Of a stretch of DNA of 64,000 nt, positions 1-64,000 are shown in pieces. The DNA is taken from NCBI RefSeq assembly GCF_029854705.2, contig NZ_CP139035.1, forward strand, positions 2,170,001-2,234,000, in the 5' to 3' direction. The first letter of the stretch is position 1; each line of letters begins with the position of its first letter. The notes beneath the pieces were generated by a model that saw nothing but the letters and a program-made list of their open reading frames with translations, ran no database searches and had not been told where the DNA came from. This stretch comes from Akkermansia sp. N21116 (lineage in GTDB: Bacteria; Verrucomicrobiota; Verrucomicrobiia; Verrucomicrobiales; Akkermansiaceae). The translations under genes and the position numbers were made by a program.

Positions 1-1
1 C

Positions 2-475
2 GGCGTGTCAATTGAACGTAACCAAGCCCGCGTAACAGTGGCCAATATCCCGGTTCAGAACGGTTATGCCGCCAAAATTCTGTCGGTTTTGGGTGATGCG
101 GAAATCAATTTGGATATGATCGTCTCCAACGTGGCTCATGACGGTTTGGTTCGCCAGTCGTTTACCATGCATATGAACGATCTCGGGCGTGCACAAGCGG
201 CTTTGAAGCCGGTGTTGCCGGAGCTGGGACCCAATGCCAACATAGAAACGGAAGCCGCGCTTGGCAAGATTTCCGTCGTCGGTATCGGGATGCGTTCCCA
301 TACCGGTGTTGCCGCGACGATGTTCCGGGCGTTGGCCGATGCCGACATTAAGGTCGGTATGATTTCTACATCGGAAATTAAAATTACCGTCACTGTGGAT
401 GAATCCGATTTGGACCGTGCCGCGCAGGTTGTTCACCAGGCATTTCATCTTGATGAAATCAACCGTTTGGCCTGA
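2..475 (+). CDS. lysC: Aspartate kinase, C-terminal part (5' end outside window)
   Basis: This is the regulatory C-terminal end of aspartokinase, which phosphorylates aspartate at the entry of the lysine/threonine/methionine pathway. The reading frame is open from the first bases, so the apparent GTG start at 5 is internal and the catalytic domain lies upstream. The visible 157 residues form two ACT domains. The first has a VLGDAEINLDMIVSN segment and the second a VVGIGMRSHTGVAATMF segment followed by GMISTSEIKI, the usual effector-binding layout of LysC-type enzymes. A strong hairpin follows the stop. Family assignment is secure. Which amino acid gives feedback cannot be read from this fragment. 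Confidence 0.93.
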   Translation, partial: GVSIERNQARVTVANIPVQNGYAAKILSVLGDAEINLDMIVSNVAHDGLVRQSFTMHMNDLGRAQAALKPVLPELGPNANIETEAALGKISVVGIGMRSHTGVAATMFRALADADIKVGMISTSEIKITVTVDESDLDRAAQVVHQAFHLDEINRLA

Positions 476-512
476 TTGGTCTGCGAATAATTCAATTTGT
501 TTTTTAGGTAGG

Positions 513-552
513 AGCAGTCCGGTTTGTATGAGCCGGACTGCTTGTGCTTTAT
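513..552 (+). terminator. Rho-independent terminator after lysC
   Basis: A perfect 10-bp stem (513-522 with 533-542) encloses a 10-base loop, 38 bases after the lysC stop. The downstream tract (TTGTGCTTTATG) is only moderately T-rich, so termination may be partial. Confidence 0.55.
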
Positions 553-631
553 GTTCGTTCCATGAAGCTGAAACTTTCGGGAAATAGTAAAAATGTTTAT
601 TGGTGCTTGCTTGAGACACTTATATAGTGTA

Positions 632-1570
632 ATGGCGGTCATGCGCTTGTTTGCCTTATTTGCCTGTTTGACCACGTCCCTGGGATTGATTGGATGTGAG
701 TCCGTTGGTGGGCGGGAACCTGCCGTATCGTATATTCCGACCGCTACAGCTATTCCGGTTGCCGTTCCTGTGCCGGAGATGCCCGTTTCTCGTTCGCTTC
801 CATCCAATTTCCCGTCGCGTCCTCTTGCATTGCCTTCGTCTCCTCCGCGTACACCCCATTGTGCCAGCGCATGCGTGATGGATGCTTTGACCGGGCGGGT
901 TCTATACTCCCACAACGGTTCTCAGAGGCGCCAGGTGGCAAGTACCCAGAAACTGGTGACGGCTCTTGTCGTTCTTGACCACGGGTCTCTCAACAGCAAT
1001 GTCGTAATCGAACCTTCCGATACGCATGCCGACCCGACCAAACTGGGATTAAGAGCCGGTCAAACCTATAACAAAGGAGAACTCCTCCATGCCTTGATGG
1101 TCAGAAGCTACAACGATGTAGCTCTCGCTCTTGCCCGAGATACGGCCGGTTCCGTTCCCCGCTTCGTGAACATGATGAATGCCAAGGCCAGAAGCATGGG
1201 GATGTATAACTCGCGTTTTGCCAATCCGAATGGATTACCCGCCGACCAGTATTCCACGGCGATCGACATGGCTCGTTGTGCCTATTTCGCCTACCGCAAC
1301 CCGTCTCTCCGCAACATGGTCTGTACGCCGACATTTAATTTTTCCCTTTCCAGCGGTCGCAATACACTGCTGCGCAATACGAACAAGTTATTGGAAAAAT
1401 ATCCGTGGGTGACAGGGATGAAGACCGGTTATACAAACGCTGCCGGCCGTTGCCTGGTTTCCTCCGGAGGCGTCAACGGTCGTCATGCCATTGTGGTAGT
1501 TCTGGGGTGTAAACCCAGCCTGATTTGGCAGGAATCCGAGAATTTGCTGAAGTGGGCCTTGCAGATCTGA
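632..1570 (+). CDS. Serine-type D-Ala-D-Ala carboxypeptidase (peptidase S11), lipoprotein
   Basis: A penicillin-binding-protein-type DD-carboxypeptidase that trims peptidoglycan stem peptides in the periplasm. All three active-site motifs are visible: STQK (S-x-x-K, about residues 104-107), SYN within MVRSYNDVAL (S-x-N), and KTG in GMKTGYTNAAG. The N terminus from the ATG at 632 is a lipoprotein signal peptide with lipobox LIGC at residues 19-22, followed by a Pro/Val/Ser-rich linker of about 60 residues before the catalytic domain. An ATG at 593 is in frame but would put extra residues before the signal peptide, so 632 is preferred. At 312 residues it lacks room for the long C-terminal amphipathic anchor of classical DacA, and the lipid anchor may replace it. 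Confidence 0.85.
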   Translation: MAVMRLFALFACLTTSLGLIGCESVGGREPAVSYIPTATAIPVAVPVPEMPVSRSLPSNFPSRPLALPSSPPRTPHCASACVMDALTGRVLYSHNGSQRRQVASTQKLVTALVVLDHGSLNSNVVIEPSDTHADPTKLGLRAGQTYNKGELLHALMVRSYNDVALALARDTAGSVPRFVNMMNAKARSMGMYNSRFANPNGLPADQYSTAIDMARCAYFAYRNPSLRNMVCTPTFNFSLSSGRNTLLRNTNKLLEKYPWVTGMKTGYTNAAGRCLVSSGGVNGRHAIVVVLGCKPSLIWQESENLLKWALQI

Positions 1571-1888
1571 GATATTTGGGGCGTGTTGAGAGAAGTAGAA
1601 ATTTTTTACTTCCTGGATGGTGTTTGGTGCGATGAAGTAGACTCCCGGATTATTAAACGCGTTTTCAGAATTCGTTCCGCAGGGTTCAAAACGATACCGG
1701 GATTGATCATTTTGTTGAGCAGGAGCTTGGCCGCTGTCTGCCCAAGCTTTGTTGAACCGTGGTGAGGGTAATTTCGGAGTTTTCATCCACCAATGGGAAA
1801 ACGGTTCAGACAGTGAAAACCGAAATGTGTGATCCATTTTCATTGTTCCTTTCTACTTCGGAGTTGAAACGATGTCTATGAATCACAC
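1571..1888. other. Intergenic stretch without a recognised gene
   Basis: About 320 bases between the carboxypeptidase and the tandem helix-turn-helix gene. The only ORF (1583-1765, 60 codons) has no recognisable composition or motif. I see no convincing terminator or promoter. It may hold the upstream boundary of the accessory region that follows. Confidence 0.4.
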
Positions 1889-2311
1889 ATGCATTTGAAA
1901 CAAGCATCTCCCATCCCTATATCCCAATACTGCCGCATCGGTCAATCCATGACCAACTCTGGGATTTTTGTTTCGGGGTCATCTCCCTCCCGGGGGGCCG
2001 TCCATGCCTGGGTCGAAGACAAACACCTTCCTGTAAAGCGGATAGAAAAGACGATATTTATAGATATGAAAGCTCTATCCCAGCGTCTGGAAGGGCAAGT
2101 TCGCGTAAATGGGTTCCGATATGTCATGAGGGAAACTCAACTTGTCAAATTATCGCTTTTCGCTAAGGGAACCGACTTGTTTGAGGCTTCATCCTGCCCT
2201 TGCCGCAGAACAGTCTACAACTGGGAAAAAAGAGGCATTCTTTGTATCCTGGGTCTGGGAAGCAGTCGGTTTGTCGACCTCCGGGCGACGAGGGAGCGAT
2301 TACAAGGGTAG
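1889..2311 (+). CDS. Protein with two excisionase/MerR-like helix-turn-helix units
   Basis: A 140-residue protein I do not recognise as a named family. It contains two similar segments of about 36 residues. The first has AVHAWVEDKHLPVKRI then FIDMKALSQRLEG. The second has TVYNWEKRGILCILGL then FVDLRATRERLQG. Both follow the pattern of phage excisionase/MerR-type domains, with an HTH helix, a short wing, a hydrophobic-D turn and a closing helix (xVxxWxxxxxL...FxDxxAxxxRL.G). About 10 of 36 positions are identical between the halves, which suggests internal duplication. It lies 136 bases upstream of an AbiEi/AbiEii pair on the same strand, so it may regulate that locus or derive from a mobile element. 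The start could also be the ATG at 1949. Confidence 0.55.
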   Translation: MHLKQASPIPISQYCRIGQSMTNSGIFVSGSSPSRGAVHAWVEDKHLPVKRIEKTIFIDMKALSQRLEGQVRVNGFRYVMRETQLVKLSLFAKGTDLFEASSCPCRRTVYNWEKRGILCILGLGSSRFVDLRATRERLQG

Positions 2312-2447
2312 CATTTATCCGCTCATTAACCTCGCTACCGTTGAACACACTTGATATTCGTCATCAATTCTAGCGATTTTTGCATCCTTATTTCATTTTA
2401 AATTGATTTTCCCTACAATTCTCGCTAATTTTTCTCTATTCGATCAC

Positions 2448-3092
2448 ATGGCTTCTTTCCTGTCCAAACAGTTCGGGACTGTTCCTGTCAACACACATAC
2501 TCTTAAGTCCGCGCTTAAGGAGTACAAGGCGCCTATGGCCAAAATATCCCTCCTGCAGAGAGAAGGCGTCATTCTCAACCTTCGCCGGGATCTTTACCTG
2601 TGTCTTCCCGAAGATGGGGAAGGCACCTATTCGCGTGAGCTTGTCGCGAATCATCTTCTTCATCCCTCTTATGTTTCCTATGAAACGGTATTATCCCGGG
2701 CAGGAGTGATTCCGGAGCGGGTGACTCTCCTCAAGTCCTCCTGCATGAAGCGAAGCAAGGTGTTTGACAACGGGACAGGCCGCTACGAATACATTCAGGT
2801 GCCTGAGGCTTATTTCCCGATTGGACTGACCCGGCAAAAGACGGAAGAAGGGTATTTCTACCTGACAGCGACTCCCGAAAAAGCCTTGTGCGATCTGATC
2901 GTATCTTCGTCCAATCTCCGCATTCAGTCGATGAAGACCATGCGGTCTTACCTGGAGGAGTATCTGAGAGCTGACTGGGACATGATTTCAGAAATGGATA
3001 TCTCCATTATCCGGGCATGTGCCGAAAAGACGAACAAGAAAAAGAACGAATTGAATTTTCTGGAAAGGACGATTTGCCGTGAACGTGTTTGA
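2448..3092 (+). CDS. AbiEi-type antitoxin (type IV toxin-antitoxin)
   Basis: About 214 residues resembling AbiEi-family antitoxins. The N-terminal part (roughly residues 15-60) looks like a winged-helix DNA-binding domain (LKSALKEYKAPMAKISLLQREGVILNLRRDLYLC). It is followed by the family's core with HPSYVSYETVLSRAGVIPE and, later, TATPEKALCDLI. In known AbiE systems the antitoxin represses its own promoter and counteracts the nucleotidyltransferase toxin without binding it stably. The reading frame opens at a TTG at 2403, but the ATG at 2448 gives the standard N terminus. The 3' end overlaps the toxin gene by 14 bases, typical of translational coupling. Confidence 0.8.
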   Translation: MASFLSKQFGTVPVNTHTLKSALKEYKAPMAKISLLQREGVILNLRRDLYLCLPEDGEGTYSRELVANHLLHPSYVSYETVLSRAGVIPERVTLLKSSCMKRSKVFDNGTGRYEYIQVPEAYFPIGLTRQKTEEGYFYLTATPEKALCDLIVSSSNLRIQSMKTMRSYLEEYLRADWDMISEMDISIIRACAEKTNKKKNELNFLERTICRERV

Positions 3093-3909
3093 TGAAATGC
3101 TGGCTTCCTATGAGACAGGGAACGATAACGACAGGCTGAACGCCGTGCATGAGGTCATGCAGCAAGTAGCTCTCGGAGGCCTTTACAATGGAGGATTCTT
3201 CAACAAGGCCGCTTTTTACGGAGGGACATGCCTGCGTATCTTCCACGGATTGGACCGTTTTTCCGAAGATATGGATTTTTCTCTCCTCGCCCCCGATCCC
3301 GGATTTCGTCTGGATCCCTATTTCGATGCCATTACCGCCGAGTTTGCCGCTTTGGGACAAAGCATCGATATTACGACCAAGGAAAAGACGGCGCAGAGTA
3401 CGATCCAGTCCGCTTTCCTGAAAAGCGATACGGCCCAGTACGACATCCATTTGGGGCGCGACCGAAAAATCAAAATCAAGATTGAAGTAGATACGACGCC
3501 TCCTCTTGGATTCTCCACCGAGCAGAAACTTCTCTTGCAGCCGTTTTCCTTCTATACCAATTGTTTTACGCTGCCAGATCTTTTTGCCGGCAAGATGCAT
3601 GCTCTGATCTATCGTTCATGGAAGAATCGTGTCAAGGGACGCGACTGGTACGATTTCGAATGGTATGTACGCAAAAACGTCGCCATGGACTTCAAGCATT
3701 TTTGTGAGCGAGCCTATCAATTTGGATCAGAAGAACCGGGGAGGCTCACACCGGATCGCTTCCGCGCAATCCTGAAAGACAAAATCAAGGAGACTGACAT
3801 CCGGCAGGTCAAGGATGACGTCATGCCTTTCATCAAAGATCAGAACAAGCTTAATATCTGGTCAACAGAGTACTTCCTGCAATTAGCGGACATGGTGAAG
3901 TTGTCCTAA
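3079..3909 (+). CDS. AbiEii-type nucleotidyltransferase toxin
   Basis: A 276-residue nucleotidyltransferase of the AbiEii/MenT-like family, the toxic half of a type IV toxin-antitoxin or abortive-infection system. The hallmark is the GGT...D-x-D signature: FYGGTCLRIFHGLDRFSEDMDFSL, where GGT and EDMD form the nucleotide- and metal-binding site. Later segments KIKIKIEVDTTPPLG and KMHALIYRSWKNRVKGRDWYDFEWY match the conserved basic/aromatic core. The start is GTG at 3079 inside the antitoxin gene. The system probably limits phage spread by modifying tRNA or another nucleotide substrate, but the target cannot be read from the sequence. Confidence 0.82.
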   Translation: MNVFDEMLASYETGNDNDRLNAVHEVMQQVALGGLYNGGFFNKAAFYGGTCLRIFHGLDRFSEDMDFSLLAPDPGFRLDPYFDAITAEFAALGQSIDITTKEKTAQSTIQSAFLKSDTAQYDIHLGRDRKIKIKIEVDTTPPLGFSTEQKLLLQPFSFYTNCFTLPDLFAGKMHALIYRSWKNRVKGRDWYDFEWYVRKNVAMDFKHFCERAYQFGSEEPGRLTPDRFRAILKDKIKETDIRQVKDDVMPFIKDQNKLNIWSTEYFLQLADMVKLS

Positions 3910-3966
3910 ATACTCGACCTCATTCGACCAGCAAGCCCCTTATTGCATTCGTTTGATTTACTCCAT

Positions 3967-4047
3967 GCTCGGGAATTCACTGATGCAGTAAATTTACGAA
4001 TATGAAGTAAATTATCCGTAGGGGTTCGAGCCACCTCTCGAGTACCA
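3967..4047 (+). other. tRNA-like relic (candidate attachment site)
   Basis: The 3' part (4019-4047) reads like the T-arm and acceptor end of a tRNA: a GGTTCGAG T-loop, then CTCGAGT, a discriminator A and an encoded CCA. It matches the tRNA-Leu of this window at about 22 of 28 positions. A segment 81 bases upstream, GCTCGGG (3967-3973), can pair with CTCGAGT over 7 bp including two G-U pairs. The middle lacks a canonical D-arm, and the best internal stem (AATTTAC/GTAAATT) has a 9-base loop, so I do not call a functional tRNA. Sitting just after the toxin-antitoxin genes, it fits a decayed tRNA or an integration remnant. Confidence 0.35.
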
Positions 4048-4131
4048 ATAATAACCCTCTTTAAGTGAATAACTTGGAGGGGGGCTTGTTGTTGATAGGG
4101 AAATGGTCAATTTCATGAAACGGACACAATC

Positions 4132-4150
4132 TGTGTACAAAATGTGTACA
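4132..4150. repeat. Two TGTGTACA repeats one helical turn apart
   Basis: The 8-mer TGTGTACA, containing the palindrome TGTACA, occurs at 4132-4139 and 4143-4150, an 11-base period that puts both copies on the same face of the helix. They lie about 270 bases upstream of the AraC-type regulator gene, in a stretch otherwise free of genes. They could be operator half-sites. No known regulator is assigned. Confidence 0.35.
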
Positions 4151-4414
4151 CTTTGAGAGTGTTTTTAGTCTTATTTGACAAGGTATTTCTGTCATAAAGA
4201 TCACACAAGACAATATGTTCGGGAATCCGTGTTTGATTTACCGCTCTGTACCTTGTTTGGGAGATACGGTTTCACAGAAACAGGAATCGGGAACATGAAA
4301 TTGTGCCAATTTGAGTTAATTGGACGTTAATGCCAGATGCCTTGTCATATCTTATTGATTCATTTCTTTCCGTCGCCCTATTCTGAATCTGCTTTCCTGC
4401 AATAATCGTCTATT

Positions 4415-5365
4415 ATGAGTAATTCTCCTTATTTTATTCATTGGTCCGGTTCTCCGGATATAGCTCCATTTTTGAATTATTTTATAGAATTGGGACTGCT
4501 CAAGTTTTCGGGGATCCATGAACATTCTCTGGATATGCATTGCAATGACGGGATTAAAATCTGTTATATTCTCAAAGGAACGCATACGTGGCAAGTCGAT
4601 GATAAATGCTACCAGTTGTATCCGGGAGACGGCTTTATTACATGTCCCTGGCAACGTCACGGCAATCCCTTGGGCAGGCATGAACGAGGCGTTGTTTCCT
4701 GGATGATTATTCGTCCGGAAATCTTTGAAAGAAGCGGAAAAATGAAATTGGGTGAATGGTCTCGGCTCATGGCGACAACGCAAAACCATATCGGCCGTCT
4801 TTTTGCCGGTAACAAATCGGCTCTTATTCCCCAGGCTGGTTCTCTGCTTTCGTTCTACAGGAGTCTGAATGATGAACTCGTTTCTCATAAAACGGGATAC
4901 GTGGAACGAATCAATCTTATTCTGGATTCCATGTTGGTGGAAACAGCCCGCCTTCTGGAAAGAACCAGTGTGGATGGGTTACGGCATGATGGCTGGCTGG
5001 AAACTCTGCAGGAAAGAATGAATTACTGGGCTTTCGAACAACGTGTTACGATGGATAAAATGGCGTACTCGTTCAATATGAGCCAATCGACCTTCGAGAA
5101 AAAAGTCAGATTCTTAACGGGCTTTACGCCAAGCGAGTATCTGTCCAAGCTCAGATTGGAAAAAGCCAAAATGCTTCTTGCACAAAATAGGTTGTCGATC
5201 AAGGAAATCGCAAGTCAAAGCGGCTTCTCTTCATCCCAGTATTTTGCCGTATCGTTTGCCAAGTGGCAGGGAATGTCTCCATCCGAATACAGGGAAAACA
5301 TGAGGCGGAAGAAGGCTTCCCTGCATTCCTTGCGACAAATGGTGTATGAAGGGGAGGTTTCATGA
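4415..5365 (+). CDS. AraC-family transcriptional regulator
   Basis: A 316-residue regulator. The N-terminal half looks like a cupin-type sensory domain (CYILKGTHTWQVDDKCY, then a PGDGFITCPWQRHG turn with the His typical of AraC arms). The C-terminal ~95 residues hold two helix-turn-helix motifs: KMAYSFNMSQSTFEKKVRFL and IKEIASQSGFSSSQYFAVSF, followed by the family signature FAKWQGMSPSEYRENM. Such proteins usually sense a sugar or glycan product and activate neighbouring catabolic genes, but no catabolic operon follows here. The stop overlaps the next ATG by 4 bases (ATGA). A gene-free region of about 500 bases lies upstream. Confidence 0.88.
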   Translation: MSNSPYFIHWSGSPDIAPFLNYFIELGLLKFSGIHEHSLDMHCNDGIKICYILKGTHTWQVDDKCYQLYPGDGFITCPWQRHGNPLGRHERGVVSWMIIRPEIFERSGKMKLGEWSRLMATTQNHIGRLFAGNKSALIPQAGSLLSFYRSLNDELVSHKTGYVERINLILDSMLVETARLLERTSVDGLRHDGWLETLQERMNYWAFEQRVTMDKMAYSFNMSQSTFEKKVRFLTGFTPSEYLSKLRLEKAKMLLAQNRLSIKEIASQSGFSSSQYFAVSFAKWQGMSPSEYRENMRRKKASLHSLRQMVYEGEVS

Positions 5366-5571
5366 AATTGAGCCACAAGTCCGACTTTCCCGTGACCTTT
5401 GTTATCGAAGCCAACCCAATCGGCCATGGCCCGTGGATGATCTACAAGACGGTGACCGTCAAGCCCGGAGAAGTTTGGGAACATGAGTTTCCGTCGGATT
5501 TTGATGCTCGCTGGATTCGTCTTTCGGGGGACAAGGATACGACTGCCACTGCGTGGCTGATTTATGAATGA
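5362..5571 (+). CDS. Small beta-rich protein coupled to the AraC regulator
   Basis: A 69-residue protein whose ATG overlaps the regulator stop (ATGA), so the two are almost certainly co-translated. It has no signal peptide, and its composition suggests a small beta-sandwich (VTFVIEANPIGHGPWMIYKT, PGEVWEHEFPSDFDARWIRL, TTATAWLIYE). From memory, similar strings end some long uncharacterised glycan-active or BNR-repeat proteins of Planctomycetes and Verrucomicrobia, so this may be the detached tail of such an enzyme. That link is inference. No function is assigned. Confidence 0.6.
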   Translation: MKLSHKSDFPVTFVIEANPIGHGPWMIYKTVTVKPGEVWEHEFPSDFDARWIRLSGDKDTTATAWLIYE

Positions 5572-6346
5572 AGTCTGACTCTGCTCATTTTAAGGGAATG
5601 GTTCGTGTTAGTTGGGCAGGACTGTTCGTTCGTTCCTCCCTGCGTCCTCATATTTTGAGGTAACCGGCAGCTTTTTCTTTTCTTCGCTTTTTCCCGGAGT
5701 TCTGAATCATGAGACAATACGATATCTAAAATGCAGATGGTAAATCTATTATAGTAATGTTGAGAGAAGATTCTCAATACTTATCCGCTTGATTTTTTGA
5801 AAGTCTCCAAGAAATTCATTGGAAGAAAAAACAAGATCAATCGGCGCTTTCATGCTTGATTGTATCTCAATCTCTCTTATATGGGATCGATATCCGGATC
5901 AGTTCAAGGAGATACCGTCTGGGGAACATGGAACGGACTTGAACCTCTTTCTCTTCTGGGATCTAATGCATTGCTTATCGAAGATCTGACGGCAGAGGAA
6001 CTCACCATCGGATTTGCCGCCGGAAGCCTGGGCATACATTCGGTGGCTGGATTCCAGATCGTCAAATCTGTCGCTGCAATCAACTTGGAGGCCAAGACTA
6101 CAGCCAACTGGTCGGACTCTATCTGGATGCTGAAGATGATTGCCTTGTCAATCGAAGCCAGAATGGCGGATTCCAATTCCGCTTATTATCAATGTAATTT
6201 ACTTATTATCAGGTAATAATAATATTATTTTTCTTTGCTGCTTTTATGGGAAATGGTTGAGTAAGGTTCGGACAATTAATGTGTTTTTTTGCTTGATAGC
6301 GGAATTGGAATTCGATAGAAAAAAGACAATTCTATTTCTTTTTTCT
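5572..6346. other. Long gene-free region upstream of the autotransporter
   Basis: About 775 bases. The largest ORFs (5860-6216 plus, 5904-6176 minus) start poorly and have no recognisable motif, so I do not call genes. Near the end an AT-rich segment has a 6-bp inverted repeat TTATTA/TAATAA with a 5-base spacer, about 130 bases before the autotransporter start. The region probably holds the autotransporter promoter and leader. A decayed coding segment around 5880-6180 is possible but unproven. Confidence 0.35.
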
Positions 6347-9300
6347 ATGAAACTTCGACTTCCTCTTTCTCTGCTTGCTGCCGTTTTGGGATGTTTTTCC
6401 TCGTTTATACCACAGGAATCCTCAGCAATGGATTATTCCTATTCCGAGGGTTCAGTGACTGATTACACGGAAAATTGGACGCTAGGGAATGATACTCTGA
6501 CATTGTCTGGTACAGCCTCTCTGACTTTATCTGGTGGATTCAAAACAAACGGAGGAAACAACAAAACGGTTGTATTAGTGAAAGAATCCGCATCGCTGAC
6601 TGCGGCAACGATGCAGTTGGGTGACAACCGTGCCTGGTTCACGTTTGAAATGACAGGGAATAGTACCGTTTCCATAACTTCGAGATTGGATATGTTTATG
6701 GCAATCCCCGACAATAACTATGCAGGGGAAAATAGTACTTTTACGATTGGTGGCGGTACTTTGAATGTTCAGCAGCTTAATATCGGTCGGGATAATAACT
6801 GGGGTAGCAATGGTGCTTTACCAGCTCCGGGGAATGAGCCAGTCGGCATGGATTATTTTTATATGACGGGAGGGAGGATGAATGTTGGTTCGGGGGGAGT
6901 TGATGCCAATATTCAAACGACAACGATATTTTCGGGGGGAACGCTTGGCGTTCTTGATTCTGACTGGAAGTGGAATGAAATACGGAAGTACAATCCTGAT
7001 GGTGTGGTAAATGAAATCATGCTTGAAGGGAATACATTCACAATCAATACAGAAGCAACAAGAGATGGGACGGGAGACAATACGACCAAAATAGGAGATG
7101 GAAAAAAGATCATCCTTGGAGCTACGCTACGGGACAATGTTGTTATAACAGAAGATAGACAAGAGATTGTACGTACGGGCGGTTTGATTAAGGAAGGGGC
7201 TGGAACTCTGGTATTGACAGCTGCCAATACCTACTCCGGCGGGACAACCCTCAATGCCGGAGGTATCGAAATTGCCAAGGAATCCGCACTGGGCCAGGGC
7301 AACCTGACCATCAATGCATCGACGTTCCTCCTGCTTTCATCGAATGCCACTGTGGGTGGCAATTTGGTGTTGAATGGGAAGAGCACGATCACCATGCCCT
7401 CCGGCAATTTGCTGAAAGTCACCGGCAATGTTACGTATGGAACGGATGCCGTAACGACTTTGAAACTGACCGGGGATTTTACGACAGGCTCGTCCACTCC
7501 TACGATCCTCGTCCAGGCGGACAGTTATAATTTTTCAGATGATTCCTCCCATTGGAACATCCGGTTTACAAAGCGTTCCTCCGCCGATATCGTCTTCGGT
7601 AACGGGTCTATTTCCTTCACGGATCTTCAATATACGGCCGGGGAAAATATCACTTGGAACGGAGGTAATTCCGGAATGTGGGAATCCATCGGAAGTGGAT
7701 GGTTCAAAACGGGAACGTCGCAGGATGATGTCTATTACGATGCCGATAACGTTACGTTCTCTCCCGATCATGCGGGAACGGTAACCCTTCAGGAACAACT
7801 GGCTCCGGGAAAAATGACGGTCAACGGCGATTACACGTTTTCCGGAATCGGCTCGTTAAACGGTTCCTTCGACTTGGAAGTCCAGGGGGGGAATGTGATC
7901 ATGCAAGTACCGGTTAACCGTACGGGGGGCAATACGACTGTTTCCGCCGGATCCCTGTGGGTATCCAACGCTGACGCGGCAATAGGACAAATCACACTGG
8001 GAGCAGAAGGAACCTTGCAGCTCGGTAGTTCTTCTTCCATTTTGACGGATTTCGATCATCAGGAACTGAAAGAGGGTGGCAACTTGCAGATATGGGGTAG
8101 AGGGAACCTGAGCGCGTCGGGGGGGAACGATGGAAATAACACGACGTTCAAGGTAGGGGAAGGATTCCACGGAACAATCGAAATGAAGTCGGGATTGATC
8201 AATTGGGAAACTTCAGAGAATGTCCTCATGGGTAATGCAGAAGCCAACGGACCGACTCTTATCTTGAACGGAGGCGGTGTTGTTACGACGGGTACTCCGG
8301 AAACACAAGTTTATAATCCAATTACCATTGGTGAAAATGGAGCGGTTATCCGATCCTACGGAGCGAAATATGCCACCTACTACGGCCCCATTACGGGCTC
8401 CGGCAAAATATCCCATACGGACGGAGGATATGTAACATTCAAGGACATGACCGGTTTCTCAGGAGAATTTGTCAATGAGCGCGGTTCCGTCACTTTTGAC
8501 TCTGCCATCCATTTTTCCAATCTGACTTCCAATTCCAGTAACGACAAATCCCTGATTACTTTGACGGGAAAAGCCGGTAGTTCCGTAACAGGAACCATCA
8601 AACTGGCTGCCAATTCATCCCTGACGATGGATATTGGCAAGGAAAATACGCTGGAAACCACTAATTTCCTCGTTTCCGGTACCGCCGCCCAAACGATTAC
8701 GCTGACATCCGGCACCCTGAAGGTAACGGGCACCAACAATGCCCGCAAACAATCGGATCTTTCTTTCTCGCTCAATACAGCCGGTACGGGCAGCAACACG
8801 ACAACTCTCCATATTGCGACCAATGCCGCCATTGATGCGGCCGACACGGTCCTTGCCACCGGATGGGAAGGCAACTCGACAATTAATCTTGAAGGAGGCA
8901 CGATCAATGTCAAAGGGCTGTGCAGCAGCAATCCGACCAATGCCGTGGCCATCAACCTTAAAAGCGGTACCGTCAAACTGGGGGACTACGGTATCACGGA
9001 CTACCAGTGGAGTGTCACCGGAAACCAAACCGACGCAAAGGTTTCCCTTACGTTGGGTACTGTCGAAATCATTGCTCAAGCCGATTTGAGTATTGATCCC
9101 CATCGTCTGGATGACAATGCCACGGATATCGTGACTTTGACGGATGCGGTTACCGGAACAACCTTTAACACCAACAACCATACGATAACGGTCAATGACT
9201 GCCTTGTAGGCGACGGCAAAGTCGTCAAAACGGGAGCCGGTACTCTCATCCTCCAAAAAGCAGGCACCTATGCCGGAGGTACCGTGATTAACGCCGGGAC

Positions 9301-12300
9301 ATTGCGGGCATCTCATGCCTCCGCATTGGGGGCAAGCGATGTTACTGTCAACGAGGAAGGTATTCTGCAATTGACGGCCTCCGATCCCTACTCCAACAAT
9401 GTCGTCCTGACCGATACCGATTCCAAATTGCTGTGGGATACCGGCTCCGAAGGTACTCTGACAGGAACGATGAACGGTTCGATATCCGGTTCCGGAATTT
9501 TGGAAAAAACGGGTACCGGGACCATGAAGATGCTATCAGCCCAGACTCTGGAGAATTTCAATGGTACAATTCACGTGATCGGGGGGCAGCTTCAGTTGGG
9601 CAACGCCGTCAACGGTCAATCGGTTAGTACCGGCAAGTCCCGCATTATTCTGGAAACCGGTTCCGACCTGTTCCTTAATGGAGGAGACAATGCCAGGCAT
9701 ATTGTCGCCGGAGATGTTACCGTCCAAGGCAAGAGCCGGATTTCCCTTTATGCCGGTTTCAACGGTCAAATCGCGCTGGATCTGCAAGGAGCCATGATGC
9801 TGAACAATGATTTGACGCTCGTGAAAACATGGGCCAAGCAAATCGGCATTAGCGGTAAATTGTCAGGGAAGGGTAATCTGGTTTATGACCCGACGATTAA
9901 GGACAACGCTGCCTGGCAGGAAAACAACAAATTGATCATTTCCTCCGCCAATACGGACTACGAAGGAACGGTTCGCATGATTGAGGCGACCACCACGGCA
10001 AAAAAACGTCCGGGCTGGCTGATCCTGCAGAATGATGATGCCCTCTCGTCCGCGCAGGTGGAATTGGTTTCTACCCAGGCTTACCTCGTTGTGGATACGG
10101 GCAATGCTACGTTGAAAGGGTTGACGGGCTCCGGTTATGTCAGCTCCGGAGAAGGCAGCAACACATTGACTCTGGATATTACCGGTAGTCTTTCCAATGC
10201 CTTCAACGGTACCATCGGCGATAAGATGAAGACGACGGGTGAAAATGCCTATGCGGCCAATGGGAGCCTGTCTCTTGTGAAAAACGGCGGTGGTGAATTG
10301 ATTCTGAGCGGTGCCAATTCCTACACGGGAGGTACCACCGTCCAGGCAGGAACGCTCACAATAACCAATGCTTCCTCTCTTGGCAGCGGCAATGTCCATC
10401 TGGGAAGCGGAGCCACTCTGAAATCCGGCATCAGATGGGACAATTCCCTGGTATTGGACGGAGAAGCAGCCGTGGAATCCAGTCATGACAACGCTCTGTT
10501 TGCAGGTTCGACATCCGGAAACAATACCTTTGTCAAGAAGGGGGCTTCCCTCCTTACCTTCTGCGATGCTTCCGCCGATGAACAGAACGATGGAACCACC
10601 GCTCACACTGCCATCTACCAGCATGGCGATACAATCGTCTCGGAAGGAGAACTCCAACTAGGTATTCTCTGGAAAACGTACGATCAAAAAACCGAACACC
10701 GTTTCGGTACGGGAACGGTTTACATCGAAGATACGGCCAAATTCAGTTTAGGCCTCAGTTACAACACGTATGGTACCGTGAAGTTTGCCTCGGACATCAC
10801 CACGAAGAATGGAGGGACTCTGGAAGTTCTCGACGGCAATCACGAACTGACGGGAACACTGACCTTCGGTCAGCATGCCGGGGATACCACGACATTCCAG
10901 GATGCGGGATGGGGAGCCAAAACCTACGGCACTGTGATTTCCGGCAAAGTCTCGGGTCACGGAACGTTGAATATTGTCAACGGAGACCAGGAAGCTTCCG
11001 ATAATTTGCTGACATTGAGCAATGCTTCCAATGATTTCAATGGCACCGTCAATGTTCATAACGTGCGGTTGCGCCTGAATTCCAGTTTGGAAGGGGCATC
11101 GATCAACCTCACGGAAAGCATCAAGGAAAAACCTGACAATACGGCATTGGTTGTCAATGGGGATGAGATTACAATAGGAGGCATCTCCGGCATTGCCGAA
11201 TCCTCCGTTTATGCTCAGGGAGGAGCTAGAACCTTGACTGTCGAGACAGACGGTAATGCCAATTACGCCGGTATCATCAAAGACTGGTCCGGAGTCAATG
11301 ACGGTTCTGTTTTATCACTGGTAAAGGATGGAACCGGAAAACAGACACTGGCGCAAGCGGCATATACCGGTTCAACTTCTATTCTGGATGGAACTCTTGA
11401 GCTTACCTCGGCTTTCACATCCTCTTCACTGACAATATCCGGCAACGGGTATTTGAAAGGAACCGATTTGACTCTTCAGGGAACCAAGTCTCTTGTTTTT
11501 GATCTCAAGAACAGGACGACGGCTGCTCCGGCATTTATCAACTTAAGCGGAAATATCACGGGAGATACAAATTTCAGCTTGGTTCTGCATAATTTCGGCC
11601 GCGATCAAAAGAATCAGGAAGGTGCCTATGCCCTCATCACAACAACAGGAGCGGCTTCTTTGAATACCCCGGAATATCTTTCAACATGGTGGACATACGA
11701 TCCGCAATCCACGGATTACTACAATTACAACCTGAAGCTCGGCGACGATCGGAAAACGCTTTATCTTCAGTTAACTGAGATAGGTTCGTGGACATGGGAC
11801 GGCAACTCGTCCGGAGATCACGTATGGAGTTCGTCCAATCAAAATCCATGGACACACGAAGCCAAATACTCGGAAGGTCCCGATGGAGTAAAGATCGTTT
11901 TTGACGATTCCGCGTCACCTTCCGTTCTCATTTCCGGTCAGGTCAAACCACGTTCCGTCGATGTCAACAATAGCACGATTGGCTACATGTTCTCTGCGGA
12001 CGACCATACAGCCGGAAGCGGGATCGTGGATGCCGGGGAAAGCAGCAAGACTGCTTTGACAAAGAAAGGTGCCGGCAAGCTTTCTCTGGCATCCAATCTC
12101 AAGAATACCTATTCGGGAGGGACTTATCTCTACGACGGTATGATTGAAATGGGGAACTCCAATTCCCTGGGAACAGGGATTGTCGATTTCCTGGGCGGTA
12201 CGTTGGGCAACGTCGCGGGAACGGATGTGACGATTACCAACGTGTTGACCGACGCCATTCCCGAATCGGCTATCGGCATCACGGACAAGCAGGCCATCAA

Positions 12301-15300
12301 GCTTCTTGCCGCTCTCGGAACGACACTGGCAGTAAATCATTCCTCGGGCGGAGGCCTCGTCTTCGATGACTCCGGTAGGAACGATGCGGCAGTCTCCATC
12401 TCCGGTACGGGACTTGTACAATTGTCCGGACTGGCTGGGGATGCGAAACTTTCCGGAACGGTTTCCGTTTCAGACGAAGCTTCGCTGGAACTGGTCAATG
12501 TAGTCCAGCAAGGTTCGGTCACCCTCTCCGGGAAGCTCTCCGGTGTGGCGGGTACCCTTGAAAAAACTTCCGGTACTCTCGTTCTGAACCTCCTCAACGA
12601 AGGGGACATCTTCGGCGGCACGTTGAAGGCCGCCGCCCTCACCGTCAGCGCCGTCGGTTCGACGGCGACCGACAAATCCCTGGGACTCTCCGGCACGATG
12701 TCGGCCTCCGGTCTGATCCTTTCCGATGGAGCCGAACTCAAGTTGCTTTCCAACGGAGAACTTGCCGTCGATGGGACCATCTCCGTCAACTCCGGTTCCG
12801 GCCTTACCCTCGCCGGCGGTACGCTGACGCTGTGCAATGCTTCCGGGGTTGCGACAGATGATGTCCTCTCTGGCACGCAAGGCACGGTCACTTTAGGCAA
12901 CGGAACTCTCACCGCGGCCACAGGCAGCTCGGGCTGGACAGCCTCCCATGCTATGACCCTTTCGGGCACGGGCGAGAACGGAACGCTCGTCAGCCTCGGC
13001 GACGGACAGACTGTAACCCTGGGCGGAGTCCTGAACGGCTCCGGCCTCTTGACCAAGCAAGGGGGAGGCACCCTCGTCCTCGGCAACGGCGGCAATACCG
13101 TCTCCGGCGAGATCGCGCTGAAAGAAGGCCGTCTCGAACTTGTCGACGGAGCCAGCCTCGGCACATCCCATGTTACCGTCTCGGGCGGTACTCTCGAATT
13201 GAACGGCATGGCCTCCTCCGGATCCTCTCTGACGGTACGGGGCGGCGCCCTGTCCGGAGCCTCGAACTACGCCCCCGCAGGCGGAGTCACGGTCGAACTC
13301 ACCGGCCAGGCGACACCCGTCGACCTGGGCGGCCTCAACGGCAGCGCCCTCACCAGCATCCATCTTGGCGCAGGGGCCTCCTCCGGCGGTCTCGACTACG
13401 GCAGTTCCATCACCGGGCTCACGGGCAATATCTCCATTTCCGGCGCCACAGACGAAGGCGGCGTTTCTACCCCCAACGTTCTCCTGACCGCCGGCAGCGG
13501 CAACGCCCTCATCGGCGGCAGCTCCGGCAGCGCTCAATCGCTCATCTCCTTCGAGACGCCGGGGACATCCCACCAAGTCTACCTCGGCGACATGCAGATC
13601 AACCTCACCGACGGACTGCTGGAAGAACTCCACGACCTCCGGGCGGAAGGCACCACCATCCTCCTCCAGCTCACCGACGGAGCCCTCGCCGTCACCGATC
13701 CTCTGACGCGCACCGCCAACGGCATCAGCGACGCGGCCCACGCATGGCTCAGCTCCATCCGCTTCAACCCCGTCCTGGAATACCTCGGCTATGCCGTCCA
13801 GCGCAACCTGGATGCCGACGCCCTGCAGGCCAACCTCGACGCGGGCCGTCTGGCCGTCACCGCCGGAGGGGAAATCTACTACGCCACCGACGCGACTCTC
13901 GACGGGAACGGCCGGCGGCGCCTCGACCTGAGCTACCGCAATCCGGGAGAACCCGAAGAAACGCCCGCCTCCACCCACTATAACTACCTCGACGCCTACA
14001 AGATGGTGATGATCAACGCCGACCTCAACGTCGTCATGAGCGGAGCCCCCGGCGACGCGTCAACCCTTGGCCTGCACGTCGAAAACCTCTCGGGTGGCCT
14101 CAACTCCGCCACCGGGGAACGCTACACCCTCGAGTTCGAAAACAACCTCGGCACCGACAGCGTCGCCCGTGTCGAACTGGTCAACGGCAGCTACGAAGGT
14201 CGCAACCTCGACACCGTTTACGAAGGCAACCTCAAGGCGGGCATCGTCGACTTCGTCAAGACGGGCAAGGGATCGCTGACCATCAACGGCGACGTGACCA
14301 TCGACGGCGGCATCGAAACGCGGGAAGGCACCCTCGTCCTCAACGGGCATAACAGCCTCGAAAGCCTCACCGCCGGCACCGGAGACGGCCTGACCGTCAT
14401 CGGAGGGGAAACCCTGGTGAAGGGCGTATACGGGCAGGGAGGCACCCTGGAACTGCGCGGAGTGGACTCCCGCCTGGTGGTCACCGGAAGCGACACGATG
14501 GACCTGGCCACCCACATCACCGGGGACGGCACCTTCTCGATGGCTTACGGGACGCTGCGCCTGGTGGACGGAGGCGACTTTTCGGGCAACTCGACGCTCG
14601 AACTCCAATCGGGCTCCGTCCTCGACGTGGCCGGCGGCAACGACGTCACCGTCGGCCTGCTGACGGGAGCGGGCATCGTGCGCTTCAACGGAACGGGCAG
14701 CACCCTGACCGTGAAGAGCGACCGCGACTCGAACCTCAGCATCGCCTTCGAAGGCCGGGGCACCCTCGCCAAGGAAGGCCAGGGCACCCAGACCCTCGGC
14801 GTAGCCTCGAAAGACCTCAGCCTTGCCGTGCGCGAAGGCACCCTTGTTCTCTCTGCACACGACGGTAATTACGATCGGGTCACGGTCGGCACAGGAAACG
14901 GGAAGGCCACTCTGCGTCTGGCGGAAGACATCCTCATTAACAGCTTGACTGTTGGTACCCATGGACGCCTCACCTTAAACCGTGGAGAAAATCGTCCGGG
15001 CATCCTCTCCTGCGCCGGCAACGTCGACCTGCAATCCGGCTCCACCCTCGACCTCGTCCTGCCCAACCCGATCGCCTCGATCGACGCGGACGGACACATC
15101 GCCCTGGGCGACGGCGTCACCCTCAACCTCGTCAACGGCAGCCGCGACGGGAGCTGGAAACCATCCGACACCGACTCCCTCGAACTCATGGCCGCCCACG
15201 GCGGCTTCCTCGACGCCTCCGGCAACCCGCTGGGCTTCGGCAGCAGCCTGATCACCTGGACGGTCAACATGGAACAGAGCCTCGGCCTCTTCTACACGGG

Positions 15301-16516
15301 AGCCAACCTGCACGTCAGCGACGACGGGCGTCGCCTGCTCGCCGACCTCTCGGTGAGCTCCGGCAACCTCCTCGAAGAAGTTGCCCGGAGCGGAGTCGCC
15401 AGAGCCGGTGCCGACCTCATCTGGCAGGCGGGCCTGCAGGAATCCGGCACCAGCCTCGACCGCGTCCTCTCAAGCATTATGGACGACGTCAAGGCGGGCA
15501 ACCGCAGCGGAGCGAGCCGCAAGCTGGCCGCCGTCGCGGGCAGCACCGTCACGGGCATCCTGGCCGCGGCGAAGAGCGACCTCGCCTACCAGCAGAGCAT
15601 GCTGCGCAACCGCGTAGCCGGCATGGGGCTCAACAACAACGACTACACCTACGAGAACACCCTGCCGTACTACAACTTCTGGCTGCAGGGGACAGGGAGC
15701 TACAACCAGCTCGACACGAGCGGCGACTACGCCGGCTACAAACTGGTCAACTGGGGAGGCACGGTGGGAGCCGACGTGAACGTCAGCAGCACCGTAACCC
15801 TCGGGGCAGCCTTCAGCGCGAACTACGGAGACCTGAGCAGCGACGGAACCGACCGCCTCAGCGGAGACCTGGACGGGACCTACATCAGCCTGTTCGGGAA
15901 GTACCAGGGACGCAAGTGGGGCCACTCACTCATCGTCACCGGGAGCCGCTACGACGCGAGCGTCGACCGGACGGTGAACTTCGGAACGGACAGCTACACC
16001 GGCCACGGGACAAGCGACGGGACAGGCTGGGGAGTCCTCTACGAAGCGACCTGCGACATCAAGCTCAACGACGAAGGGACGAAGATCCTCCAGCCCCTGT
16101 TCGGAGCCTCGCTGGTACACGTCGGCATGGACGACTACCGCGAGAGCGGAGCTGGGAACGCGGGATTGGACGTCAGCGACCTGGACGCGACGACGGGGAG
16201 CGTGACGGCGGGTCTTCGCTACCTGGGCCTTGTAGGGAGCAACGTCTTCGGACGGGAGGCGCTGGGCGAACTGCGGGTGCAAGTAGTGCAGGACATGGGA
16301 GACGACCGCGCGAGCGGCCAGGTAGGCTTGCAAGGCAACCCCGGCATCCGCCGCGAGGTGGAAGGAGCGAAGGCGGGGATGACAGGGGTTCAGTTCGGAG
16401 CGGGGCTGAGCGTTCCCGTAGGAGTGAATGGCACAATCTTTGCGGAGGCGAACACGGAACTCCGCAGCGGAGCGACCTGGGCGAGCGGCTCGCTGGGTTA
16501 CCGGTACAACTTCTGA
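6347..16516 (+). CDS. Giant autotransporter adhesin-like protein (PATR repeats, beta-barrel)
   Basis: A type V secreted surface protein of about 3,389 residues. The frame is open from 6140, but the ATG at 6347 begins a clean signal peptide (MKLRLPLSLLAAVLG, cleavage likely after SSA near residue 28). The passenger is an extended Gly/Thr/Ser/Asn-rich beta-helix with repeated passenger-associated transport units of the form K.GAGTL.L..A.TYSGGTT...GTL. The last ~285 residues (from about 3105) form the outer-membrane beta-barrel and end in a terminal Phe (GSLGYRYNF), as BamA-inserted barrels do. No protease motif is evident, so an adhesin or structural role is most likely. GC content rises sharply from about 12600 to the end, with a lower-GC patch near 14845-14996. 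A related decayed barrel end lies at about 60025. Confidence 0.9.
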   Translation: MKLRLPLSLLAAVLGCFSSFIPQESSAMDYSYSEGSVTDYTENWTLGNDTLTLSGTASLTLSGGFKTNGGNNKTVVLVKESASLTAATMQLGDNRAWFTFEMTGNSTVSITSRLDMFMAIPDNNYAGENSTFTIGGGTLNVQQLNIGRDNNWGSNGALPAPGNEPVGMDYFYMTGGRMNVGSGGVDANIQTTTIFSGGTLGVLDSDWKWNEIRKYNPDGVVNEIMLEGNTFTINTEATRDGTGDNTTKIGDGKKIILGATLRDNVVITEDRQEIVRTGGLIKEGAGTLVLTAANTYSGGTTLNAGGIEIAKESALGQGNLTINASTFLLLSSNATVGGNLVLNGKSTITMPSGNLLKVTGNVTYGTDAVTTLKLTGDFTTGSSTPTILVQADSYNFSDDSSHWNIRFTKRSSADIVFGNGSISFTDLQYTAGENITWNGGNSGMWESIGSGWFKTGTSQDDVYYDADNVTFSPDHAGTVTLQEQLAPGKMTVNGDYTFSGIGSLNGSFDLEVQGGNVIMQVPVNRTGGNTTVSAGSLWVSNADAAIGQITLGAEGTLQLGSSSSILTDFDHQELKEGGNLQIWGRGNLSASGGNDGNNTTFKVGEGFHGTIEMKSGLINWETSENVLMGNAEANGPTLILNGGGVVTTGTPETQVYNPITIGENGAVIRSYGAKYATYYGPITGSGKISHTDGGYVTFKDMTGFSGEFVNERGSVTFDSAIHFSNLTSNSSNDKSLITLTGKAGSSVTGTIKLAANSSLTMDIGKENTLETTNFLVSGTAAQTITLTSGTLKVTGTNNARKQSDLSFSLNTAGTGSNTTTLHIATNAAIDAADTVLATGWEGNSTINLEGGTINVKGLCSSNPTNAVAINLKSGTVKLGDYGITDYQWSVTGNQTDAKVSLTLGTVEIIAQADLSIDPHRLDDNATDIVTLTDAVTGTTFNTNNHTITVNDCLVGDGKVVKTGAGTLILQKAGTYAGGTVINAGTLRASHASALGASDVTVNEEGILQLTASDPYSNNVVLTDTDSKLLWDTGSEGTLTGTMNGSISGSGILEKTGTGTMKMLSAQTLENFNGTIHVIGGQLQLGNAVNGQSVSTGKSRIILETGSDLFLNGGDNARHIVAGDVTVQGKSRISLYAGFNGQIALDLQGAMMLNNDLTLVKTWAKQIGISGKLSGKGNLVYDPTIKDNAAWQENNKLIISSANTDYEGTVRMIEATTTAKKRPGWLILQNDDALSSAQVELVSTQAYLVVDTGNATLKGLTGSGYVSSGEGSNTLTLDITGSLSNAFNGTIGDKMKTTGENAYAANGSLSLVKNGGGELILSGANSYTGGTTVQAGTLTITNASSLGSGNVHLGSGATLKSGIRWDNSLVLDGEAAVESSHDNALFAGSTSGNNTFVKKGASLLTFCDASADEQNDGTTAHTAIYQHGDTIVSEGELQLGILWKTYDQKTEHRFGTGTVYIEDTAKFSLGLSYNTYGTVKFASDITTKNGGTLEVLDGNHELTGTLTFGQHAGDTTTFQDAGWGAKTYGTVISGKVSGHGTLNIVNGDQEASDNLLTLSNASNDFNGTVNVHNVRLRLNSSLEGASINLTESIKEKPDNTALVVNGDEITIGGISGIAESSVYAQGGARTLTVETDGNANYAGIIKDWSGVNDGSVLSLVKDGTGKQTLAQAAYTGSTSILDGTLELTSAFTSSSLTISGNGYLKGTDLTLQGTKSLVFDLKNRTTAAPAFINLSGNITGDTNFSLVLHNFGRDQKNQEGAYALITTTGAASLNTPEYLSTWWTYDPQSTDYYNYNLKLGDDRKTLYLQLTEIGSWTWDGNSSGDHVWSSSNQNPWTHEAKYSEGPDGVKIVFDDSASPSVLISGQVKPRSVDVNNSTIGYMFSADDHTAGSGIVDAGESSKTALTKKGAGKLSLASNLKNTYSGGTYLYDGMIEMGNSNSLGTGIVDFLGGTLGNVAGTDVTITNVLTDAIPESAIGITDKQAIKLLAALGTTLAVNHSSGGGLVFDDSGRNDAAVSISGTGLVQLSGLAGDAKLSGTVSVSDEASLELVNVVQQGSVTLSGKLSGVAGTLEKTSGTLVLNLLNEGDIFGGTLKAAALTVSAVGSTATDKSLGLSGTMSASGLILSDGAELKLLSNGELAVDGTISVNSGSGLTLAGGTLTLCNASGVATDDVLSGTQGTVTLGNGTLTAATGSSGWTASHAMTLSGTGENGTLVSLGDGQTVTLGGVLNGSGLLTKQGGGTLVLGNGGNTVSGEIALKEGRLELVDGASLGTSHVTVSGGTLELNGMASSGSSLTVRGGALSGASNYAPAGGVTVELTGQATPVDLGGLNGSALTSIHLGAGASSGGLDYGSSITGLTGNISISGATDEGGVSTPNVLLTAGSGNALIGGSSGSAQSLISFETPGTSHQVYLGDMQINLTDGLLEELHDLRAEGTTILLQLTDGALAVTDPLTRTANGISDAAHAWLSSIRFNPVLEYLGYAVQRNLDADALQANLDAGRLAVTAGGEIYYATDATLDGNGRRRLDLSYRNPGEPEETPASTHYNYLDAYKMVMINADLNVVMSGAPGDASTLGLHVENLSGGLNSATGERYTLEFENNLGTDSVARVELVNGSYEGRNLDTVYEGNLKAGIVDFVKTGKGSLTINGDVTIDGGIETREGTLVLNGHNSLESLTAGTGDGLTVIGGETLVKGVYGQGGTLELRGVDSRLVVTGSDTMDLATHITGDGTFSMAYGTLRLVDGGDFSGNSTLELQSGSVLDVAGGNDVTVGLLTGAGIVRFNGTGSTLTVKSDRDSNLSIAFEGRGTLAKEGQGTQTLGVASKDLSLAVREGTLVLSAHDGNYDRVTVGTGNGKATLRLAEDILINSLTVGTHGRLTLNRGENRPGILSCAGNVDLQSGSTLDLVLPNPIASIDADGHIALGDGVTLNLVNGSRDGSWKPSDTDSLELMAAHGGFLDASGNPLGFGSSLITWTVNMEQSLGLFYTGANLHVSDDGRRLLADLSVSSGNLLEEVARSGVARAGADLIWQAGLQESGTSLDRVLSSIMDDVKAGNRSGASRKLAAVAGSTVTGILAAAKSDLAYQQSMLRNRVAGMGLNNNDYTYENTLPYYNFWLQGTGSYNQLDTSGDYAGYKLVNWGGTVGADVNVSSTVTLGAAFSANYGDLSSDGTDRLSGDLDGTYISLFGKYQGRKWGHSLIVTGSRYDASVDRTVNFGTDSYTGHGTSDGTGWGVLYEATCDIKLNDEGTKILQPLFGASLVHVGMDDYRESGAGNAGLDVSDLDATTGSVTAGLRYLGLVGSNVFGREALGELRVQVVQDMGDDRASGQVGLQGNPGIRREVEGAKAGMTGVQFGAGLSVPVGVNGTIFAEANTELRSGATWASGSLGYRYNF
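7190..7312 (+). repeat. PATR unit 1 in autotransporter passenger
   Basis: Encodes a passenger-associated transport repeat: KEGAGTLVLTAANTYSGGTT, then a GGIEIAKESALGQGNLTI tail. It shares the pattern K.G.GTL.L....TY.GGT....G.L.......LG...V with the units at 9227, 10280 and 12062. Confidence 0.7.
9227..9349 (+). repeat. PATR unit 2 in autotransporter passenger
   Basis: Encodes KTGAGTLILQKAGTYAGGTV followed by INAGTLRASHASALGASDVTV. It has the same length and register as unit 1. Confidence 0.7.
10280..10402 (+). repeat. PATR unit 3 in autotransporter passenger
   Basis: Encodes KNGGGELILSGANSYTGGTT followed by VQAGTLTITNASSLGSGNVHL. It has the same length and register as units 1 and 2. Confidence 0.7.
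12062..12184 (+). repeat. PATR unit 4 in autotransporter passenger
   Basis: Encodes KKGAGKLSLASNLKNTYSGG followed by TYLYDGMIEMGNSNSLGTGIV. Looser copies follow near 13050-13180 (KQGGGTLVLG), 14260-14370 (KTGKGSLTING) and 14775-14865 (KEGQGTQTLG). Confidence 0.65.
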
Positions 16517-16539
16517 TAGGAAGTCGGAAGACAAGAAAA

Positions 16540-16586
16540 CAGGAGTCCGTCTTTCCCGCGTGGGGAAGGCGGATTCTGTTGTTTTA
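16540..16586 (+). terminator. Terminator after the autotransporter gene
   Basis: An imperfect hairpin pairs CAG, TCCG, CTT and CCC (16540-16557) with GGG, AAG, CGGA and CTG (16562-16578) around a GCGT loop, followed by TTGTTTTAT. It is positioned 24 bases after the autotransporter stop. Confidence 0.6.
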
Positions 16587-16601
16587 TACGTACCGAACCA
16601 A

Positions 16602-16634
16602 TAAAAAAAAGGCGCCTCGACAATTGAGACGCCT
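16602..16634 (-). terminator. Terminator after pgk
   Basis: Read on the minus strand, a 9-position stem with one mismatch (16626-16634 with 16610-16618) and a 7-base loop is followed by a run of eight T. It lies about 30 bases beyond the pgk stop. Confidence 0.85.
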
Positions 16635-16665
16635 TGTAGATGGAATAGAGGGAAATCCTACCGAA

Positions 16666-17862
16666 TTATTTGTCGGTCAGAGAACCGACTCCGGGAAGGA
16701 TTTTCCCTTCCAGAAGTTCCAGGGAAGCGCCGCCTCCCGTGGAGCAGAAGGAGAGCTTGTCCTGAACCTTGAACTTTTTGGCTGCCGTGACGGAGTCGCC
16801 GCCGCCTACGATGGTGATCGCATTGCTGTTGGCCAGTGCTTCGGCGATTTCCTTGGTTCCCTTGGCAAAGCAGTCCATTTCAAACACTCCCATGGGGCCG
16901 TTCCAAAGAACGGTTTTGGCTCCCTTGATGATTGCGGAGAATTCTTCAATCGCCTTGTCGCCGATATCGATGGCCATGCCGCCTTCGCACACCTTGCCGC
17001 CTTCGGCGAAAGGAGCCGGACAGGTTGTTTCTGCGCCGTCTTCGAACTTCATGGCAACGCGGACATCGGCCGGAAGGACGAATCGAACTCCTTTGGCTTT
17101 GGCGTTGGCAAGGATTTCACGAGCGAGATCCAGTTTGTCGCCTTCGATTTTGGAAGCACCCAGATCGTAGCCTTCGGCAGCGAGGAAGGTATTGGCCATA
17201 GCTCCACCGATAAGGAAGGTGTCGGCTTTTTCCATAAGCTTGGAGAGGACTTCGATTTTGTCGGAAACCTTGGCTCCGCCCATAATGACGACGAAGGGTT
17301 TTTCCGGGTTTTCCAGTTTACCTTCAAGGTATTCCAGTTCGCGTTCGATCAGGAAGCCCATGGCGCTTTGTTTGGCAAAGTGCGTAACGCCTTCCGTGGA
17401 GGAGTGGGCGCGGTGGGCGGAACCGAATGCATCGTTGACGAAGATGGTGGCATTGCCGAGGAGTGCCTTGGCGAAGTCCGGGTCATTTTTCTTTTCACCG
17501 GGATAGAAACGCACGTTTTCCAGAAGGATTACGTCGCCTTCATTCATGGCGGCACGAGCTTTGTCGGCTTCGGCTCCGATGGCTTCGGAAACGAATGTGA
17601 CAGGTTTGCCAAGAAGTTCACCCAGCCGGACGGCGGCGGGTTTCAGGGAGAAAACGGGATCGGGTTCGTTCTTCGGACGACCGAGGTGGGAACAGAGGAT
17701 GAGCTTGGCTCCGTTGTCCAGAAGATACTTGATTGTGGGCAGAGCGGCAACGATACGGGCATCGTTGGTGATAGAACCGTCTTTAAGAGGCACATTGAAG
17801 TCAACTCTCATGAGGACTTCCTTGCCTTTGACATCGAGGTCGCGAACAGTCAGTTTGGCCAT
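16666..17862 (-). CDS. pgk: Phosphoglycerate kinase
   Basis: A 398-residue glycolytic enzyme that transfers phosphate from 1,3-bisphosphoglycerate to ADP in the cytoplasm. Length and motifs are standard: [11 protein letters not shown] near the N terminus (substrate-binding domain), [25 protein letters not shown], then the nucleotide-binding domain with [12 protein letters not shown], and [12 protein letters not shown] with [13 protein letters not shown] at the C terminus. It lies 171 bases downstream of gap on the same strand, but a strong hairpin between them suggests expression is not simply coupled. Confidence 0.97.
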
Positions 17863-17895
17863 AATATGTGGTAATGTTTGAGATGGATGGATGAT

Positions 17896-17933
17896 GAAAA
17901 AGAAAACGGGGGAGGCAATTGCTGCCTCCCCCG
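17896..17933 (-). terminator. Strong terminator between gap and pgk
   Basis: On the minus strand a perfect 11-bp GC-rich stem (17923-17933 with 17907-17917, 5-base loop) is followed by TTTTCTTTTT. It lies between the gap stop at 18034 and the pgk start at 17862, so it should reduce read-through from gap into pgk. Confidence 0.85.
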
Positions 17934-18033
17934 GATCAAAATGGAATCAACGGTTCGGGATGGAGTCCCTGATTTTCTTATCCGACAACGCCGGAACGGA
18001 AAGGATGCTCCAATCCGAAAGACCCAGTTGTCT

Positions 18034-19035
<1,002 letters not shown>

Positions 19036-19108
19036 AAGATAAGGTCTTGGTTTTTAAGTTTGATTTAGAAATCAGTCCCGGCGCCGACTTGGAACAAGGA
19101 CCTGAAGA

Positions 19109-19137
19109 ATGATAGAAGTGATTTGGGTGTCCGTCAA
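19109..19137 (-). promoter_or_regulatory. Sigma70-like promoter for gap
   Basis: On the minus strand TTGACG (19137-19132) and TATCAT (19114-19109) are separated by exactly 17 bases, about 75 bases upstream of the gap start. The match and spacing are good. No transcription start is known. Confidence 0.55.
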
Positions 19138-19262
19138 TACTATTCTTGTCTTGATTTGGCATTCGCGAATGACGGATTTGTCACGCAGAGACTGGGGATA
19201 TCGGTTATGATGGGGGCGAAATCTCTTGAAATTACGGTGTCGGAGGGTATGTTCTTCCGGAC

Positions 19263-19937
19263 ATGATGCATGAGATGATCATATTGTGGCTGGAGTGGGT
19301 TCACGGGATTGGGTATGTAGGAATTTTTCTATTGATGGCGATGGAGAGTTCTATTTGCCCGGTTCCAAGTGAGGTGGTGGTGATTCCGGCGGCAATAGCT
19401 TCTACGCAAGGTCATTTGAATTTTTGGGGAGTCATTTTTGTTGCCGCTCTCGGGACATGGGCCGGTTCCGCACTGACGTATTGGTTTGCGTTGATTGTGG
19501 GACGTCCTCTTATTTTGAAGTACGGAAAGTACATATTCATGCCTCCTGGTGAATTGGCGCGAGCCGAGGTGTTCATGGAACGCTATGAAAAGGGCGCTAT
19601 TTTCTTTTCCCGCCTGCTGCCTGTCGTACGGCATTTGATTTCTATTCCGGCAGGGCTGATACGGATGAATTTCTGGGCATTTTCCCTGTATACCTTTGTC
19701 GGATCGTTTCTTTGGTGCTGGGTACTTGCCTGGTACGGTCAGAGGATGGGCCTCAACAATCCTCACATGCTGGATAACCCGGAAGAATTCATCCGCACAG
19801 CCAAGGCTGAAAGCCTCGAAATCACCATTTTGTCCTTTGTGATCGCGGTTCTGTACTTCGTGATGCTGCGTGTGACGGATCCTTCCCGTAAAAAGAAAAA
19901 GGAAGAGGTTGCCTCCAATACGGATTCTTCACTGTGA
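19263..19937 (+). CDS. DedA family membrane protein (VTT domain)
   Basis: A 224-residue inner-membrane protein of the DedA/SNARE-associated family, linked in other bacteria to lipid carrier recycling and envelope homeostasis. The hallmark segments are present: ESSICPVPSEVVVIPAA near residues 29-45 (re-entrant loop with the acidic residue), GTWAGSALTYWFALIVGRP, and FFSRLLPVVRHLISIPAGLIRM (the conserved Arg-Pro...His...PAG motif). Several hydrophobic helices and a basic C-terminal tail (RKKKKEE) follow. The gene stands alone, divergent from gap. Which lipid it handles cannot be inferred. Confidence 0.9.
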   Translation: MMHEMIILWLEWVHGIGYVGIFLLMAMESSICPVPSEVVVIPAAIASTQGHLNFWGVIFVAALGTWAGSALTYWFALIVGRPLILKYGKYIFMPPGELARAEVFMERYEKGAIFFSRLLPVVRHLISIPAGLIRMNFWAFSLYTFVGSFLWCWVLAWYGQRMGLNNPHMLDNPEEFIRTAKAESLEITILSFVIAVLYFVMLRVTDPSRKKKKEEVASNTDSSL

Positions 19938-20373
19938 AAAACTGCATCCCACTTGTAGATGGAGATGCCTAAATAGATGATGCCGAGCAGGGGAAACACG
20001 GCCAGATACTTCAGATTCTTCCTGAAGCAAAAACAGATGAGATAACCACACAGGGTCCGGAAAAAAACGAATGACGACTGTTGTGGCGATAACTCCGGGT
20101 TAGTAAGTGCGCAAGGATGGGGAACATGGATGATTGTTATGTTACTCGTCTCTTGCAAGATGGCGAATTGGATGCCTTGTCATCCAAAAACGTTATCGAA
20201 CATCTGCCCCACGCATCATTGACATGAGTTATCGAGATTAGGAACGTTTGTTAACAGAATCGGAATATACTGCTTCGAAAAAAATGCACCTTGACTTTTT
20301 TTGATTTGTTGTAATTGTATGAAAATTGACCTAAAGGAATTTTTGTGAGAACACAAAAATAGAGATCTGAACA
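19938..20373. other. Intergenic stretch without a supported gene
   Basis: About 436 bases between dedA and a small secreted-protein locus. A minus-strand ORF (19763-20158) overlaps the end of dedA and encodes a hydrophobic FPLLGIIYLGISIY stretch, but most of it is antisense to a real gene and it has no clear start, so it is not called. An AT-rich segment around 20280-20370 probably contains the promoter of the next gene. Confidence 0.4.
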
Positions 20374-20825
20374 ATGATGGAAATACTCACCAACAAATAT
20401 TTTTTATTCTCTGTTTGTATTCCGTTTCTTCTGAGTCATGCGCAAACGAATCCCCCGTTTCCATTTCAGCTCCGGTAGTTGACCGAACAAAAGTCGAACA
20501 GGTGAAAATGCCGCCTCCCGAGATTTCTACAGCTATTGCTTCAGCATGGATGGAGCAGCATATTAGAGAAATGGAATCAATTAAACCAGGCTCTTCCGTT
20601 GCTGAACTACAGAAGTTATTTGTGAGTGAAGACGGACTTTTTTCAAATACGCGTATTTTTAAGTACCGTCAGTGTCCTGAGATCAAGATTCAAGTAACGA
20701 TTGATGAAAAAAATGGTAACGGAAGAGATATGTGGTCGAGTGATTCTCAAGTCAAGATACAAAAAGTTTCGTTGCCTTATTTAAGTGATTTTGTCGGTTT
20801 TCTGCAACGTGGCCTTTTAAACTGA
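20374..20825 (+). pseudogene. Small secreted protein, probably frameshifted
   Basis: The main frame from a TTG at 20415 gives 136 residues. Its core (IKPGSSVAELQKLFVSEDGL, then FKYRQCPEIKIQVTI and VQKVSLPYL-like ends) resembles a widespread small family of unknown function, as far as I recall, with a GM(T/S)...EL...F..EGGL and a Y..CP.IKV pattern. That frame has no good start or signal peptide. A credible signal peptide (MMEILTNKYFLFSVCIPFLL, then SHAQ) begins at ATG 20374 but in another frame, which stops at about 20478. A one-base indel between about 20415 and 20475 would join them. It ends 9 bases inside the convergent M60 gene. Confidence 0.5.
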
Positions 20826-22553
20826 CCGTGTTCCGTAAACAAGCGTACGTTTGCCGTCCCAGGAGACGGCTTCGATGCGGGTGGAGCCTTCCGGGTAGGG
20901 AACAATGGTGTATGTTTTGTCCGGGGAACCGGTGTAGAGGATGGAAATGCGTTCCAGCTTGTCTCCTTTGTAGGTTTCAAAAACGGTGACGTTTTTCCAG
21001 GCATCAGCTGAAATATTCAAGTTGCCTTCTCCTGCGGTAATTCCTTGTTCGTATTGCCCTGAGACGGGCAATTTTTCCTTATAGGCTTTGACGCTTCCAG
21101 AGGTCATGTAGTGGATGACCGGGCTTTCGGGTTGGGGGTACTTGGACGCGTAGGCAACGACATCGTCGCAATCCTTCTGCGTGATAGTGAGTTGGTAGTC
21201 GCCGTAGTCACGTATGTTGCGGTCGATAGGCGTGAGCATGCCGCTGGCTTTGAAGAATCCGGTAAGGTTTTGCCGGGTAGCGTCGCAGAGGTTTTTCAGG
21301 AAATTGGTATGGAGTTGTCCGTGGCTTATGCCGGATTCATCCGTCTGGCGCACTTTCTGGAAGATGTCCGGTAGAAAATCAGGATTGCCCTTGCCGGCTA
21401 CCTGGAAATAGAGCATGAGCTGCCAGAGCGGACAGAGCTTCACAAAGTGGTCGCCGTTGCCGCGTTCGTAGTCCTTCATTTTGTCCGGCCCCTTGAGAGC
21501 GATCCAGGGCTCTCCGGCGATGACGGCACTGTTAAGGTAGGCATTGAAGCGCCCTCCTTCGACGCGGTTGCCGAAGGTATCATCCTTTTTGTGATGTTCG
21601 AGGTTGATGTATTCCGGACTGAAGAGATACTTGGTCCAGATGGAATAGATATTGTTGGTGGTCTCTCCTGTGCCGGCCCATTTCATGCCGGGACGCACCT
21701 GGTTGACATGACCGAATTCGTGAGCGATGCCCCAGGGATCCTTTTTGATCGCGGCGATGTTGGCGAGGTTTTTCATGGTATTGTTGTGGAAGGCGGCTCC
21801 ATAGCCGTCGGCATGCATGAATCCCTTCCAAATGACGCGTCCGAACATGTGGTTTTTCGGACGGCATTTATATTTGTCCAGTCCCATGATTTCCTGTTGA
21901 ATGGAGATGATGCGGTCATAGATGCCGATGAGGCCGAGACCGTCGCCGGGGCATTGTTCCCGGAGGGCTGCGACCGGGTAGGCAAGCTGGACGTATTTGC
22001 CTCGGATGTCGAGAATGGGCGATGTGGCCGAGGCGAGAAGGTTTTTCCAGTCCCGGTTGGTGTGCCGGGAGGAATCGAAGTATCCGTTGACGGTGCCGCC
22101 GGCAATAGAGATGGTGACGGGGCGTGAGGTCTTGTATTTGTCCGTGAAGTAGCTGATGTAGCCGTGGCCGGAGTTTTTGGCGACGATCGTATTTTTTCCG
22201 CTTTTGAGGGGGTAGGAGCTGTCCTGCATGCGCTCCGTGCTGAAGTCCGTGATGCGCAATTCCAGCGTTTGTCCCTGAAGGGGGGCGACATCCAGAGTGA
22301 TTGTTTCTCCTGCCGCGAAAGCAATGCCCGTCGGGTTTTCAAATTGACTGTAGGAATTTGTTTTGAGCTGTGCCGCAGTGGATTTGACGGGCGGGTAGGC
22401 GATATAACTCTGCGTTCTGAATTGCTTCTGGAACGGTGACGGTTCCTGCATTGCCGAAGTTTGAAGGGGAGTATCTGCCGCTAGGACGATACTGGAAGCA
22501 AGGATACCCGGGAGAAAGGCGGAAAGGAGAAGGAGGGGAAGAGAGGGTTTCAT
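20817..22553 (-). CDS. Secreted M60-family zinc metallopeptidase
   Basis: A 578-residue exported peptidase of the M60/enhancin-like superfamily, whose characterised gut members cleave mucin-type O-glycoproteins. The zinc site HEFGH is at about residues 278-282, with the downstream Glu at about 297 in GTGETTNN, matching HExxH-x(8-28)-E. Residues 45-150 look like a beta-sandwich (LDVAPLQGQTLELRITDF), and the C terminus carries another beta-rich region. A signal peptide starts at the ATG at 22553 (MKPSLPLLLLSAFLPGILAS). The frame extends upstream to 22616, but that would bury the signal sequence. It is divergent from the methyltransferase gene. A mucin-degrading role is inference from the family and the apparent host. 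Confidence 0.85.
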   Translation of the reverse strand: MKPSLPLLLLSAFLPGILASSIVLAADTPLQTSAMQEPSPFQKQFRTQSYIAYPPVKSTAAQLKTNSYSQFENPTGIAFAAGETITLDVAPLQGQTLELRITDFSTERMQDSSYPLKSGKNTIVAKNSGHGYISYFTDKYKTSRPVTISIAGGTVNGYFDSSRHTNRDWKNLLASATSPILDIRGKYVQLAYPVAALREQCPGDGLGLIGIYDRIISIQQEIMGLDKYKCRPKNHMFGRVIWKGFMHADGYGAAFHNNTMKNLANIAAIKKDPWGIAHEFGHVNQVRPGMKWAGTGETTNNIYSIWTKYLFSPEYINLEHHKKDDTFGNRVEGGRFNAYLNSAVIAGEPWIALKGPDKMKDYERGNGDHFVKLCPLWQLMLYFQVAGKGNPDFLPDIFQKVRQTDESGISHGQLHTNFLKNLCDATRQNLTGFFKASGMLTPIDRNIRDYGDYQLTITQKDCDDVVAYASKYPQPESPVIHYMTSGSVKAYKEKLPVSGQYEQGITAGEGNLNISADAWKNVTVFETYKGDKLERISILYTGSPDKTYTIVPYPEGSTRIEAVSWDGKRTLVYGTRSV

Positions 22554-22671
22554 GAAAAAGAAATGGAAAGAATTACGTCCATAATACGGATGCTTCCTGG
22601 TAATTCTATCAGGCATGCGTGCTAGTTTTCAATTGCCCGTTGTACGGGGATGGGGTAGAGTGAACTTACTT

Positions 22672-23856
22672 ATGGCAGGTTTGGTTGTAGCTCCACGGGC
22701 AAGAATATTTCAGGGTCACGATTGGGTGTATGGTACGGAAGTGCGCAAGGTGTTTGGGGATCCCCAGCCGGGCGATGTGGTTGCATTAAGGGATTTTAAG
22801 GACCACTTTTTGGGATCCGCGATTTTCAATCCTCATTCTCAGATTGTCGCCCGCAGATTTTCCCGAAGGAAGCAAAAGCTGGACAGGGATTTCTTCTTCC
22901 GTCGCATCAGCCAGTCGATTGATGTGCGCAACCGCCTGATGCCGGGCGAGAAATTACGCCGTTTGGTCTGGAGCGAATCCGATGGTTTGCCGGGGTTGAT
23001 CGTGGATCAGTACGCCCGCTATCTTGTTGTACAGGCTCTAACGGTTGCCATGGAAATGCGGCTGGATTTGATTGGCGATGTGTTGCAGGAATTGTTGGAG
23101 CCGGAAGGCATCATCGTCCGCAACGATTCCCCGATGCTGGCCGCTGAAGGGCTGGAGCCTTTTACGGGAATGCTGACAGGTACGGCTCCGATGCCTTTTG
23201 AAGCCAGTGGACGCGGGGTGCGCTTCCTCGTGGATCTTGAGTTTGGTCAAAAGACGGGGCTGTATCTCGACCAATTGGATAATTACGCCGCCGTGGCCGA
23301 ATTTGCCCGAGGCAAGCGAGTGCTGGATTGCTTCTGCAACCAGGGAGGCTTTGCCCTGGCCTGCGCCCTTGCCGGAGCGGAGCAGGTGACGGCAGTCGAT
23401 GTTTCAGAGGAGGCGGTTGCCGCCGTGCGCCGGAATGCCACGCTGAACGGGGTGGAGGTGGAGGCCGTGGCTGACAATGCCTTCGACTTCCTCAAGAGCG
23501 AGTCGAACAGGGTGCGCGAAGGCGCCGAACCGAAGTGGGACTTGATTATTCTCGATCCCCCCTCGTTTACACGCAGCAAGAAGTCCCTCCACGATGCGAT
23601 GCGCGGGTACAAGGAAATCCACCTCCGCGCGATGAAGATGTTGGCTCCGGGAGGAATTTTATCCACATTCTGCTGTTCTCATCATGCCAGTGCCGAGTTG
23701 TTCCAGGACAGCATCCGCGAGGCGGCAATCGATGCTCCGGCTACATTGCGTTTGATGGCGCGGCACGGTCAGAGGCCCGATCATCCGGTGTTGCTCAACT
23801 TGCCGGAAACGGAATATCTTAAGGGATTTACTTTCGAACTTCTTCCGGGGCGCTGA
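22672..23856 (+). CDS. Class I rRNA large-subunit methyltransferase, RlmI-like
   Basis: About 394 residues. The N-terminal PUA-like domain (PRARIFQGHDWVYGTEV..., PGDVVALRDFKDHFLGSAIFN) is followed by the EEHEE-like linker and a Rossmann methyltransferase domain: motif I VLDCFCNQGGFALACALAGA, VTAVDVSEEAV (acidic SAM contact) and the catalytic LIILDPPSF motif. These place it with RlmI/RlmK-type 23S rRNA cytosine-5 methyltransferases. The DPPSF loop and the later FCCSHH, in place of the usual CSxH, are consistent with a cysteine-dependent m5C mechanism. ATG 22672 fits the domain start. An upstream ATG at 22615 would add 19 residues. Confidence 0.87.
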   Translation: MAGLVVAPRARIFQGHDWVYGTEVRKVFGDPQPGDVVALRDFKDHFLGSAIFNPHSQIVARRFSRRKQKLDRDFFFRRISQSIDVRNRLMPGEKLRRLVWSESDGLPGLIVDQYARYLVVQALTVAMEMRLDLIGDVLQELLEPEGIIVRNDSPMLAAEGLEPFTGMLTGTAPMPFEASGRGVRFLVDLEFGQKTGLYLDQLDNYAAVAEFARGKRVLDCFCNQGGFALACALAGAEQVTAVDVSEEAVAAVRRNATLNGVEVEAVADNAFDFLKSESNRVREGAEPKWDLIILDPPSFTRSKKSLHDAMRGYKEIHLRAMKMLAPGGILSTFCCSHHASAELFQDSIREAAIDAPATLRLMARHGQRPDHPVLLNLPETEYLKGFTFELLPGR

Positions 23857-23882
23857 TCCCCAGCCTCCTCGTTTTCGCTTCC

Positions 23883-24341
23883 ATGGAGCCCGGCTGGACA
23901 ATCCGTGAAATTCCCCCCGGTGAGCGTGAGCCATTCTTGCCTTTGCTGATTTTGGCCGATCCTGATGAAACCGTCGTACGGAAGTATTGGGAGGAGGGCT
24001 CTATGTGGGCTCTTTTCGTCAAAGGTGTCCCGGTGTGCGAAGCTCTGGTCATCCCGGGAGAAGGGGATGCCTGCGAACTGAAAAATCTGGCCACGCGCGA
24101 GCGGGATTGGGGCAGGGGGTATGCCCGTGCCCTGCTGGGGTACGTGTTTAAGGCCTGTTCCGCCTATTGGAAAACCATGTATGTGGGTACCTCCGACAGT
24201 GGCCGTGCATTTTATTCCGGATTCGGTTTTATCTCATCGCATGTCGTGAAGAATTTTTTCATCGACAATTATGCGGAACCGATCATGGAAAACGGTGTCC
24301 GATGTATCGATATGTTCTATTTGAGGAAGGAACTGGACTAA
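23883..24341 (+). CDS. GNAT-family N-acetyltransferase
   Basis: A 152-residue acetyl-CoA-dependent acetyltransferase. The acetyl-CoA pyrophosphate-binding motif (Q/R-x-x-G-x-G/A) appears as RERDWGRGYARALLGYV, preceded by the beta-strand CELKNLATRE and followed by TSDSGRAFYSGFGF, the usual GNAT motif B. The substrate is unknown. It is 26 bases downstream of the methyltransferase gene and probably co-transcribed. It converges on holB with a 12-base gap. Confidence 0.85.
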   Translation: MEPGWTIREIPPGEREPFLPLLILADPDETVVRKYWEEGSMWALFVKGVPVCEALVIPGEGDACELKNLATRERDWGRGYARALLGYVFKACSAYWKTMYVGTSDSGRAFYSGFGFISSHVVKNFFIDNYAEPIMENGVRCIDMFYLRKELD

Positions 24342-24353
24342 CCCCGGAGAATA

Positions 24354-25340
24354 TCAAACATTCAGATTACCTAAGGCCTCCAGAAGGTGGACATCCATGC
24401 AGAGTCCTTCATGAACATTGAATTTAAGGTCGGCACGGAGTTGTTCGACTCCTTTCATGCGCTGGAGGATTTCCGGTACGGGCATTGTCCGGGCTAGCTG
24501 GGTAACGCCCGGATGCATGGGTTCCGTCGACGGAGCCCCCGAGGCGATGGCGGCAGCCTGACCGAACCATAGAATCATCAGGTCGATTGCCTGGTCGCGT
24601 TCCGCCAGGTATTCGGTTTCAATCAACGCAGCATTCAGATCCTTGTTTTGTGACTCCCAGTTGGACGTATCCGTCGCTTGGGCGATGGCCTTGGATTCTT
24701 CCTTGAGAGACTGCGTCATTCTTTTGGTGATGTCCGCCTTTCGGCGTCCGAGTAGCTCCAGAAGAACTGAGCGGAATGAAAGGGCGGCCAGATCGTCTCC
24801 CATGTGTTCGGTGGCTTCTGCCCAGGCGGGGAGGATTTCCTGCTGGACGGGAGTAAGCCGGATACTACCTCCGGGAGAAAACAGGGGAACGTTGATGCAG
24901 CGCGATATGATCGTGGGAAGCAATTGCTCCGGTTGTGACGTTACAAGGATGATCAGCGTCTGGTTGGGAGGTTCTTCCAGAGTTTTCAGGAAAGCATTGG
25001 CCGCTTCGTCATTCATGCGTTCCGCTTCCAGGATAACAACGATTTTATGGTGGTTTGCATCGGCTTTCTGCTGGAGGAAGGGTTCCACGGATCGGATATC
25101 GTCGATCAGGATCTTTCTGGACTTGGACCTGGGACGGACGAGGCGCATGTATTCATCGCGGATGGCTTCCAGAGAATCTCCCTTGGTTTCCTCGTTAATC
25201 AGACGGATCATTCCCAGGACGAGCTTGTGAGTTCCGGAGGCCTCGTCCCCGATGACGAGAAGGGCGTGGGGGAAACGTCCGCTGGCATAGGCGGTGGAGA
25301 GGAGCTGGCTGGCCTGTGGTTCCGTGAACGACATGGGCAC
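24354..25340 (-). CDS. holB: DNA polymerase III delta-prime-like clamp-loader subunit
   Basis: A 328-residue AAA+ protein resembling the delta-prime subunit of the replication clamp loader. Visible elements are [20 protein letters not shown] at the N terminus (a degenerate P-loop, as usual in delta-prime), [37 protein letters not shown] and [10 protein letters not shown], the conserved SRC motif that forms the arginine-finger region. The classical Walker A lysine-serine pair is missing, consistent with a non-hydrolysing subunit. The C-terminal collar region is weakly conserved. The start could be either of two ATG codons (25340 or 25334). Confidence 0.85.
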
Positions 25341-25405
25341 TATGGAAACGGTTTCATTGCGTCAGGGCAACAGAAAAGATTGGATGCTGGCAGATATTTC
25401 GTGTA

Positions 25406-25900
25406 ATGAGTCTTTCGGCTATGGATAACAACAAGCAAACTGACCAGATCGTTTTTACGGCCCGAACTGCAACAGACGTGGAAAAAGGCCTTGATTTCGC
25501 TCCTAAATTTGATGCGAACGGATTGATTGCCGCAATGGCCGTGGATCACGTGACCCGCGAACCTCTGATGCTGGCCTACATGAATGAAGAATCTCTTAAA
25601 ATGACTCTTGCTCTCGGAGAAGCCGTCTATTATTCCCGCAGCCGTCAGGAAATATGGCACAAGGGAGCGACCAGCGGCCATGTCCAGAAAATCAAGCAGA
25701 TCCTTGTGGACTGTGATCAGGATGCCCTGATTCTTCTGGTAGATCAAGTTGGCGCCGGAGCCTGTCACACCGGCCACCACTCCTGCTTCTACCGTTCCGT
25801 TCCGTTCGGTAGCCAGGTCGAACCGGGTAAGCCGGTTACTCTTGCTCTGGCCGAGGAAGGTTTGGCTTTTGATGCCGAAGCCGTCTATGGGAAGCATTGA
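25406..25900 (+). CDS. hisI: Phosphoribosyl-AMP cyclohydrolase
   Basis: Hydrolyses the adenine ring of phosphoribosyl-AMP, the third step of histidine synthesis. Diagnostic segments are [40 protein letters not shown] and the zinc/magnesium motifs [20 protein letters not shown] with [11 protein letters not shown]. The protein is 164 residues, somewhat longer than stand-alone HisI, with a lengthened N terminus (ATG at 25421 is an alternative) and a C-terminal tail. No HisE domain is present. The gene is not in a visible his operon; it precedes bamD by 81 bases. Confidence 0.95.
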
Positions 25901-25981
25901 TATCCGGCACTTTTGTCAACTCTGCTTCTCTGAAGAATCGGGCTTGATGCCGCTTCTAGATTCAGCTAATAAAAAACGTCC

Positions 25982-26926
25982 ATGAACAAGGCTTTTCTGT
26001 TAATCGGTTGTTTGGCCGGTTCCTTTCTTCTTACCCAGTGTAGTTCGGATGCCCCGCCTCCTGCCGGGTCACTTCGTCTCATTGATCCTCTGGCTCAAAA
26101 ATATTGGTCCGAGGCTCAGGCCTGCGAATCCAAAAATGATTGGAACGGCGCGATCAAACGATATAGGAGGCTGGCTCGGTACTGTCCTCTTGCCCCGGAA
26201 GCGCCTCAGGCCAAATTCCGCCAGGCCCAACTATATGAATCATTGGGTGAGCCCATGGATGCATTTGACACGTACCAATTCGTAATTGATCGCTATCCGA
26301 ATACGCCTCTCTACAGTGCCGCATTGAACGCGCAGAAGAACCTTGCTTATGCTGCTGCTCGCGGCGAGTTGACCAACAAGGTTTTGTGGTTGTTTGACGT
26401 CGGCATGGATCCTACGATTGTGGTCAAGTGGCTCAACAGTGTTTGTACCAATGCCCCTTATGCGGATACGGCTCCCGAGGCCATGAATCTCCTCGGGGAA
26501 TATCTGATGAAAAAAGGTCGTAATCTGGAAGCCATCGACACCTTCCAGAAGATTGTAGATAACTACCCCCATAGTCCCTATGCCCCTGGTGCCCAGCTCC
26601 AGGTGGCGGACTTGTACCGTGGTGCCCAGATTGAAGGCGACCGCAACCATGCCAACATCATGCGGGCCCAGGAAGCCTACGAAGATTATCTCCAGCGTTA
26701 TCCCGATACGGCTCATTCGTCCCATGCCAAGTCCGGGCTTGACGACATTCGACGCCAGCTTGTTGACCAAAAACTGAAAATCGGAGAGTACTATCTGAAT
26801 CGGATGAAAGATTACAACGCTGCCGTGTTTTGCTTCCAGGAAGTCGTTTCCCTGGAGGCGACGAACCCCGAAGCTGCCGCCAAGGCCAAAGATCATCTGA
26901 AATCCATGGGGGCTCCCGCCAAGTAA
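25982..26926 (+). CDS. bamD: BamD-like outer-membrane assembly lipoprotein (TPR)
   Basis: A 314-residue lipoprotein with a signal peptide and lipobox LLTQC (Cys20). The mature part is a series of TPR-like helical hairpins: YWSEAQACESKNDWNGAIKR, AKFRQAQLYESLGEPMDAFD, YPNTPLYSAALNAQKNLAYA, then YADTAPEAMNLLGEYLMKKG and KIVDNYPHSPYAPGAQLQVA. This layout matches BamD/YfiO, the periplasmic lipoprotein that works with BamA to insert beta-barrels. It is followed closely by an LptE-like gene, another outer-membrane biogenesis factor. The gene symbol rests on architecture; other TPR lipoproteins of the YbgF type are possible. Confidence 0.75.
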   Translation: MNKAFLLIGCLAGSFLLTQCSSDAPPPAGSLRLIDPLAQKYWSEAQACESKNDWNGAIKRYRRLARYCPLAPEAPQAKFRQAQLYESLGEPMDAFDTYQFVIDRYPNTPLYSAALNAQKNLAYAAARGELTNKVLWLFDVGMDPTIVVKWLNSVCTNAPYADTAPEAMNLLGEYLMKKGRNLEAIDTFQKIVDNYPHSPYAPGAQLQVADLYRGAQIEGDRNHANIMRAQEAYEDYLQRYPDTAHSSHAKSGLDDIRRQLVDQKLKIGEYYLNRMKDYNAAVFCFQEVVSLEATNPEAAAKAKDHLKSMGAPAK

Positions 26927-26943
26927 TCTTCCTGTTTGCCTTC

Positions 26944-27477
26944 ATGATGCCATCCTTCCGTCAACCCATGCGATATTTTCTCCTGTGCCTCCTGCCGGTG
27001 GTGACTGCTTTGTTATTCAGCTCATGTGGATACCATATCGGTGGGCTGAAACCCGTCGCCCTGAAGGATGTCCATTCTATTTCCGTCGGGGTGTTCACCA
27101 ACAACTCTCTTGAACCTCGGGCGGGTGCTATGGTTTCCAGTGCTATTGCGGAAGAAATCCAGACGGAAGGTACCTATTCTCTGCTTTCCTCCAAAAAGGC
27201 TGACGCACGGTTGGAAGGCAGCGTGGCTTCCATTGATTACATGCAGCTGCGTTCCAGCTACCAGGATACCTATAAGAGTATGGAAGTCGGATTGAAGTTG
27301 AATGTCAATTACAAGATTATCGACAACAAATCCAACAAAGTGCTCTGGACCAGCTCGGCAACGGCGGTATCCAGCTTGTTTAATGTCGGCAATCAGCAGT
27401 CCGCCAAGATGAATGCACTGTCGTATGCGACCCGGCTGGTAGCCCACGACATTTGCGGAGCCGTCAGTAACGGCTGA
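26944..27477 (+). CDS. lptE: LptE-like LPS-assembly lipoprotein
   Basis: A 177-residue lipoprotein, Cys28 in the lipobox FSSC, immediately followed by GYHIGG, the hallmark beginning of LptE-family proteins. The mature domain has the alternating pattern SISVGVFTNNSLEPRAG, then AIAEEIQTEGTYSLLSSKKA and ADARLEGSVASIDYM, as in LptE/RlpB, which plugs the LptD barrel in LPS export. The start codon is uncertain (26944, 26947 or 26968) because no clear ribosome-binding site is visible. It lies 17 bases after bamD, so the two are probably in one transcript. Confidence 0.8.
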   Translation: MMPSFRQPMRYFLLCLLPVVTALLFSSCGYHIGGLKPVALKDVHSISVGVFTNNSLEPRAGAMVSSAIAEEIQTEGTYSLLSSKKADARLEGSVASIDYMQLRSSYQDTYKSMEVGLKLNVNYKIIDNKSNKVLWTSSATAVSSLFNVGNQQSAKMNALSYATRLVAHDICGAVSNG

Positions 27478-27522
27478 CGGAAGATCTACGACAACACCTG
27501 AAAGTATCATACGGAGAACATC

Positions 27523-28242
27523 ATGTCCGAAGTCGCTTATTCCGTCTATTTCGTGCCCTTGCCGATCGGAAACCGGGAGGATATTACCCGGCGTGCTTTG
27601 GATGTACTTGCAAGCGTTGATACGATTGCCTGTGAAGATACCCGGCATACGGGATTGCTTCTGACCCATTATGGAATTCGCAAACCTCTCCTCAGCATGC
27701 ATGAACACAATGAAGCGGCCAGGGCCGGGGAAATTGTCCGAAGGGCTGCAGCGGGAGAACGTTTTGCCGTTGTGACGGATGCCGGAATGCCCGGCGTGAG
27801 CGATCCGGGCTACAGGTTGATTCAGGCGTTGAAAAAATCCGACGTCTGTTTCACTGTCTTGCCCGGGCCGTCTGCAGTTGTGACTGCCCTTGTCGGTTCC
27901 GGAATGCCGAGTGACGCCTTTTTCTTCGGCGGATTTCTTCCCGTCAAGTCGGGCAGGAAGGCGGCGTTGCTGCAAAAAGCGGTCGAAGCGGATTTTACAT
28001 CGATTTTCTACGAATCCCCGTTCCGTATCGTCAAAAGCATCCAGACCCTGGCGACAATTGATCCGGAAACTCCGATCTGCGTAGCAAGAGAATTGACCAA
28101 AACGTTTGAAACTTATCATCGCGGGACTGCTGCCGAACTTGCCGGGCAATTCGCGGAACGTCCTCCCAAAGGGGAAATTGTTCTCCTGATTGGGGGAATC
28201 AATGCCCGAGGAGGTAAAGCGAGGGACAACACAGAATTCTGA
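27523..28242 (+). CDS. rsmI: 16S rRNA (cytidine-1402-2'-O)-methyltransferase
   Basis: A 239-residue tetrapyrrole-methylase-fold enzyme that 2'-O-methylates C1402 in the ribosomal P site. Motifs are VPLPIGNREDITRRALDVL at the N terminus, ACEDTRHTGLLLTHYGI, SMHEHNE, VTDAGMPGVSDPGYRLIQA and LPGPSAVVTALVGSGMP, followed by FFGGFLP and FYESPFRI, all typical of RsmI. The C-terminal extension of longer RsmI proteins is absent, since the chain ends soon after GEIVLLIGG. Confidence 0.95.
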   Translation: MSEVAYSVYFVPLPIGNREDITRRALDVLASVDTIACEDTRHTGLLLTHYGIRKPLLSMHEHNEAARAGEIVRRAAAGERFAVVTDAGMPGVSDPGYRLIQALKKSDVCFTVLPGPSAVVTALVGSGMPSDAFFFGGFLPVKSGRKAALLQKAVEADFTSIFYESPFRIVKSIQTLATIDPETPICVARELTKTFETYHRGTAAELAGQFAERPPKGEIVLLIGGINARGGKARDNTEF

Positions 28243-28324
28243 CTCCGGGTTCGTGCCGAAGCATGATTCCGAAAGTGGAATGTCTCCTTGACTCTCCACT
28301 TTAAATGTGTTATACCGTAAGGTA

Positions 28325-28645
28325 ATGGAGATTGGAAAGAATGGGCATATTCCGCGGCGCTCTCCCGATGCGATTCGGAGTGAGATGCTTGTCGTGTTGT
28401 CTTGTGCCGATACGATTCTTTTCAACGACATTTTTGAGGGAGTCCTTGCAGCGATGAAAAGCAAGGGTATTTCCACCGGAGGGGAAGAGATACTGAGGTT
28501 GCGCATCTACGAGAAGCTTCAAACGCTTGTTTCCCAGGGAGCTCTTCAGAAAAAAGGCAAGGAATACAAGGTTTTGGGAAAGCTTTCCTCCATTCGCGAT
28601 GAGGAGGAAGAAAAGGGCTCCATTACTCCCCGAGGGTTCCTTTGA
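28325..28645 (+). CDS. Small hypothetical protein, possibly winged-helix
   Basis: A 106-residue protein from the ATG at 28325 (a GTG at 28307 would add six residues). I do not recognise a family. The sequence FEGVLAAMKSKGISTGGEEI, then LRIYEKLQTLVSQGALQKKG and KEYKVLGKL, has the helix-helix-wing rhythm of a small winged-helix protein, and the C terminus is acidic then basic. It sits alone between rsmI and the convergent kinase gene. No role is assigned. Confidence 0.6.
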   Translation: MEIGKNGHIPRRSPDAIRSEMLVVLSCADTILFNDIFEGVLAAMKSKGISTGGEEILRLRIYEKLQTLVSQGALQKKGKEYKVLGKLSSIRDEEEEKGSITPRGFL

Positions 28646-28689
28646 GATTCTCCCCGAATCATGGAGTACAGCGGTTGAGGAGTGTTCGT

Positions 28690-31404
28690 TTATTCCTCCG
28701 CTTCATATTGTCGGACAAGAATCAAGCGGAAGCCAATGGCTGGGTCCTTCGTACCCGGGGGCAGAGGGGTTCTTGCACGGATAGAAAGCTGGGCAGGCCG
28801 GAAGGAAAGGTAATTGCCGCCGCGCGCCGTATCGTAATCCTTGATCGGGATGAGAGCATTATCTCCTCCATATGAATCACCCACCCATTCTTGTACATTA
28901 CCGTCCAGATCATACAAGCCGAGGCGATTGGGATCATACGACTTGACAGGAGCAAGTTCCGGATAGCCGTCTTCGTATGAGGTAATAACCCGGAAGGAGG
29001 GTAGATAGGACAATGCGGAATCATCGGCAAAGTTCCCCGTATTATTCTTGGGAGGCCAGGCGGTACCCCAGTAAAACGCAGGAGTCTCGTTCATGGCGGA
29101 GAGCGAACGCTCGTAGGGAGTGGTTCCGTTTTCAGCACGGATATTGGCAAGAAGGCTCCATTCCTCATCCGTAGGAAGGCGGTAGGTATCGGTTCCAGAG
29201 ATGCGGCCGGAACGCCGTTCACGTCCAGTCAGCCATTTGGCAAAATGCTCTGCGTCCTTTTTAGAAACATTGGTGACCGGATAGTCGTTGCGGTCTTTCC
29301 ATTCCGGAGGCTCCGGAGTATCCTTGGAGGTGGATTTGTGGAATGCCCGGTAATCCTTGATACGCACTTCATGGGCAAGCGCCATGGCATCGGAGGCAAG
29401 CGGGACAAATTCCATATCCAGACTGTTTTTCCATGGGGAATCGTATTCTACGGACTCGTCCTTGTCCAATTGGAGGGAAAGATAGAGGTTTTCCGGGGAA
29501 AGACCATTGCGCTCAATTGTAGCGAAGCCGTCTTTTTTCACCTTGACCGAGTAGGGCGACTGTGGAACGGAGACCTGTTCCAGAGGCGTTCGCCCGATGT
29601 ATTTACCGTTCCAGAAAACACTGGCGTTTTCCGGTTGGGACAGGATTGTGACAGGAAGTTTCTTCTCTGGCTCTACGCGAATCCTGTAAGCCTGCATGGT
29701 ACCGTTGCGTGTCGAGTACCCGGGAATGGGCAGGGCGGTCATGACGTAGTTGGAACTGAGAATCCCCTTCTTCATGCATGCGGAAGTAATCCATTTCAGA
29801 TAGGAAATAATGCCTTCCTGATCAGTCAGGGCAAGTGGAGGCTTGCCGGTTGCAGGCGTTTCCGGCATTGAGATGACAGGGATGTTTTTTTTGTTCCCGC
29901 TTTTGGAGAGGAACTTATTGAAATCATCGATATTGAGGGGAGCTTCCGCCGTATGGCCTTCGCCATCGGGCATGAAACGGTTGTTTTCTGCATCAGTCCA
30001 GTATTCACCCTGAACCGGGGGATGGAAAGGTTTGAGAGTACCGCCGAGAACAAGAGTCTTGTTTTTTTCTACAACCCCCGTGCCCTTGATTTCTTCATAT
30101 CCCGTCTTGCGTATGGAGTAGACGGGAGAAATACCTGCCGGCACGGCAATGGGGCCATACGGGGTTTCATCCAGATAATTGCCCTTGTCATCGTAAACGG
30201 ACGCGCCTGCCGGAGAACTGGTGACCAGGACATAACCTTGCGAGGGCTGGGGCTTGGATTGCCAGAAGGGAGAAGCATCCTGCTGGGAGGATATGCTCGG
30301 AGCATTGACAGGTTGCCTTTGCTGGACAGGTGGGGTATCCTCCTGTTGTCCGGAAATATTCAGGATTTCCAGACTGCTTTTGGGAAGAAGATACCAAGCG
30401 ACTGCAACGACAATGCTAATGGAAACGAGGGCTCCCGCAATAGCGGAGAGAAGCATGCGGGCAGTATTGCCCAGAGGTTTTTTATGCTTTTTCTTCTTCC
30501 GTTTTTTGGAACCGTATTGTGGATGAAGGGACTTGCCTCGAAGGGAATCGATAGCATCGGCCAATTCCTCCGCAGTAGAGATTGTACAACGGGAAGCATC
30601 AGGTTCTCCTGCTTCGCAGATAATGTCGTTGAAGGCCAGCCATTTTTTACGCTGGGCTCCGTCCGGAATTTTGTCCGGTAGTTCCGGGAAATCCAGTCTG
30701 TCCCTGCCGCTGCTGATTTCATACAGCACCTTGGCCAGCGCATAAACGTCTGCCCGTTTGGTTCCCGGACCATCTGGAGGAATGTAACCTTCCGTACCGA
30801 CAAAACTGTGGTGGTCGTTTTTGGAAACAAGTCCGATATCGGCAAATTTCGGACGTCCATTGACGAAAACGACATTGGCCGGCTTGATGTCGCGATGGGT
30901 CAGGCCTTTGCTGTGAAGGTAAATCAACGCATGAGCCAGTTGGCTGCCTACTTCCAGACAATAATCCAAAGGAAGGGGGCGTTGCCCCGCAAGCTTCATA
31001 TCCGTATGGAGCGTCCGGGGAATATACTCAGCAGGGTCGATATGAATGCCGGCCTGGGCATCGTCCCCGAGCTCCATCACATAATAATAGAACGGAGATG
31101 GACTGGACTTGAAACCGACATGCAGAATGTGAACCAGGCCGGGATGGTTGCGAGCGATCGGCTCATAATACTGGACTCCCTGGAATTCACGATTGAACGT
31201 CCGCTCGTCCTCAAAGTCGTCCCTGCATACGATTTTGATTGCTCTCCATGCACCGGTCATGGATTTGGCAAGCCAAACCTCTCCATAGGCTCCGCTGCCG
31301 ATTTGGCGGACAACTTCGTGGTCCGGAATTTGAGGGGCTGGACGCAGTACCCGACCCGGCGAAACAACCGGAAGGGCTTTTGGCGTGGGAGGTACCGCGT
31401 CCAT
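28690..31404 (-). CDS. Membrane Ser/Thr protein kinase with PEGA and FGE-like domains
   Basis: A 904-residue Hanks-type kinase. Cytoplasmic kinase domain at about 30-290: Gly loop GSGAYG (36-41), Lys57, catalytic HRDIKPAN (170-177) and a DIG in place of DFG (189-191), a common variant in this phylum. A Lys-rich stretch (298-309) precedes one membrane helix (about 317-340). The external part has two PEGA domains (about 390-455 and 590-650; VTSSPAGASVYDDKG, ILSQPENASVFWNGKYIGRT) and a C-terminal formylglycine-generating-enzyme-like domain (about 655-900; RLPTDEEWSLLANI, GLYDLDGNVQEWVGDSYG, ARGGNYLS, GFRLILV). The final domain lacks the two active-site Cys of true FGE, so it is likely a binding or sensor module. 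Kbl lies upstream on the same strand. Confidence 0.88.
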   Translation of the reverse strand: MDAVPPTPKALPVVSPGRVLRPAPQIPDHEVVRQIGSGAYGEVWLAKSMTGAWRAIKIVCRDDFEDERTFNREFQGVQYYEPIARNHPGLVHILHVGFKSSPSPFYYYVMELGDDAQAGIHIDPAEYIPRTLHTDMKLAGQRPLPLDYCLEVGSQLAHALIYLHSKGLTHRDIKPANVVFVNGRPKFADIGLVSKNDHHSFVGTEGYIPPDGPGTKRADVYALAKVLYEISSGRDRLDFPELPDKIPDGAQRKKWLAFNDIICEAGEPDASRCTISTAEELADAIDSLRGKSLHPQYGSKKRKKKKHKKPLGNTARMLLSAIAGALVSISIVVAVAWYLLPKSSLEILNISGQQEDTPPVQQRQPVNAPSISSQQDASPFWQSKPQPSQGYVLVTSSPAGASVYDDKGNYLDETPYGPIAVPAGISPVYSIRKTGYEEIKGTGVVEKNKTLVLGGTLKPFHPPVQGEYWTDAENNRFMPDGEGHTAEAPLNIDDFNKFLSKSGNKKNIPVISMPETPATGKPPLALTDQEGIISYLKWITSACMKKGILSSNYVMTALPIPGYSTRNGTMQAYRIRVEPEKKLPVTILSQPENASVFWNGKYIGRTPLEQVSVPQSPYSVKVKKDGFATIERNGLSPENLYLSLQLDKDESVEYDSPWKNSLDMEFVPLASDAMALAHEVRIKDYRAFHKSTSKDTPEPPEWKDRNDYPVTNVSKKDAEHFAKWLTGRERRSGRISGTDTYRLPTDEEWSLLANIRAENGTTPYERSLSAMNETPAFYWGTAWPPKNNTGNFADDSALSYLPSFRVITSYEDGYPELAPVKSYDPNRLGLYDLDGNVQEWVGDSYGGDNALIPIKDYDTARGGNYLSFRPAQLSIRARTPLPPGTKDPAIGFRLILVRQYEAEE

Positions 31405-31448
31405 GATCGTTAATCAACTAAATGATCGGTGGGATGGCATCCCCCTGA

Positions 31449-32648
31449 TCAGGAGATGACGCCAAGGTTTTTACCAACCTTGCAGAAGGCTTCGATAGCC
31501 TTGTCGAGCTGTTCTTTCGTGTGAGCGCCCGAGATTTGCGTACGAATGCGAGCCTGGCCTTTGGGAACAACCGGATAGAAGAAGCCGACAGCGTACACTC
31601 CTTCGTTGAGAAGACCCTCGGAGAACTTCTGGGACAAGGCGGCATCGCCGAGCATGACCGGGGAAATCGGGTGGTCTTTGCCGGAAATGGTGAAGCCCGC
31701 GCCAGTCATGGCAGTCCGGAAGTAACGGGTGTTTTCCTCGACCCTGTCGCGGGCTTCCGTGGAACGTTCCAGAATGTCGATCACCTTCATCGTAGCAGCG
31801 GCGATGGCAGGCATGATACTGTTGGAGAAGAGATAGGGCCTGGAACGCTGGCGGAGGATCTCAATGACTTCCTTCGGTCCGGACGTATAGCCACCGTTGG
31901 CGCCGCCGAGAGCCTTGCCTAGCGTACCTGTAGTGATATCGATCTTTCCGAGGAGGCCGCAATATTCATGCGTTCCGCGTCCCGTTGCTCCCATGAAACC
32001 GGTGGAGTGGCTATCGTCGAAGTGGAAAATAGCATTGTATTTGGCGGCTAAGTCGCGCACCTTGTCCAGCTGGGCAATAATGCCGTCCATGGAGAAGACA
32101 CCGTCCGTAGAGATCAGCTTGATTTTGGCACCTTCGGCATCGGCCTGCTGAAGTTTGGCTTCCAGATCGGCCATGTCATTGTTGTTGTAACGGTAACGCT
32201 TGGCTTTGCAGAGGCGGACTCCGTCAATAATGGAGGCATGGTTGAGAGCATCGGAAATAATAGCGTCTTCAGGTCCGAGCAGGGCTTCAAAAAGGCCGCC
32301 GTTGGCATCGAAGCAAGAACCGTACAAGATGGTGTCTTCCGTACCCAGGAAATGGCTGAGGCGTTCTTCCAGAGCTTTGTGAAGCGTCTGCGTACCGCAG
32401 ATAAAGCGGACGGATGCCACGCCGAAACCCCAGCGTTTGATTGCATCGCGGGCGGCTTCCATGACTTCCGGGTGGTTGGCCAAGCCGAGGTAATTATTGG
32501 CGCACATATTGATGACGGAACGGCCATCCTTGAGCGTTACTTGGGAATATTGCTGGGAATCGATGAATCGTTCGCTCTTGTAGAGGCCTTGGGTTCGCAA
32601 ATCGGCGAGGGCTTCATTCAGCGCGCTTTTGAATTCTGCGGGGATCAT
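31449..32648 (-). CDS. kbl: Glycine C-acetyltransferase (2-amino-3-ketobutyrate CoA ligase)
   Basis: A 399-residue PLP enzyme of the alpha-oxoamine synthase family that, with threonine dehydrogenase, interconverts threonine-derived aminoketobutyrate plus CoA with glycine plus acetyl-CoA. Segments are [59 protein letters not shown] and the PLP-lysine at about residue 245 in [15 protein letters not shown]. The ATG at 32648 gives the usual Kbl length; the frame extends to 32834 but those 62 residues have no family similarity. No tdh gene is next to it. The kinase gene begins 44 bases downstream on the same strand. Confidence 0.95.
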
Positions 32649-32814
32649 AATGACGAGATTGTTTGAATTGAAATACCGCTGGAGAGAAAAAAGACTCCAT
32701 CGGGCACTCCCCGACTTTACCACAAGAGAATCCAATGGAAAAGTAGAAACACTCTCCTGGGTAAAAGTTATGGGCACCACCTCGAAATTGATGGATGAGG
32801 CAATTTGTAAAACA

Positions 32815-32848
32815 AACAAAAAAGTCCTAAACACAATGTGTTAGGACT
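32815..32848 (-). terminator. Terminator after tRNA-Leu
   Basis: On the minus strand AGTCCTAA (32848-32841) pairs with TTAGGACT (32830-32823), with a short inner stem, followed by a T run (TTTTTTG). It lies 18 bases past the tRNA 3' end. Confidence 0.85.
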
Positions 32849-32865
32849 ATTAGGAGCAATAGCTT

Positions 32866-32951
32866 TGGTACTCCCGACGGGACTCGAACCCGTACGCCGT
32901 TGCCGGCAGCAGATTTTAAGTCTGCAGCGTCTACCATTCCGCCACAGGAGC
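32866..32951 (-). tRNA. tRNA-Leu (anticodon UAA)
   Basis: An 86-base class II tRNA. The acceptor GCTCCTG pairs with CGGGAGT (two G-U pairs), followed by discriminator A and an encoded CCA. The D-arm GGCGGAATGGTAGACGC is typical for tRNA-Leu. The anticodon arm CAGACTTAAAATCTG has loop CTTAAAA, giving anticodon UAA. A long variable arm (TGCCGGCAACGGCG) and a standard T-arm GGGTTCGAGTCCC follow. Confidence 0.97.
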
Positions 32952-33032
32952 ATTGATTGTTCGGTCAAGACCGGGGCTTACTATAGTGGCTTTAGTAAAA
33001 ATTTTCAAGTAGGAATGGTCGAAGGATACAAG

Positions 33033-33065
33033 AAAAAGGCAGACATGGGGGAATCCATGCCTGCC
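33033..33065 (-). terminator. Terminator after ridA-like gene
   Basis: Minus-strand hairpin GGCAG-x-CATGG paired with CCATG-x-CTGCC (33065-33038), followed by TTTTTCTTGT. It lies about 35 bases beyond the stop. Confidence 0.75.
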
Positions 33066-33100
33066 TCGAAAGGATGAATATGCTTACACAGCGTTCAATG

Positions 33101-33562
33101 TTAGTCGGCTACTTCGACAACGAGGCTGATTTCTACAGCAACGTTGAGGGGCAGGGCCGAGACACCGACCGCCGTGCGGCTGTGCCGGCCTATTTCTCCG
33201 AATATTTCGAGCAGAAGGTCGGAGGCTCCATTGAGGACTTTGGGGTGGTCGTAGAATTCGGGACCGGCATTGACGAATCCGTTAAGGGCGACAATGCGGG
33301 TGATTTTTTCTAGGGAACCGACTGCTTGTTCAACAACGGCGAGGCGGTTGAGAATAGCGGCTCGTGCCGCAGCCTGGCCCTGTTCCAAGGTCAATTCCTG
33401 GCCTACTTTACCGTAGAAGGAGTCTTCTCCATTGACGGAGATGCCTCCGGAGAGGTGGAGGAGGTTGCCGGTGCGGACGCACTGAACGTAGGAACCTACG
33501 GGGGCAGGGGCCGGGTGAAGTTTGTAGCCTTTTTCTTCGAGTCGTTGACGGATAGTGTCCAT
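33101..33562 (-). CDS. RidA/YjgF family protein
   Basis: A 153-residue member of the RidA (YjgF/YER057c/UK114) family, which hydrolyses reactive enamine/imine intermediates. The subgroup with a longer N terminus is suggested by RQRLEEKGYKLHPAPAPVGSY, then NLLHLSGGISV. The core contains AAARAAILNRLAVVEQAVGS, ITRIVALNGFVNAGPEF and the C-terminal SRTAVGVSALPLNVAVEISL. The Arg in SRTAVG is the position that binds substrate carboxylates in active RidA. The ATG at 33562 gives the family N terminus; the frame runs on to 33646. It is divergent from the RG-rich protein gene. Confidence 0.9.
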   Translation of the reverse strand: MDTIRQRLEEKGYKLHPAPAPVGSYVQCVRTGNLLHLSGGISVNGEDSFYGKVGQELTLEQGQAAARAAILNRLAVVEQAVGSLEKITRIVALNGFVNAGPEFYDHPKVLNGASDLLLEIFGEIGRHSRTAVGVSALPLNVAVEISLVVEVAD

Positions 33563-33747
33563 GTCGGTAATGGGGGTGAATGGTGTATCGAGAGGTTGAA
33601 ATATGCGCCGGAAGAACGGGACGAATAGACCGGTTTTGGCGGGCAAATATGCCTCTCAACACACAAATTGCACAAATTCATGGCGTCTAGCACGCAAAAT
33701 GATTGCCATGCCTCATGTTTACTTGCTAATGAAACACGGACACAATC

Positions 33748-35454
33748 ATGACCGAAGAAACATCCAAGCAGGATTCGTTTGATGACAACCTTGATCTGTC
33801 GGGGTTGACCGATTTCCAGTTCGGCCCGGCCTGGGCTCGTCAACGGGAAACCGGCGACAAGCCGCGACGTGCCGACTTTTCTTCTTTCCGTAATCGGGAG
33901 GAACGAGGAAGTGGGCGATTCAGGAAAGAAGGATCCGCTGAACGTGCCGGCGGTCGGGGTGGCGAAAGACGTCAGGGACAAGGGTTCCGTGGCGAACGTC
34001 GCGATCGCACGACCGGCAGAGATGACCGTCGAGAAGGCGGCCAGGGAGGAAACCGCTTCCGCCAGGGAGGACGCCCGCAGGGCAAGGGGGGACGTTTTGA
34101 TCGTCCGCGCCAGCCTAGGGAGGAACTTGCCGAACCGACGCCGGGACTTCGCGTGGAGTTGCGTCCTGTCGATGTTCTGCTTGCGGTATGGGCGGCTGAG
34201 GTGAATAAACACAAACGCGCTGTTTCTCTGTTTGATTTCGCTAAAGTTGTGATGGGCGGTCGTGATCGGTACGATCTCGTCTATATGAAGCAGGAGGGAG
34301 GCCCTCAGTTGATTCAGTCCAAGAAGGAGGATCGTTCCTGCTGGATTTCCCGTGAGGAGGCTTTGCGTTTCCTGTGGGGAGCTCCGTGGTTTAATGAATT
34401 TTACAAGACTGAAGAAGAACCAGTGGATCCTCCCAAGGGTGATTTTCAGGGAATAGCAAAATGCCGTCTTTCCGGAGATTTGATCGGTCCGGTGAATTGG
34501 CACGGTTACCAAGCCGCTGTGGCGGCCTTGCACCGTGACAAGTTCTCCAATATGTCGGTTGACGATTTCCGCCGTACGATTGAAATCGTCAAGGATGAGG
34601 AAGTCGTTCAAAAGTGGTTGGCGGAAGCTAGTCGCCGTATCGTCTGGAAGCCTGTTCGCGAGGACGCCGGAGACGTTATTCTCGCGGATCGTGCCGCTGT
34701 GGAGAAGGATTTTAGCGACCATCATTTCGATGAAGTCTATCTCGTGGGAGACAAGGTGTTTGTCAATGGAGCGGCCGACAGGAAGCATCTTTCTCCCGGA
34801 CTCTGGGCACACTTGGTGAAACTGGCCGATGTGACGAGAAAGCATCCCAGTATGTTGATCCCTAACCTTTGCCACGGTCTTGCCCGTCATCATATGCCCA
34901 TTTTTAAATGGAATAACGGGCATCATACCGGTCCGAGCAGGCCGCGAACGGTTCCGTCGGGGACGGTACTTGCCGATAATATGACGGCTATTCTCAACTG
35001 GGTCCGGGAACATGCGGGCCAGGGGGTGGATGTCATGCTCAATGAACTCGGAGGTGTTTTACCCAAGGTTTCGGAAGAGGGTGCCAGGGAGGCTCCAGTG
35101 CCAGTTGATCCGGCTCCGACTGCTTCGGATGCGGGTGATCTGGAATCGGCGTCTGCCGAACCGATGGCTGACGAGGTTGTCGTTCCCTCCGAGGAGAAGG
35201 TCGAAGAAATTACTGCGGTTGAAACGGAGTCTCCGGTTACAGAAGTTGCCGTAGAACCGGTTCCTGCTGCCGTTCCATCGGAAGGAGAACCTGCTGAAGT
35301 GAAAGCGGCAGTTCCTGTTGTTTCTGAAGAAGATCTTATCAGAAACCGCCGTCAGGAATTGGTGCGCGATATTCTTTGGCTGTGCGAGCAGGGATATATC
35401 CTTGTCTTTGCAGATAGGACGGTTTTCCTGCCCAAATCTTCTGTTGAAGCTTAA
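33748..35454 (+). CDS. RG-rich, probably RNA-binding protein of unknown function
   Basis: A 568-residue protein in three parts. Residues ~35-130 are Arg/Gly-rich and disordered (ERAGGRGGERRQGQGFRGER, GGQGGNRFRQGGRPQGKGGR), like RGG boxes of RNA-binding proteins. Residues ~135-430 form a folded region I do not recognise, with RPVDVLLAVWAAEVNKHKRA, a WISREEALRFLWGAPWFNEF stretch and RKHPSMLIPNLCHGLARHHM. The rest is an acidic Pro/Val/Glu linker (VEEITAVETESPVTEVAVEP) ending in a short helix, IRNRRQELVRDILWLCEQGY, and a VFADRTVFLPK strand. The C-terminal helix-strand pair resembles the end of a wHTH unit. It is divergent from ridA with its own terminator. Function unknown; an RNA or ribosome role is inference. 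Confidence 0.75.
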   Translation: MTEETSKQDSFDDNLDLSGLTDFQFGPAWARQRETGDKPRRADFSSFRNREERGSGRFRKEGSAERAGGRGGERRQGQGFRGERRDRTTGRDDRREGGQGGNRFRQGGRPQGKGGRFDRPRQPREELAEPTPGLRVELRPVDVLLAVWAAEVNKHKRAVSLFDFAKVVMGGRDRYDLVYMKQEGGPQLIQSKKEDRSCWISREEALRFLWGAPWFNEFYKTEEEPVDPPKGDFQGIAKCRLSGDLIGPVNWHGYQAAVAALHRDKFSNMSVDDFRRTIEIVKDEEVVQKWLAEASRRIVWKPVREDAGDVILADRAAVEKDFSDHHFDEVYLVGDKVFVNGAADRKHLSPGLWAHLVKLADVTRKHPSMLIPNLCHGLARHHMPIFKWNNGHHTGPSRPRTVPSGTVLADNMTAILNWVREHAGQGVDVMLNELGGVLPKVSEEGAREAPVPVDPAPTASDAGDLESASAEPMADEVVVPSEEKVEEITAVETESPVTEVAVEPVPAAVPSEGEPAEVKAAVPVVSEEDLIRNRRQELVRDILWLCEQGYILVFADRTVFLPKSSVEA

Positions 35455-35478
35455 TTGAACAGCAAATAATAAAATCAA

Positions 35479-35527
35479 GCAGCCTCACCCGCGGTATGAT
35501 TCCGGAAGTGAGGCTGCCTGTTTTTTT
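35479..35527 (+). terminator. Terminator after the RG-rich protein gene
   Basis: A 10-bp stem GCAGCCTCAC (35479-35488) with GTGAGGCTGC (35508-35517) is followed by CTGTTTTTTT. It lies 25 bases after the stop and faces the convergent lipoprotein gene. Confidence 0.85.
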
Positions 35528-35588
35528 ATTGTACCAATTTTACATCTTGGCTACCGGGGAATGCTGAAGGAAGTCTGACTTGTCGAGG

Positions 35589-36539
35589 TTATCTTCTGGA
35601 AGGGCGATGGTGGGAGGAAGGACCGAATGATCCGGCTCCGTCCCGCGAACTTGAGGATCTGTCAGACGAGGATGTACTGCTGGATGATGATGAATGGCTT
35701 GAATAGTAGCTGTCGCTGAATGGCCTGCTGCCACCGGATCCGGAGTAGGAACTTACGGGGGTATATGAACCTCCGCTGAAGGAAGGACGACTATGGCGAC
35801 CGCTGTTTCCCGAAGAGGAGCTGGGAGCATGGGGGCGTGAAGAGGCTTCCGGTCGATTACTGACAGTCCATTGGGGATCGCCGGTCCCCGGGCGAATCGC
35901 GGAAGAAGGACGTCCCGGACGATTGCCCGATGGCCTGTTGTTATTTTCCGGTCTGTTCCAGGAAGGTGTATTTGGGGAGGGTCTATGACCCGCTGATGGC
36001 CTGTTATACGAGGGATGGGAAGAGTTGGGCCTATTGTTGTAGGAAGGGGAGGAGGGGCGGTGGGAGTTACTGCCCGGTCGTGAAGGAGGCATGGGCTGGG
36101 GCCTGTTGTTGGGGCGATGGTATACTAAGGGCCGACCATGATTCCACGAGGGTTTCGGACGTTCCAGATAACGGACTCCGTGCGGCCAGTGGTAGTGCCC
36201 TCGGTAATAGTATGCGGGTCTCCATGAGGGAACGTAGCAGTTGCTGTACAGGAGGTTGATGGAAAAGATGGGACTTCCGGCCGGGCTGTATCCGTAAACG
36301 GGTCTGCCCGCATAATAGCCATAGATGGGGAAACCGGCGCTGTCGTACATATAATTTCCATAGCCGGTATAGCTGTTGTAGCTGACGTAGTCTCCTCCGT
36401 ATCCCGATGAGGCATAAGTGGTGGATACGGACATGTTGTCCCAATAGGGATCTGCAACGCAGCCGGAAAGAAGTAGGCATCCGGCTAGTATGCTGGCGAG
36501 AGCCCTGAAAGGCTTGGGAATGTGGATGAACTGTTGCAT
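35589..36539 (-). CDS. Low-complexity Pro/Ser/Arg/Asn-rich lipoprotein
   Basis: A 316-residue predicted lipoprotein (LAGCLLLSGC, lipid Cys near residue 27). Residues ~30-115 are Tyr/Gly-rich (YASSGYGGDYVSYNSYTGYG, FPIYGYYAGRPVYGYSPAGS). After WRPAYYYRGHYHWPHGVRYL comes a long disordered NRP/SRP-type region and a Ser-rich tail (YYSSHSSSSSSTSSSDRSSS). I know no family for it. Such composition is common in surface or periplasmic wall-associated lipoproteins. It is convergent with the RG-rich gene. Confidence 0.7.
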   Translation of the reverse strand: MQQFIHIPKPFRALASILAGCLLLSGCVADPYWDNMSVSTTYASSGYGGDYVSYNSYTGYGNYMYDSAGFPIYGYYAGRPVYGYSPAGSPIFSINLLYSNCYVPSWRPAYYYRGHYHWPHGVRYLERPKPSWNHGRPLVYHRPNNRPQPMPPSRPGSNSHRPSSPSYNNRPNSSHPSYNRPSAGHRPSPNTPSWNRPENNNRPSGNRPGRPSSAIRPGTGDPQWTVSNRPEASSRPHAPSSSSGNSGRHSRPSFSGGSYTPVSSYSGSGGSRPFSDSYYSSHSSSSSSTSSSDRSSSSRDGAGSFGPSSHHRPSRR

Positions 36540-36654
36540 GGAACTTACTCCTTTACCTGTAAAGCGACACGGATCCCATTTTTTGTGGAATAAAAATTCG
36601 AGGCTTGGCTTTGTTTCTTGTTATAGAGCCACTCTTTTTCTAAAATTGCAAGCG

Positions 36655-37503
36655 ATGACACGGGATAGGGAATGTTTAGTTGAAGGCAAAACGGTTGGGT
36701 TGACTGTTTTTTGCGATAAGGCGCCTCGGACGTTGGCACGGACGCTGGCTTCTTATGAAAGGAGCGGGTTGCTTCGGTTTTTTGACGATGTCTGTGTATT
36801 TTTTATCGGAGGGCACAATGGGGATTCTGCCGTGGCGTCCAAGTACGGATTGAGAAGTTTCATGATTGATGATGGACTGGGATTTGGCGGTGCTTTGAAG
36901 AAGGCCGTAGACGTAATGGATGCGGATTACGTGTTGATGGTGGATCATGATCGGGCTGTGTGGGGGGGGAGTACTGTGGAAAAGTTGCGTGAGCAATTGA
37001 CCGAGGCGATGGGGGTGCTTGTCCGGGATGCTGCGGATGTTGTCCGGTTGCGTCATTCATGGATGGGTAAATCTCCGGTTAGTGCGGCAGCGGTTTATTC
37101 CTACTTTTATCCGGTGGATCAATTGTCCAGCCGATGGAAACATGCTGAGAATTTGTCGGATGCTCCTTCATGGATGAAATTTTTCAGGAGATTGATGAAT
37201 CCTCTCCGTGCCAAGAGATGGATTGGGAGATCCGTTTATGTGGAAGAAAATCCGCATTTGAAATTTCCTTCATACATTCACAAGGATGGCAATTTGTTTA
37301 TTGTGGATAGCGCCGTATTCCATTGGAGCAATCAACCGAGTCTTGTTTCGATGGGATTTTTAAAGAAGCAAATTATGGGAGCAACGGAGCATTCCCTTTT
37401 TTCACAATGTGTGACGGGGAGCGATTTGGAACGTCTTGTCAATTCTAGGAAATGGCGGAACGCGCACCATAGAATTGGTGTAGCCCCGGGTATTTTCCTT
37501 TGA
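36655..37503 (+). CDS. Glycosyltransferase-like protein (GT-A fold)
   Basis: A 282-residue protein starting at ATG 36655 (MTRDRECL...). It has the order of a small GT-A/family-2-like glycosyltransferase: TVFCDKAPRTLARTLASYER at the N terminus, FIGGHNGDSAVASKYGLRSF, then GGALKKAVDVMDADYVLMVD followed by HDRAVWGG, where VDHD can act as the metal-binding D-x-D. The C-terminal half (PSYIHKDGNLFIVDSAVFHW, MGFLKKQIMGATEHSLF) fits an acceptor domain. No signal peptide or membrane helix is visible. It is alone, divergent from the low-complexity lipoprotein. The donor and acceptor are unknown. Confidence 0.65.
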   Translation: MTRDRECLVEGKTVGLTVFCDKAPRTLARTLASYERSGLLRFFDDVCVFFIGGHNGDSAVASKYGLRSFMIDDGLGFGGALKKAVDVMDADYVLMVDHDRAVWGGSTVEKLREQLTEAMGVLVRDAADVVRLRHSWMGKSPVSAAAVYSYFYPVDQLSSRWKHAENLSDAPSWMKFFRRLMNPLRAKRWIGRSVYVEENPHLKFPSYIHKDGNLFIVDSAVFHWSNQPSLVSMGFLKKQIMGATEHSLFSQCVTGSDLERLVNSRKWRNAHHRIGVAPGIFL

Positions 37504-37636
37504 CTGTGTATCTCGTCTCCGGCATCCGGTTCGTTTGATGAAACCGGAGTAGAGACATTTAGCTGCTTATTCGCAGGATACGTACCGGATTTCCAGCGAA
37601 GGATTTGTCTTTCCGTATGAGGTAAGGAAGGAGTAT

Positions 37637-39637
37637 TTAATCCTGCTCGAATACTGAGGCTCCCAGAATTCGTACTTCATCCATTTTCAGAATGAAATAA
37701 TAGGGGAAATCACTCATTTTACCGAAGTAGAAAGAGGTATGCCCGGGTTCGCCGGCAGGAGCTATTTCGAGGATTTTTTCCTGAAGTTCCTGAGGAGGGG
37801 ACAAAGTCTGATCGCCTGTGGTGTTATCAAAACTGTCGTCTTTGATGTTAATTTCCGCCTGGCTGGGATCCAGAACTATTTTGAGGCGGAAGACCGGATT
37901 TTTCAAAGCTTCTGCAGCATCCATATCGGTGAAGGGAAGCCAGCGGACGACTTTCATTCGTTCCAATTCGCTGAGATAGCGGTTAGCTCTGTTGTTGTCA
38001 ATAATGACGGTGACGTCCTTGCCGTCCTGCGTGCCTTGCCAAGTGTCGTCAAGGTAGTCGTATTTGAGGATGAGCGGAGGCTGTCCGATCCTTTCCAAAT
38101 ACATTTTACTGAGTTCGAATCGGCTGAAATTAAACAATTTGTTCTGTTTCCAATACAGGGATTCAGTCGGGAAGGAATCGACATAGGCGGAAGAGATTTG
38201 GTAGATGCTGGGTTTTCCTTTCTCCTTGGCATACCAGGAACCGTCTTTGCCCGTCCCAAAGGAGAAAATGGTCAAGTCGTTATTGGTCTGCTGGATGGCA
38301 ATAGACATGTAAGGCTGGTTTAACCCATAGTCGGACAAGTCTGACGGGTTGTCGGTAGCGAATCCAATGACCGGTTCTTCCAGAAGAGTTTTTAGCGACT
38401 TGAAAAGTTGGGCCTCATTGATGGGAGCTTGATTGACGTCTTCCGCAGAATATACCCATTCCGGAGCAGCTTTGTTACCTTCGCGGCCGCGAGGGAGAAG
38501 GCGTATGTCGATTGGGAAGCCACCTACTGAGCGGATGAAGAGGCCTTTGATCGTTTTATTGTCAATCGAGCAAAGAGTTTGGGATCGCAAACTGTTGAGG
38601 CTGAGCGGGAGATCTTCTGTACCGGGGAAATCAGGGTTAGTGGCAATGGGAAGTTCGAAGACGGCTTTGCGGTCGGAAACGGTAGCTTTGACCGTTTTGG
38701 AGGTGGGAGTATCGGACGGATAGAGTTTTAAAGTCAGAGGAGGGTCTCCGTCGAAATTTTCGAGGGTAATAGACGTGATGTCCGAATTCTTGGCATCAGG
38801 GAGTGTGACGTCCGAAGGATTATATACTCTGGAGGCCGTCAATTTGTGGAGACCGTTAAGGAGTTTGGTAACGGTTTTTTGGTCAGCTTTGACGGGAAGT
38901 GGTGTTTCAATTTCCCAGGGAGCTTCGAAGATGGTCCGGGTAAGGACAATCTCTTTGCCGCCGTGATGGATAACGATTTTTCTGGGTTGCGATGGAAGTT
39001 TAATGACAGCCGGGGGGAGCAGAAGGGGACGGTGGTCTCTCAATTGTCTGATACCTTCTTTAAACAGAGGAAGGATATTACCTGTGGTTACCAGGATGTT
39101 ACGGTTGTTCCCGTAAAAATCCGTCCGCATGTAGGTGGTGGCATTGGTGTTGCCTTCCTGATCTTCGACGATCCACGGAGCGGTGGAACCGAGGATGTAA
39201 CGGGCGATGGTGCTCTGTTTGTGCTTGCCGGAGTTGTTTTTGAGAGTCAGTTGGATGGGCGTAGTTTCGATCCCGAATTCCCGCATGGATCCTCTGACGG
39301 TGTTGTTGAGGGGAAGCTCGTCGACAAGCGCCGTGGAATAGGTGAACTGAAGGATTGCGGCAGCCGCGCGGGGATCCATACGGTCATTCCAAGGGGTAGA
39401 AAGCCACCAGATGCCCTTGTCGTTGATTTCGGCCTCTGCCATGTCATTGACGGTCCGGACGCGCATCCATGAGACGCTGTCTATTTCCTTTTTGCTGTAA
39501 GGGAAGATGCGTTCTCCTTTTTCGAAAACATTGTGCCCCGTCAGGCGGGACAGATTCCCGTCTATCGTCAATACGACCGTGGCTGCCAGGCAGACCAGTG
39601 CGATGATGCTTAGAAGGATAGTACGAAAGAGGAGCAT
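37637..39637 (-). CDS. DUF4340 domain-containing membrane-anchored protein
   Basis: A 666-residue protein with one N-terminal membrane helix (FRTILLSIIALVCLAATVVL) and a long external part matching the DUF4340 pattern: SVSWMRVRTVNDMAEAEIND, GIWWLSTPWNDRMDPRAAAA, then repeats of the same module further on (IVIHHGGKEIVLTRTIFEAP, WEIETPLPVKADQKTVTKLL). DUF4340 proteins are routinely last in ABC operons with GldA/F/G-like genes, as here: it is 41 bases after the GldG-like gene. The operon's substrate is unknown. Confidence 0.85.
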   Translation of the reverse strand: MLLFRTILLSIIALVCLAATVVLTIDGNLSRLTGHNVFEKGERIFPYSKKEIDSVSWMRVRTVNDMAEAEINDKGIWWLSTPWNDRMDPRAAAAILQFTYSTALVDELPLNNTVRGSMREFGIETTPIQLTLKNNSGKHKQSTIARYILGSTAPWIVEDQEGNTNATTYMRTDFYGNNRNILVTTGNILPLFKEGIRQLRDHRPLLLPPAVIKLPSQPRKIVIHHGGKEIVLTRTIFEAPWEIETPLPVKADQKTVTKLLNGLHKLTASRVYNPSDVTLPDAKNSDITSITLENFDGDPPLTLKLYPSDTPTSKTVKATVSDRKAVFELPIATNPDFPGTEDLPLSLNSLRSQTLCSIDNKTIKGLFIRSVGGFPIDIRLLPRGREGNKAAPEWVYSAEDVNQAPINEAQLFKSLKTLLEEPVIGFATDNPSDLSDYGLNQPYMSIAIQQTNNDLTIFSFGTGKDGSWYAKEKGKPSIYQISSAYVDSFPTESLYWKQNKLFNFSRFELSKMYLERIGQPPLILKYDYLDDTWQGTQDGKDVTVIIDNNRANRYLSELERMKVVRWLPFTDMDAAEALKNPVFRLKIVLDPSQAEINIKDDSFDNTTGDQTLSPPQELQEKILEIAPAGEPGHTSFYFGKMSDFPYYFILKMDEVRILGASVFEQD

Positions 39638-39678
39638 GGGATCGTAAAAAAGATGGGGGGAAAAGGGCGGTCCTGTTT

Positions 39679-41235
39679 TTAACTACGGCGTGTGTTCCAA
39701 ATGACCAGGGCGATCAGCAGAGCCAGCAGCGGAAGGCCGAGGTTGATCAACATCTGCAGGAATGATAGGGCGTTGCGATCCAGGTTGAGCTTGATAGTCA
39801 GGTCATGATTGGAACCCATGCCGGCGAGTTCTTCGCGGTCTGTCATCCAGGAAACGATGGAACGGATGAAGTCTCTCTGTTCCGGCTTGATCTGCTTCGG
39901 ACGAAGGATGTCCACATTCCCGAAGACGGCCATACGACCGGTTTCCTTGCTGAGATTGATATCGCTCGTGTTGCCGCGGAGAATGGCTGCAGCGATCAGT
40001 AGAGGGCCGGGGTTGTCTTCCTGGGCGTCAAACTGAGGGTTGAGTTTGTTATATTTTGTTTCTCCGTAAAATTCGGATGTGGTAATGAGGAGAGGGAAGG
40101 TTTTTATTTTGCGATTGCCGAGTTGAGGATCTTCATCGGCGATTTGGAGGGAGATGCTTTCTCCTTCGAGGCCGGTACTGGAGTTCCAGAAGTCTTCCGT
40201 GCATTCCAGCCCCGGAGCGAAGATGGCGTTGATCTGATAGTAGGCTTGTTTGCGGTTGCGCAGGAGGATACGGTCATCCTGAGGGCGTATCCCTTGTTCG
40301 CGGAGGAAGCGGTAGAAGTATTTGTTGTCTTTGGCATTGGGATCAATGAAGGCAAGGACGGCGGATTTTGGGCGATTCCAGTAATCCGAGATGACGTCTA
40401 CTTCTTCTTTGGTGAAATCGTACTGTGGGGCGACGATCATGAGACCCATAGCATCATCTGGTATTTTTTTAAGCCCATTGATAGCGAGTGGTTTGGGTTC
40501 AAGATTCTGGGAGAGGCAGATATGTTCCAGCGTACGGTAGACTGAGTCTTCGTTATCTGTTTTATCGGCGTTGAAATTGCTTTTGTCGGAAATGACGTAT
40601 AGGGGACGACGAACGCCTTCCAGAGCACTGATGAGCCCGGCGGTCATCATGTCTTCCATTTGAAGAGCAACGGCTTTCATGCCTTTCCCGTCCTGACTCT
40701 TTTCGTACACGACGAAGGCGTCACCGGGGATGTGTTGGACATGGGAAACTCCTTCCCGTTTGCCTTCAAAGCTTTTGAGGGAACGGGAAGTATCCTGCCT
40801 GGCATCAATCACAACTTGATTTTTCTTGAATTCGAGGCCGTCGTAGATGAGGGCTATTTCGCGAGCCCGGTTGGGTTGCCGCAGGGGGTCGATGAATTCG
40901 ACTTCGATTTTGCCGTTGGAATTGTGGACGTAATCTTCTAGAAGAGACCGCATGCGGGTGTAGTTCTGAGTGGTTCTCTGGAAGGCGAAGATGATTTTGA
41001 CGGGAGTCTTCCGTTCCTGAAGGAGGTGGGAATTCAGGAGATTGATGGACTGGGACGAAATAACGTAACGCTGATCTTCGGTCAGATCCCGGCGGTAGTA
41101 TTCCCGGAAACTGATATAATTGACGGCAAGGACGATGAAAACAAGCAGTGCCAGGTTAAGCCAGATTAGAAAACTTTTCCTTTTCCTGTGGGGCTTGGCG
41201 GCGGGGGCGGTTTCTGTAGATTCGGGTTCACTCAT
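39679..41235 (-). CDS. GldG-like ABC-associated membrane protein
   Basis: A 518-residue protein of the GldG/ABC_transp_aux type. One N-terminal helix (FLIWLNLALLVFIVLAVNYI) is followed by the family sequence FREYYRRDLTEDQRYVISSQ, SINLL then VKIIFAFQRT, a large periplasmic region with VDVISDYWNRPKSAVLAFID, and a C-terminal helix (LQMLINLGLPLLALLIALVI) ending in WNTRRS. In Bacteroidota GldG works with GldA and GldF in gliding or secretion. This organism's use is unknown. It follows the permease gene by 41 bases. Confidence 0.85.
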   Translation of the reverse strand: MSEPESTETAPAAKPHRKRKSFLIWLNLALLVFIVLAVNYISFREYYRRDLTEDQRYVISSQSINLLNSHLLQERKTPVKIIFAFQRTTQNYTRMRSLLEDYVHNSNGKIEVEFIDPLRQPNRAREIALIYDGLEFKKNQVVIDARQDTSRSLKSFEGKREGVSHVQHIPGDAFVVYEKSQDGKGMKAVALQMEDMMTAGLISALEGVRRPLYVISDKSNFNADKTDNEDSVYRTLEHICLSQNLEPKPLAINGLKKIPDDAMGLMIVAPQYDFTKEEVDVISDYWNRPKSAVLAFIDPNAKDNKYFYRFLREQGIRPQDDRILLRNRKQAYYQINAIFAPGLECTEDFWNSSTGLEGESISLQIADEDPQLGNRKIKTFPLLITTSEFYGETKYNKLNPQFDAQEDNPGPLLIAAAILRGNTSDINLSKETGRMAVFGNVDILRPKQIKPEQRDFIRSIVSWMTDREELAGMGSNHDLTIKLNLDRNALSFLQMLINLGLPLLALLIALVIWNTRRS

Positions 41236-41276
41236 GGTGGTGAATAGAGAGGGGAAATAGGTTCGGGAATGACGGA

Positions 41277-42065
41277 TTAATGTTTCCAGCGCCTGTGATC
41301 CACAACGCGGATAGTCAGGGCCAAAGTCAGGATAGTCATGCTGATATAGAAGATGGCTGGACGCGTATCAATCAAGCCGGCGGAAAAACGGTCCAGATGT
41401 TCGGAACACGAGATGTAGTGGAAGATACCTGCTGCGGGGAATTCTCCCCATATGACGGGAACAAGACCAAGGAAGAAGATAAAGACGAGGGTACCGATGG
41501 TGGTGATCCCCGAAATGATCTGGCTACTGGTTAGAGATGAGCAGAGCAGTCCGATGGAGGTGAACCAGGCTCCGATGAGCAGGATGATTGAATACGCCCC
41601 GACCCAATCGCACAGGCGGTAACTCAGCTGGATGCCGGTGTCGGTCGAATAGCCGTGGACAAGATTGATGTAAACATCGGATAGCTCGCCAATAAGGGGG
41701 TAGAGGAGCATGGGCAGCCAGAGGATTATATAGAAAGCATAGGCTGCCAGGAATTTACCGATGATTACCTGCGGCGTTTTGATAGGGGCAGTGAGGAGCG
41801 ATTCCAGAGTGCCTGTTTTTTCTTCTTCGGCCATGAGGCGCATGGTGATGAGCGGGAAGATGAACAGGAAGTAGAACCAGAAGGTGGGGGAGTGGAGAAT
41901 GAAGAACAGGATGCCTTCTTTTTGAGGGGCGATCTGGAACATCTTCAAAGTGGCGGACAGAGACACGCCTTGCAGCGCCATGACGAAGGCTAGAATGATC
42001 CAGCCGTATGGCGTCCCCAGGTAACTCCGGAGTTCTTTGCGGAAAATGGTGATAATGGATGACAT
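41277..42065 (-). CDS. ABC-2 type permease (GldF-like)
   Basis: A 262-residue permease with about six hydrophobic segments. The start ATG at 42065 gives the standard N terminus MSSIITIFRKELRSYLGTPY, GWIILAFVMALQG. The diagnostic MRLMAEEEKTGTLESLLTAP motif, coupling to the ATPase, is present at about residues 85-105, followed by QVIIGKFLAAYAFYIILWLP. The frame extends upstream to 42281 over the intergenic region, without similarity. It is the second gene of the four-gene ABC cluster. Confidence 0.9.
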   Translation of the reverse strand: MSSIITIFRKELRSYLGTPYGWIILAFVMALQGVSLSATLKMFQIAPQKEGILFFILHSPTFWFYFLFIFPLITMRLMAEEEKTGTLESLLTAPIKTPQVIIGKFLAAYAFYIILWLPMLLYPLIGELSDVYINLVHGYSTDTGIQLSYRLCDWVGAYSIILLIGAWFTSIGLLCSSLTSSQIISGITTIGTLVFIFFLGLVPVIWGEFPAAGIFHYISCSEHLDRFSAGLIDTRPAIFYISMTILTLALTIRVVDHRRWKH

Positions 42066-42127
42066 GGCAGCGTTGGATGGAATGGGATGTCGGGAGAAAG
42101 CGGGGTAATGTGAAACGAAGCGGCGAA

Positions 42128-43063
42128 TTAGTTGCGGCGGGTCATTTCCACGAAGACTTCTTCCAGATTGGGCACATGGCGGTACATGTGGCGGAGAGGA
42201 CAGTTTTGCCCGACGATGATTTGGGCCAGTTTTTCCCGCGTATCGGTGCCGGCTTCGGCCCGGACGGTGACAGTGTGCCACCCGTCTTCCGAGGTTTCTT
42301 CGAAGATGACTTTCTTGACGGCGGGGATTTCTTCAAACATAGCGGTGATTTTTTCCAAATCGCCTTTAAATTCAAGATTGATGCGTCCGGCCGCGCGAAG
42401 GTTGGAGGTAAGGTTGGACGGGGTATCTTCTGCCTTGATAATGCCTTGGTCGATGATGATGACCTTGTTGCAAATCATTTCCACTTCACTGAGGATGTGG
42501 GTGGAAAGGATGATCGTATGTTCCTTGGAAAGTTCTTTGATGAGTTCCCGGATCTGGCGGATCTGGTTGGGGTCCAATCCGTTAGTTGGTTCGTCGAGAA
42601 TCAGAAGATCGGGACTGCCGAGCAACGCATCCGCAAGGCCGACGCGTTGGCGATATCCCTTGGAGAGGGTTCGGATCATTTTCCGGTGCACGTTTTCCAA
42701 TCCGCAACGTTCCAGGGACTGGGAGACGGAGTCCCAGATTTTCTTGGAAGGGATGCCCTTCAGCCGAGCCCGGTATTTCAGATATTCGGTGATGCGCTGG
42801 TCATCGTAAAGCGGGACGTGTTCCGGGAGATACCCCAGGTGTTTTCTTGCTTCCAGGGTTTGTTCCACGATATCGTATCCGGCGATGGTGGCGGAGCCTC
42901 CGGAAGGAGGAAGATATCCCGTCAGCATCTTGAGCGTTGTGGTTTTACCGGCGCCGTTGGGGCCAAGAAACCCGACGATTTCTCCTTTGTTAATGGTAAA
43001 TGTGGCATTCTTGACTGCCTGGAAACGGCCAAAGGTTTTGGAGAGGTGGTCGGCTTTAATCAT
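42128..43063 (-). CDS. ABC transporter ATP-binding protein (GldA-like)
   Basis: A 311-residue ATPase. Walker A GPNGAGKTT, Q-loop region YLPEHVPLYDDQRI, signature LSKGYRQRVGLADALLG, Walker B LLILDEPTNGLDP and H-loop LSTHIL are all intact. The C-terminal ~90 residues form the accessory domain usual for gliding/multidrug ABC-2 ATPases. ATG 43063 (MIKADHLSKTFGRF) is preferred over GTG 43084. It is the first gene of the ATPase-permease-GldG-DUF4340 cluster, 62 bases ahead of the permease, and it is divergent from the ThrE-type gene. Confidence 0.93.
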   Translation of the reverse strand: MIKADHLSKTFGRFQAVKNATFTINKGEIVGFLGPNGAGKTTTLKMLTGYLPPSGGSATIAGYDIVEQTLEARKHLGYLPEHVPLYDDQRITEYLKYRARLKGIPSKKIWDSVSQSLERCGLENVHRKMIRTLSKGYRQRVGLADALLGSPDLLILDEPTNGLDPNQIRQIRELIKELSKEHTIILSTHILSEVEMICNKVIIIDQGIIKAEDTPSNLTSNLRAAGRINLEFKGDLEKITAMFEEIPAVKKVIFEETSEDGWHTVTVRAEAGTDTREKLAQIIVGQNCPLRHMYRHVPNLEEVFVEMTRRN

Positions 43064-43253
43064 GGATGCTGAAAGTGACGACACTTATACTAGGCAAATC
43101 GTGGGGAGCCACAAGTCGATTTTTCCATGTAACCGCATCGGATAGCATGAAATACGTGGGGATATGTTTTCTCCAAATTTCGTGAACATGCTGAATGCTT
43201 GACTATTTCTCGGTTGGCGCGTATGCATCCGCCGGTTTCGTTTTCCTCAATAA

Positions 43254-44129
43254 ATGACACAGGAATTGCCATCCGATTCACAGATTCAGTCCCAAGTCCC
43301 CCGTTCCGATACCGGGGAGGGGAGAGATCCCGACTGTGTTGGGCATTCCGGCGGGAAAAAACGAACCTCGTTCCAGATTTCGGCGGATGCGTTGCTGCAC
43401 TATGCTGTGATGATGATGGCGGCCGGGGCGCATACGTCCCGTGTTGTCCGCAATACGTCGCGTATTGCGGAATCGTTCGGGTACAGTGTGGCTATTACGA
43501 TTCTTCAGAAGTCCGTGATGATGTCGGTCAAGCGCAAGGAGGACCATTCCATCCGGCAGACACTGATCAAGAAGATCGAACCGGCTCCCATCAATTTCAG
43601 GACGATTTCACTTCTGAGTACACTGAGTTGGGAAGTGCATGACTGCCATTTGTCCGTGAATGAATTCCGGAGGAAATACAGGAAAATCGTCGCCATTCCC
43701 TCTATGTCGCGCTGGATGGTACTGATGCTGGTTGCCTTGGCCAATGCATCGTTTTGCCGGTTGTTTCAGGGAGACCTTATCGCGATGGTGGTTGTGTTTG
43801 CTGCAACCCTGTCCGGTTTTTTTGTCCGGCAGGAAATGATGAAACGGCATGTGAACCATTACATTGTGTTTACTGTCTGTTCCTGTGTGGCTTCTCTGAT
43901 TGGCGGATTGGCCGTTTTCTTTCAATGGGGGACGACGCCGAGTGTTGCCATGGCGACGAGCGTTCTTTTTCTGGTACCGGGAGTTCCCTTGATTAACGGG
44001 ATTATGGATTTGCTTCAGGGATTTGTCCTGATGGGGATTTCCCGGTTGGTGGGTGCGTGCAACCTGATTATTTGCATTGCACTGGGATTGGCCATTTCGT
44101 TGTACATCTATGGAGTGAACATGTTATGA
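43254..44129 (+). CDS. ThrE/YjjP-type exporter, large half
   Basis: A 291-residue DUF1212/ThrE-N domain protein. The conserved SADALLHYAVMMMAAGAHTS followed by RVVRNTSRIAESFGYSVAIT is the soluble N-terminal part, with five helices after MSRWMVLMLVALANASFCRL. The family includes ThrE threonine/serine exporters and YjjP, which in E. coli with YjjB exports succinate. The start may be 43254 or an inner ATG, since the first 35 residues are unlike the family. The stop overlaps the next ATG (44126-44129). Confidence 0.85.
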   Translation: MTQELPSDSQIQSQVPRSDTGEGRDPDCVGHSGGKKRTSFQISADALLHYAVMMMAAGAHTSRVVRNTSRIAESFGYSVAITILQKSVMMSVKRKEDHSIRQTLIKKIEPAPINFRTISLLSTLSWEVHDCHLSVNEFRRKYRKIVAIPSMSRWMVLMLVALANASFCRLFQGDLIAMVVVFAATLSGFFVRQEMMKRHVNHYIVFTVCSCVASLIGGLAVFFQWGTTPSVAMATSVLFLVPGVPLINGIMDLLQGFVLMGISRLVGACNLIICIALGLAISLYIYGVNML

Positions 44130-44647
44130 TACCGGATTTTGCACTGTCGATTTTGGCTGACGGATTTTTTGCTGCTGTGGCGGCTATAGGTTTTTCGGTG
44201 ATTTCGAATCCTCCCCGGAAGGCGATCCCGATCTGTGCCCTGCTGGCTGCCGTAGGACACGGTCTGCGTTTTTTCCTGATTGAGAATACGTCGATGGGGA
44301 TTGTTGTATCCACCTGTATCGCATCGTTTATCATCGGACTACTGAGTATTTTCTTCGCCAAGCGGGTATATTGCCCGGCAGAGGTATTTGCCTTCCCCTC
44401 TTTGCTTCCGATGATTCCGGGGATGTATGCGTATAAGACGGTGTTGTTTTTAATGCAGTTTTTCCAGACGGAGAATGAAAAAGTGCTTCTCGATACCTTG
44501 ATCGGAGTTTTTGCCAACGGGTTGAAAACGGTATTTATTCTCTTTGCCCTGGTTGTGGGTATTGCCCTGTCTCTGTATAAGGAGCAGACGCTTATGATGA
44601 CACGCCGCCCCATGGGGAACCCTTCTCCCGAGGGCAAGAAACATTAG
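44126..44647 (+). CDS. ThrE/YjjB-type exporter, small half
   Basis: A 173-residue DUF3815-type membrane protein, the partner of the preceding gene, with which it overlaps by 4 bases. Typical segments are FFAAVAAIGFSVISNPPRKA, ICALLAAVGHGLRFFLI and FAFPSLLPMIPGMYAYKTVL, followed by a final helix and a short cytosolic tail. The pair makes a split ThrE-type exporter. The substrate (amino acids or dicarboxylate) is not determined by the sequence. Its 3' end overlaps the convergent dus gene by 56 bases. Confidence 0.88.
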   Translation: MIPDFALSILADGFFAAVAAIGFSVISNPPRKAIPICALLAAVGHGLRFFLIENTSMGIVVSTCIASFIIGLLSIFFAKRVYCPAEVFAFPSLLPMIPGMYAYKTVLFLMQFFQTENEKVLLDTLIGVFANGLKTVFILFALVVGIALSLYKEQTLMMTRRPMGNPSPEGKKH

Positions 44648-45674
44648 GGTCCCTTTCTCGCCCGGCGGAAAGAAGGTCTTCATGGTGGGCAAAAAGAGGT
44701 GAATGTTCCGGAGGACGAATGTCGACAGGCAGTTTATTGTCAAGAAATTCGGCGCATGTAGCTTGGAATTCCTGCTGTGTTGCCACTCTGCGGATGGCAT
44801 ATCCAAAGGCATCCGGCAAGCCGCAGGTCATGTAGACCATGAATTTCTTCAACGAGTTGACGTGTTTTTTTTCATCGAAGCGATCCTGCGTGGCAGCAGT
44901 TTCCTCCGATAGGAGAAGGGCGTAGCGGTAAAGGTCTCGCCGGATGAGAGCAGGGACGGGCTTGCCGCAGAAACTTGCGCGTAATTGATCGAAGATCCAG
45001 GGATTGCGGATGGCTGCCCGTCCGATCATGAATCCGGCGGGGCGGCATTGTTCCATCCAGACGGAAGCTGTTGCCGGATCCACGATGTTGCCGTTGGCAA
45101 TGACGGGGCAGGGCATGACTTCTACGGCATGGGCGATCCATTCCGGATGAACGGGACTTCTGTATCCTTCCCGGACGGTTCTCCCATGGATGGCGAGCCG
45201 GTCTGGACAGTGTTTGGCGATGATGCCCAAAATAGCGGAAAATTCCTGTGGATCTTCCCATCCAAGCCTGCATTTGACGGTGAAGGCACCTTCAGGCAGA
45301 GCATCTCTCAGGCCTCCGAGGATGGTATCCATCGTGCGTAACTTTCGCAAGAGGCCTCCGCCGGCGTTTTTGTGGCAGACGAGATGGGCCGGGCATCCCA
45401 TGTTGAGATCGACTCCGGCAACGGGATGCTCCATGAGCAGGCGTGCATCCCGCACCAGGGAGTCGCGGTCACTGCCGACGAATTGGGCGTAGATAGGACA
45501 TCCGGTCGGGTTCTCGTCGATAGATCTCAAAATTTTAGGATCGGGCTTACTGTGATGAGGGCTGGATCTGAAATATTCCGTGATGAAATAGTCGGGCAGG
45601 GTTCCGAGGGAGGTCAGGACACGGAGGAAAGCCAGGTCCGTGATGTCTTTCATGGGAGCCAGGGCGAGAAGCAT
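44592..45674 (-). CDS. dus: tRNA-dihydrouridine synthase (Dus family)
   Basis: About 360 residues. It starts at ATG 45674 (MLLALAPMKDITDLAFLRVL), the typical FMN-barrel start. The frame is open upstream to 46820, but that is antisense to ispH and is rejected. Dus motifs are CPIYAQFVGSD, VAGVDLNMGCPAHLVCHKNA, GGGLLRKL, VKCRLGWEDPQEFSAIL, RLAIHGRTVREGY, PVIANGNIVDPATA and GFMIGRAAIRNPWIF. GGGLL after GCP resembles the DusC branch. It reduces specific uridines in tRNA with NADPH. It is divergent from ispH. Confidence 0.92.
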   Translation of the reverse strand: MLLALAPMKDITDLAFLRVLTSLGTLPDYFITEYFRSSPHHSKPDPKILRSIDENPTGCPIYAQFVGSDRDSLVRDARLLMEHPVAGVDLNMGCPAHLVCHKNAGGGLLRKLRTMDTILGGLRDALPEGAFTVKCRLGWEDPQEFSAILGIIAKHCPDRLAIHGRTVREGYRSPVHPEWIAHAVEVMPCPVIANGNIVDPATASVWMEQCRPAGFMIGRAAIRNPWIFDQLRASFCGKPVPALIRRDLYRYALLLSEETAATQDRFDEKKHVNSLKKFMVYMTCGLPDAFGYAIRRVATQQEFQATCAEFLDNKLPVDIRPPEHSPLFAHHEDLLSAGRERDPNVSCPREKGSPWGGVSS

Positions 45675-45758
45675 GTGCGATGCATACAGGGAACAGCTTC
45701 TTGAAGCAAGAGACAATGACTTCTTGACGCGGAGGATTTCCTGTGGCCTCTTGTCGGC

Positions 45759-47012
45759 ATGGATCGTCAGCCGAAACGCAATTCGCGAGTGAATGTCCGC
45801 CGTGCCGAAGTGATGGGGATTGTCCAGGAGAAGGTACGCCGCCATTACCAGAGCGCCCTGGTGGAATCTGTTCGTTCTTCCGGGAACCGTTTGGAATTGG
45901 GACATACGACTTTTGTGCTGGCTCCGGAGTTCGGGTTCTGCACCGGAGTCCAACGTGCGATTGATATTGCGTATGCCGCCCGGAATGTTTTTCCCGAGAA
46001 CCGTATTTTCCTGATTGGGGATATTATTCATAATCCCGAAGTGAACCGCCAGCTGGCAGCAATGGGAGTGATTCGCCTGCCTTGGAAGACGATGACCGAC
46101 GAATACGATGAGCTCTGTGAAAAAGACGTAGTTATCGTTCCTGCTTTCGGGGTTCCGGTTCCGTTTATGGATTTTTTGACGAACAAGGGGGTTTCCATCG
46201 TCGATACGACCTGCGGCGACGTTGTGAAAGTGTGGCGTCGAGTGAAGGATTTTGCGGCTATGGGGGTTACTTCTATCATTCATGGCAAGGCGACTCATGA
46301 AGAAACCCTTGCTACGGCTTCGCGCGCTCTCGGCGAGGACGGACGCGGGAAATACATCATTATTTTCACCGAAGAGGATACACGCGCCCTTGCGGATTAT
46401 ATGATGGGGCATGGGTGCAGGGATGAATTCATGAAACGTTTTGAAGGAGCCATGTCTCCGGGATTTGATCCTGACCGCGACCTCGTCAAGGTGGGGCTGG
46501 CCAATCAGACGACCATGTTGAAGAGCGAAACCCAGTCCATCCAGACGATGATCCGCAACGCGGTGGTTAAACGCGATGGCAATGATGAACGATATTCCGT
46601 TTTCGATACGATTTGCGGGGCGACGCAAGATCGCCAGAATTCCCTGTTCCAGTTGTTGGATGAGAAACCGGACATCATGTTCGTCGTGGGTGGCTACAAT
46701 AGCTCCAATACGACTCATCTGGTGGATATTGCAAAGGAATCCGTACCGACGTTTTTCATTGAAGCCGCAGCTTGCATTCGTTCCCTGACTGAAGTGGAAT
46801 GTTTCGATACCAGGCTTCACCGGATTGTGGAAAGTTCCTTTCCCGAAGTGATGGGGAATCCGGATGTTCCCGTCAAGGTGGGGATTACGGCCGGAGCTTC
46901 TTGTCCGGGCAATCTCGTCGAAGAGACGATTTTCCGCGTCGGCATGCTGCGGGGGGATTCGTTTGATTCCATCCTGACCGCTGCCGGCATGCTTCCCGGT
47001 CAGTACCAGTAA
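45759..47012 (+). CDS. ispH: 4-hydroxy-3-methylbut-2-enyl diphosphate reductase, long form
   Basis: A 417-residue iron-sulfur enzyme, the last step of the MEP isoprenoid pathway making IPP and DMAPP. It has the three cluster cysteines in GFCTGVQRA (Cys61), VDTTCGDVVKVWRR and FDTICGATQDRQ, and further ASCPGNLVEE where short IspH has SAGAS. The length of about 417 residues, an extended N terminus and TTHLVDIAKE match the longer cyanobacterial/plant/Planctomycetes-type IspH rather than the ~315-residue E. coli type. The 3' end overlaps the convergent DUF456 gene by 13 bases. Confidence 0.93.
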   Translation: MDRQPKRNSRVNVRRAEVMGIVQEKVRRHYQSALVESVRSSGNRLELGHTTFVLAPEFGFCTGVQRAIDIAYAARNVFPENRIFLIGDIIHNPEVNRQLAAMGVIRLPWKTMTDEYDELCEKDVVIVPAFGVPVPFMDFLTNKGVSIVDTTCGDVVKVWRRVKDFAAMGVTSIIHGKATHEETLATASRALGEDGRGKYIIIFTEEDTRALADYMMGHGCRDEFMKRFEGAMSPGFDPDRDLVKVGLANQTTMLKSETQSIQTMIRNAVVKRDGNDERYSVFDTICGATQDRQNSLFQLLDEKPDIMFVVGGYNSSNTTHLVDIAKESVPTFFIEAAACIRSLTEVECFDTRLHRIVESSFPEVMGNPDVPVKVGITAGASCPGNLVEETIFRVGMLRGDSFDSILTAAGMLPGQYQ

Positions 47013-47514
47013 CTGGCAGTCAGGAACCAGACGATCATCAGGGCGGCTATCCCTAATTTGAACAGGAATCCTGCGAAGATCCCCAGAACAGCCCCTATCC
47101 CGGAGGAAAGACTTTCCCGTATTTCCCGTTTTTGAAACCCGACCTCAAAAATAACGGCCCCCAGGAAAGGGCCGATGAGGATGCCCATTGGGAAAAAAAA
47201 CCTCCGATGAGAAGTCCGATCAGGCTTCCCCAGAGACCGGCCTTAGTGCTGCCGAAGCGTTTGGCTCCCCAATAGGTGCAAATGTTATCTCCCAGCATGC
47301 CGATGATGCAGAGTAGGGCAAGAGCCCCCCACGTTACCCATCCGGGGGAATATTCCGGAGAGGAAGAGATGAAGGAGGCGGTCATGCAGCCCAGGAATAT
47401 CATCGGGTGGCCCGGCACGACGGGGATGACACAACCAGCGAGTCCCATTCCGACAAGGATCAGGACAAGCAACGTCAATGCCGTTTGAAGGGAATACTGT
47501 AAAATGATATCCAT
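47000..47514 (-). pseudogene. DUF456 membrane protein, frameshifted in a homopolymer
   Basis: The 5' part (from ATG 47514, MDIILQYSLQTALTLLVLIL) and the 3' part (PMGILIGPFLGAVIFEVGFQ) belong to one DUF456-type small membrane protein but lie in different frames. The break is in an A8 run on the plus strand (47193-47200; T8 in the gene). Adding one T gives GGFFFPMGILIGPF, the usual DUF456 sequence, and continues to the stop at 47000 (SYWY end). As read, the upper frame runs on to a stop at 47095. This may be a true mutation, slippage or a sequence error. Confidence 0.75.
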
Positions 47515-47524
47515 GGGCGGAGAT

Positions 47525-47557
47525 AAAAACAGACTAACCCGTATAAGGATTAGTCTG
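47525..47557 (-). terminator. Terminator after the Lys/Ala-repeat gene
   Basis: Minus-strand hairpin CAGACTAA...TTAGTCTG with a run TTTTTATCT behind it. It is placed between the repeat-protein gene and the DUF456 gene and likely separates them. Confidence 0.8.
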
Positions 47558-47622
47558 AAGAAATGCGAGGTAGCAGCCCCCTTGTTCGTCATGGTAGCTG
47601 CGCCTTGCCGATTTCCGACGAA

Positions 47623-47880
47623 TTATTCGGAATCAGCTGCAGGAGCCTTCTTGGCGGGAGCTTTTTTGGCAGGGGCCTTCTTGGCGGGAGCTGCTTCGGT
47701 TTTAGGAGCGGCTGCCTTCTTCTTGGGCGCTGCGGGCTTCTTTTCCGAGTCGTCGTCCTTGGCAATGGAGACGGCAAGTCTTACAGGAAGGGTTTTGCTA
47801 GCCTGTTCAAGCTCTTTCTTGCGCTTGATGTAGTTGATACGGCGGCGGCGCTTGGTGACTTTGCGGTGTTGCTGACCCAT
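47623..47880 (-). CDS. Small basic Lys/Ala-repeat protein
   Basis: An 85-residue protein. The N terminus MGQQHRKVTKRRRRINYIKR is extremely basic and looks conserved in its lineage (recalled, not searched). The C terminus is a histone H1-like Lys/Ala/Pro repeat with units AKKAP occurring four times in a row. There is no signal peptide. A nucleic-acid or ribosome-associated role is likely but not proven. A good terminator follows. It is divergent from gluQ. Confidence 0.7.
   Translation of the reverse strand: MGQQHRKVTKRRRRINYIKRKKELEQASKTLPVRLAVSIAKDDDSEKKPAAPKKKAAAPKTEAAPAKKAPAKKAPAKKAPAADSE
47642..47695 (-). repeat. Tandem 15-base repeats coding AKKAP
   Basis: About four imperfect 15-base units coding for AKKAP lie in the 3' third of the basic protein gene. 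They diverge at synonymous positions (for example aagaaggcc versus aaaaaagct on the gene strand), which suggests they are old and kept by selection on the protein. Confidence 0.6.
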
Positions 47881-48050
47881 GATTGGTAGTTTGTTGGTTC
47901 TTTAATCTGGATTTTCTCTTTCTGAGTGAGATGGGCTTATTTAGCTTTAACAGGGGGGGGTGGGCAAGGATAAATTTACAAGAGAACACGGAAGTTGCCG
48001 TTCATGTGTTTGTATTTGACGCGAAAGCGGGAATATTCCATCACTTGGAT

Positions 48051-48893
48051 ATGGATTTCAAATTGCCCAGAACGCGTTTTGCTCCCAGTCCGAGCGGATT
48101 GCTCCATTTGGGTCATGTACTGGCGGCCTGGAAAGCCCGAACCCTTGCCGACGAACTGGGCGGGGAATGTCTGCTGCGGATGGAGGATATCGACACGGTC
48201 CGGTGCCGGACGGACTGGGCGGACGGCATCATGGAAGACTTGGGCTGGCTCGGAATTCGCTTTGACGGAGAGGTTGTTTTCCAATCCAGTCGCATGTCTT
48301 TGTATGCGGCTGCTTTGGAACGATTGAAATACCTTGGGGTCGTTTACCCATGTTTTTGCACGCGGCGCGAAATTGCAGAGGAACTCGCCCGTTCCGGAGG
48401 TGCTCCCCAGGGAGAAGCGGTGGATTCCTATCCCGGTACCTGCCGTGATCTACCATCTGATCTCCGGGATGAGCTGATCGCTTCCGGAGCCGCTCATGCA
48501 TGGAGGCTGGATTGCGCGCGGGCAGCCGCGTTGACGGGCGACCTTGCCTGGGTGGATCTGCGTTTTGGCCGCCAAGTGTGCCATCCCTGCATGTTGGGAG
48601 ATGTAGTTCTCGCCCGCAAGGATTGTCTGACCAGTTATCATCTGGCCGTTGTGACGGACGATGCGGAACAGGGCATTTCCCATGTGACCAGGGGTGAGGA
48701 TCTTCTGCCTTGTACAGGCATACACCGCGTTCTTCAGGAACTCCTCGGCCTGCCTGTTCCCGTTTGGGAACACCATAGATTGGTTTGCGATGACCGGGGA
48801 GTCAGACTGGCCAAAAGAAATGGGAGCCTGGCTATACGTACACTACGGGAACAGGGCCTCTCTCCCAGAGAAATCATGCAGATGATTTGTTAG
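48051..48893 (+). CDS. gluQ: Glutamyl-queuosine tRNA(Asp) synthetase
   Basis: A 280-residue truncated glutamyl-tRNA synthetase-like enzyme that charges queuosine-34 of tRNA(Asp) with glutamate. The class I signatures are RTRFAPSPSGLLHLGHVLAA (HIGH) and VRLAKRNGSLAIRTL (KMSKS-type). The zinc-site motif C-x-C...Y...C is visible in CFCTRREI and YPGTCRDL. The anticodon-binding domain of GluRS is absent, as expected. ATG 48051 is preferred; the frame is open from 47883 but the added residues are not conserved. Confidence 0.93.
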   Translation: MDFKLPRTRFAPSPSGLLHLGHVLAAWKARTLADELGGECLLRMEDIDTVRCRTDWADGIMEDLGWLGIRFDGEVVFQSSRMSLYAAALERLKYLGVVYPCFCTRREIAEELARSGGAPQGEAVDSYPGTCRDLPSDLRDELIASGAAHAWRLDCARAAALTGDLAWVDLRFGRQVCHPCMLGDVVLARKDCLTSYHLAVVTDDAEQGISHVTRGEDLLPCTGIHRVLQELLGLPVPVWEHHRLVCDDRGVRLAKRNGSLAIRTLREQGLSPREIMQMIC

Positions 48894-48955
48894 GGAAAAT
48901 GGCATTGACACCTTGCATGGTGGGGTATAAAGTCCACATCAATCCAGAATTAGTG

Positions 48956-49528
48956 ATGAAGAGTTATCAACCGATGGCTGTCCTTGTGGCAGTAAGCACA
49001 ATAGCCCTGGTTTCATGTGAGCAGCCTCCCCGTGTTGTGGACAGGCCGCTACCCGGATTCAATGGAACGCCCTATACGAATACGGAAACTCCGTCTGTGA
49101 TTCCTGCTCCCGATCAAACGGAGCTTCTTAACCAGCTTCAGGATCCATCCTCAATTGGCATTGATCCCAATAATCAGCAGGGATTAGCTTCTGGCAATAC
49201 GGGAGTCAATCCCGGTACGGGTACGATTGGGCAGATTCTTGCCAATCCCGGTACGACGCCTTCGCCGACTATTACCCCGTCTCCGACAGTCAAAACGCCC
49301 GTCCAGACGCCTAAGGTAAATCCCGTGACGCCTCCTGTAAATCCTCCCAAACCGGCCAATAACGAGTCGATCCAGACTGCATGGCCGACGGAAGATCCGA
49401 TGGTCGTTTTCAGCCCGTATGACCGGACGAAAAAGATCCGTATTCAGAAACCTGACGGTACCCGTCAGGCTCCCGGTACAATCATGCGTGATCCTCACTT
49501 TCCGGATCGCAAGTTTATCGTGCCGTAA
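48956..49528 (+). CDS. Pro/Thr-rich lipoprotein of unknown function
   Basis: A 190-residue predicted lipoprotein, lipobox VSC near residue 21 (VLVAVSTIALVSC). The mature chain is disordered and Pro/Thr/Asn-rich (TPSPTITPSPTVKTPVQTPK, VNPPKPANNE). It ends with a short conserved-looking segment WPTEDPMVVFSPYDRTKKIR, then GTIMRDPHFPDRKFIVP. That last block, with a D-P-x-F-x-x-R motif, might be a small binding domain. No function is assigned. Confidence 0.7.
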   Translation: MKSYQPMAVLVAVSTIALVSCEQPPRVVDRPLPGFNGTPYTNTETPSVIPAPDQTELLNQLQDPSSIGIDPNNQQGLASGNTGVNPGTGTIGQILANPGTTPSPTITPSPTVKTPVQTPKVNPVTPPVNPPKPANNESIQTAWPTEDPMVVFSPYDRTKKIRIQKPDGTRQAPGTIMRDPHFPDRKFIVP

Positions 49529-49584
49529 GTGCTCTTCCGGAGTTTTCCTCATGGAGGCAGATTCCCGATAAGATGTTTTTTCAT

Positions 49585-49618
49585 ACAGCACTTTCCTTTC
49601 GGGTCAGTGCTGTTTTTC
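49585..49618 (+). terminator. Terminator after the Pro/Thr-rich lipoprotein gene
   Basis: An 8-bp stem ACAGCACT (49585-49592) with AGTGCTGT (49606-49613) and a T tract TTTTCT. It ends about 20 bases ahead of the tyrA start. Confidence 0.8.
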
Positions 49619-49634
49619 TATACTTTTCCTACTC

Positions 49635-50540
49635 GTGATAGATTCCATCATTATCCGTACCGTATCGATACTGGGCCCGGGGCTTCTGGGCGGTTCGCTG
49701 GCTCTTGCTCTGAAAAAATACAGCCCCGGCATCAAGGTGCATCTATGGGGACGCCGGGAGGAACCGCTGGAGACAGCCAGAAAACTGGATGCTGCGGATT
49801 TGTATACGGTGGATTTGAATGAGGCCGTCCAAGGTTCTGACCTGGTTGTTTTGGCAACTCCTGTGGGAACTATGCGTTCTATGATGGAGCAAGTGGCTGC
49901 CGGGAATTTGGAACAGGCACTGGTGACGGATGTCGGCTCAGTGAAGGGGTGTGTCCACCGTGATGTGGGTTCGTGGCTTTCCGAACGCAACGTGGCATTC
50001 ATTGGCTCCCATCCGATGGCAGGATCGGAGAAACAGGGCATGGAATATGCGGATCCGGAGTTGTTTTGCAATGCCATGGTTGCCTTGACGAATGAGGAAA
50101 ATCTGTCCTCTTCGTTAGTTTCATCTCTCCGTCTATTCTGGGAAACCGTGGGAGGTCGTGTGATTGAGATGGACTCCGTTTCCCATGACCGGGCCGTGGC
50201 CAGGATTTCCCATATGCCTCATGCTCTGGCGTCTGTTTGTGCCAGGGGCTCCGGGAAGGATTGTACGGATATGCTTGATTCTCTGAAAGCTCTGGCGGCA
50301 GGGGGGTTTCGTGATACGACGCGCGTTTCGATGGGCAAACCTTCCATGTGGGCGGAAATTCTTATGGAAAACGGGGAGGAAGTCCTGGCCGCTTTGGATA
50401 TATGTGCCGCGGAATTGGATTGCTTGAGGAATTTGTTGCGGAAAGGGAACAGGGATGCCCTCAAACTCTGGCTTCAGGGGGCCGGTGATATGCGACGGAC
50501 AATTATGCATCCGTCGCCAGATGAAAGCGGGCTGGAATGA
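49635..50540 (+). CDS. tyrA: Prephenate dehydrogenase
   Basis: A 301-residue NAD(P)-dependent enzyme converting prephenate to 4-hydroxyphenylpyruvate in tyrosine synthesis. The N-terminal Rossmann motif is SILGPGLLGGSLALALKKY. Further elements are LVVLATPVGTMRSMM, VTDVGSVKG and the substrate-site AFIGSHPMAGSEKQGMEYA, then HDRAVARISHMPHALA. The start appears to be GTG at 49635, directly behind the upstream terminator. There is no ACT or chorismate mutase domain. It converges with the lipoprotein gene at 50574. Confidence 0.93.
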   Translation: MIDSIIIRTVSILGPGLLGGSLALALKKYSPGIKVHLWGRREEPLETARKLDAADLYTVDLNEAVQGSDLVVLATPVGTMRSMMEQVAAGNLEQALVTDVGSVKGCVHRDVGSWLSERNVAFIGSHPMAGSEKQGMEYADPELFCNAMVALTNEENLSSSLVSSLRLFWETVGGRVIEMDSVSHDRAVARISHMPHALASVCARGSGKDCTDMLDSLKALAAGGFRDTTRVSMGKPSMWAEILMENGEEVLAALDICAAELDCLRNLLRKGNRDALKLWLQGAGDMRRTIMHPSPDESGLE

Positions 50541-50573
50541 TAAATGGAGAGGGGGGAAGCAAACTTACCTTGA

Positions 50574-51215
50574 TTAGTCGGTTCTGCCCATCATGGAGCG
50601 GGTTTCATCAACCGTTTTGACTTGGTATTCTTTCAAGGAATAGACTGGAGGAGCGGCTAGATCGGCGCGTTTTTGGATGATGTTTTCGTTCAAATCCGTC
50701 TCGAAGGTTTTCTTGCCGTCCCAGGATTTACTGGAATCCCCGTATGAGCTGGTTGCGAAGCTGGCGTCTCCTCCCTGCCATTTGCGGTTATTGAAATTCT
50801 CGGCGTTCTTGATGAATTCCGGCGTTTCCACGGTCATTTCGTTGAGTTTGCGGCTGTCTTTCCATGCCTTGGTATCGAAGGCTTTTCTGGAAACGTCGGC
50901 GAGGGATGTTTCGAATCCCTTCGTGTCGAACTTTTTCTTTTCAAAGGCATCGTCATTGCCCGTATCGTAACGATTGCCTTCGAATGAGCTTCTGCGGTCC
51001 GAGGCAACCTGCATCGTGCCATCCGGCATTTTTTTATAGGAAAACCCGCCGGCATAATGTTCGCGGAGGTCCTTTTCCTGTCCAAAATCCTGACGTACCC
51101 CATCCTGTTTTTTTCCGCTGACCAGAGAGGTCTTCCGATCTGTTTCTACGGAACAGGAGACGGTCAGTAGAACGGCGGATGCCAACAGGGCAAATCGTAG
51201 GAAAGCTTTGCTCAT
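50574..51215 (-). CDS. Lipoprotein of unknown function (Lys/Phe/Asp-rich)
   Basis: A 213-residue predicted lipoprotein, with the lipobox in ALLASAVLLTVSC (Cys at residue 21). The mature chain repeats short K-x-F-D/E-T elements (EKKKFDTKGFETS, SRKAFDTKAWKDS, WDGKKTFETD), which hints at a degenerate internal repeat. No known domain is recognised. A periplasmic role is all that can be said. Confidence 0.7.
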   Translation of the reverse strand: MSKAFLRFALLASAVLLTVSCSVETDRKTSLVSGKKQDGVRQDFGQEKDLREHYAGGFSYKKMPDGTMQVASDRRSSFEGNRYDTGNDDAFEKKKFDTKGFETSLADVSRKAFDTKAWKDSRKLNEMTVETPEFIKNAENFNNRKWQGGDASFATSSYGDSSKSWDGKKTFETDLNENIIQKRADLAAPPVYSLKEYQVKTVDETRSMMGRTD

Positions 51216-51288
51216 AGATGCGGATTAACCAATATGACGCGTTAAATCAAGTAGAGAGATGAAAAAAGTGAGGGACCCTGGATTTTTT

Positions 51289-52734
51289 TTACCTCATGAC
51301 GGATGCCGCCGGGCCGGGAACTCCGTAGGGAGATATCCCCCTGACGGCTAGTGAAGCGGCATTGCCGATGAAGGAATTGGGTAGTGTCAGCTTTGTTTGA
51401 TTGCCCGGCAGGAGGCATAACGTGCGCCACTGGGAACCGTAGCGGGCCTGAATGGCCCATTTTCGCGCGGGACGACCGCTGGGTGTCCATGTGAGCGATG
51501 TAACGGAGGAGTTGCCCGTGGCACTGAGATTGGGCTGTCCCGGTTCTGCGGATCCCGACCAAGGCATGGCAGGAGGGATTGCTGCATCAGGATAAAGAGC
51601 CCGAATATGTTTCTGGATGCCGTCTTTGTTCTGAAGGATGGAACGTATGCTCCAGAAGCATTGACCGGGGGCCGTACGCGCCAGGGAGCGGGAGTATTGA
51701 ATCTGTCTGGCAATTTCGGAAGCCGGTCTTCCTGGATCTTCAGAGCTCTTAATACGGGCTGTGGCGATGCCGGGCCAAACGGGGCGGGACGGGTTCTGGG
51801 CAGCCCACCATTGCATCAAGGCAGGAAAACTCTGCTTGGCCGGTTCACACCTCCAGTAAAGCTGTGGTGCCAGGTAGTCCACCCATCCCTTGCGAAGCCA
51901 TTTTCTGGCGTCGCAGGCAAGGTTTTCATAGGCATCGACTCCGGCTTCGATACCGCTCGGATTACCGGGTCTCCAAATGCCGAACGGACTGATACCGACG
52001 CGTACCCAAGGTTTGGCCGATTTGACCATGTCATACATGTCGGAAACGAAGGAATCAATGTAGTCACGGCGCTGGGAGCTGCTCTTGCCGTCGCGGAGGA
52101 CGGCGGGAGGATAGGGGTAGAAGTAGTCGTCCAGATGGATTCCGTCGATGTCATACCGTTTCACAATGTCCTCGACGACACTCAAGACATGGCTTCGCGA
52201 GCGGGAGATACCCGGATCCAGCATCAGGACGCTGCCGGCGGGCTTGATGATTTCCGGGTGGGAAAGGGAGATGTGGCCTCTGCCTACGCTGTGGTTTTTG
52301 TTGGCTTTGGCCCGGAATGGGTTGATCCATGCGTGGAGTTCCAGCCCGCGAATATGGGCCTGGGCTGTTGCAAAGGCGAGGGGATCGTACCCCGGATTAA
52401 CTCCCGGGCCGGAGAGCCATTGGCTCCAGGGCTCCAGCGAGGAGCGGTAGAGGGCATCGGAGTTTGGGCGTATTTGCAGGAAAACGGCGTTGAGCCTCAA
52501 CTGGGCGCAGGTGTTCAGAATGCGGATGAGTTCTGCCTGTTGGGCTGAAGCGGAAAGGCCAGACCGGGAAGGCCAGTCAAGATTGTGGACGGTGGCTACC
52601 CATGCAGCCCGGAACTCCTGCCTGGGGGGAGGTACGTTTTCCCGGGAAGGCTGCCATGCAAGAAGAGGGGTGGCGGCCAGCAGCAGGCTCAAGGCCGTTC
52701 CGTATATTTTGCCGGATATTGAGCGGATTTTCAT
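51289..52734 (-). CDS. GHL10-type secreted glycoside hydrolase
   Basis: A 481-residue exported protein. A signal peptide begins at ATG 52734 (MKIRSISGKIYGTALSLLLA). The core is the DUF187/GHL10 (glycosyl hydrolase-like 10) barrel: REFRAAWVATVHNLDWPSRS, CAQLRLNAVFLQIRPNSDAL, HIRGLELHAWINPFRA and YDIDGIHLDDYFYPYP, where the Asp/Glu pair on the strand ends is expected to be catalytic. VRVGISPFGIWRPGNPSG follows, then a C-terminal fibronectin-like region (SSVTSLTWTPSG). The substrate is a glycan, perhaps peptidoglycan or host oligosaccharide; neither is proven. Confidence 0.87.
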   Translation of the reverse strand: MKIRSISGKIYGTALSLLLAATPLLAWQPSRENVPPPRQEFRAAWVATVHNLDWPSRSGLSASAQQAELIRILNTCAQLRLNAVFLQIRPNSDALYRSSLEPWSQWLSGPGVNPGYDPLAFATAQAHIRGLELHAWINPFRAKANKNHSVGRGHISLSHPEIIKPAGSVLMLDPGISRSRSHVLSVVEDIVKRYDIDGIHLDDYFYPYPPAVLRDGKSSSQRRDYIDSFVSDMYDMVKSAKPWVRVGISPFGIWRPGNPSGIEAGVDAYENLACDARKWLRKGWVDYLAPQLYWRCEPAKQSFPALMQWWAAQNPSRPVWPGIATARIKSSEDPGRPASEIARQIQYSRSLARTAPGQCFWSIRSILQNKDGIQKHIRALYPDAAIPPAMPWSGSAEPGQPNLSATGNSSVTSLTWTPSGRPARKWAIQARYGSQWRTLCLLPGNQTKLTLPNSFIGNAASLAVRGISPYGVPGPAASVMR

Positions 52735-52881
52735 GGATGAATGCAACTGCGACAGATGTACCCGATAGGCGGGAGAATGTCCATCAGTCATCGGGACTTC
52801 CCCTATGGTTTTTCCTGTCAGAAATGACTGGGAAAGACGTTTTTTAAACAAAAATGCGCTTGGGCGTCACTATACAGGTAT

Positions 52882-53163
52882 ATGAACGAACCGATGAAAA
52901 AGAAACTAAAATACGTTTGGCTCATTCCGTTGGCTGCCATGGCTTTTCCTCTGAGTTCCTGTACGACGGATGCCTACGGCAATACTTCGGTATCTCCGGG
53001 AGGAGCCGTTGCCATCGGTGTGGGAGCTCTGGCTGCCGGAGCCATTGCCGGTGCGGCCATCCAGAACAATCATGATCGCAAGCACCATTACGACGACCGT
53101 TACCATGATCACCATCACCACAATGACCATTACAGGCATGATTACCGCCATTACCATCGCTGA
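52882..53163 (+). CDS. Histidine-rich small lipoprotein
   Basis: A 93-residue predicted lipoprotein, with the lipobox in AMAFPLSSC. After a hydrophobic Gly/Ala segment (VAIGVGALAAGAIAGAAIQN) the last ~32 residues are a His/Asp/Tyr tail (HHYDDRYHDHHHHNDHYRHD) that could chelate zinc, copper or nickel. The Gly/Ala region resembles a glycine-zipper. The start may be 52882 or the ATG at 52894. It lies 154 bases before the Mla-like operon. Confidence 0.75.
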   Translation: MNEPMKKKLKYVWLIPLAAMAFPLSSCTTDAYGNTSVSPGGAVAIGVGALAAGAIAGAAIQNNHDRKHHYDDRYHDHHHHNDHYRHDYRHYHR

Positions 53164-53316
53164 GGATGGCGGGAGTAATGATCAGTTGTTTCGAAAAACG
53201 TTTCCCGCCGGACAACATGCGGCAGGGGTTCCTTTTCTTTGTTGTATGGATTCTTCTAAAGAGGAATGGTAGAATGATGGCTTGATTCGGTCTCTTGAAC
53301 GTGTTTAGTAACATTC

Positions 53317-54117
53317 ATGCATTTTCGCTTGCCGGCGACTCTGGGACGAATGGCCTTCAATGTATTGGATCTTTTTGGATCCATGGGCGTCCTGTTTTTC
53401 GGTTTCCTGCGGAGTTGTTTGTATGGGAAGTTCCGCTACCGGGTGCTTGTCGATCAAATCATGAGGATCGGTGTCGGTTCTCAGCCTGTTGTCCTGCTGA
53501 CGGGAGTTTTTACCGGGGCTGTGCTGGAGGCCCAGACTCTTTTCCAGCTTCAGACGGTGAAAATGGAGACGATGGGGGGGGCGGTCGTAGCCGTGGGTAT
53601 GTTCCGTGAGCTGGGTCCCGTCATTACGGGGTTGATGCTGGCGGGACGTGTCGGATCTGCCATGGCTGCTGAAATTGGCACCATGCAGGTGACGGAACAA
53701 GTGGATGCTCTGAGGACGATGAATGTCGATCCTGTGGACTACCTCGTCAAACCACGCATCCAGGCGATGTTGATTTCCACGCCGATTTTGATGCTGGAGG
53801 CTGTTCTGATGGGGGTTCTTGCTGCGTATGTGATCGGCGTTGTGTCTTTCAACGTCAACGAGGCCTACTGGCTCCACTTTATGCAGAAGTTTGTCGCAAT
53901 CGGAGACTTGGTTTGTTCGGTTGTCAAGGCTCTTGTTTTTGCTATGTTGATCGGGATTATTTCCTGCCGGGAAGGAATGGCTACTGTAGACGGTGCCGTA
54001 GGTGTCGGGCGTTCGACAATGCGCGCCATGGTATATTCCGCCGTTTCCCTGCTGGTTGCCAATTTCCTGCTGACAATGGTGCTGAACCAGATTTTCCCGA
54101 TGGGGTTCATGCGTTAA
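53317..54117 (+). CDS. mlaE: MlaE-family ABC transporter permease
   Basis: A 266-residue inner-membrane permease. Family elements are FTGAVLEAQTLFQLQ, RELGPVITGLMLAGRVGSAM, AAEIGTMQVTEQVDALRTM and VDYLVKPRIQAMLISTP. It is the channel part of an MCE-type lipid transporter that moves phospholipids between the two membranes. It is followed within 5 bases by an MlaF-type ATPase and then an MlaD-type MCE protein. No mlaA, mlaB or mlaC gene is seen here. Confidence 0.95.
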   Translation: MHFRLPATLGRMAFNVLDLFGSMGVLFFGFLRSCLYGKFRYRVLVDQIMRIGVGSQPVVLLTGVFTGAVLEAQTLFQLQTVKMETMGGAVVAVGMFRELGPVITGLMLAGRVGSAMAAEIGTMQVTEQVDALRTMNVDPVDYLVKPRIQAMLISTPILMLEAVLMGVLAAYVIGVVSFNVNEAYWLHFMQKFVAIGDLVCSVVKALVFAMLIGIISCREGMATVDGAVGVGRSTMRAMVYSAVSLLVANFLLTMVLNQIFPMGFMR

Positions 54118-54121
54118 CGAA

Positions 54122-54967
54122 ATGACCGGAAGACGAATTATGCAAACACCCTACATTGAAGTTGACGGCATTACCCAGTCTTTTGGATCCCAGCGTGTGC
54201 TGGACGGAGTCAGTTTTGAGGTGAAACGCGGAGAACTTTTGGCGCTCATAGGCGGTTCCGGGGCGGGCAAAAGCGTCATCCTCAAACATCTTGTCGGATT
54301 GCTGGATCCCAAGTCGGGAACCGTCATGATTGATGGCAAGCGCATGAGCAATGTTCCCGAGGCGGACAAGGCACCTCTGCGTTCCAGGATCGGCTTTATG
54401 TTCCAGCAGGGGGCTTTGTTCGATTCCATGAGTGTTTTCGAGAACGTTGCTTTCCCGTTGATCGAGCAAGGTATTAAAGACGAAAACGAGATACGCTCCA
54501 GAGTGGAGGCCGCCCTGGCTTCCGTGGAACTGGACGGGCATGGTGACAAAATGCCGGCCAACCTTTCCGGGGGCATGATCAAGCGTGTAGCTGTCGCCCG
54601 GGCCATGGTGTCGTCCCCCGAGTGCCTGCTGTATGATGAACCGACGGCCGGATTGGATCCGGTCGTATCCGACAATGTCAGTTTCATGATCCGCCGCATC
54701 TGCATTCGGGAAAACATTACGACGCTGATCGTTACGCATGACATGAGCAGCGTTATTCATATCGCCGACCGGGTGATCTTTCTGGACCGGGGTAAAGTCC
54801 GCTGGACAGGTACGCCGCTGGAATTGGTGAAGACGGAAGACCCTCTTTTGATGAATTTCGTCCGCGGCTCGTCGGGCGAGGACTGGAAAACCCTGCAGGG
54901 GGAACCCAGACCGAATTTTCAGGAAAAACTGATTAACGAAGCAATTCGAGAACGTTATCACATTTGA
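54122..54967 (+). CDS. mlaF: MlaF-family ABC ATPase
   Basis: A 281-residue ATPase. Walker A GGSGAGKS, signature LSGGMIKRVAVARAM, Walker B LLYDEPTAGLDPV and the H-loop VTHDM are intact. Start 54122 or the ATG at 54140. It ends 8 bases before the mlaD-type start, so mlaE-F-D form a tight operon. Confidence 0.95.
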   Translation: MTGRRIMQTPYIEVDGITQSFGSQRVLDGVSFEVKRGELLALIGGSGAGKSVILKHLVGLLDPKSGTVMIDGKRMSNVPEADKAPLRSRIGFMFQQGALFDSMSVFENVAFPLIEQGIKDENEIRSRVEAALASVELDGHGDKMPANLSGGMIKRVAVARAMVSSPECLLYDEPTAGLDPVVSDNVSFMIRRICIRENITTLIVTHDMSSVIHIADRVIFLDRGKVRWTGTPLELVKTEDPLLMNFVRGSSGEDWKTLQGEPRPNFQEKLINEAIRERYHI

Positions 54968-54975
54968 TTATTTTT

Positions 54976-55980
54976 ATGAGTAAAAAAACCAGAACGGAAA
55001 CATGGGTGGGGCTGTTCCTGCTGATCGGGATTATCCTGGTGACGGTTGCCGTCCTCTCCGTCGGCAATTTCAAAACATCTTCGGATACCACATATCCTAT
55101 CAGTATCATGTACAAGGATGCCGCCGGATTGATCAAGGGCTCCCAGCTTCGACTGGGGGGGGCTTTTGTCGGAGAGGTTGTGTCTCCCCCGGAATTGACG
55201 GAAACCGGCAACAGGGTCATCGTTCACGTCAGAATCAACAAAGCCGTCAGGATCCAGGTCGGTTCGGATTTTCGCATCGACATGCAGAACCTCCTTGGAG
55301 ACAAATACATCGACATTGTTCCTCCCGAAGAACCGACTAATCAGTACCTGCCTCCAGGTTCCCTCATTATGGGACAGACGGAAAGCGATCTGAACAAGAT
55401 CAAGAACAATGCCGTCCAGGCCAGTCAGGATGTGGTAAACCTGTTGCGCAAGCTGGACGAAAACTTCGACAATATCGAACGGGCGATCAACGATATTTCC
55501 TATGCGGCCAAAAGCCTGGCAGAAACAACCCGGAAAATCAACGAAGGGATCTTATCTACGGAAAACGTTTCCTATGTAAACGGAATCCTTAGAAATACCG
55601 ACGAAACGACCCGGAAGATGCCGGAGATGATCGACGAAGCCCGCAACTCTCTGGTGGCGCTGAACGATACCATGACCGATGTGCGAGACGTAACTAAATC
55701 GATTGGAGAGAAACTCAATCTTCTGGATCCGGCTTTCCGGGATGCGGCTCCGACCATGGCTGCTGTCCGCCAGACAGCCAACAACGTTTCGACAATAACA
55801 CAGGATATCCGCAAGGGTAGGGGAACCGTCGGAACGCTCATGTATGACAAGTCCTTCAAGGAACAGATCGAACAGTTTATCCGTAATCTTCGCGATTATG
55901 GCATTCTGCGGTACAGGAATCCCGATGAACCTCCGCCTTCGACCGATCCGCGAACAGGTTATTCCGGAAGTCGCCGTTGA
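54976..55980 (+). CDS. mlaD: MlaD-like MCE-domain protein
   Basis: A 334-residue protein with one N-terminal helix (TWVGLFLLIGIILVTVAVLS) and an MCE domain (PISIMYKDAAGLIKGSQLRL, GGAFVGEVVSP, IDMQNLLGDKYIDIVPP). The remaining ~190 residues are a long helical region with regular hydrophobic/charged spacing and the MCE-tail motif TVGTLMYDKSF, well beyond the length of E. coli MlaD, suggesting a bridge-like or needle-like extension. The ATG at 54976 is preferred over an upstream TTG. Confidence 0.92.
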   Translation: MSKKTRTETWVGLFLLIGIILVTVAVLSVGNFKTSSDTTYPISIMYKDAAGLIKGSQLRLGGAFVGEVVSPPELTETGNRVIVHVRINKAVRIQVGSDFRIDMQNLLGDKYIDIVPPEEPTNQYLPPGSLIMGQTESDLNKIKNNAVQASQDVVNLLRKLDENFDNIERAINDISYAAKSLAETTRKINEGILSTENVSYVNGILRNTDETTRKMPEMIDEARNSLVALNDTMTDVRDVTKSIGEKLNLLDPAFRDAAPTMAAVRQTANNVSTITQDIRKGRGTVGTLMYDKSFKEQIEQFIRNLRDYGILRYRNPDEPPPSTDPRTGYSGSRR

Positions 55981-56131
55981 GCGGAATGACAGATGATGGT
56001 AACATAGGCAATGAATTCAGCTTGCAAATCATCCTCGCCTCCGCCAGAATCCTACGTAGAAGAGAAACGGGCGAGACGTAAAAACAACGCTTTCTTTTCA
56101 ACGAGAACCATTTTTTCAGCATCTAACGATT

Positions 56132-56548
56132 ATGGACAATACAGAAACCAATACTCCGTCTTTTGAACACGCTAAGGATGAATTGAAGACTGCCGCAACG
56201 ATTGCTGCCGACGCTATGACCGAAGCTGCCGATGTGGTTGCCATTCAAGCCGTTCAGGCTCGTGACGTGGCTGCCGGTCGTTTCAAGCAGGCTCGCGAAT
56301 TTGCCGCTTCCAAGGTAAGTCAGATCCGTCAGGCTGCCGGAGAACAGGCTTCCGTCATCCGTGATTACGCTGTCAGCAAGGCCTCCATTGTCCGCCGCAA
56401 GGCTGGCGAAGGCTGGGACGATACCCGTGACAAAGCCAAGGAACTCCATTCGGCCGGCGAAGAATACGTCAAGGCTCATCCGACCAAGTCCGTATTGATT
56501 GCGTTAGGTGTGGGTGTTCTTCTGGGAGCTCTTCTGCGCCGCCGCTGA
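56132..56548 (+). CDS. YqjD/ElaB-like (DUF883) membrane-anchored protein
   Basis: A 138-residue protein. A long alanine-rich amphipathic helical region (AATIAADAMTEAADVVAIQA, FKQAREFAASKVSQIRQAAG) is followed by the DUF883 ending EEYVKAHPTKSVLIALGVGV, LLGALLRRR, a single membrane helix at the C terminus. E. coli relatives (ElaB/YqjD) bind ribosomes at the membrane in stationary phase. It heads a cluster with a YqjE-like and a YqjK-like gene. Confidence 0.88.
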   Translation: MDNTETNTPSFEHAKDELKTAATIAADAMTEAADVVAIQAVQARDVAAGRFKQAREFAASKVSQIRQAAGEQASVIRDYAVSKASIVRRKAGEGWDDTRDKAKELHSAGEEYVKAHPTKSVLIALGVGVLLGALLRRR

Positions 56549-56711
56549 TGGAACGCGCCAGAAGGGCACGAGTTGCTCAATTCTTTCTCCGGCACCTGAT
56601 ATTTCAAATAGGCAGGGAGGGGGATTGACTATACTTTGTTCCTTCTGGTTGTTACGCAAATGAATATGTCCAGTCTTCCCGGACGGGGAGGGTGAACTTC
56701 CGAAGGCGAAT

Positions 56712-57179
56712 ATGATGAATATCTTTTCCAGATTGTACGATTTCGTTCCCTTGGTTACCGGCTTGTTCGGAAGGGGGAACAGTCGAAATGAGGGAGAAGG
56801 AATGAGCCGTTCCCTGTCGATGATCCTGTCGGCAGGACTGGACCATGCTCATTCGCTTTTTTCCCTGTTCCTTCTGGAATTGGGAGAAGCGGCCGAGAGG
56901 TTGCGCGGTAAGGCAATCTGCCTGGCGGCGGGCGTATTCCTGCTCTTCTTCACCTACATTTTTTTCTGTATAACGGCAACGGTTCTGCTGAATATTTGGC
57001 TGCATAGCCTTCTGTTGGCTTGTACTATTATGTTCGCCCTGCACTTGATCGGCGTGGTTGTTGCCTTTGTGCTGGCCTCCCGCATCAAAGTCGGTCCGGT
57101 GGCGCCGGAAACGCTTCAAGAGCTTCAATCCGATTACGAATGTCTGCAAATTGCCATCAAAGAAAGCAGGAACTCCTGA
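56712..57179 (+). CDS. YqjE-like (phage holin superfamily) membrane protein
   Basis: A 155-residue protein with two strong membrane helices: AICLAAGVFLLFFTYIFFCI and LLLACTIMFALHLIGVVVAF. The soluble N terminus carries the YqjE pattern LFLLELGEAAERL before the first helix. It overlaps the next gene by 40 bases. Despite the holin-superfamily name in databases it is not a lysis gene by context. Confidence 0.8.
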   Translation: MMNIFSRLYDFVPLVTGLFGRGNSRNEGEGMSRSLSMILSAGLDHAHSLFSLFLLELGEAAERLRGKAICLAAGVFLLFFTYIFFCITATVLLNIWLHSLLLACTIMFALHLIGVVVAFVLASRIKVGPVAPETLQELQSDYECLQIAIKESRNS

Positions 57180-57538
57180 CCCGGTTGGCCGAATCCCGCG
57201 TTGAAATGCTGGATGGAGTTGAACGAATAACGTCCAGAGTGGAAACTTCTCTGGACTGGTTGGGAAATGTCCGGTCGGGAATCACCCGGCATCCGGGCAT
57301 TTGGATTGGCGGTTCCTTGGTTTCCGGCCTTTTGGCAATCAAGATTCTTTCCGGCTTGTTCGGACACCGTCGTCGATGCTGCGGTGCTTCCGCTGAGGAG
57401 CCAAGAAGAAGAGGATTGCTTTCGGGGGCTTTGTCCGGGACGGTCAACTTATTGATCATGACGGCTCTTCCTTCTTTACGCACTTTTGTTCAGGAGTTTG
57501 TCCGGAACAAGATGTCTGCCTGGATCAAGGAGCGGTGA
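57140..57538 (+). CDS. Small membrane protein, YqjK position
   Basis: A 132-residue protein from ATG 57140, overlapping the YqjE-like gene by 40 bases in another frame. A helical start (RKQELLTRLAESRVEMLDGV) is followed by GIWIGGSLVSGLLAIKILSG, a membrane segment, and a basic Cys-containing loop (GHRRRCCG). The C terminus FVQEFVRNKMSAWIKER is amphipathic. By position and size it corresponds to YqjK of the yqjD-yqjE-yqjK cluster; similarity is weak. Confidence 0.6.
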   Translation: MSANCHQRKQELLTRLAESRVEMLDGVERITSRVETSLDWLGNVRSGITRHPGIWIGGSLVSGLLAIKILSGLFGHRRRCCGASAEEPRRRGLLSGALSGTVNLLIMTALPSLRTFVQEFVRNKMSAWIKER

Positions 57539-57564
57539 TAATTCCGTGATATGTTTATTTTTTG

Positions 57565-57593
57565 TGCCGGACTTGCCGTCCGGCATTTTTTTT
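57565..57593 (+). terminator. Terminator after the YqjDEK-like cluster
   Basis: An 8-bp stem TGCCGGAC (57565-57572) with GTCCGGCA (57578-57585), a 5-base loop and eight T. It separates the cluster from the PilT genes. Confidence 0.93.
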
Positions 57594-57674
57594 ACGCTTC
57601 TCTCTGTTTTTTCTGGTCAAGAAGAAGGGTGATAGGTTAGTGTGCCATATTATCATCTTTGTTGTAATCAGGAC

Positions 57675-58760
57675 ATGAGTGAATATATTTTGCCACATGT
57701 GGACGGTTATCTGAAGATCGGGCAGGATTTCGATTGCTCCGATATTCATTTGGCCGTGAATACCCCTCCGACATGGCGTCGGTATGGACAGTTGATGCCG
57801 ATTTGGGCAGAAGCTCCCAAATTGACTCCGGCTGATACGGATACCCTTGTCCGTAGTTTCCTGCTGGAGAGGGAATGGAACCGTTTGCAGGAACGCGGTG
57901 ACGTTGATTTTGCCTATTCTAACGACTTTGGCCGTTATCGTGCTTCCGTCGTCAAGCAACGCCTCGGCTATGATCTCTGCTTCCGTATCATTAATACCCA
58001 GGTGCGCACGATGGACGAAATCGGGTTGCCTACGGAAGATATTATTCCCCTGACTCGTTTTAACAACGGCCTGATCCTGGTGACCGGTTCTGTCGGTTGC
58101 GGTAAATCAACCACGCTGGCGTCAATCGTCGATTTCATCAACCAGGACCGACAAGACCATATCATCACTCTGGAAGACCCGATCGAATACATCATCAATA
58201 GCAAGGGCTGCCAAGTCAACCAGCGAGAAGTCCACAAACACACCGAATCTTTCGCCAGGGCGCTTCGCGGCGCTCTCCGTGAAGACCCGGACGTCATCAT
58301 GGTCGGTGAAATGCGCGACTTGGAAACGATTTCTCTTGCTTTGACTGCTGCTGAAACGGGCCACCTTGTGCTCGGTACCCTGCACACGGGATCCGCCGCT
58401 CGTACGGTTGACCGTGTTCTGGACGTGTTCCCCGTCGAACAGCGTGACCAGATCCGAATTATGGTCAGTGAATCCCTTCGAGGCATTATTTCCCAGCAAC
58501 TCGTTCCCCGCGCCGACGGCAGAGGACGTGCTCTTGCCATTGAAATGCTCGTCAACACGCCCGCTATCGGCAACTGTATCCGTGAAGGCAAAACCTTCAT
58601 GATCCCCGGTTGCATCCAGACCGGCAAGGCTCAGGGAATGATCCTCATGGACGACTCTCTGAGGGCTCTGCACAAGGCAGGCATTATCTCGACCGAAGAG
58701 TGCCTGTTCCGTTGCGATGACAAGACGATCATGAAAACCTATCTCGGCATCAAGGACTGA
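57675..58760 (+). CDS. PilT-type secretion ATPase, first copy
   Basis: A 361-residue PilT/PilU-type hexameric ATPase. Walker A GSVGCGKST, Asp box LEDPIEYI, Walker B MVGEMRDLETISLALTAAET and His box LVLGTLHTGSAA are all present. The N-terminal PAS-like domain (SEYILPHVDGYLKIGQDFDC, DIHLAVNTPPTWRRYGQ) is about 15 residues longer than in copy two, and the C terminus lacks the classical AIRNLIRE motif, reading AIGNCIREGKTFMIPGCIQT. It may play the PilU-like role with the following gene. No pilin gene is near. Confidence 0.9.
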   Translation: MSEYILPHVDGYLKIGQDFDCSDIHLAVNTPPTWRRYGQLMPIWAEAPKLTPADTDTLVRSFLLEREWNRLQERGDVDFAYSNDFGRYRASVVKQRLGYDLCFRIINTQVRTMDEIGLPTEDIIPLTRFNNGLILVTGSVGCGKSTTLASIVDFINQDRQDHIITLEDPIEYIINSKGCQVNQREVHKHTESFARALRGALREDPDVIMVGEMRDLETISLALTAAETGHLVLGTLHTGSAARTVDRVLDVFPVEQRDQIRIMVSESLRGIISQQLVPRADGRGRALAIEMLVNTPAIGNCIREGKTFMIPGCIQTGKAQGMILMDDSLRALHKAGIISTEECLFRCDDKTIMKTYLGIKD

Positions 58761-58820
58761 TCAGAATCCACCGAATCACATCGATTTTTCAACCATTAAT
58801 TTTGAAGGAACAATCAAGCC

Positions 58821-59912
58821 ATGGCCGTTATTGACCAATATTTCCGTTACCTTGTCCAAGAAGGCGGGTCCGACTTGCACGTCAGCGAAGGACAACCCCC
58901 CAAGGTCCGTATCAACGGATCTATCGTCCCCATCAACGATACGCCTCTGGAAGGCGAATCGTTCAAAAACATGTTGGCAGAAATCTGCGATGCCAAATCC
59001 TTCCATACATATCTGGAAGAAGGCGATCTCGACTTTGCCTATGAAATGGACGAGAACTCGCGTTTTCGATGCAACTTCTTCAAACAGCAAAACGGTCTCG
59101 CTGCCGTTTTCCGTTTGATTCCGACGAAGATCGCTACGCTGGAACAGCTTGGCGTACCGGAAGCCGTCAAGCAGTTCGCCCATCTTCGCTCCGGTCTTGT
59201 GCTGGTAACGGGACCTACGGGTTCCGGTAAGTCCACGACACTGGCCGCTATCATCGACTACATCAACAGCAACCAGTCCCGGCACATCATTACGGTGGAA
59301 GAACCGATCGAATTCGTCCACAATAACAAATCCTCGATCATCACCCAGCGTGAAGTGCCTATTCAGACCCCATCGTTTGCCGACGGCCTCCGAGCTTCCC
59401 TTCGTGAAGACGCCGATATTGTGCTCGTGGGTGAAATGCGAGACTTGGAAACGATCTCTCTGGCCCTGACGGCAGCGGAAACCGGTCTTCTGGTTTTCGG
59501 TACCCTGCATACGAACAATGCCCGCAAGACGGTTGACCGTATTATCGACGTGTTCCCCTCGGAACAGCAGTCGCAGGTGCGTACCATGTTATCCGCATCC
59601 ATTCGCGGTGTTGTCGCTCAGCTCCTGATGAAGCGCAGCGACAAACCCGGTCGAGTAGCCGTCAACGAAATCATGTTCGCTACGCCTGCCGTTAGCGCCA
59701 TTATCCGTGAAGGCGCCACCCAGAAACTGGCCGACGTTATCGTCGGTGGCAAGAGCATGGGTATGCAGTTCATGGATGATGCCATCTGGCAGAAACTCCA
59801 GCAGGGCATTGTCTCTCCGGAAGAAGCCTACATGAAGAGTATCGATAAGGCTCGTTTCCGCAATTTCCTGCCGGCGGCGTCCAAAAAACTCGGTGATGCC
59901 GGCGGCGTCTAA
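58821..59912 (+). CDS. pilT: PilT-type twitching-motility ATPase, second copy
   Basis: A 363-residue retraction ATPase of type IV pili. GSDLHVSEGQPPKVRINGSI at the N terminus, Walker A GPTGSGKST, Asp box VEEPIEFV, Walker B VGEMRDLETISLALTAAETG, His box FGTLHTNNARKTVDRIIDVF and the C-terminal ASIRGVVAQLLMKR and AVSAIIREGATQKL (AIRNLIRE-like) are the textbook PilT order. It lies 60 bases after copy one. Akkermansia relatives carry pilus-like proteins elsewhere, so these may drive retraction of those pili (inference). Confidence 0.93.
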   Translation: MAVIDQYFRYLVQEGGSDLHVSEGQPPKVRINGSIVPINDTPLEGESFKNMLAEICDAKSFHTYLEEGDLDFAYEMDENSRFRCNFFKQQNGLAAVFRLIPTKIATLEQLGVPEAVKQFAHLRSGLVLVTGPTGSGKSTTLAAIIDYINSNQSRHIITVEEPIEFVHNNKSSIITQREVPIQTPSFADGLRASLREDADIVLVGEMRDLETISLALTAAETGLLVFGTLHTNNARKTVDRIIDVFPSEQQSQVRTMLSASIRGVVAQLLMKRSDKPGRVAVNEIMFATPAVSAIIREGATQKLADVIVGGKSMGMQFMDDAIWQKLQQGIVSPEEAYMKSIDKARFRNFLPAASKKLGDAGGV

Positions 59913-60024
59913 CTGCAAGAACAAGCATCAATTTTGTTAAACCCGAAGGGCTGTCTTTCTCGTGAAGGACGGTCCTTCGACTCTGATGGGCATCGACTTC
60001 TGGCTACTCCTGTCATCAATACGG

Positions 60025-60321
60025 TCAATACGCCGGATCGCCTGATGGGGATCGTCGGCGGGAACGTGTTCGGTCGCGAATCGCTTGGGGAACTCCGGGT
60101 GCAGGTCGCGCGCAGGACTTGGGTGACACGCGCAGCGAAGGCAACGTAGGATTCCTGTCCAATCCCGGCTTCAGCCGCAAAGTGAAGGGGAATAAGGCAG
60201 GGGCGACGGGGCTTCAGTTCGGGGCAGGATTGAGCCTTCCCTCGGGCGACCAGGGGACGATATTCGTGGATGCTACGGCGGACATCCGCAGCGGGATGAC
60301 ATCGGCGAGCGGTACAACTTC
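60025..60321 (+). pseudogene. Decayed autotransporter beta-barrel 3' end
   Basis: Reads as the last ~95 residues of an autotransporter barrel similar to the intact gene: GNVFGRESLGELRVQV in one frame and GNVGFLSNPGFSRKVKGNKA, GATGLQFGAGLSLPSGDQGT in the next, matching GSNVFGREALGELRVQV and GMTGVQFGAGLSVPVGVNGT. One extra CG unit in the tract at 60107-60113 shifts the frame, and a 16-base deletion bounded by CGG repeats removes the GSLGYRY end. The terminal codons thus fall out of frame. No promoter or passenger remains; a strong terminator follows. Confidence 0.85.
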
Positions 60322-60351
60322 TGAAGTAGACGCAATACAATAGGAACACCC

Positions 60352-60405
60352 GGCCCCCCTCTTGCCTGTGTTTTTCAAGCGGGTCAAGAGGGGGGCCTCG
60401 TTTTA
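60352..60405 (+). terminator. Strong terminator after the autotransporter relic
   Basis: A 13-bp perfect stem GGCCCCCCTCTTG (60352-60364) with CAAGAGGGGGGCC (60385-60397), a 20-base loop and TCGTTTTAT. It was probably the terminator of the lost autotransporter gene. Confidence 0.87.
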
Positions 60406-60489
60406 TGTCCTATGAAATCGATCTATTGCAAAAAAGTCCATCCATGAAGAAATTTGTTCTCATCCCAATTCATATTTTCCCTTCTCGGA

Positions 60490-60540
60490 AAATGAAGAAA
60501 GGACTACCTACCAAGGTAAAAACCTTGGTGAGATAGTCCT
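60490..60540 (-). terminator. Terminator of the HU gene
   Basis: Minus-strand hairpin with outer stem AGGACTA/TAGTCCT (60500-60506 with 60534-60540) and inner stem ACCAAGG/CCTTGGT, followed by a T-rich TTTCTTCATTTT stretch. It lies 42 bases after the HU stop. Confidence 0.6.
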
Positions 60541-60553
60541 CTCACTGAAGTAG

Positions 60554-60575
60554 CCCGGATCTCGAAGGATCCGGG
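60554..60575 (-). promoter_or_regulatory. Hairpin just downstream of the HU stop
   Basis: A perfect 8-bp stem CCCGGATC/GATCCGGG (60554-60561 with 60568-60575) with a 6-base loop. It has no T tract and is followed by a second hairpin (60490-60540). It may protect the mRNA 3' end or slow transcription before termination. Confidence 0.5.
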
Positions 60576-60581
60576 AATTAA

Positions 60582-60875
60582 TTAGAGTTCGGAAACTTTT
60601 TCCTTCAATTCCTTGCCAACCTTGAACTTGACAACGGAACGGGCAGGGATGGGAACATCCTTGTCCGGAGCTTTCGGGTTGCGGCCAACCTTGGCCTTGA
60701 CTTCCTTGACATGGAAGGTACCGAAATTACGAATGACGACGCGGTCTCCGTCGGCAAGAGTGGAAGAAATGATGTCAACAGCACGCTGAATAACATCGAA
60801 CACTTCAGTCTGAGTCAGTTGCGTTTCTGCGCTAATCTTGTTAACGAGGTCACGTTTGGTTAATGTGTTAGCCAT
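60582..60875 (-). CDS. HU-family DNA-binding protein
   Basis: A 97-residue nucleoid protein: TKRDLVNKISAETQLTQTEV, DVIQRAVDIISSTLADGDRV, then VIRNFGTFHVKEVKAKVGRN, PKAPDKDVPIPARSVVKFKV and GKELKEKV. The GRNPK and PARSVVKFKVGK motifs form the HU/IHF arm and saddle. The ATG at 60875 gives the family length. An extra 21 codons upstream are not conserved. Confidence 0.96.
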   Translation of the reverse strand: MANTLTKRDLVNKISAETQLTQTEVFDVIQRAVDIISSTLADGDRVVIRNFGTFHVKEVKAKVGRNPKAPDKDVPIPARSVVKFKVGKELKEKVSEL

Positions 60876-60913
60876 AATATAAATTGATACTGTGTGGAGT
60901 GGATGTCTCTCTC

Positions 60914-60942
60914 TTATCAGACATTCAGTTTTTGTCATTCAA
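60914..60942 (-). promoter_or_regulatory. Possible promoter for the HU gene
   Basis: On the minus strand TTGAAT (60942-60937) and TGATAA (60919-60914) are 17 bases apart, about 40 bases upstream of the HU ATG. Match quality is moderate. Confidence 0.4.
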
Positions 60943-61086
60943 AAAAACAGCCATTGTGACATGAATGTGTTTTTTCCTCATTTTTGGACTAAAAAGTCTT
61001 ATTTTACTTGACGTTTGAGGATTTTGACGTCTCGATAATGGAGGCGATTTGACTCGGCATTTCCAGGGAAAAAAACGACTTTCGGT

Positions 61087-62016
61087 ATGGGAACAATTTC
61101 TACAATATTATTGACGGATGATCAGTCGGAACGTCTGCGTTCCCTATTGGAAGAGAATGGGTATGAATTCAGGAAAGTGCCTTATGCCCGGTACAGTTAC
61201 ACGCGTCCGGGATTGACGGTAACGGTTTATGAAAAAGGAAACAAGTTGCTTGTCCAAGGAAAGGATGCCGAGGAATGGGTGGAGTTTACGCTGGAACCGC
61301 AGATTTTGGGCCAGAGCATGTTTTCTCTTACAGCCGGAGGAGGAACTCCCGCCGGGAAACTTGAGCCGTGTACTCCCCATTTCGGAATCGATGAAAGCGG
61401 CAAGGGAGACTACTTCGGTCCGCTTGTCATTGCAGGAGTGTATGTCGATGAGGTTATCGCGGACAGGTTGACAACGCTGGGAGCATGCGACAGCAAACTC
61501 GTTTCTTCATCTTCCAGAATCCGTTCCCTGGCCTCTGCCATCCGGAAGGTGCCTGGCATCCAATATGTCGTCGTGAGCGTTGGTCCGGAACGCTACAATG
61601 AACTCTATGAGCATTTCAAAAATTTAAATACTTTTCTGGCTTGGGGACATACCCGTGTGATTGCCGGATTGCTGGAGAAGGTGCCTTCGTGTCCCCGTGC
61701 CTTGAGTGACCAGTTTGCCCATGCTTCCGTGTTGAAGAGGGCTCTTGCCCAACGGAAGCTTGACATTAAGTTGGAGCAAAGAACCAAGGCAGAGAGCGAT
61801 GTCGCCGTGGCCGCAGCTTCCATCCTGGCTCGTGAGCGTTTCGTCAACTGGATGGACGAGGCTTCGCAGGCAGGCAAAGTGAAATTGCCGCTGGGGGCAT
61901 CCCGACAGGTGATTGAGGCTGCCAGGAAACTGGTGGAGGTCCATGGGGAGGAAATGCTCTCCAAAGTTGCCAAAATGCACTTTAAAACAACGCAGTCCGT
62001 TCTTCCGGGCAAGTAG
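61087..62016 (+). CDS. rnhC: Ribonuclease HIII
   Basis: A 309-residue enzyme cleaving RNA in RNA-DNA hybrids. The N-terminal DUF3378-type TBP-like domain (residues ~1-90, YARYSYTRPGLTVTVYEKGN) is followed by the RNase H fold: FGIDESGKGDYFGPLVIAGV (D-E-S-G-K-G), ACDSKLVSSSSRIRSLASAI, GHTRVIAGLLEKVP, LSDQFA and KAESDVAVAAASILARERFV. The short C-terminal segment HFKTTQSVLPGK is typical. HIII rather than HII is set by the N-terminal domain and the GKGDYFGP motif. Confidence 0.94.
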   Translation: MGTISTILLTDDQSERLRSLLEENGYEFRKVPYARYSYTRPGLTVTVYEKGNKLLVQGKDAEEWVEFTLEPQILGQSMFSLTAGGGTPAGKLEPCTPHFGIDESGKGDYFGPLVIAGVYVDEVIADRLTTLGACDSKLVSSSSRIRSLASAIRKVPGIQYVVVSVGPERYNELYEHFKNLNTFLAWGHTRVIAGLLEKVPSCPRALSDQFAHASVLKRALAQRKLDIKLEQRTKAESDVAVAAASILARERFVNWMDEASQAGKVKLPLGASRQVIEAARKLVEVHGEEMLSKVAKMHFKTTQSVLPGK

Positions 62017-62114
62017 GCCTGTGGACGGATCCTGGACGTGGGGTAGGGAAGAATTGCAACGGATTTGTTTTTTTCGCTTGGTCGGCGAGTACAGTACTGC
62101 TATAGGGGCTGGAC

Positions 62115-62627
62115 ATGAAACGCAGGGCAGTTTATGCGGGCAGCTTTGACCCTTTGACCAACGGACACCTTTGGATGATTCACCAAGGGGCCGCGATGTT
62201 CGACCAGTTGATCGTTGCAATTGGGACGAATCCCGATAAAAAATACACCTTTTCCCATCAGGAACGTCTCGACATGCTCAACGGCGCCCTGAAAGACTAC
62301 CCCCATATCAAGATTGCCGAGTTTCATAACCGGTTTCTGGTGGATTTTGCCCTGGATCACGGAGCGTCATTCATGATTCGCGGGATACGGTCCACGCAGG
62401 ACTACGAATACGAACGCGTGATGCGTCATATTAATGCCGATATGGCTCCGACCGTATCGACGGTGTTTCTGATGCCCCCTCGCGACATTGCGGAGTTGTC
62501 TTCCAGCATGGTGAAGGGATTGATCGGGCCTGACGGCTGGGAGGAACAGGTTAGCCGATATGTCCCGTACAACGTGTTTGAATTGTTGAAAAAACGCCAA
62601 TCTGCGCCTCATGACGAGGCCGTGTAA
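62115..62627 (+). CDS. coaD: Phosphopantetheine adenylyltransferase
   Basis: A 170-residue enzyme making dephospho-CoA from phosphopantetheine and ATP. Motifs are [16 protein letters not shown] (substrate/ATP HxGH site as NGHL), [40 protein letters not shown] and [10 protein letters not shown]. Length and order match the family. It lies 98 bases after rnhC, possibly one transcript. Confidence 0.96.
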
Positions 62628-62765
62628 GGTCTTTATTTCCGCATTTTTTTATAGAGTCGCGGATTCCCTTTCTTGCCGGTGCGAGACGGGATGGGCTCGA
62701 CATTCGACGGAAGGGAAGGTAGGTTTCAGGAAAGCGGTGGTCTGCCCCGCTAATAAATTTGCCGT

Positions 62766-64000
62766 ATGAACCGTCCTCTTGTTCGTTATATCCTGCCTGT
62801 TTTCCTGGGTTCCGCTTGTGTGATGCTTTCCCGGAAAATCCGTCCCGGAAAGAAGGATCTTCCGAATATCCTGCTGTTTGCGGTCGATTCCCTGGGATGG
62901 CAGGATACGTCCGTTCCTTTTTCCTGTTGTGACGGATTGCCGGAGGCAATGCCGTTGAACTCTTTTTACAACACACCCGGCATGGAACTGCTGGCTCAGC
63001 ATGGAGTCAGGATGACTCATGCCTACGGAGCCTGCGATGAACGGAGCGGAGTTGTTTCCCTGATGTCGGGATTGGATCCTGCCCGCTTCACCGGGCTTTC
63101 CCCCGATACGGAGATCGTCTTGCAGAATATGTGTTCCCCCGGTGGAAAAACAGATGCCGTCCGCATGGCGGATCTGGCTCATTTGATGAAAAAAGGAGGA
63201 TACAGGACAATTGTTTCCGGCAGTACGGAGGAAGAAAAGCAACATGGTTTCGATGTTCGGAGATCGACAGAGGACGAATCCGGTCTGCATGAGGAAATCG
63301 GACGTGCCGTTCATGAAGGGATCCCGTTCTTTGCCTGTGTAAGACGCAATGTCCATTCCATGATGGGATCGTCCGTTCGTCATGAAGGATCTCTCCCGGA
63401 ATTGGAAGAAAATATCAAGGTGGAGGGAGATGCCTTGCTCCGTTATGCTTCGTCTGTCGAGACAATGGATGCCTCTTTGAGAGGCTTGCTCCAGTGTCTG
63501 GAAGATCTTGGAGCCGCCGGACGCACGCTCGTTTTGTTCGTTCCTCTGAGCGGAGGCGATTCCCCCATTCAGAAAAGTCTGGCAGGCAATGTCTCCTGGG
63601 TGGAGGAGGTTGGGGCGGTTGCTCCTTTGCGGGGCAGGAAGTATTCCCGCTATGAAGGAGGAGGGCGCGTTCCCATGATAGTCTCCTGGGCGGAACCCGA
63701 TCCGCAGGAACCGTGCCAGCAAGCCTTGCCAATTGTACCGGATTCTGTTCAGGAGGCTATTGTTTCCGTTCAGGACATTCTGCCGACGCTGGCTGCCGTG
63801 GCGGGAGTGAAAGTCCATGAACGTGTAGATGGCTACAATATTGCCGATTACCTTTCCGGTGCTTCCGAAGGGGAACGCCCCCAATGGATTGTCCGGCATT
63901 TCCCGTTTTCCCACCCCTACGGAAGATTTTATACATCGTTAAGGATCAGGGAATGGAAGGTTATTTACAATTATTATGACGACTATGCAGAGACGGGAAA
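62766..64000 (+). CDS. Sulfatase-fold protein with degenerate active site (3' end outside window)
   Basis: At least 411 residues, running off the window end. The N terminus MNRPLVRYILPVFLGSACVM is a signal sequence or anchor. Then PNILLFAVDSLGWQDTSVPF follows the sulfatase start PNI...ADDLGW..D, but the second metal Asp is Ser42. In YGACDERSGVVSLMSG, where sulfatases have C/S-x-P-S-R, the aligned nucleophile and arginine are lost. The later TLVLFVPLSGGDSP replaces SDNG. SRYEGGGRVPMIVSW and VQDILPTLAAVAGV keep the fold. It is thus a sulfatase-superfamily member that probably lacks classical sulfatase chemistry. Confidence 0.8.
   Translation, partial: MNRPLVRYILPVFLGSACVMLSRKIRPGKKDLPNILLFAVDSLGWQDTSVPFSCCDGLPEAMPLNSFYNTPGMELLAQHGVRMTHAYGACDERSGVVSLMSGLDPARFTGLSPDTEIVLQNMCSPGGKTDAVRMADLAHLMKKGGYRTIVSGSTEEEKQHGFDVRRSTEDESGLHEEIGRAVHEGIPFFACVRRNVHSMMGSSVRHEGSLPELEENIKVEGDALLRYASSVETMDASLRGLLQCLEDLGAAGRTLVLFVPLSGGDSPIQKSLAGNVSWVEEVGAVAPLRGRKYSRYEGGGRVPMIVSWAEPDPQEPCQQALPIVPDSVQEAIVSVQDILPTLAAVAGVKVHERVDGYNIADYLSGASEGERPQWIVRHFPFSHPYGRFYTSLRIREWKVIYNYYDDYAETG

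Follow-up and report, generated by a model that had tools for sequence, protein, structure and literature searches.

Remnant of an autotransporter gene between pilT and the HU gene of Akkermansia sp. N21116

In Akkermansia sp. N21116 a short stretch of autotransporter sequence lies between pilT and the gene of an HU-type DNA-binding protein, which raises the question of what it is and how it came to be there. The window that was analysed comprises 64,000 nucleotides, i.e. bases 2170001-2234000 of the single 3.497 Mb contig (G000:C1). The 3' end of the autotransporter gene occupies window positions 60038-60351 on the + strand, and the relic as a whole has its 5' limit at about 59982, upstream of the start at 60025 given in the first-pass annotation. 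It contains two small coding pieces, a linker and a barrel end, and a transcription terminator. The features of the locus are:

58821..59912, + strand: pilT, type IV pilus retraction ATPase; a 363-aa ORF, the intact upstream neighbour
59944..59979, + strand: hairpin behind pilT, probably the old pilT terminator, without a T run (folding)
59982..60039, + strand: relic of the pre-barrel linker, SDGHRLLATPVINTVNTPD (BLOSUM62 protein comparison)
60038..60039, + strand: junction of the internal deletion, with a 2-nt overlap TC (ends of the linker and barrel matches)
60038..60321, + strand: last ~100 codons of the barrel, from RLMGIVGGN... (match to the 2353 kb gene)
60107..60113, + strand: CGCGCGC tract with one extra CG, a frameshift (missing from 17 of 17 intact paralogues)
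60310..60312, + strand: CGG remaining at the site of a 16-base deletion (two CGG in the paralogue, one here)
60322..60351, + strand: old stop codon and conserved 3' untranslated stretch (identity with the 2353 kb gene)
60352..60405, + strand: locus-specific intrinsic terminator (hairpin 60352-60397, then TCGTTTTA)
60582..60938, - strand: gene of an HU-type DNA-binding protein, the intact convergent neighbour (conserved across the genus)

The closest copy of the barrel end was found in the same genome, on the minus strand at G000:C1:2353695-2354022 (E 1.4e-141), about 123 kb from the relic. Counted by substitutions, window 60038-60351 is 98.4% identical to this 2353 kb gene (5 in 312 aligned bases), and two further matches in the same genome gave E values of 1e-102 and 1e-97. 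The match to intact barrel ends greatly exceeds chance expectation, in line with the earlier description of the segment as a decayed autotransporter barrel end. The first-pass annotation had related it to the intact gene within the window (6347-16516). The two are indeed significantly similar (E 1e-19, 67% DNA identity), but the 2353 kb paralogue, and not the gene in the window, is the closer relative.

Both small lesions that had been proposed were recovered in the comparison with intact genes, and both are private to the relic, neither being carried by any of the 17 intact paralogues. The extra CG in the tract at 60107-60113 shifts the reading frame. At the second lesion the 2353 kb paralogue has two CGG copies 16 bases apart, of which the relic keeps one, and this 16-base deletion removes the C-terminal aromatic residue. 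The G at position 60203 is also found in none of the 17 intact genes.

Directly ahead of the barrel end, the sequence 59982-60039 translates in the barrel frame to a peptide that represents the segment just before the barrel in the autotransporter family. Its counterparts are HDGRQLLATPVLNKVNTLD in the 2088 and 280 kb genes and ADGKSLMATPVFNKVNT in the 2932 kb gene, and its homologous position in the intact genes is 397-400 residues before the C terminus. Against the 280 and 2088 kb genes the BLOSUM62 score was 68, and against the 2932 kb gene 57; the score of 68 compares with a maximum of 55 in 1000 shuffles, and the other frames gave 35 or less. When the comparison was confined to the final 1500 nt of the genes, none of 500 shuffles reached the DNA-level score of 34; over the whole genes about 4-5 of 400 shuffles came near or above it, i.e. 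the match is moderately above chance. The protein-level test is the stronger of the two. The linker match runs to 60039 and the barrel match begins at 60038; about 837 nt (net) are missing here, and the frame is kept. Linker and barrel end follow each other in the order and frame of the family and are two separate parts of one gene, joined by a deletion of that size. The earlier view that only the 3' end remains, with no passenger, holds for the passenger but not for the linker, which has been kept as well. On balance the relic has lost its signal peptide, its entire passenger, the greater part of the barrel and the final residues, and the past large deletion that had been suggested is supported.

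The two coding pieces have different nearest relatives. The barrel end is like that of the 2353 kb gene and the linker is closest to those of the 2088 and 280 kb genes; the 2353 kb gene's own linker does not match that of the relic. The relic is thus a mosaic of two paralogue types, which supports a past recombination event, another of the origins considered earlier. Since one paralogue matches the barrel end and another the linker, the gene probably took part, before its death, in the 3'-end exchange that is characteristic of the family. Intact pairs show this break as well: the genes at 2353 and 2088 kb have 83-98% identity in their last 1100 nt and about 60% further away from the 3' end.

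The genome encodes 34 PF03797 barrels, the highest number among the 76 Akkermansia species searched. Seventeen giant autotransporters with YRYNF C termini (L103-L134 and window 6140-16516) group by common 3' modules, which are anchored at the 3' end and measure 2.1-11 kb at 96-99.9% identity; the 604 and 1978 kb genes, for instance, agree at every position over the 9129 nt that precede the stop. The shared modules end about 0-90 nt past the stop, the N termini are largely unrelated, and the terminators mostly differ between loci. Such a pattern is suggestive of passengers being exchanged on a homogenised barrel.

Given that the family plainly exchanges 3' ends of this size and identity beneath largely unrelated N termini, the relic could be thought of as a silent 3' cassette, kept as a gene-conversion donor for the intact autotransporters, as the first-pass annotation had proposed. 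We hold this to be very improbable. Many silent 3' cassettes had been named as the sign of such a repertoire, and a cassette system would have several promoterless partial copies; the genome-wide search with the barrel end gave one orphan in the subfamily, the relic itself, and the repertoire was rejected on this ground. Cassette-specific variants should moreover be seen in expressed genes, but both lesions and 60203G occur in 0 of the 17 intact genes. A single orphan with lesions that are missing from the intact genes does not support the donor idea, and with the intact genes enough donors are already at hand.

With significant homology to intact paralogues and disabling lesions, the relic is, as judged from its sequence, an ordinary and well-supported autotransporter pseudogene. 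It shares with the type Va PF03797 autotransporters of Akkermansia a closely related barrel end, the same frame and the same 3' untranslated stretch; unlike them, it has no signal peptide, no passenger, only a small part of the barrel and no C-terminal aromatic residue, and it is frameshifted. In a PF03797 profile search it gives no match, i.e. the complete, aromatic-ended barrel of a functional type Va protein is absent. Upstream, pilT ends at 59912, and where a signal peptide and passenger would be expected there are only about 19 codons of linker ahead of the barrel. Without these parts and with its frame broken, the relic cannot make an autotransporter. The interval between pilT and HU might instead give rise to a small expressed protein or a structured RNA, and ORF 59934-60149 is open; the frame is broken in the barrel, however, no conserved counterpart is present at the site in 75 other species and the locus has no Rfam match, and we give this possibility hardly any credence. 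An RNA family at the locus was rejected on the absence of the Rfam match.

The 3' side of the relic has the layout of the intact loci, in which a conserved 3' stretch is followed by a terminator that differs between loci. The 30-nt stretch 60322-60351 is identical to the 2353 kb gene and the similarity stops at ACACCC. The hairpin that follows (-38.5 kcal/mol, z -5.3) and its tail are unlike the terminator of the 2353 kb gene, and form the strong terminator that had earlier been described as kept. On the 5' side, the hairpin behind pilT folds into a stem of 16 bp at about -27 to -30 kcal/mol (z -3.3). Its counterpart in G089, the nearest relative, runs into TTTTTTT, whereas here there is no T run, which fits a deletion ending at this point. 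As pilT's own hairpin is without a T run, the old autotransporter terminator may now end the pilT transcript.

PilT is 94.5% identical on the amino acid level to the copy in G089. There, the HU gene is flanked on one side by the orthologue of window 50574-51215 and on the other by rnhC and coaD; pilT is located elsewhere and has other genes after it. HU adjoins the same orthologue in G004, G016, G041 and G048 also, and in several more distant species coaD follows directly after pilT. Since HU and pilT have different neighbours in the relatives, the pilT-HU junction is a synteny breakpoint, and the relic lies on it. The block 51216-60582, from a GHL10 glycosidase gene to pilT, sits between 50574-51215 and HU; it probably moved, because its two flanking genes adjoin in five relatives.

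The breakpoint, with HU beside the 50574-51215 orthologue in these five genomes and other genes after pilT in G089, is what one would expect if the fragment had never been a gene here and had been left as a scar when the pilT block moved beside HU, after a break inside an autotransporter elsewhere. We consider this distinctly unlikely, since linker and barrel end both occur, in the order expected for the family, and are followed by its 3' stretch and then by a separate terminator. A search of the far end of the moved block (51216-51290) for autotransporter sequence was moreover negative. A tRNA near the junction, as an integration site, was not found either, the sole tRNA detected in the window lying 27 kb off.

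Very probably, a complete autotransporter gene once stood between pilT and HU and was lost by successive deletions. As the linker precedes the barrel end in frame and order, this was probably a whole gene and not a bare 3' cassette. The 98.4% match of the barrel, the position of the linker, the kept 3' stretch and terminator, the private lesions, the missing T run of the pilT hairpin and the status of the relic as the sole orphan of its subfamily all argue for decay in place. Against it stand the moderate DNA-level match of the linker over whole genes, and the failure to find a related genome in which the gene at this position is intact. The first-pass annotation had advised searching for such a gene, and none was found in 75 other Akkermansia species representatives, as far as the partly broken draft contigs allowed; likewise, of the barrel-end matches listed for other species, none shared a (draft) contig with pilT or HU at a distance of 10 kb or less. 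Loss at this site would thus be read from the anatomy of the relic, the compared genomes being those of other species only.

From the pieces, their order and frame, the lesions and the nearest paralogues, all directly visible in the DNA, we infer the order of events and the former 5' part as follows. The original gene, in the orientation of the relic, would have had a signal peptide, a long passenger, the linker, an outer-membrane barrel and its own terminator. One deletion would have begun directly after the pilT hairpin and taken away everything as far as the pre-barrel linker, and a second would have cost the gene about 837 nt between the linker and the end of the barrel. The 16-base deletion between short repeats and the CG insertion by slippage may have come before or after the larger deletions.

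Decay of autotransporter paralogues to fragments is already known. In Rickettsia the sca autotransporter genes degrade to split genes, fragments and remnants (PMC1388218), and the relic resembles them as a member of a paralogous family that has decayed to a fragment; it differs in its host, a gut verrucomicrobium whose genome has 34 barrel-coding loci, and in its mosaic composition from two types of paralogue. Autotransporters of Akkermansia are known as outer membrane proteins (PMC4960237), and none of the papers searched dealt with gene conversion in Akkermansia autotransporters. By itself the relic is of little weight, being a single dead member of a large family of genes, and the surrounding family is of more interest. 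It does show that deletion, in addition to the exchange of 3' ends, contributes to the turnover of this family, which matters when surface proteins of Akkermansia are counted or compared. A more speculative proposal, which we think rather unlikely, is that the autotransporter genes are recombining modules, with exchangeable N-terminal passengers and homogenised 3' ends, and at the same time places where the chromosome rearranges; an event of this kind would have brought the pil block next to HU and destroyed the autotransporter gene at the junction, with the relic as its scar.

A second broken autotransporter was observed at about 2423-2426 kb of G000:C1 (L247:3514-6788), with one frameshift between passenger and barrel; compared with the 2881 kb gene, its passenger is 79% and its barrel 99.1% identical on the amino acid level. 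Finally, at 935-959 kb of the same contig (L127, L115), autotransporters of 7840 and 1051 aa are encoded in tandem.
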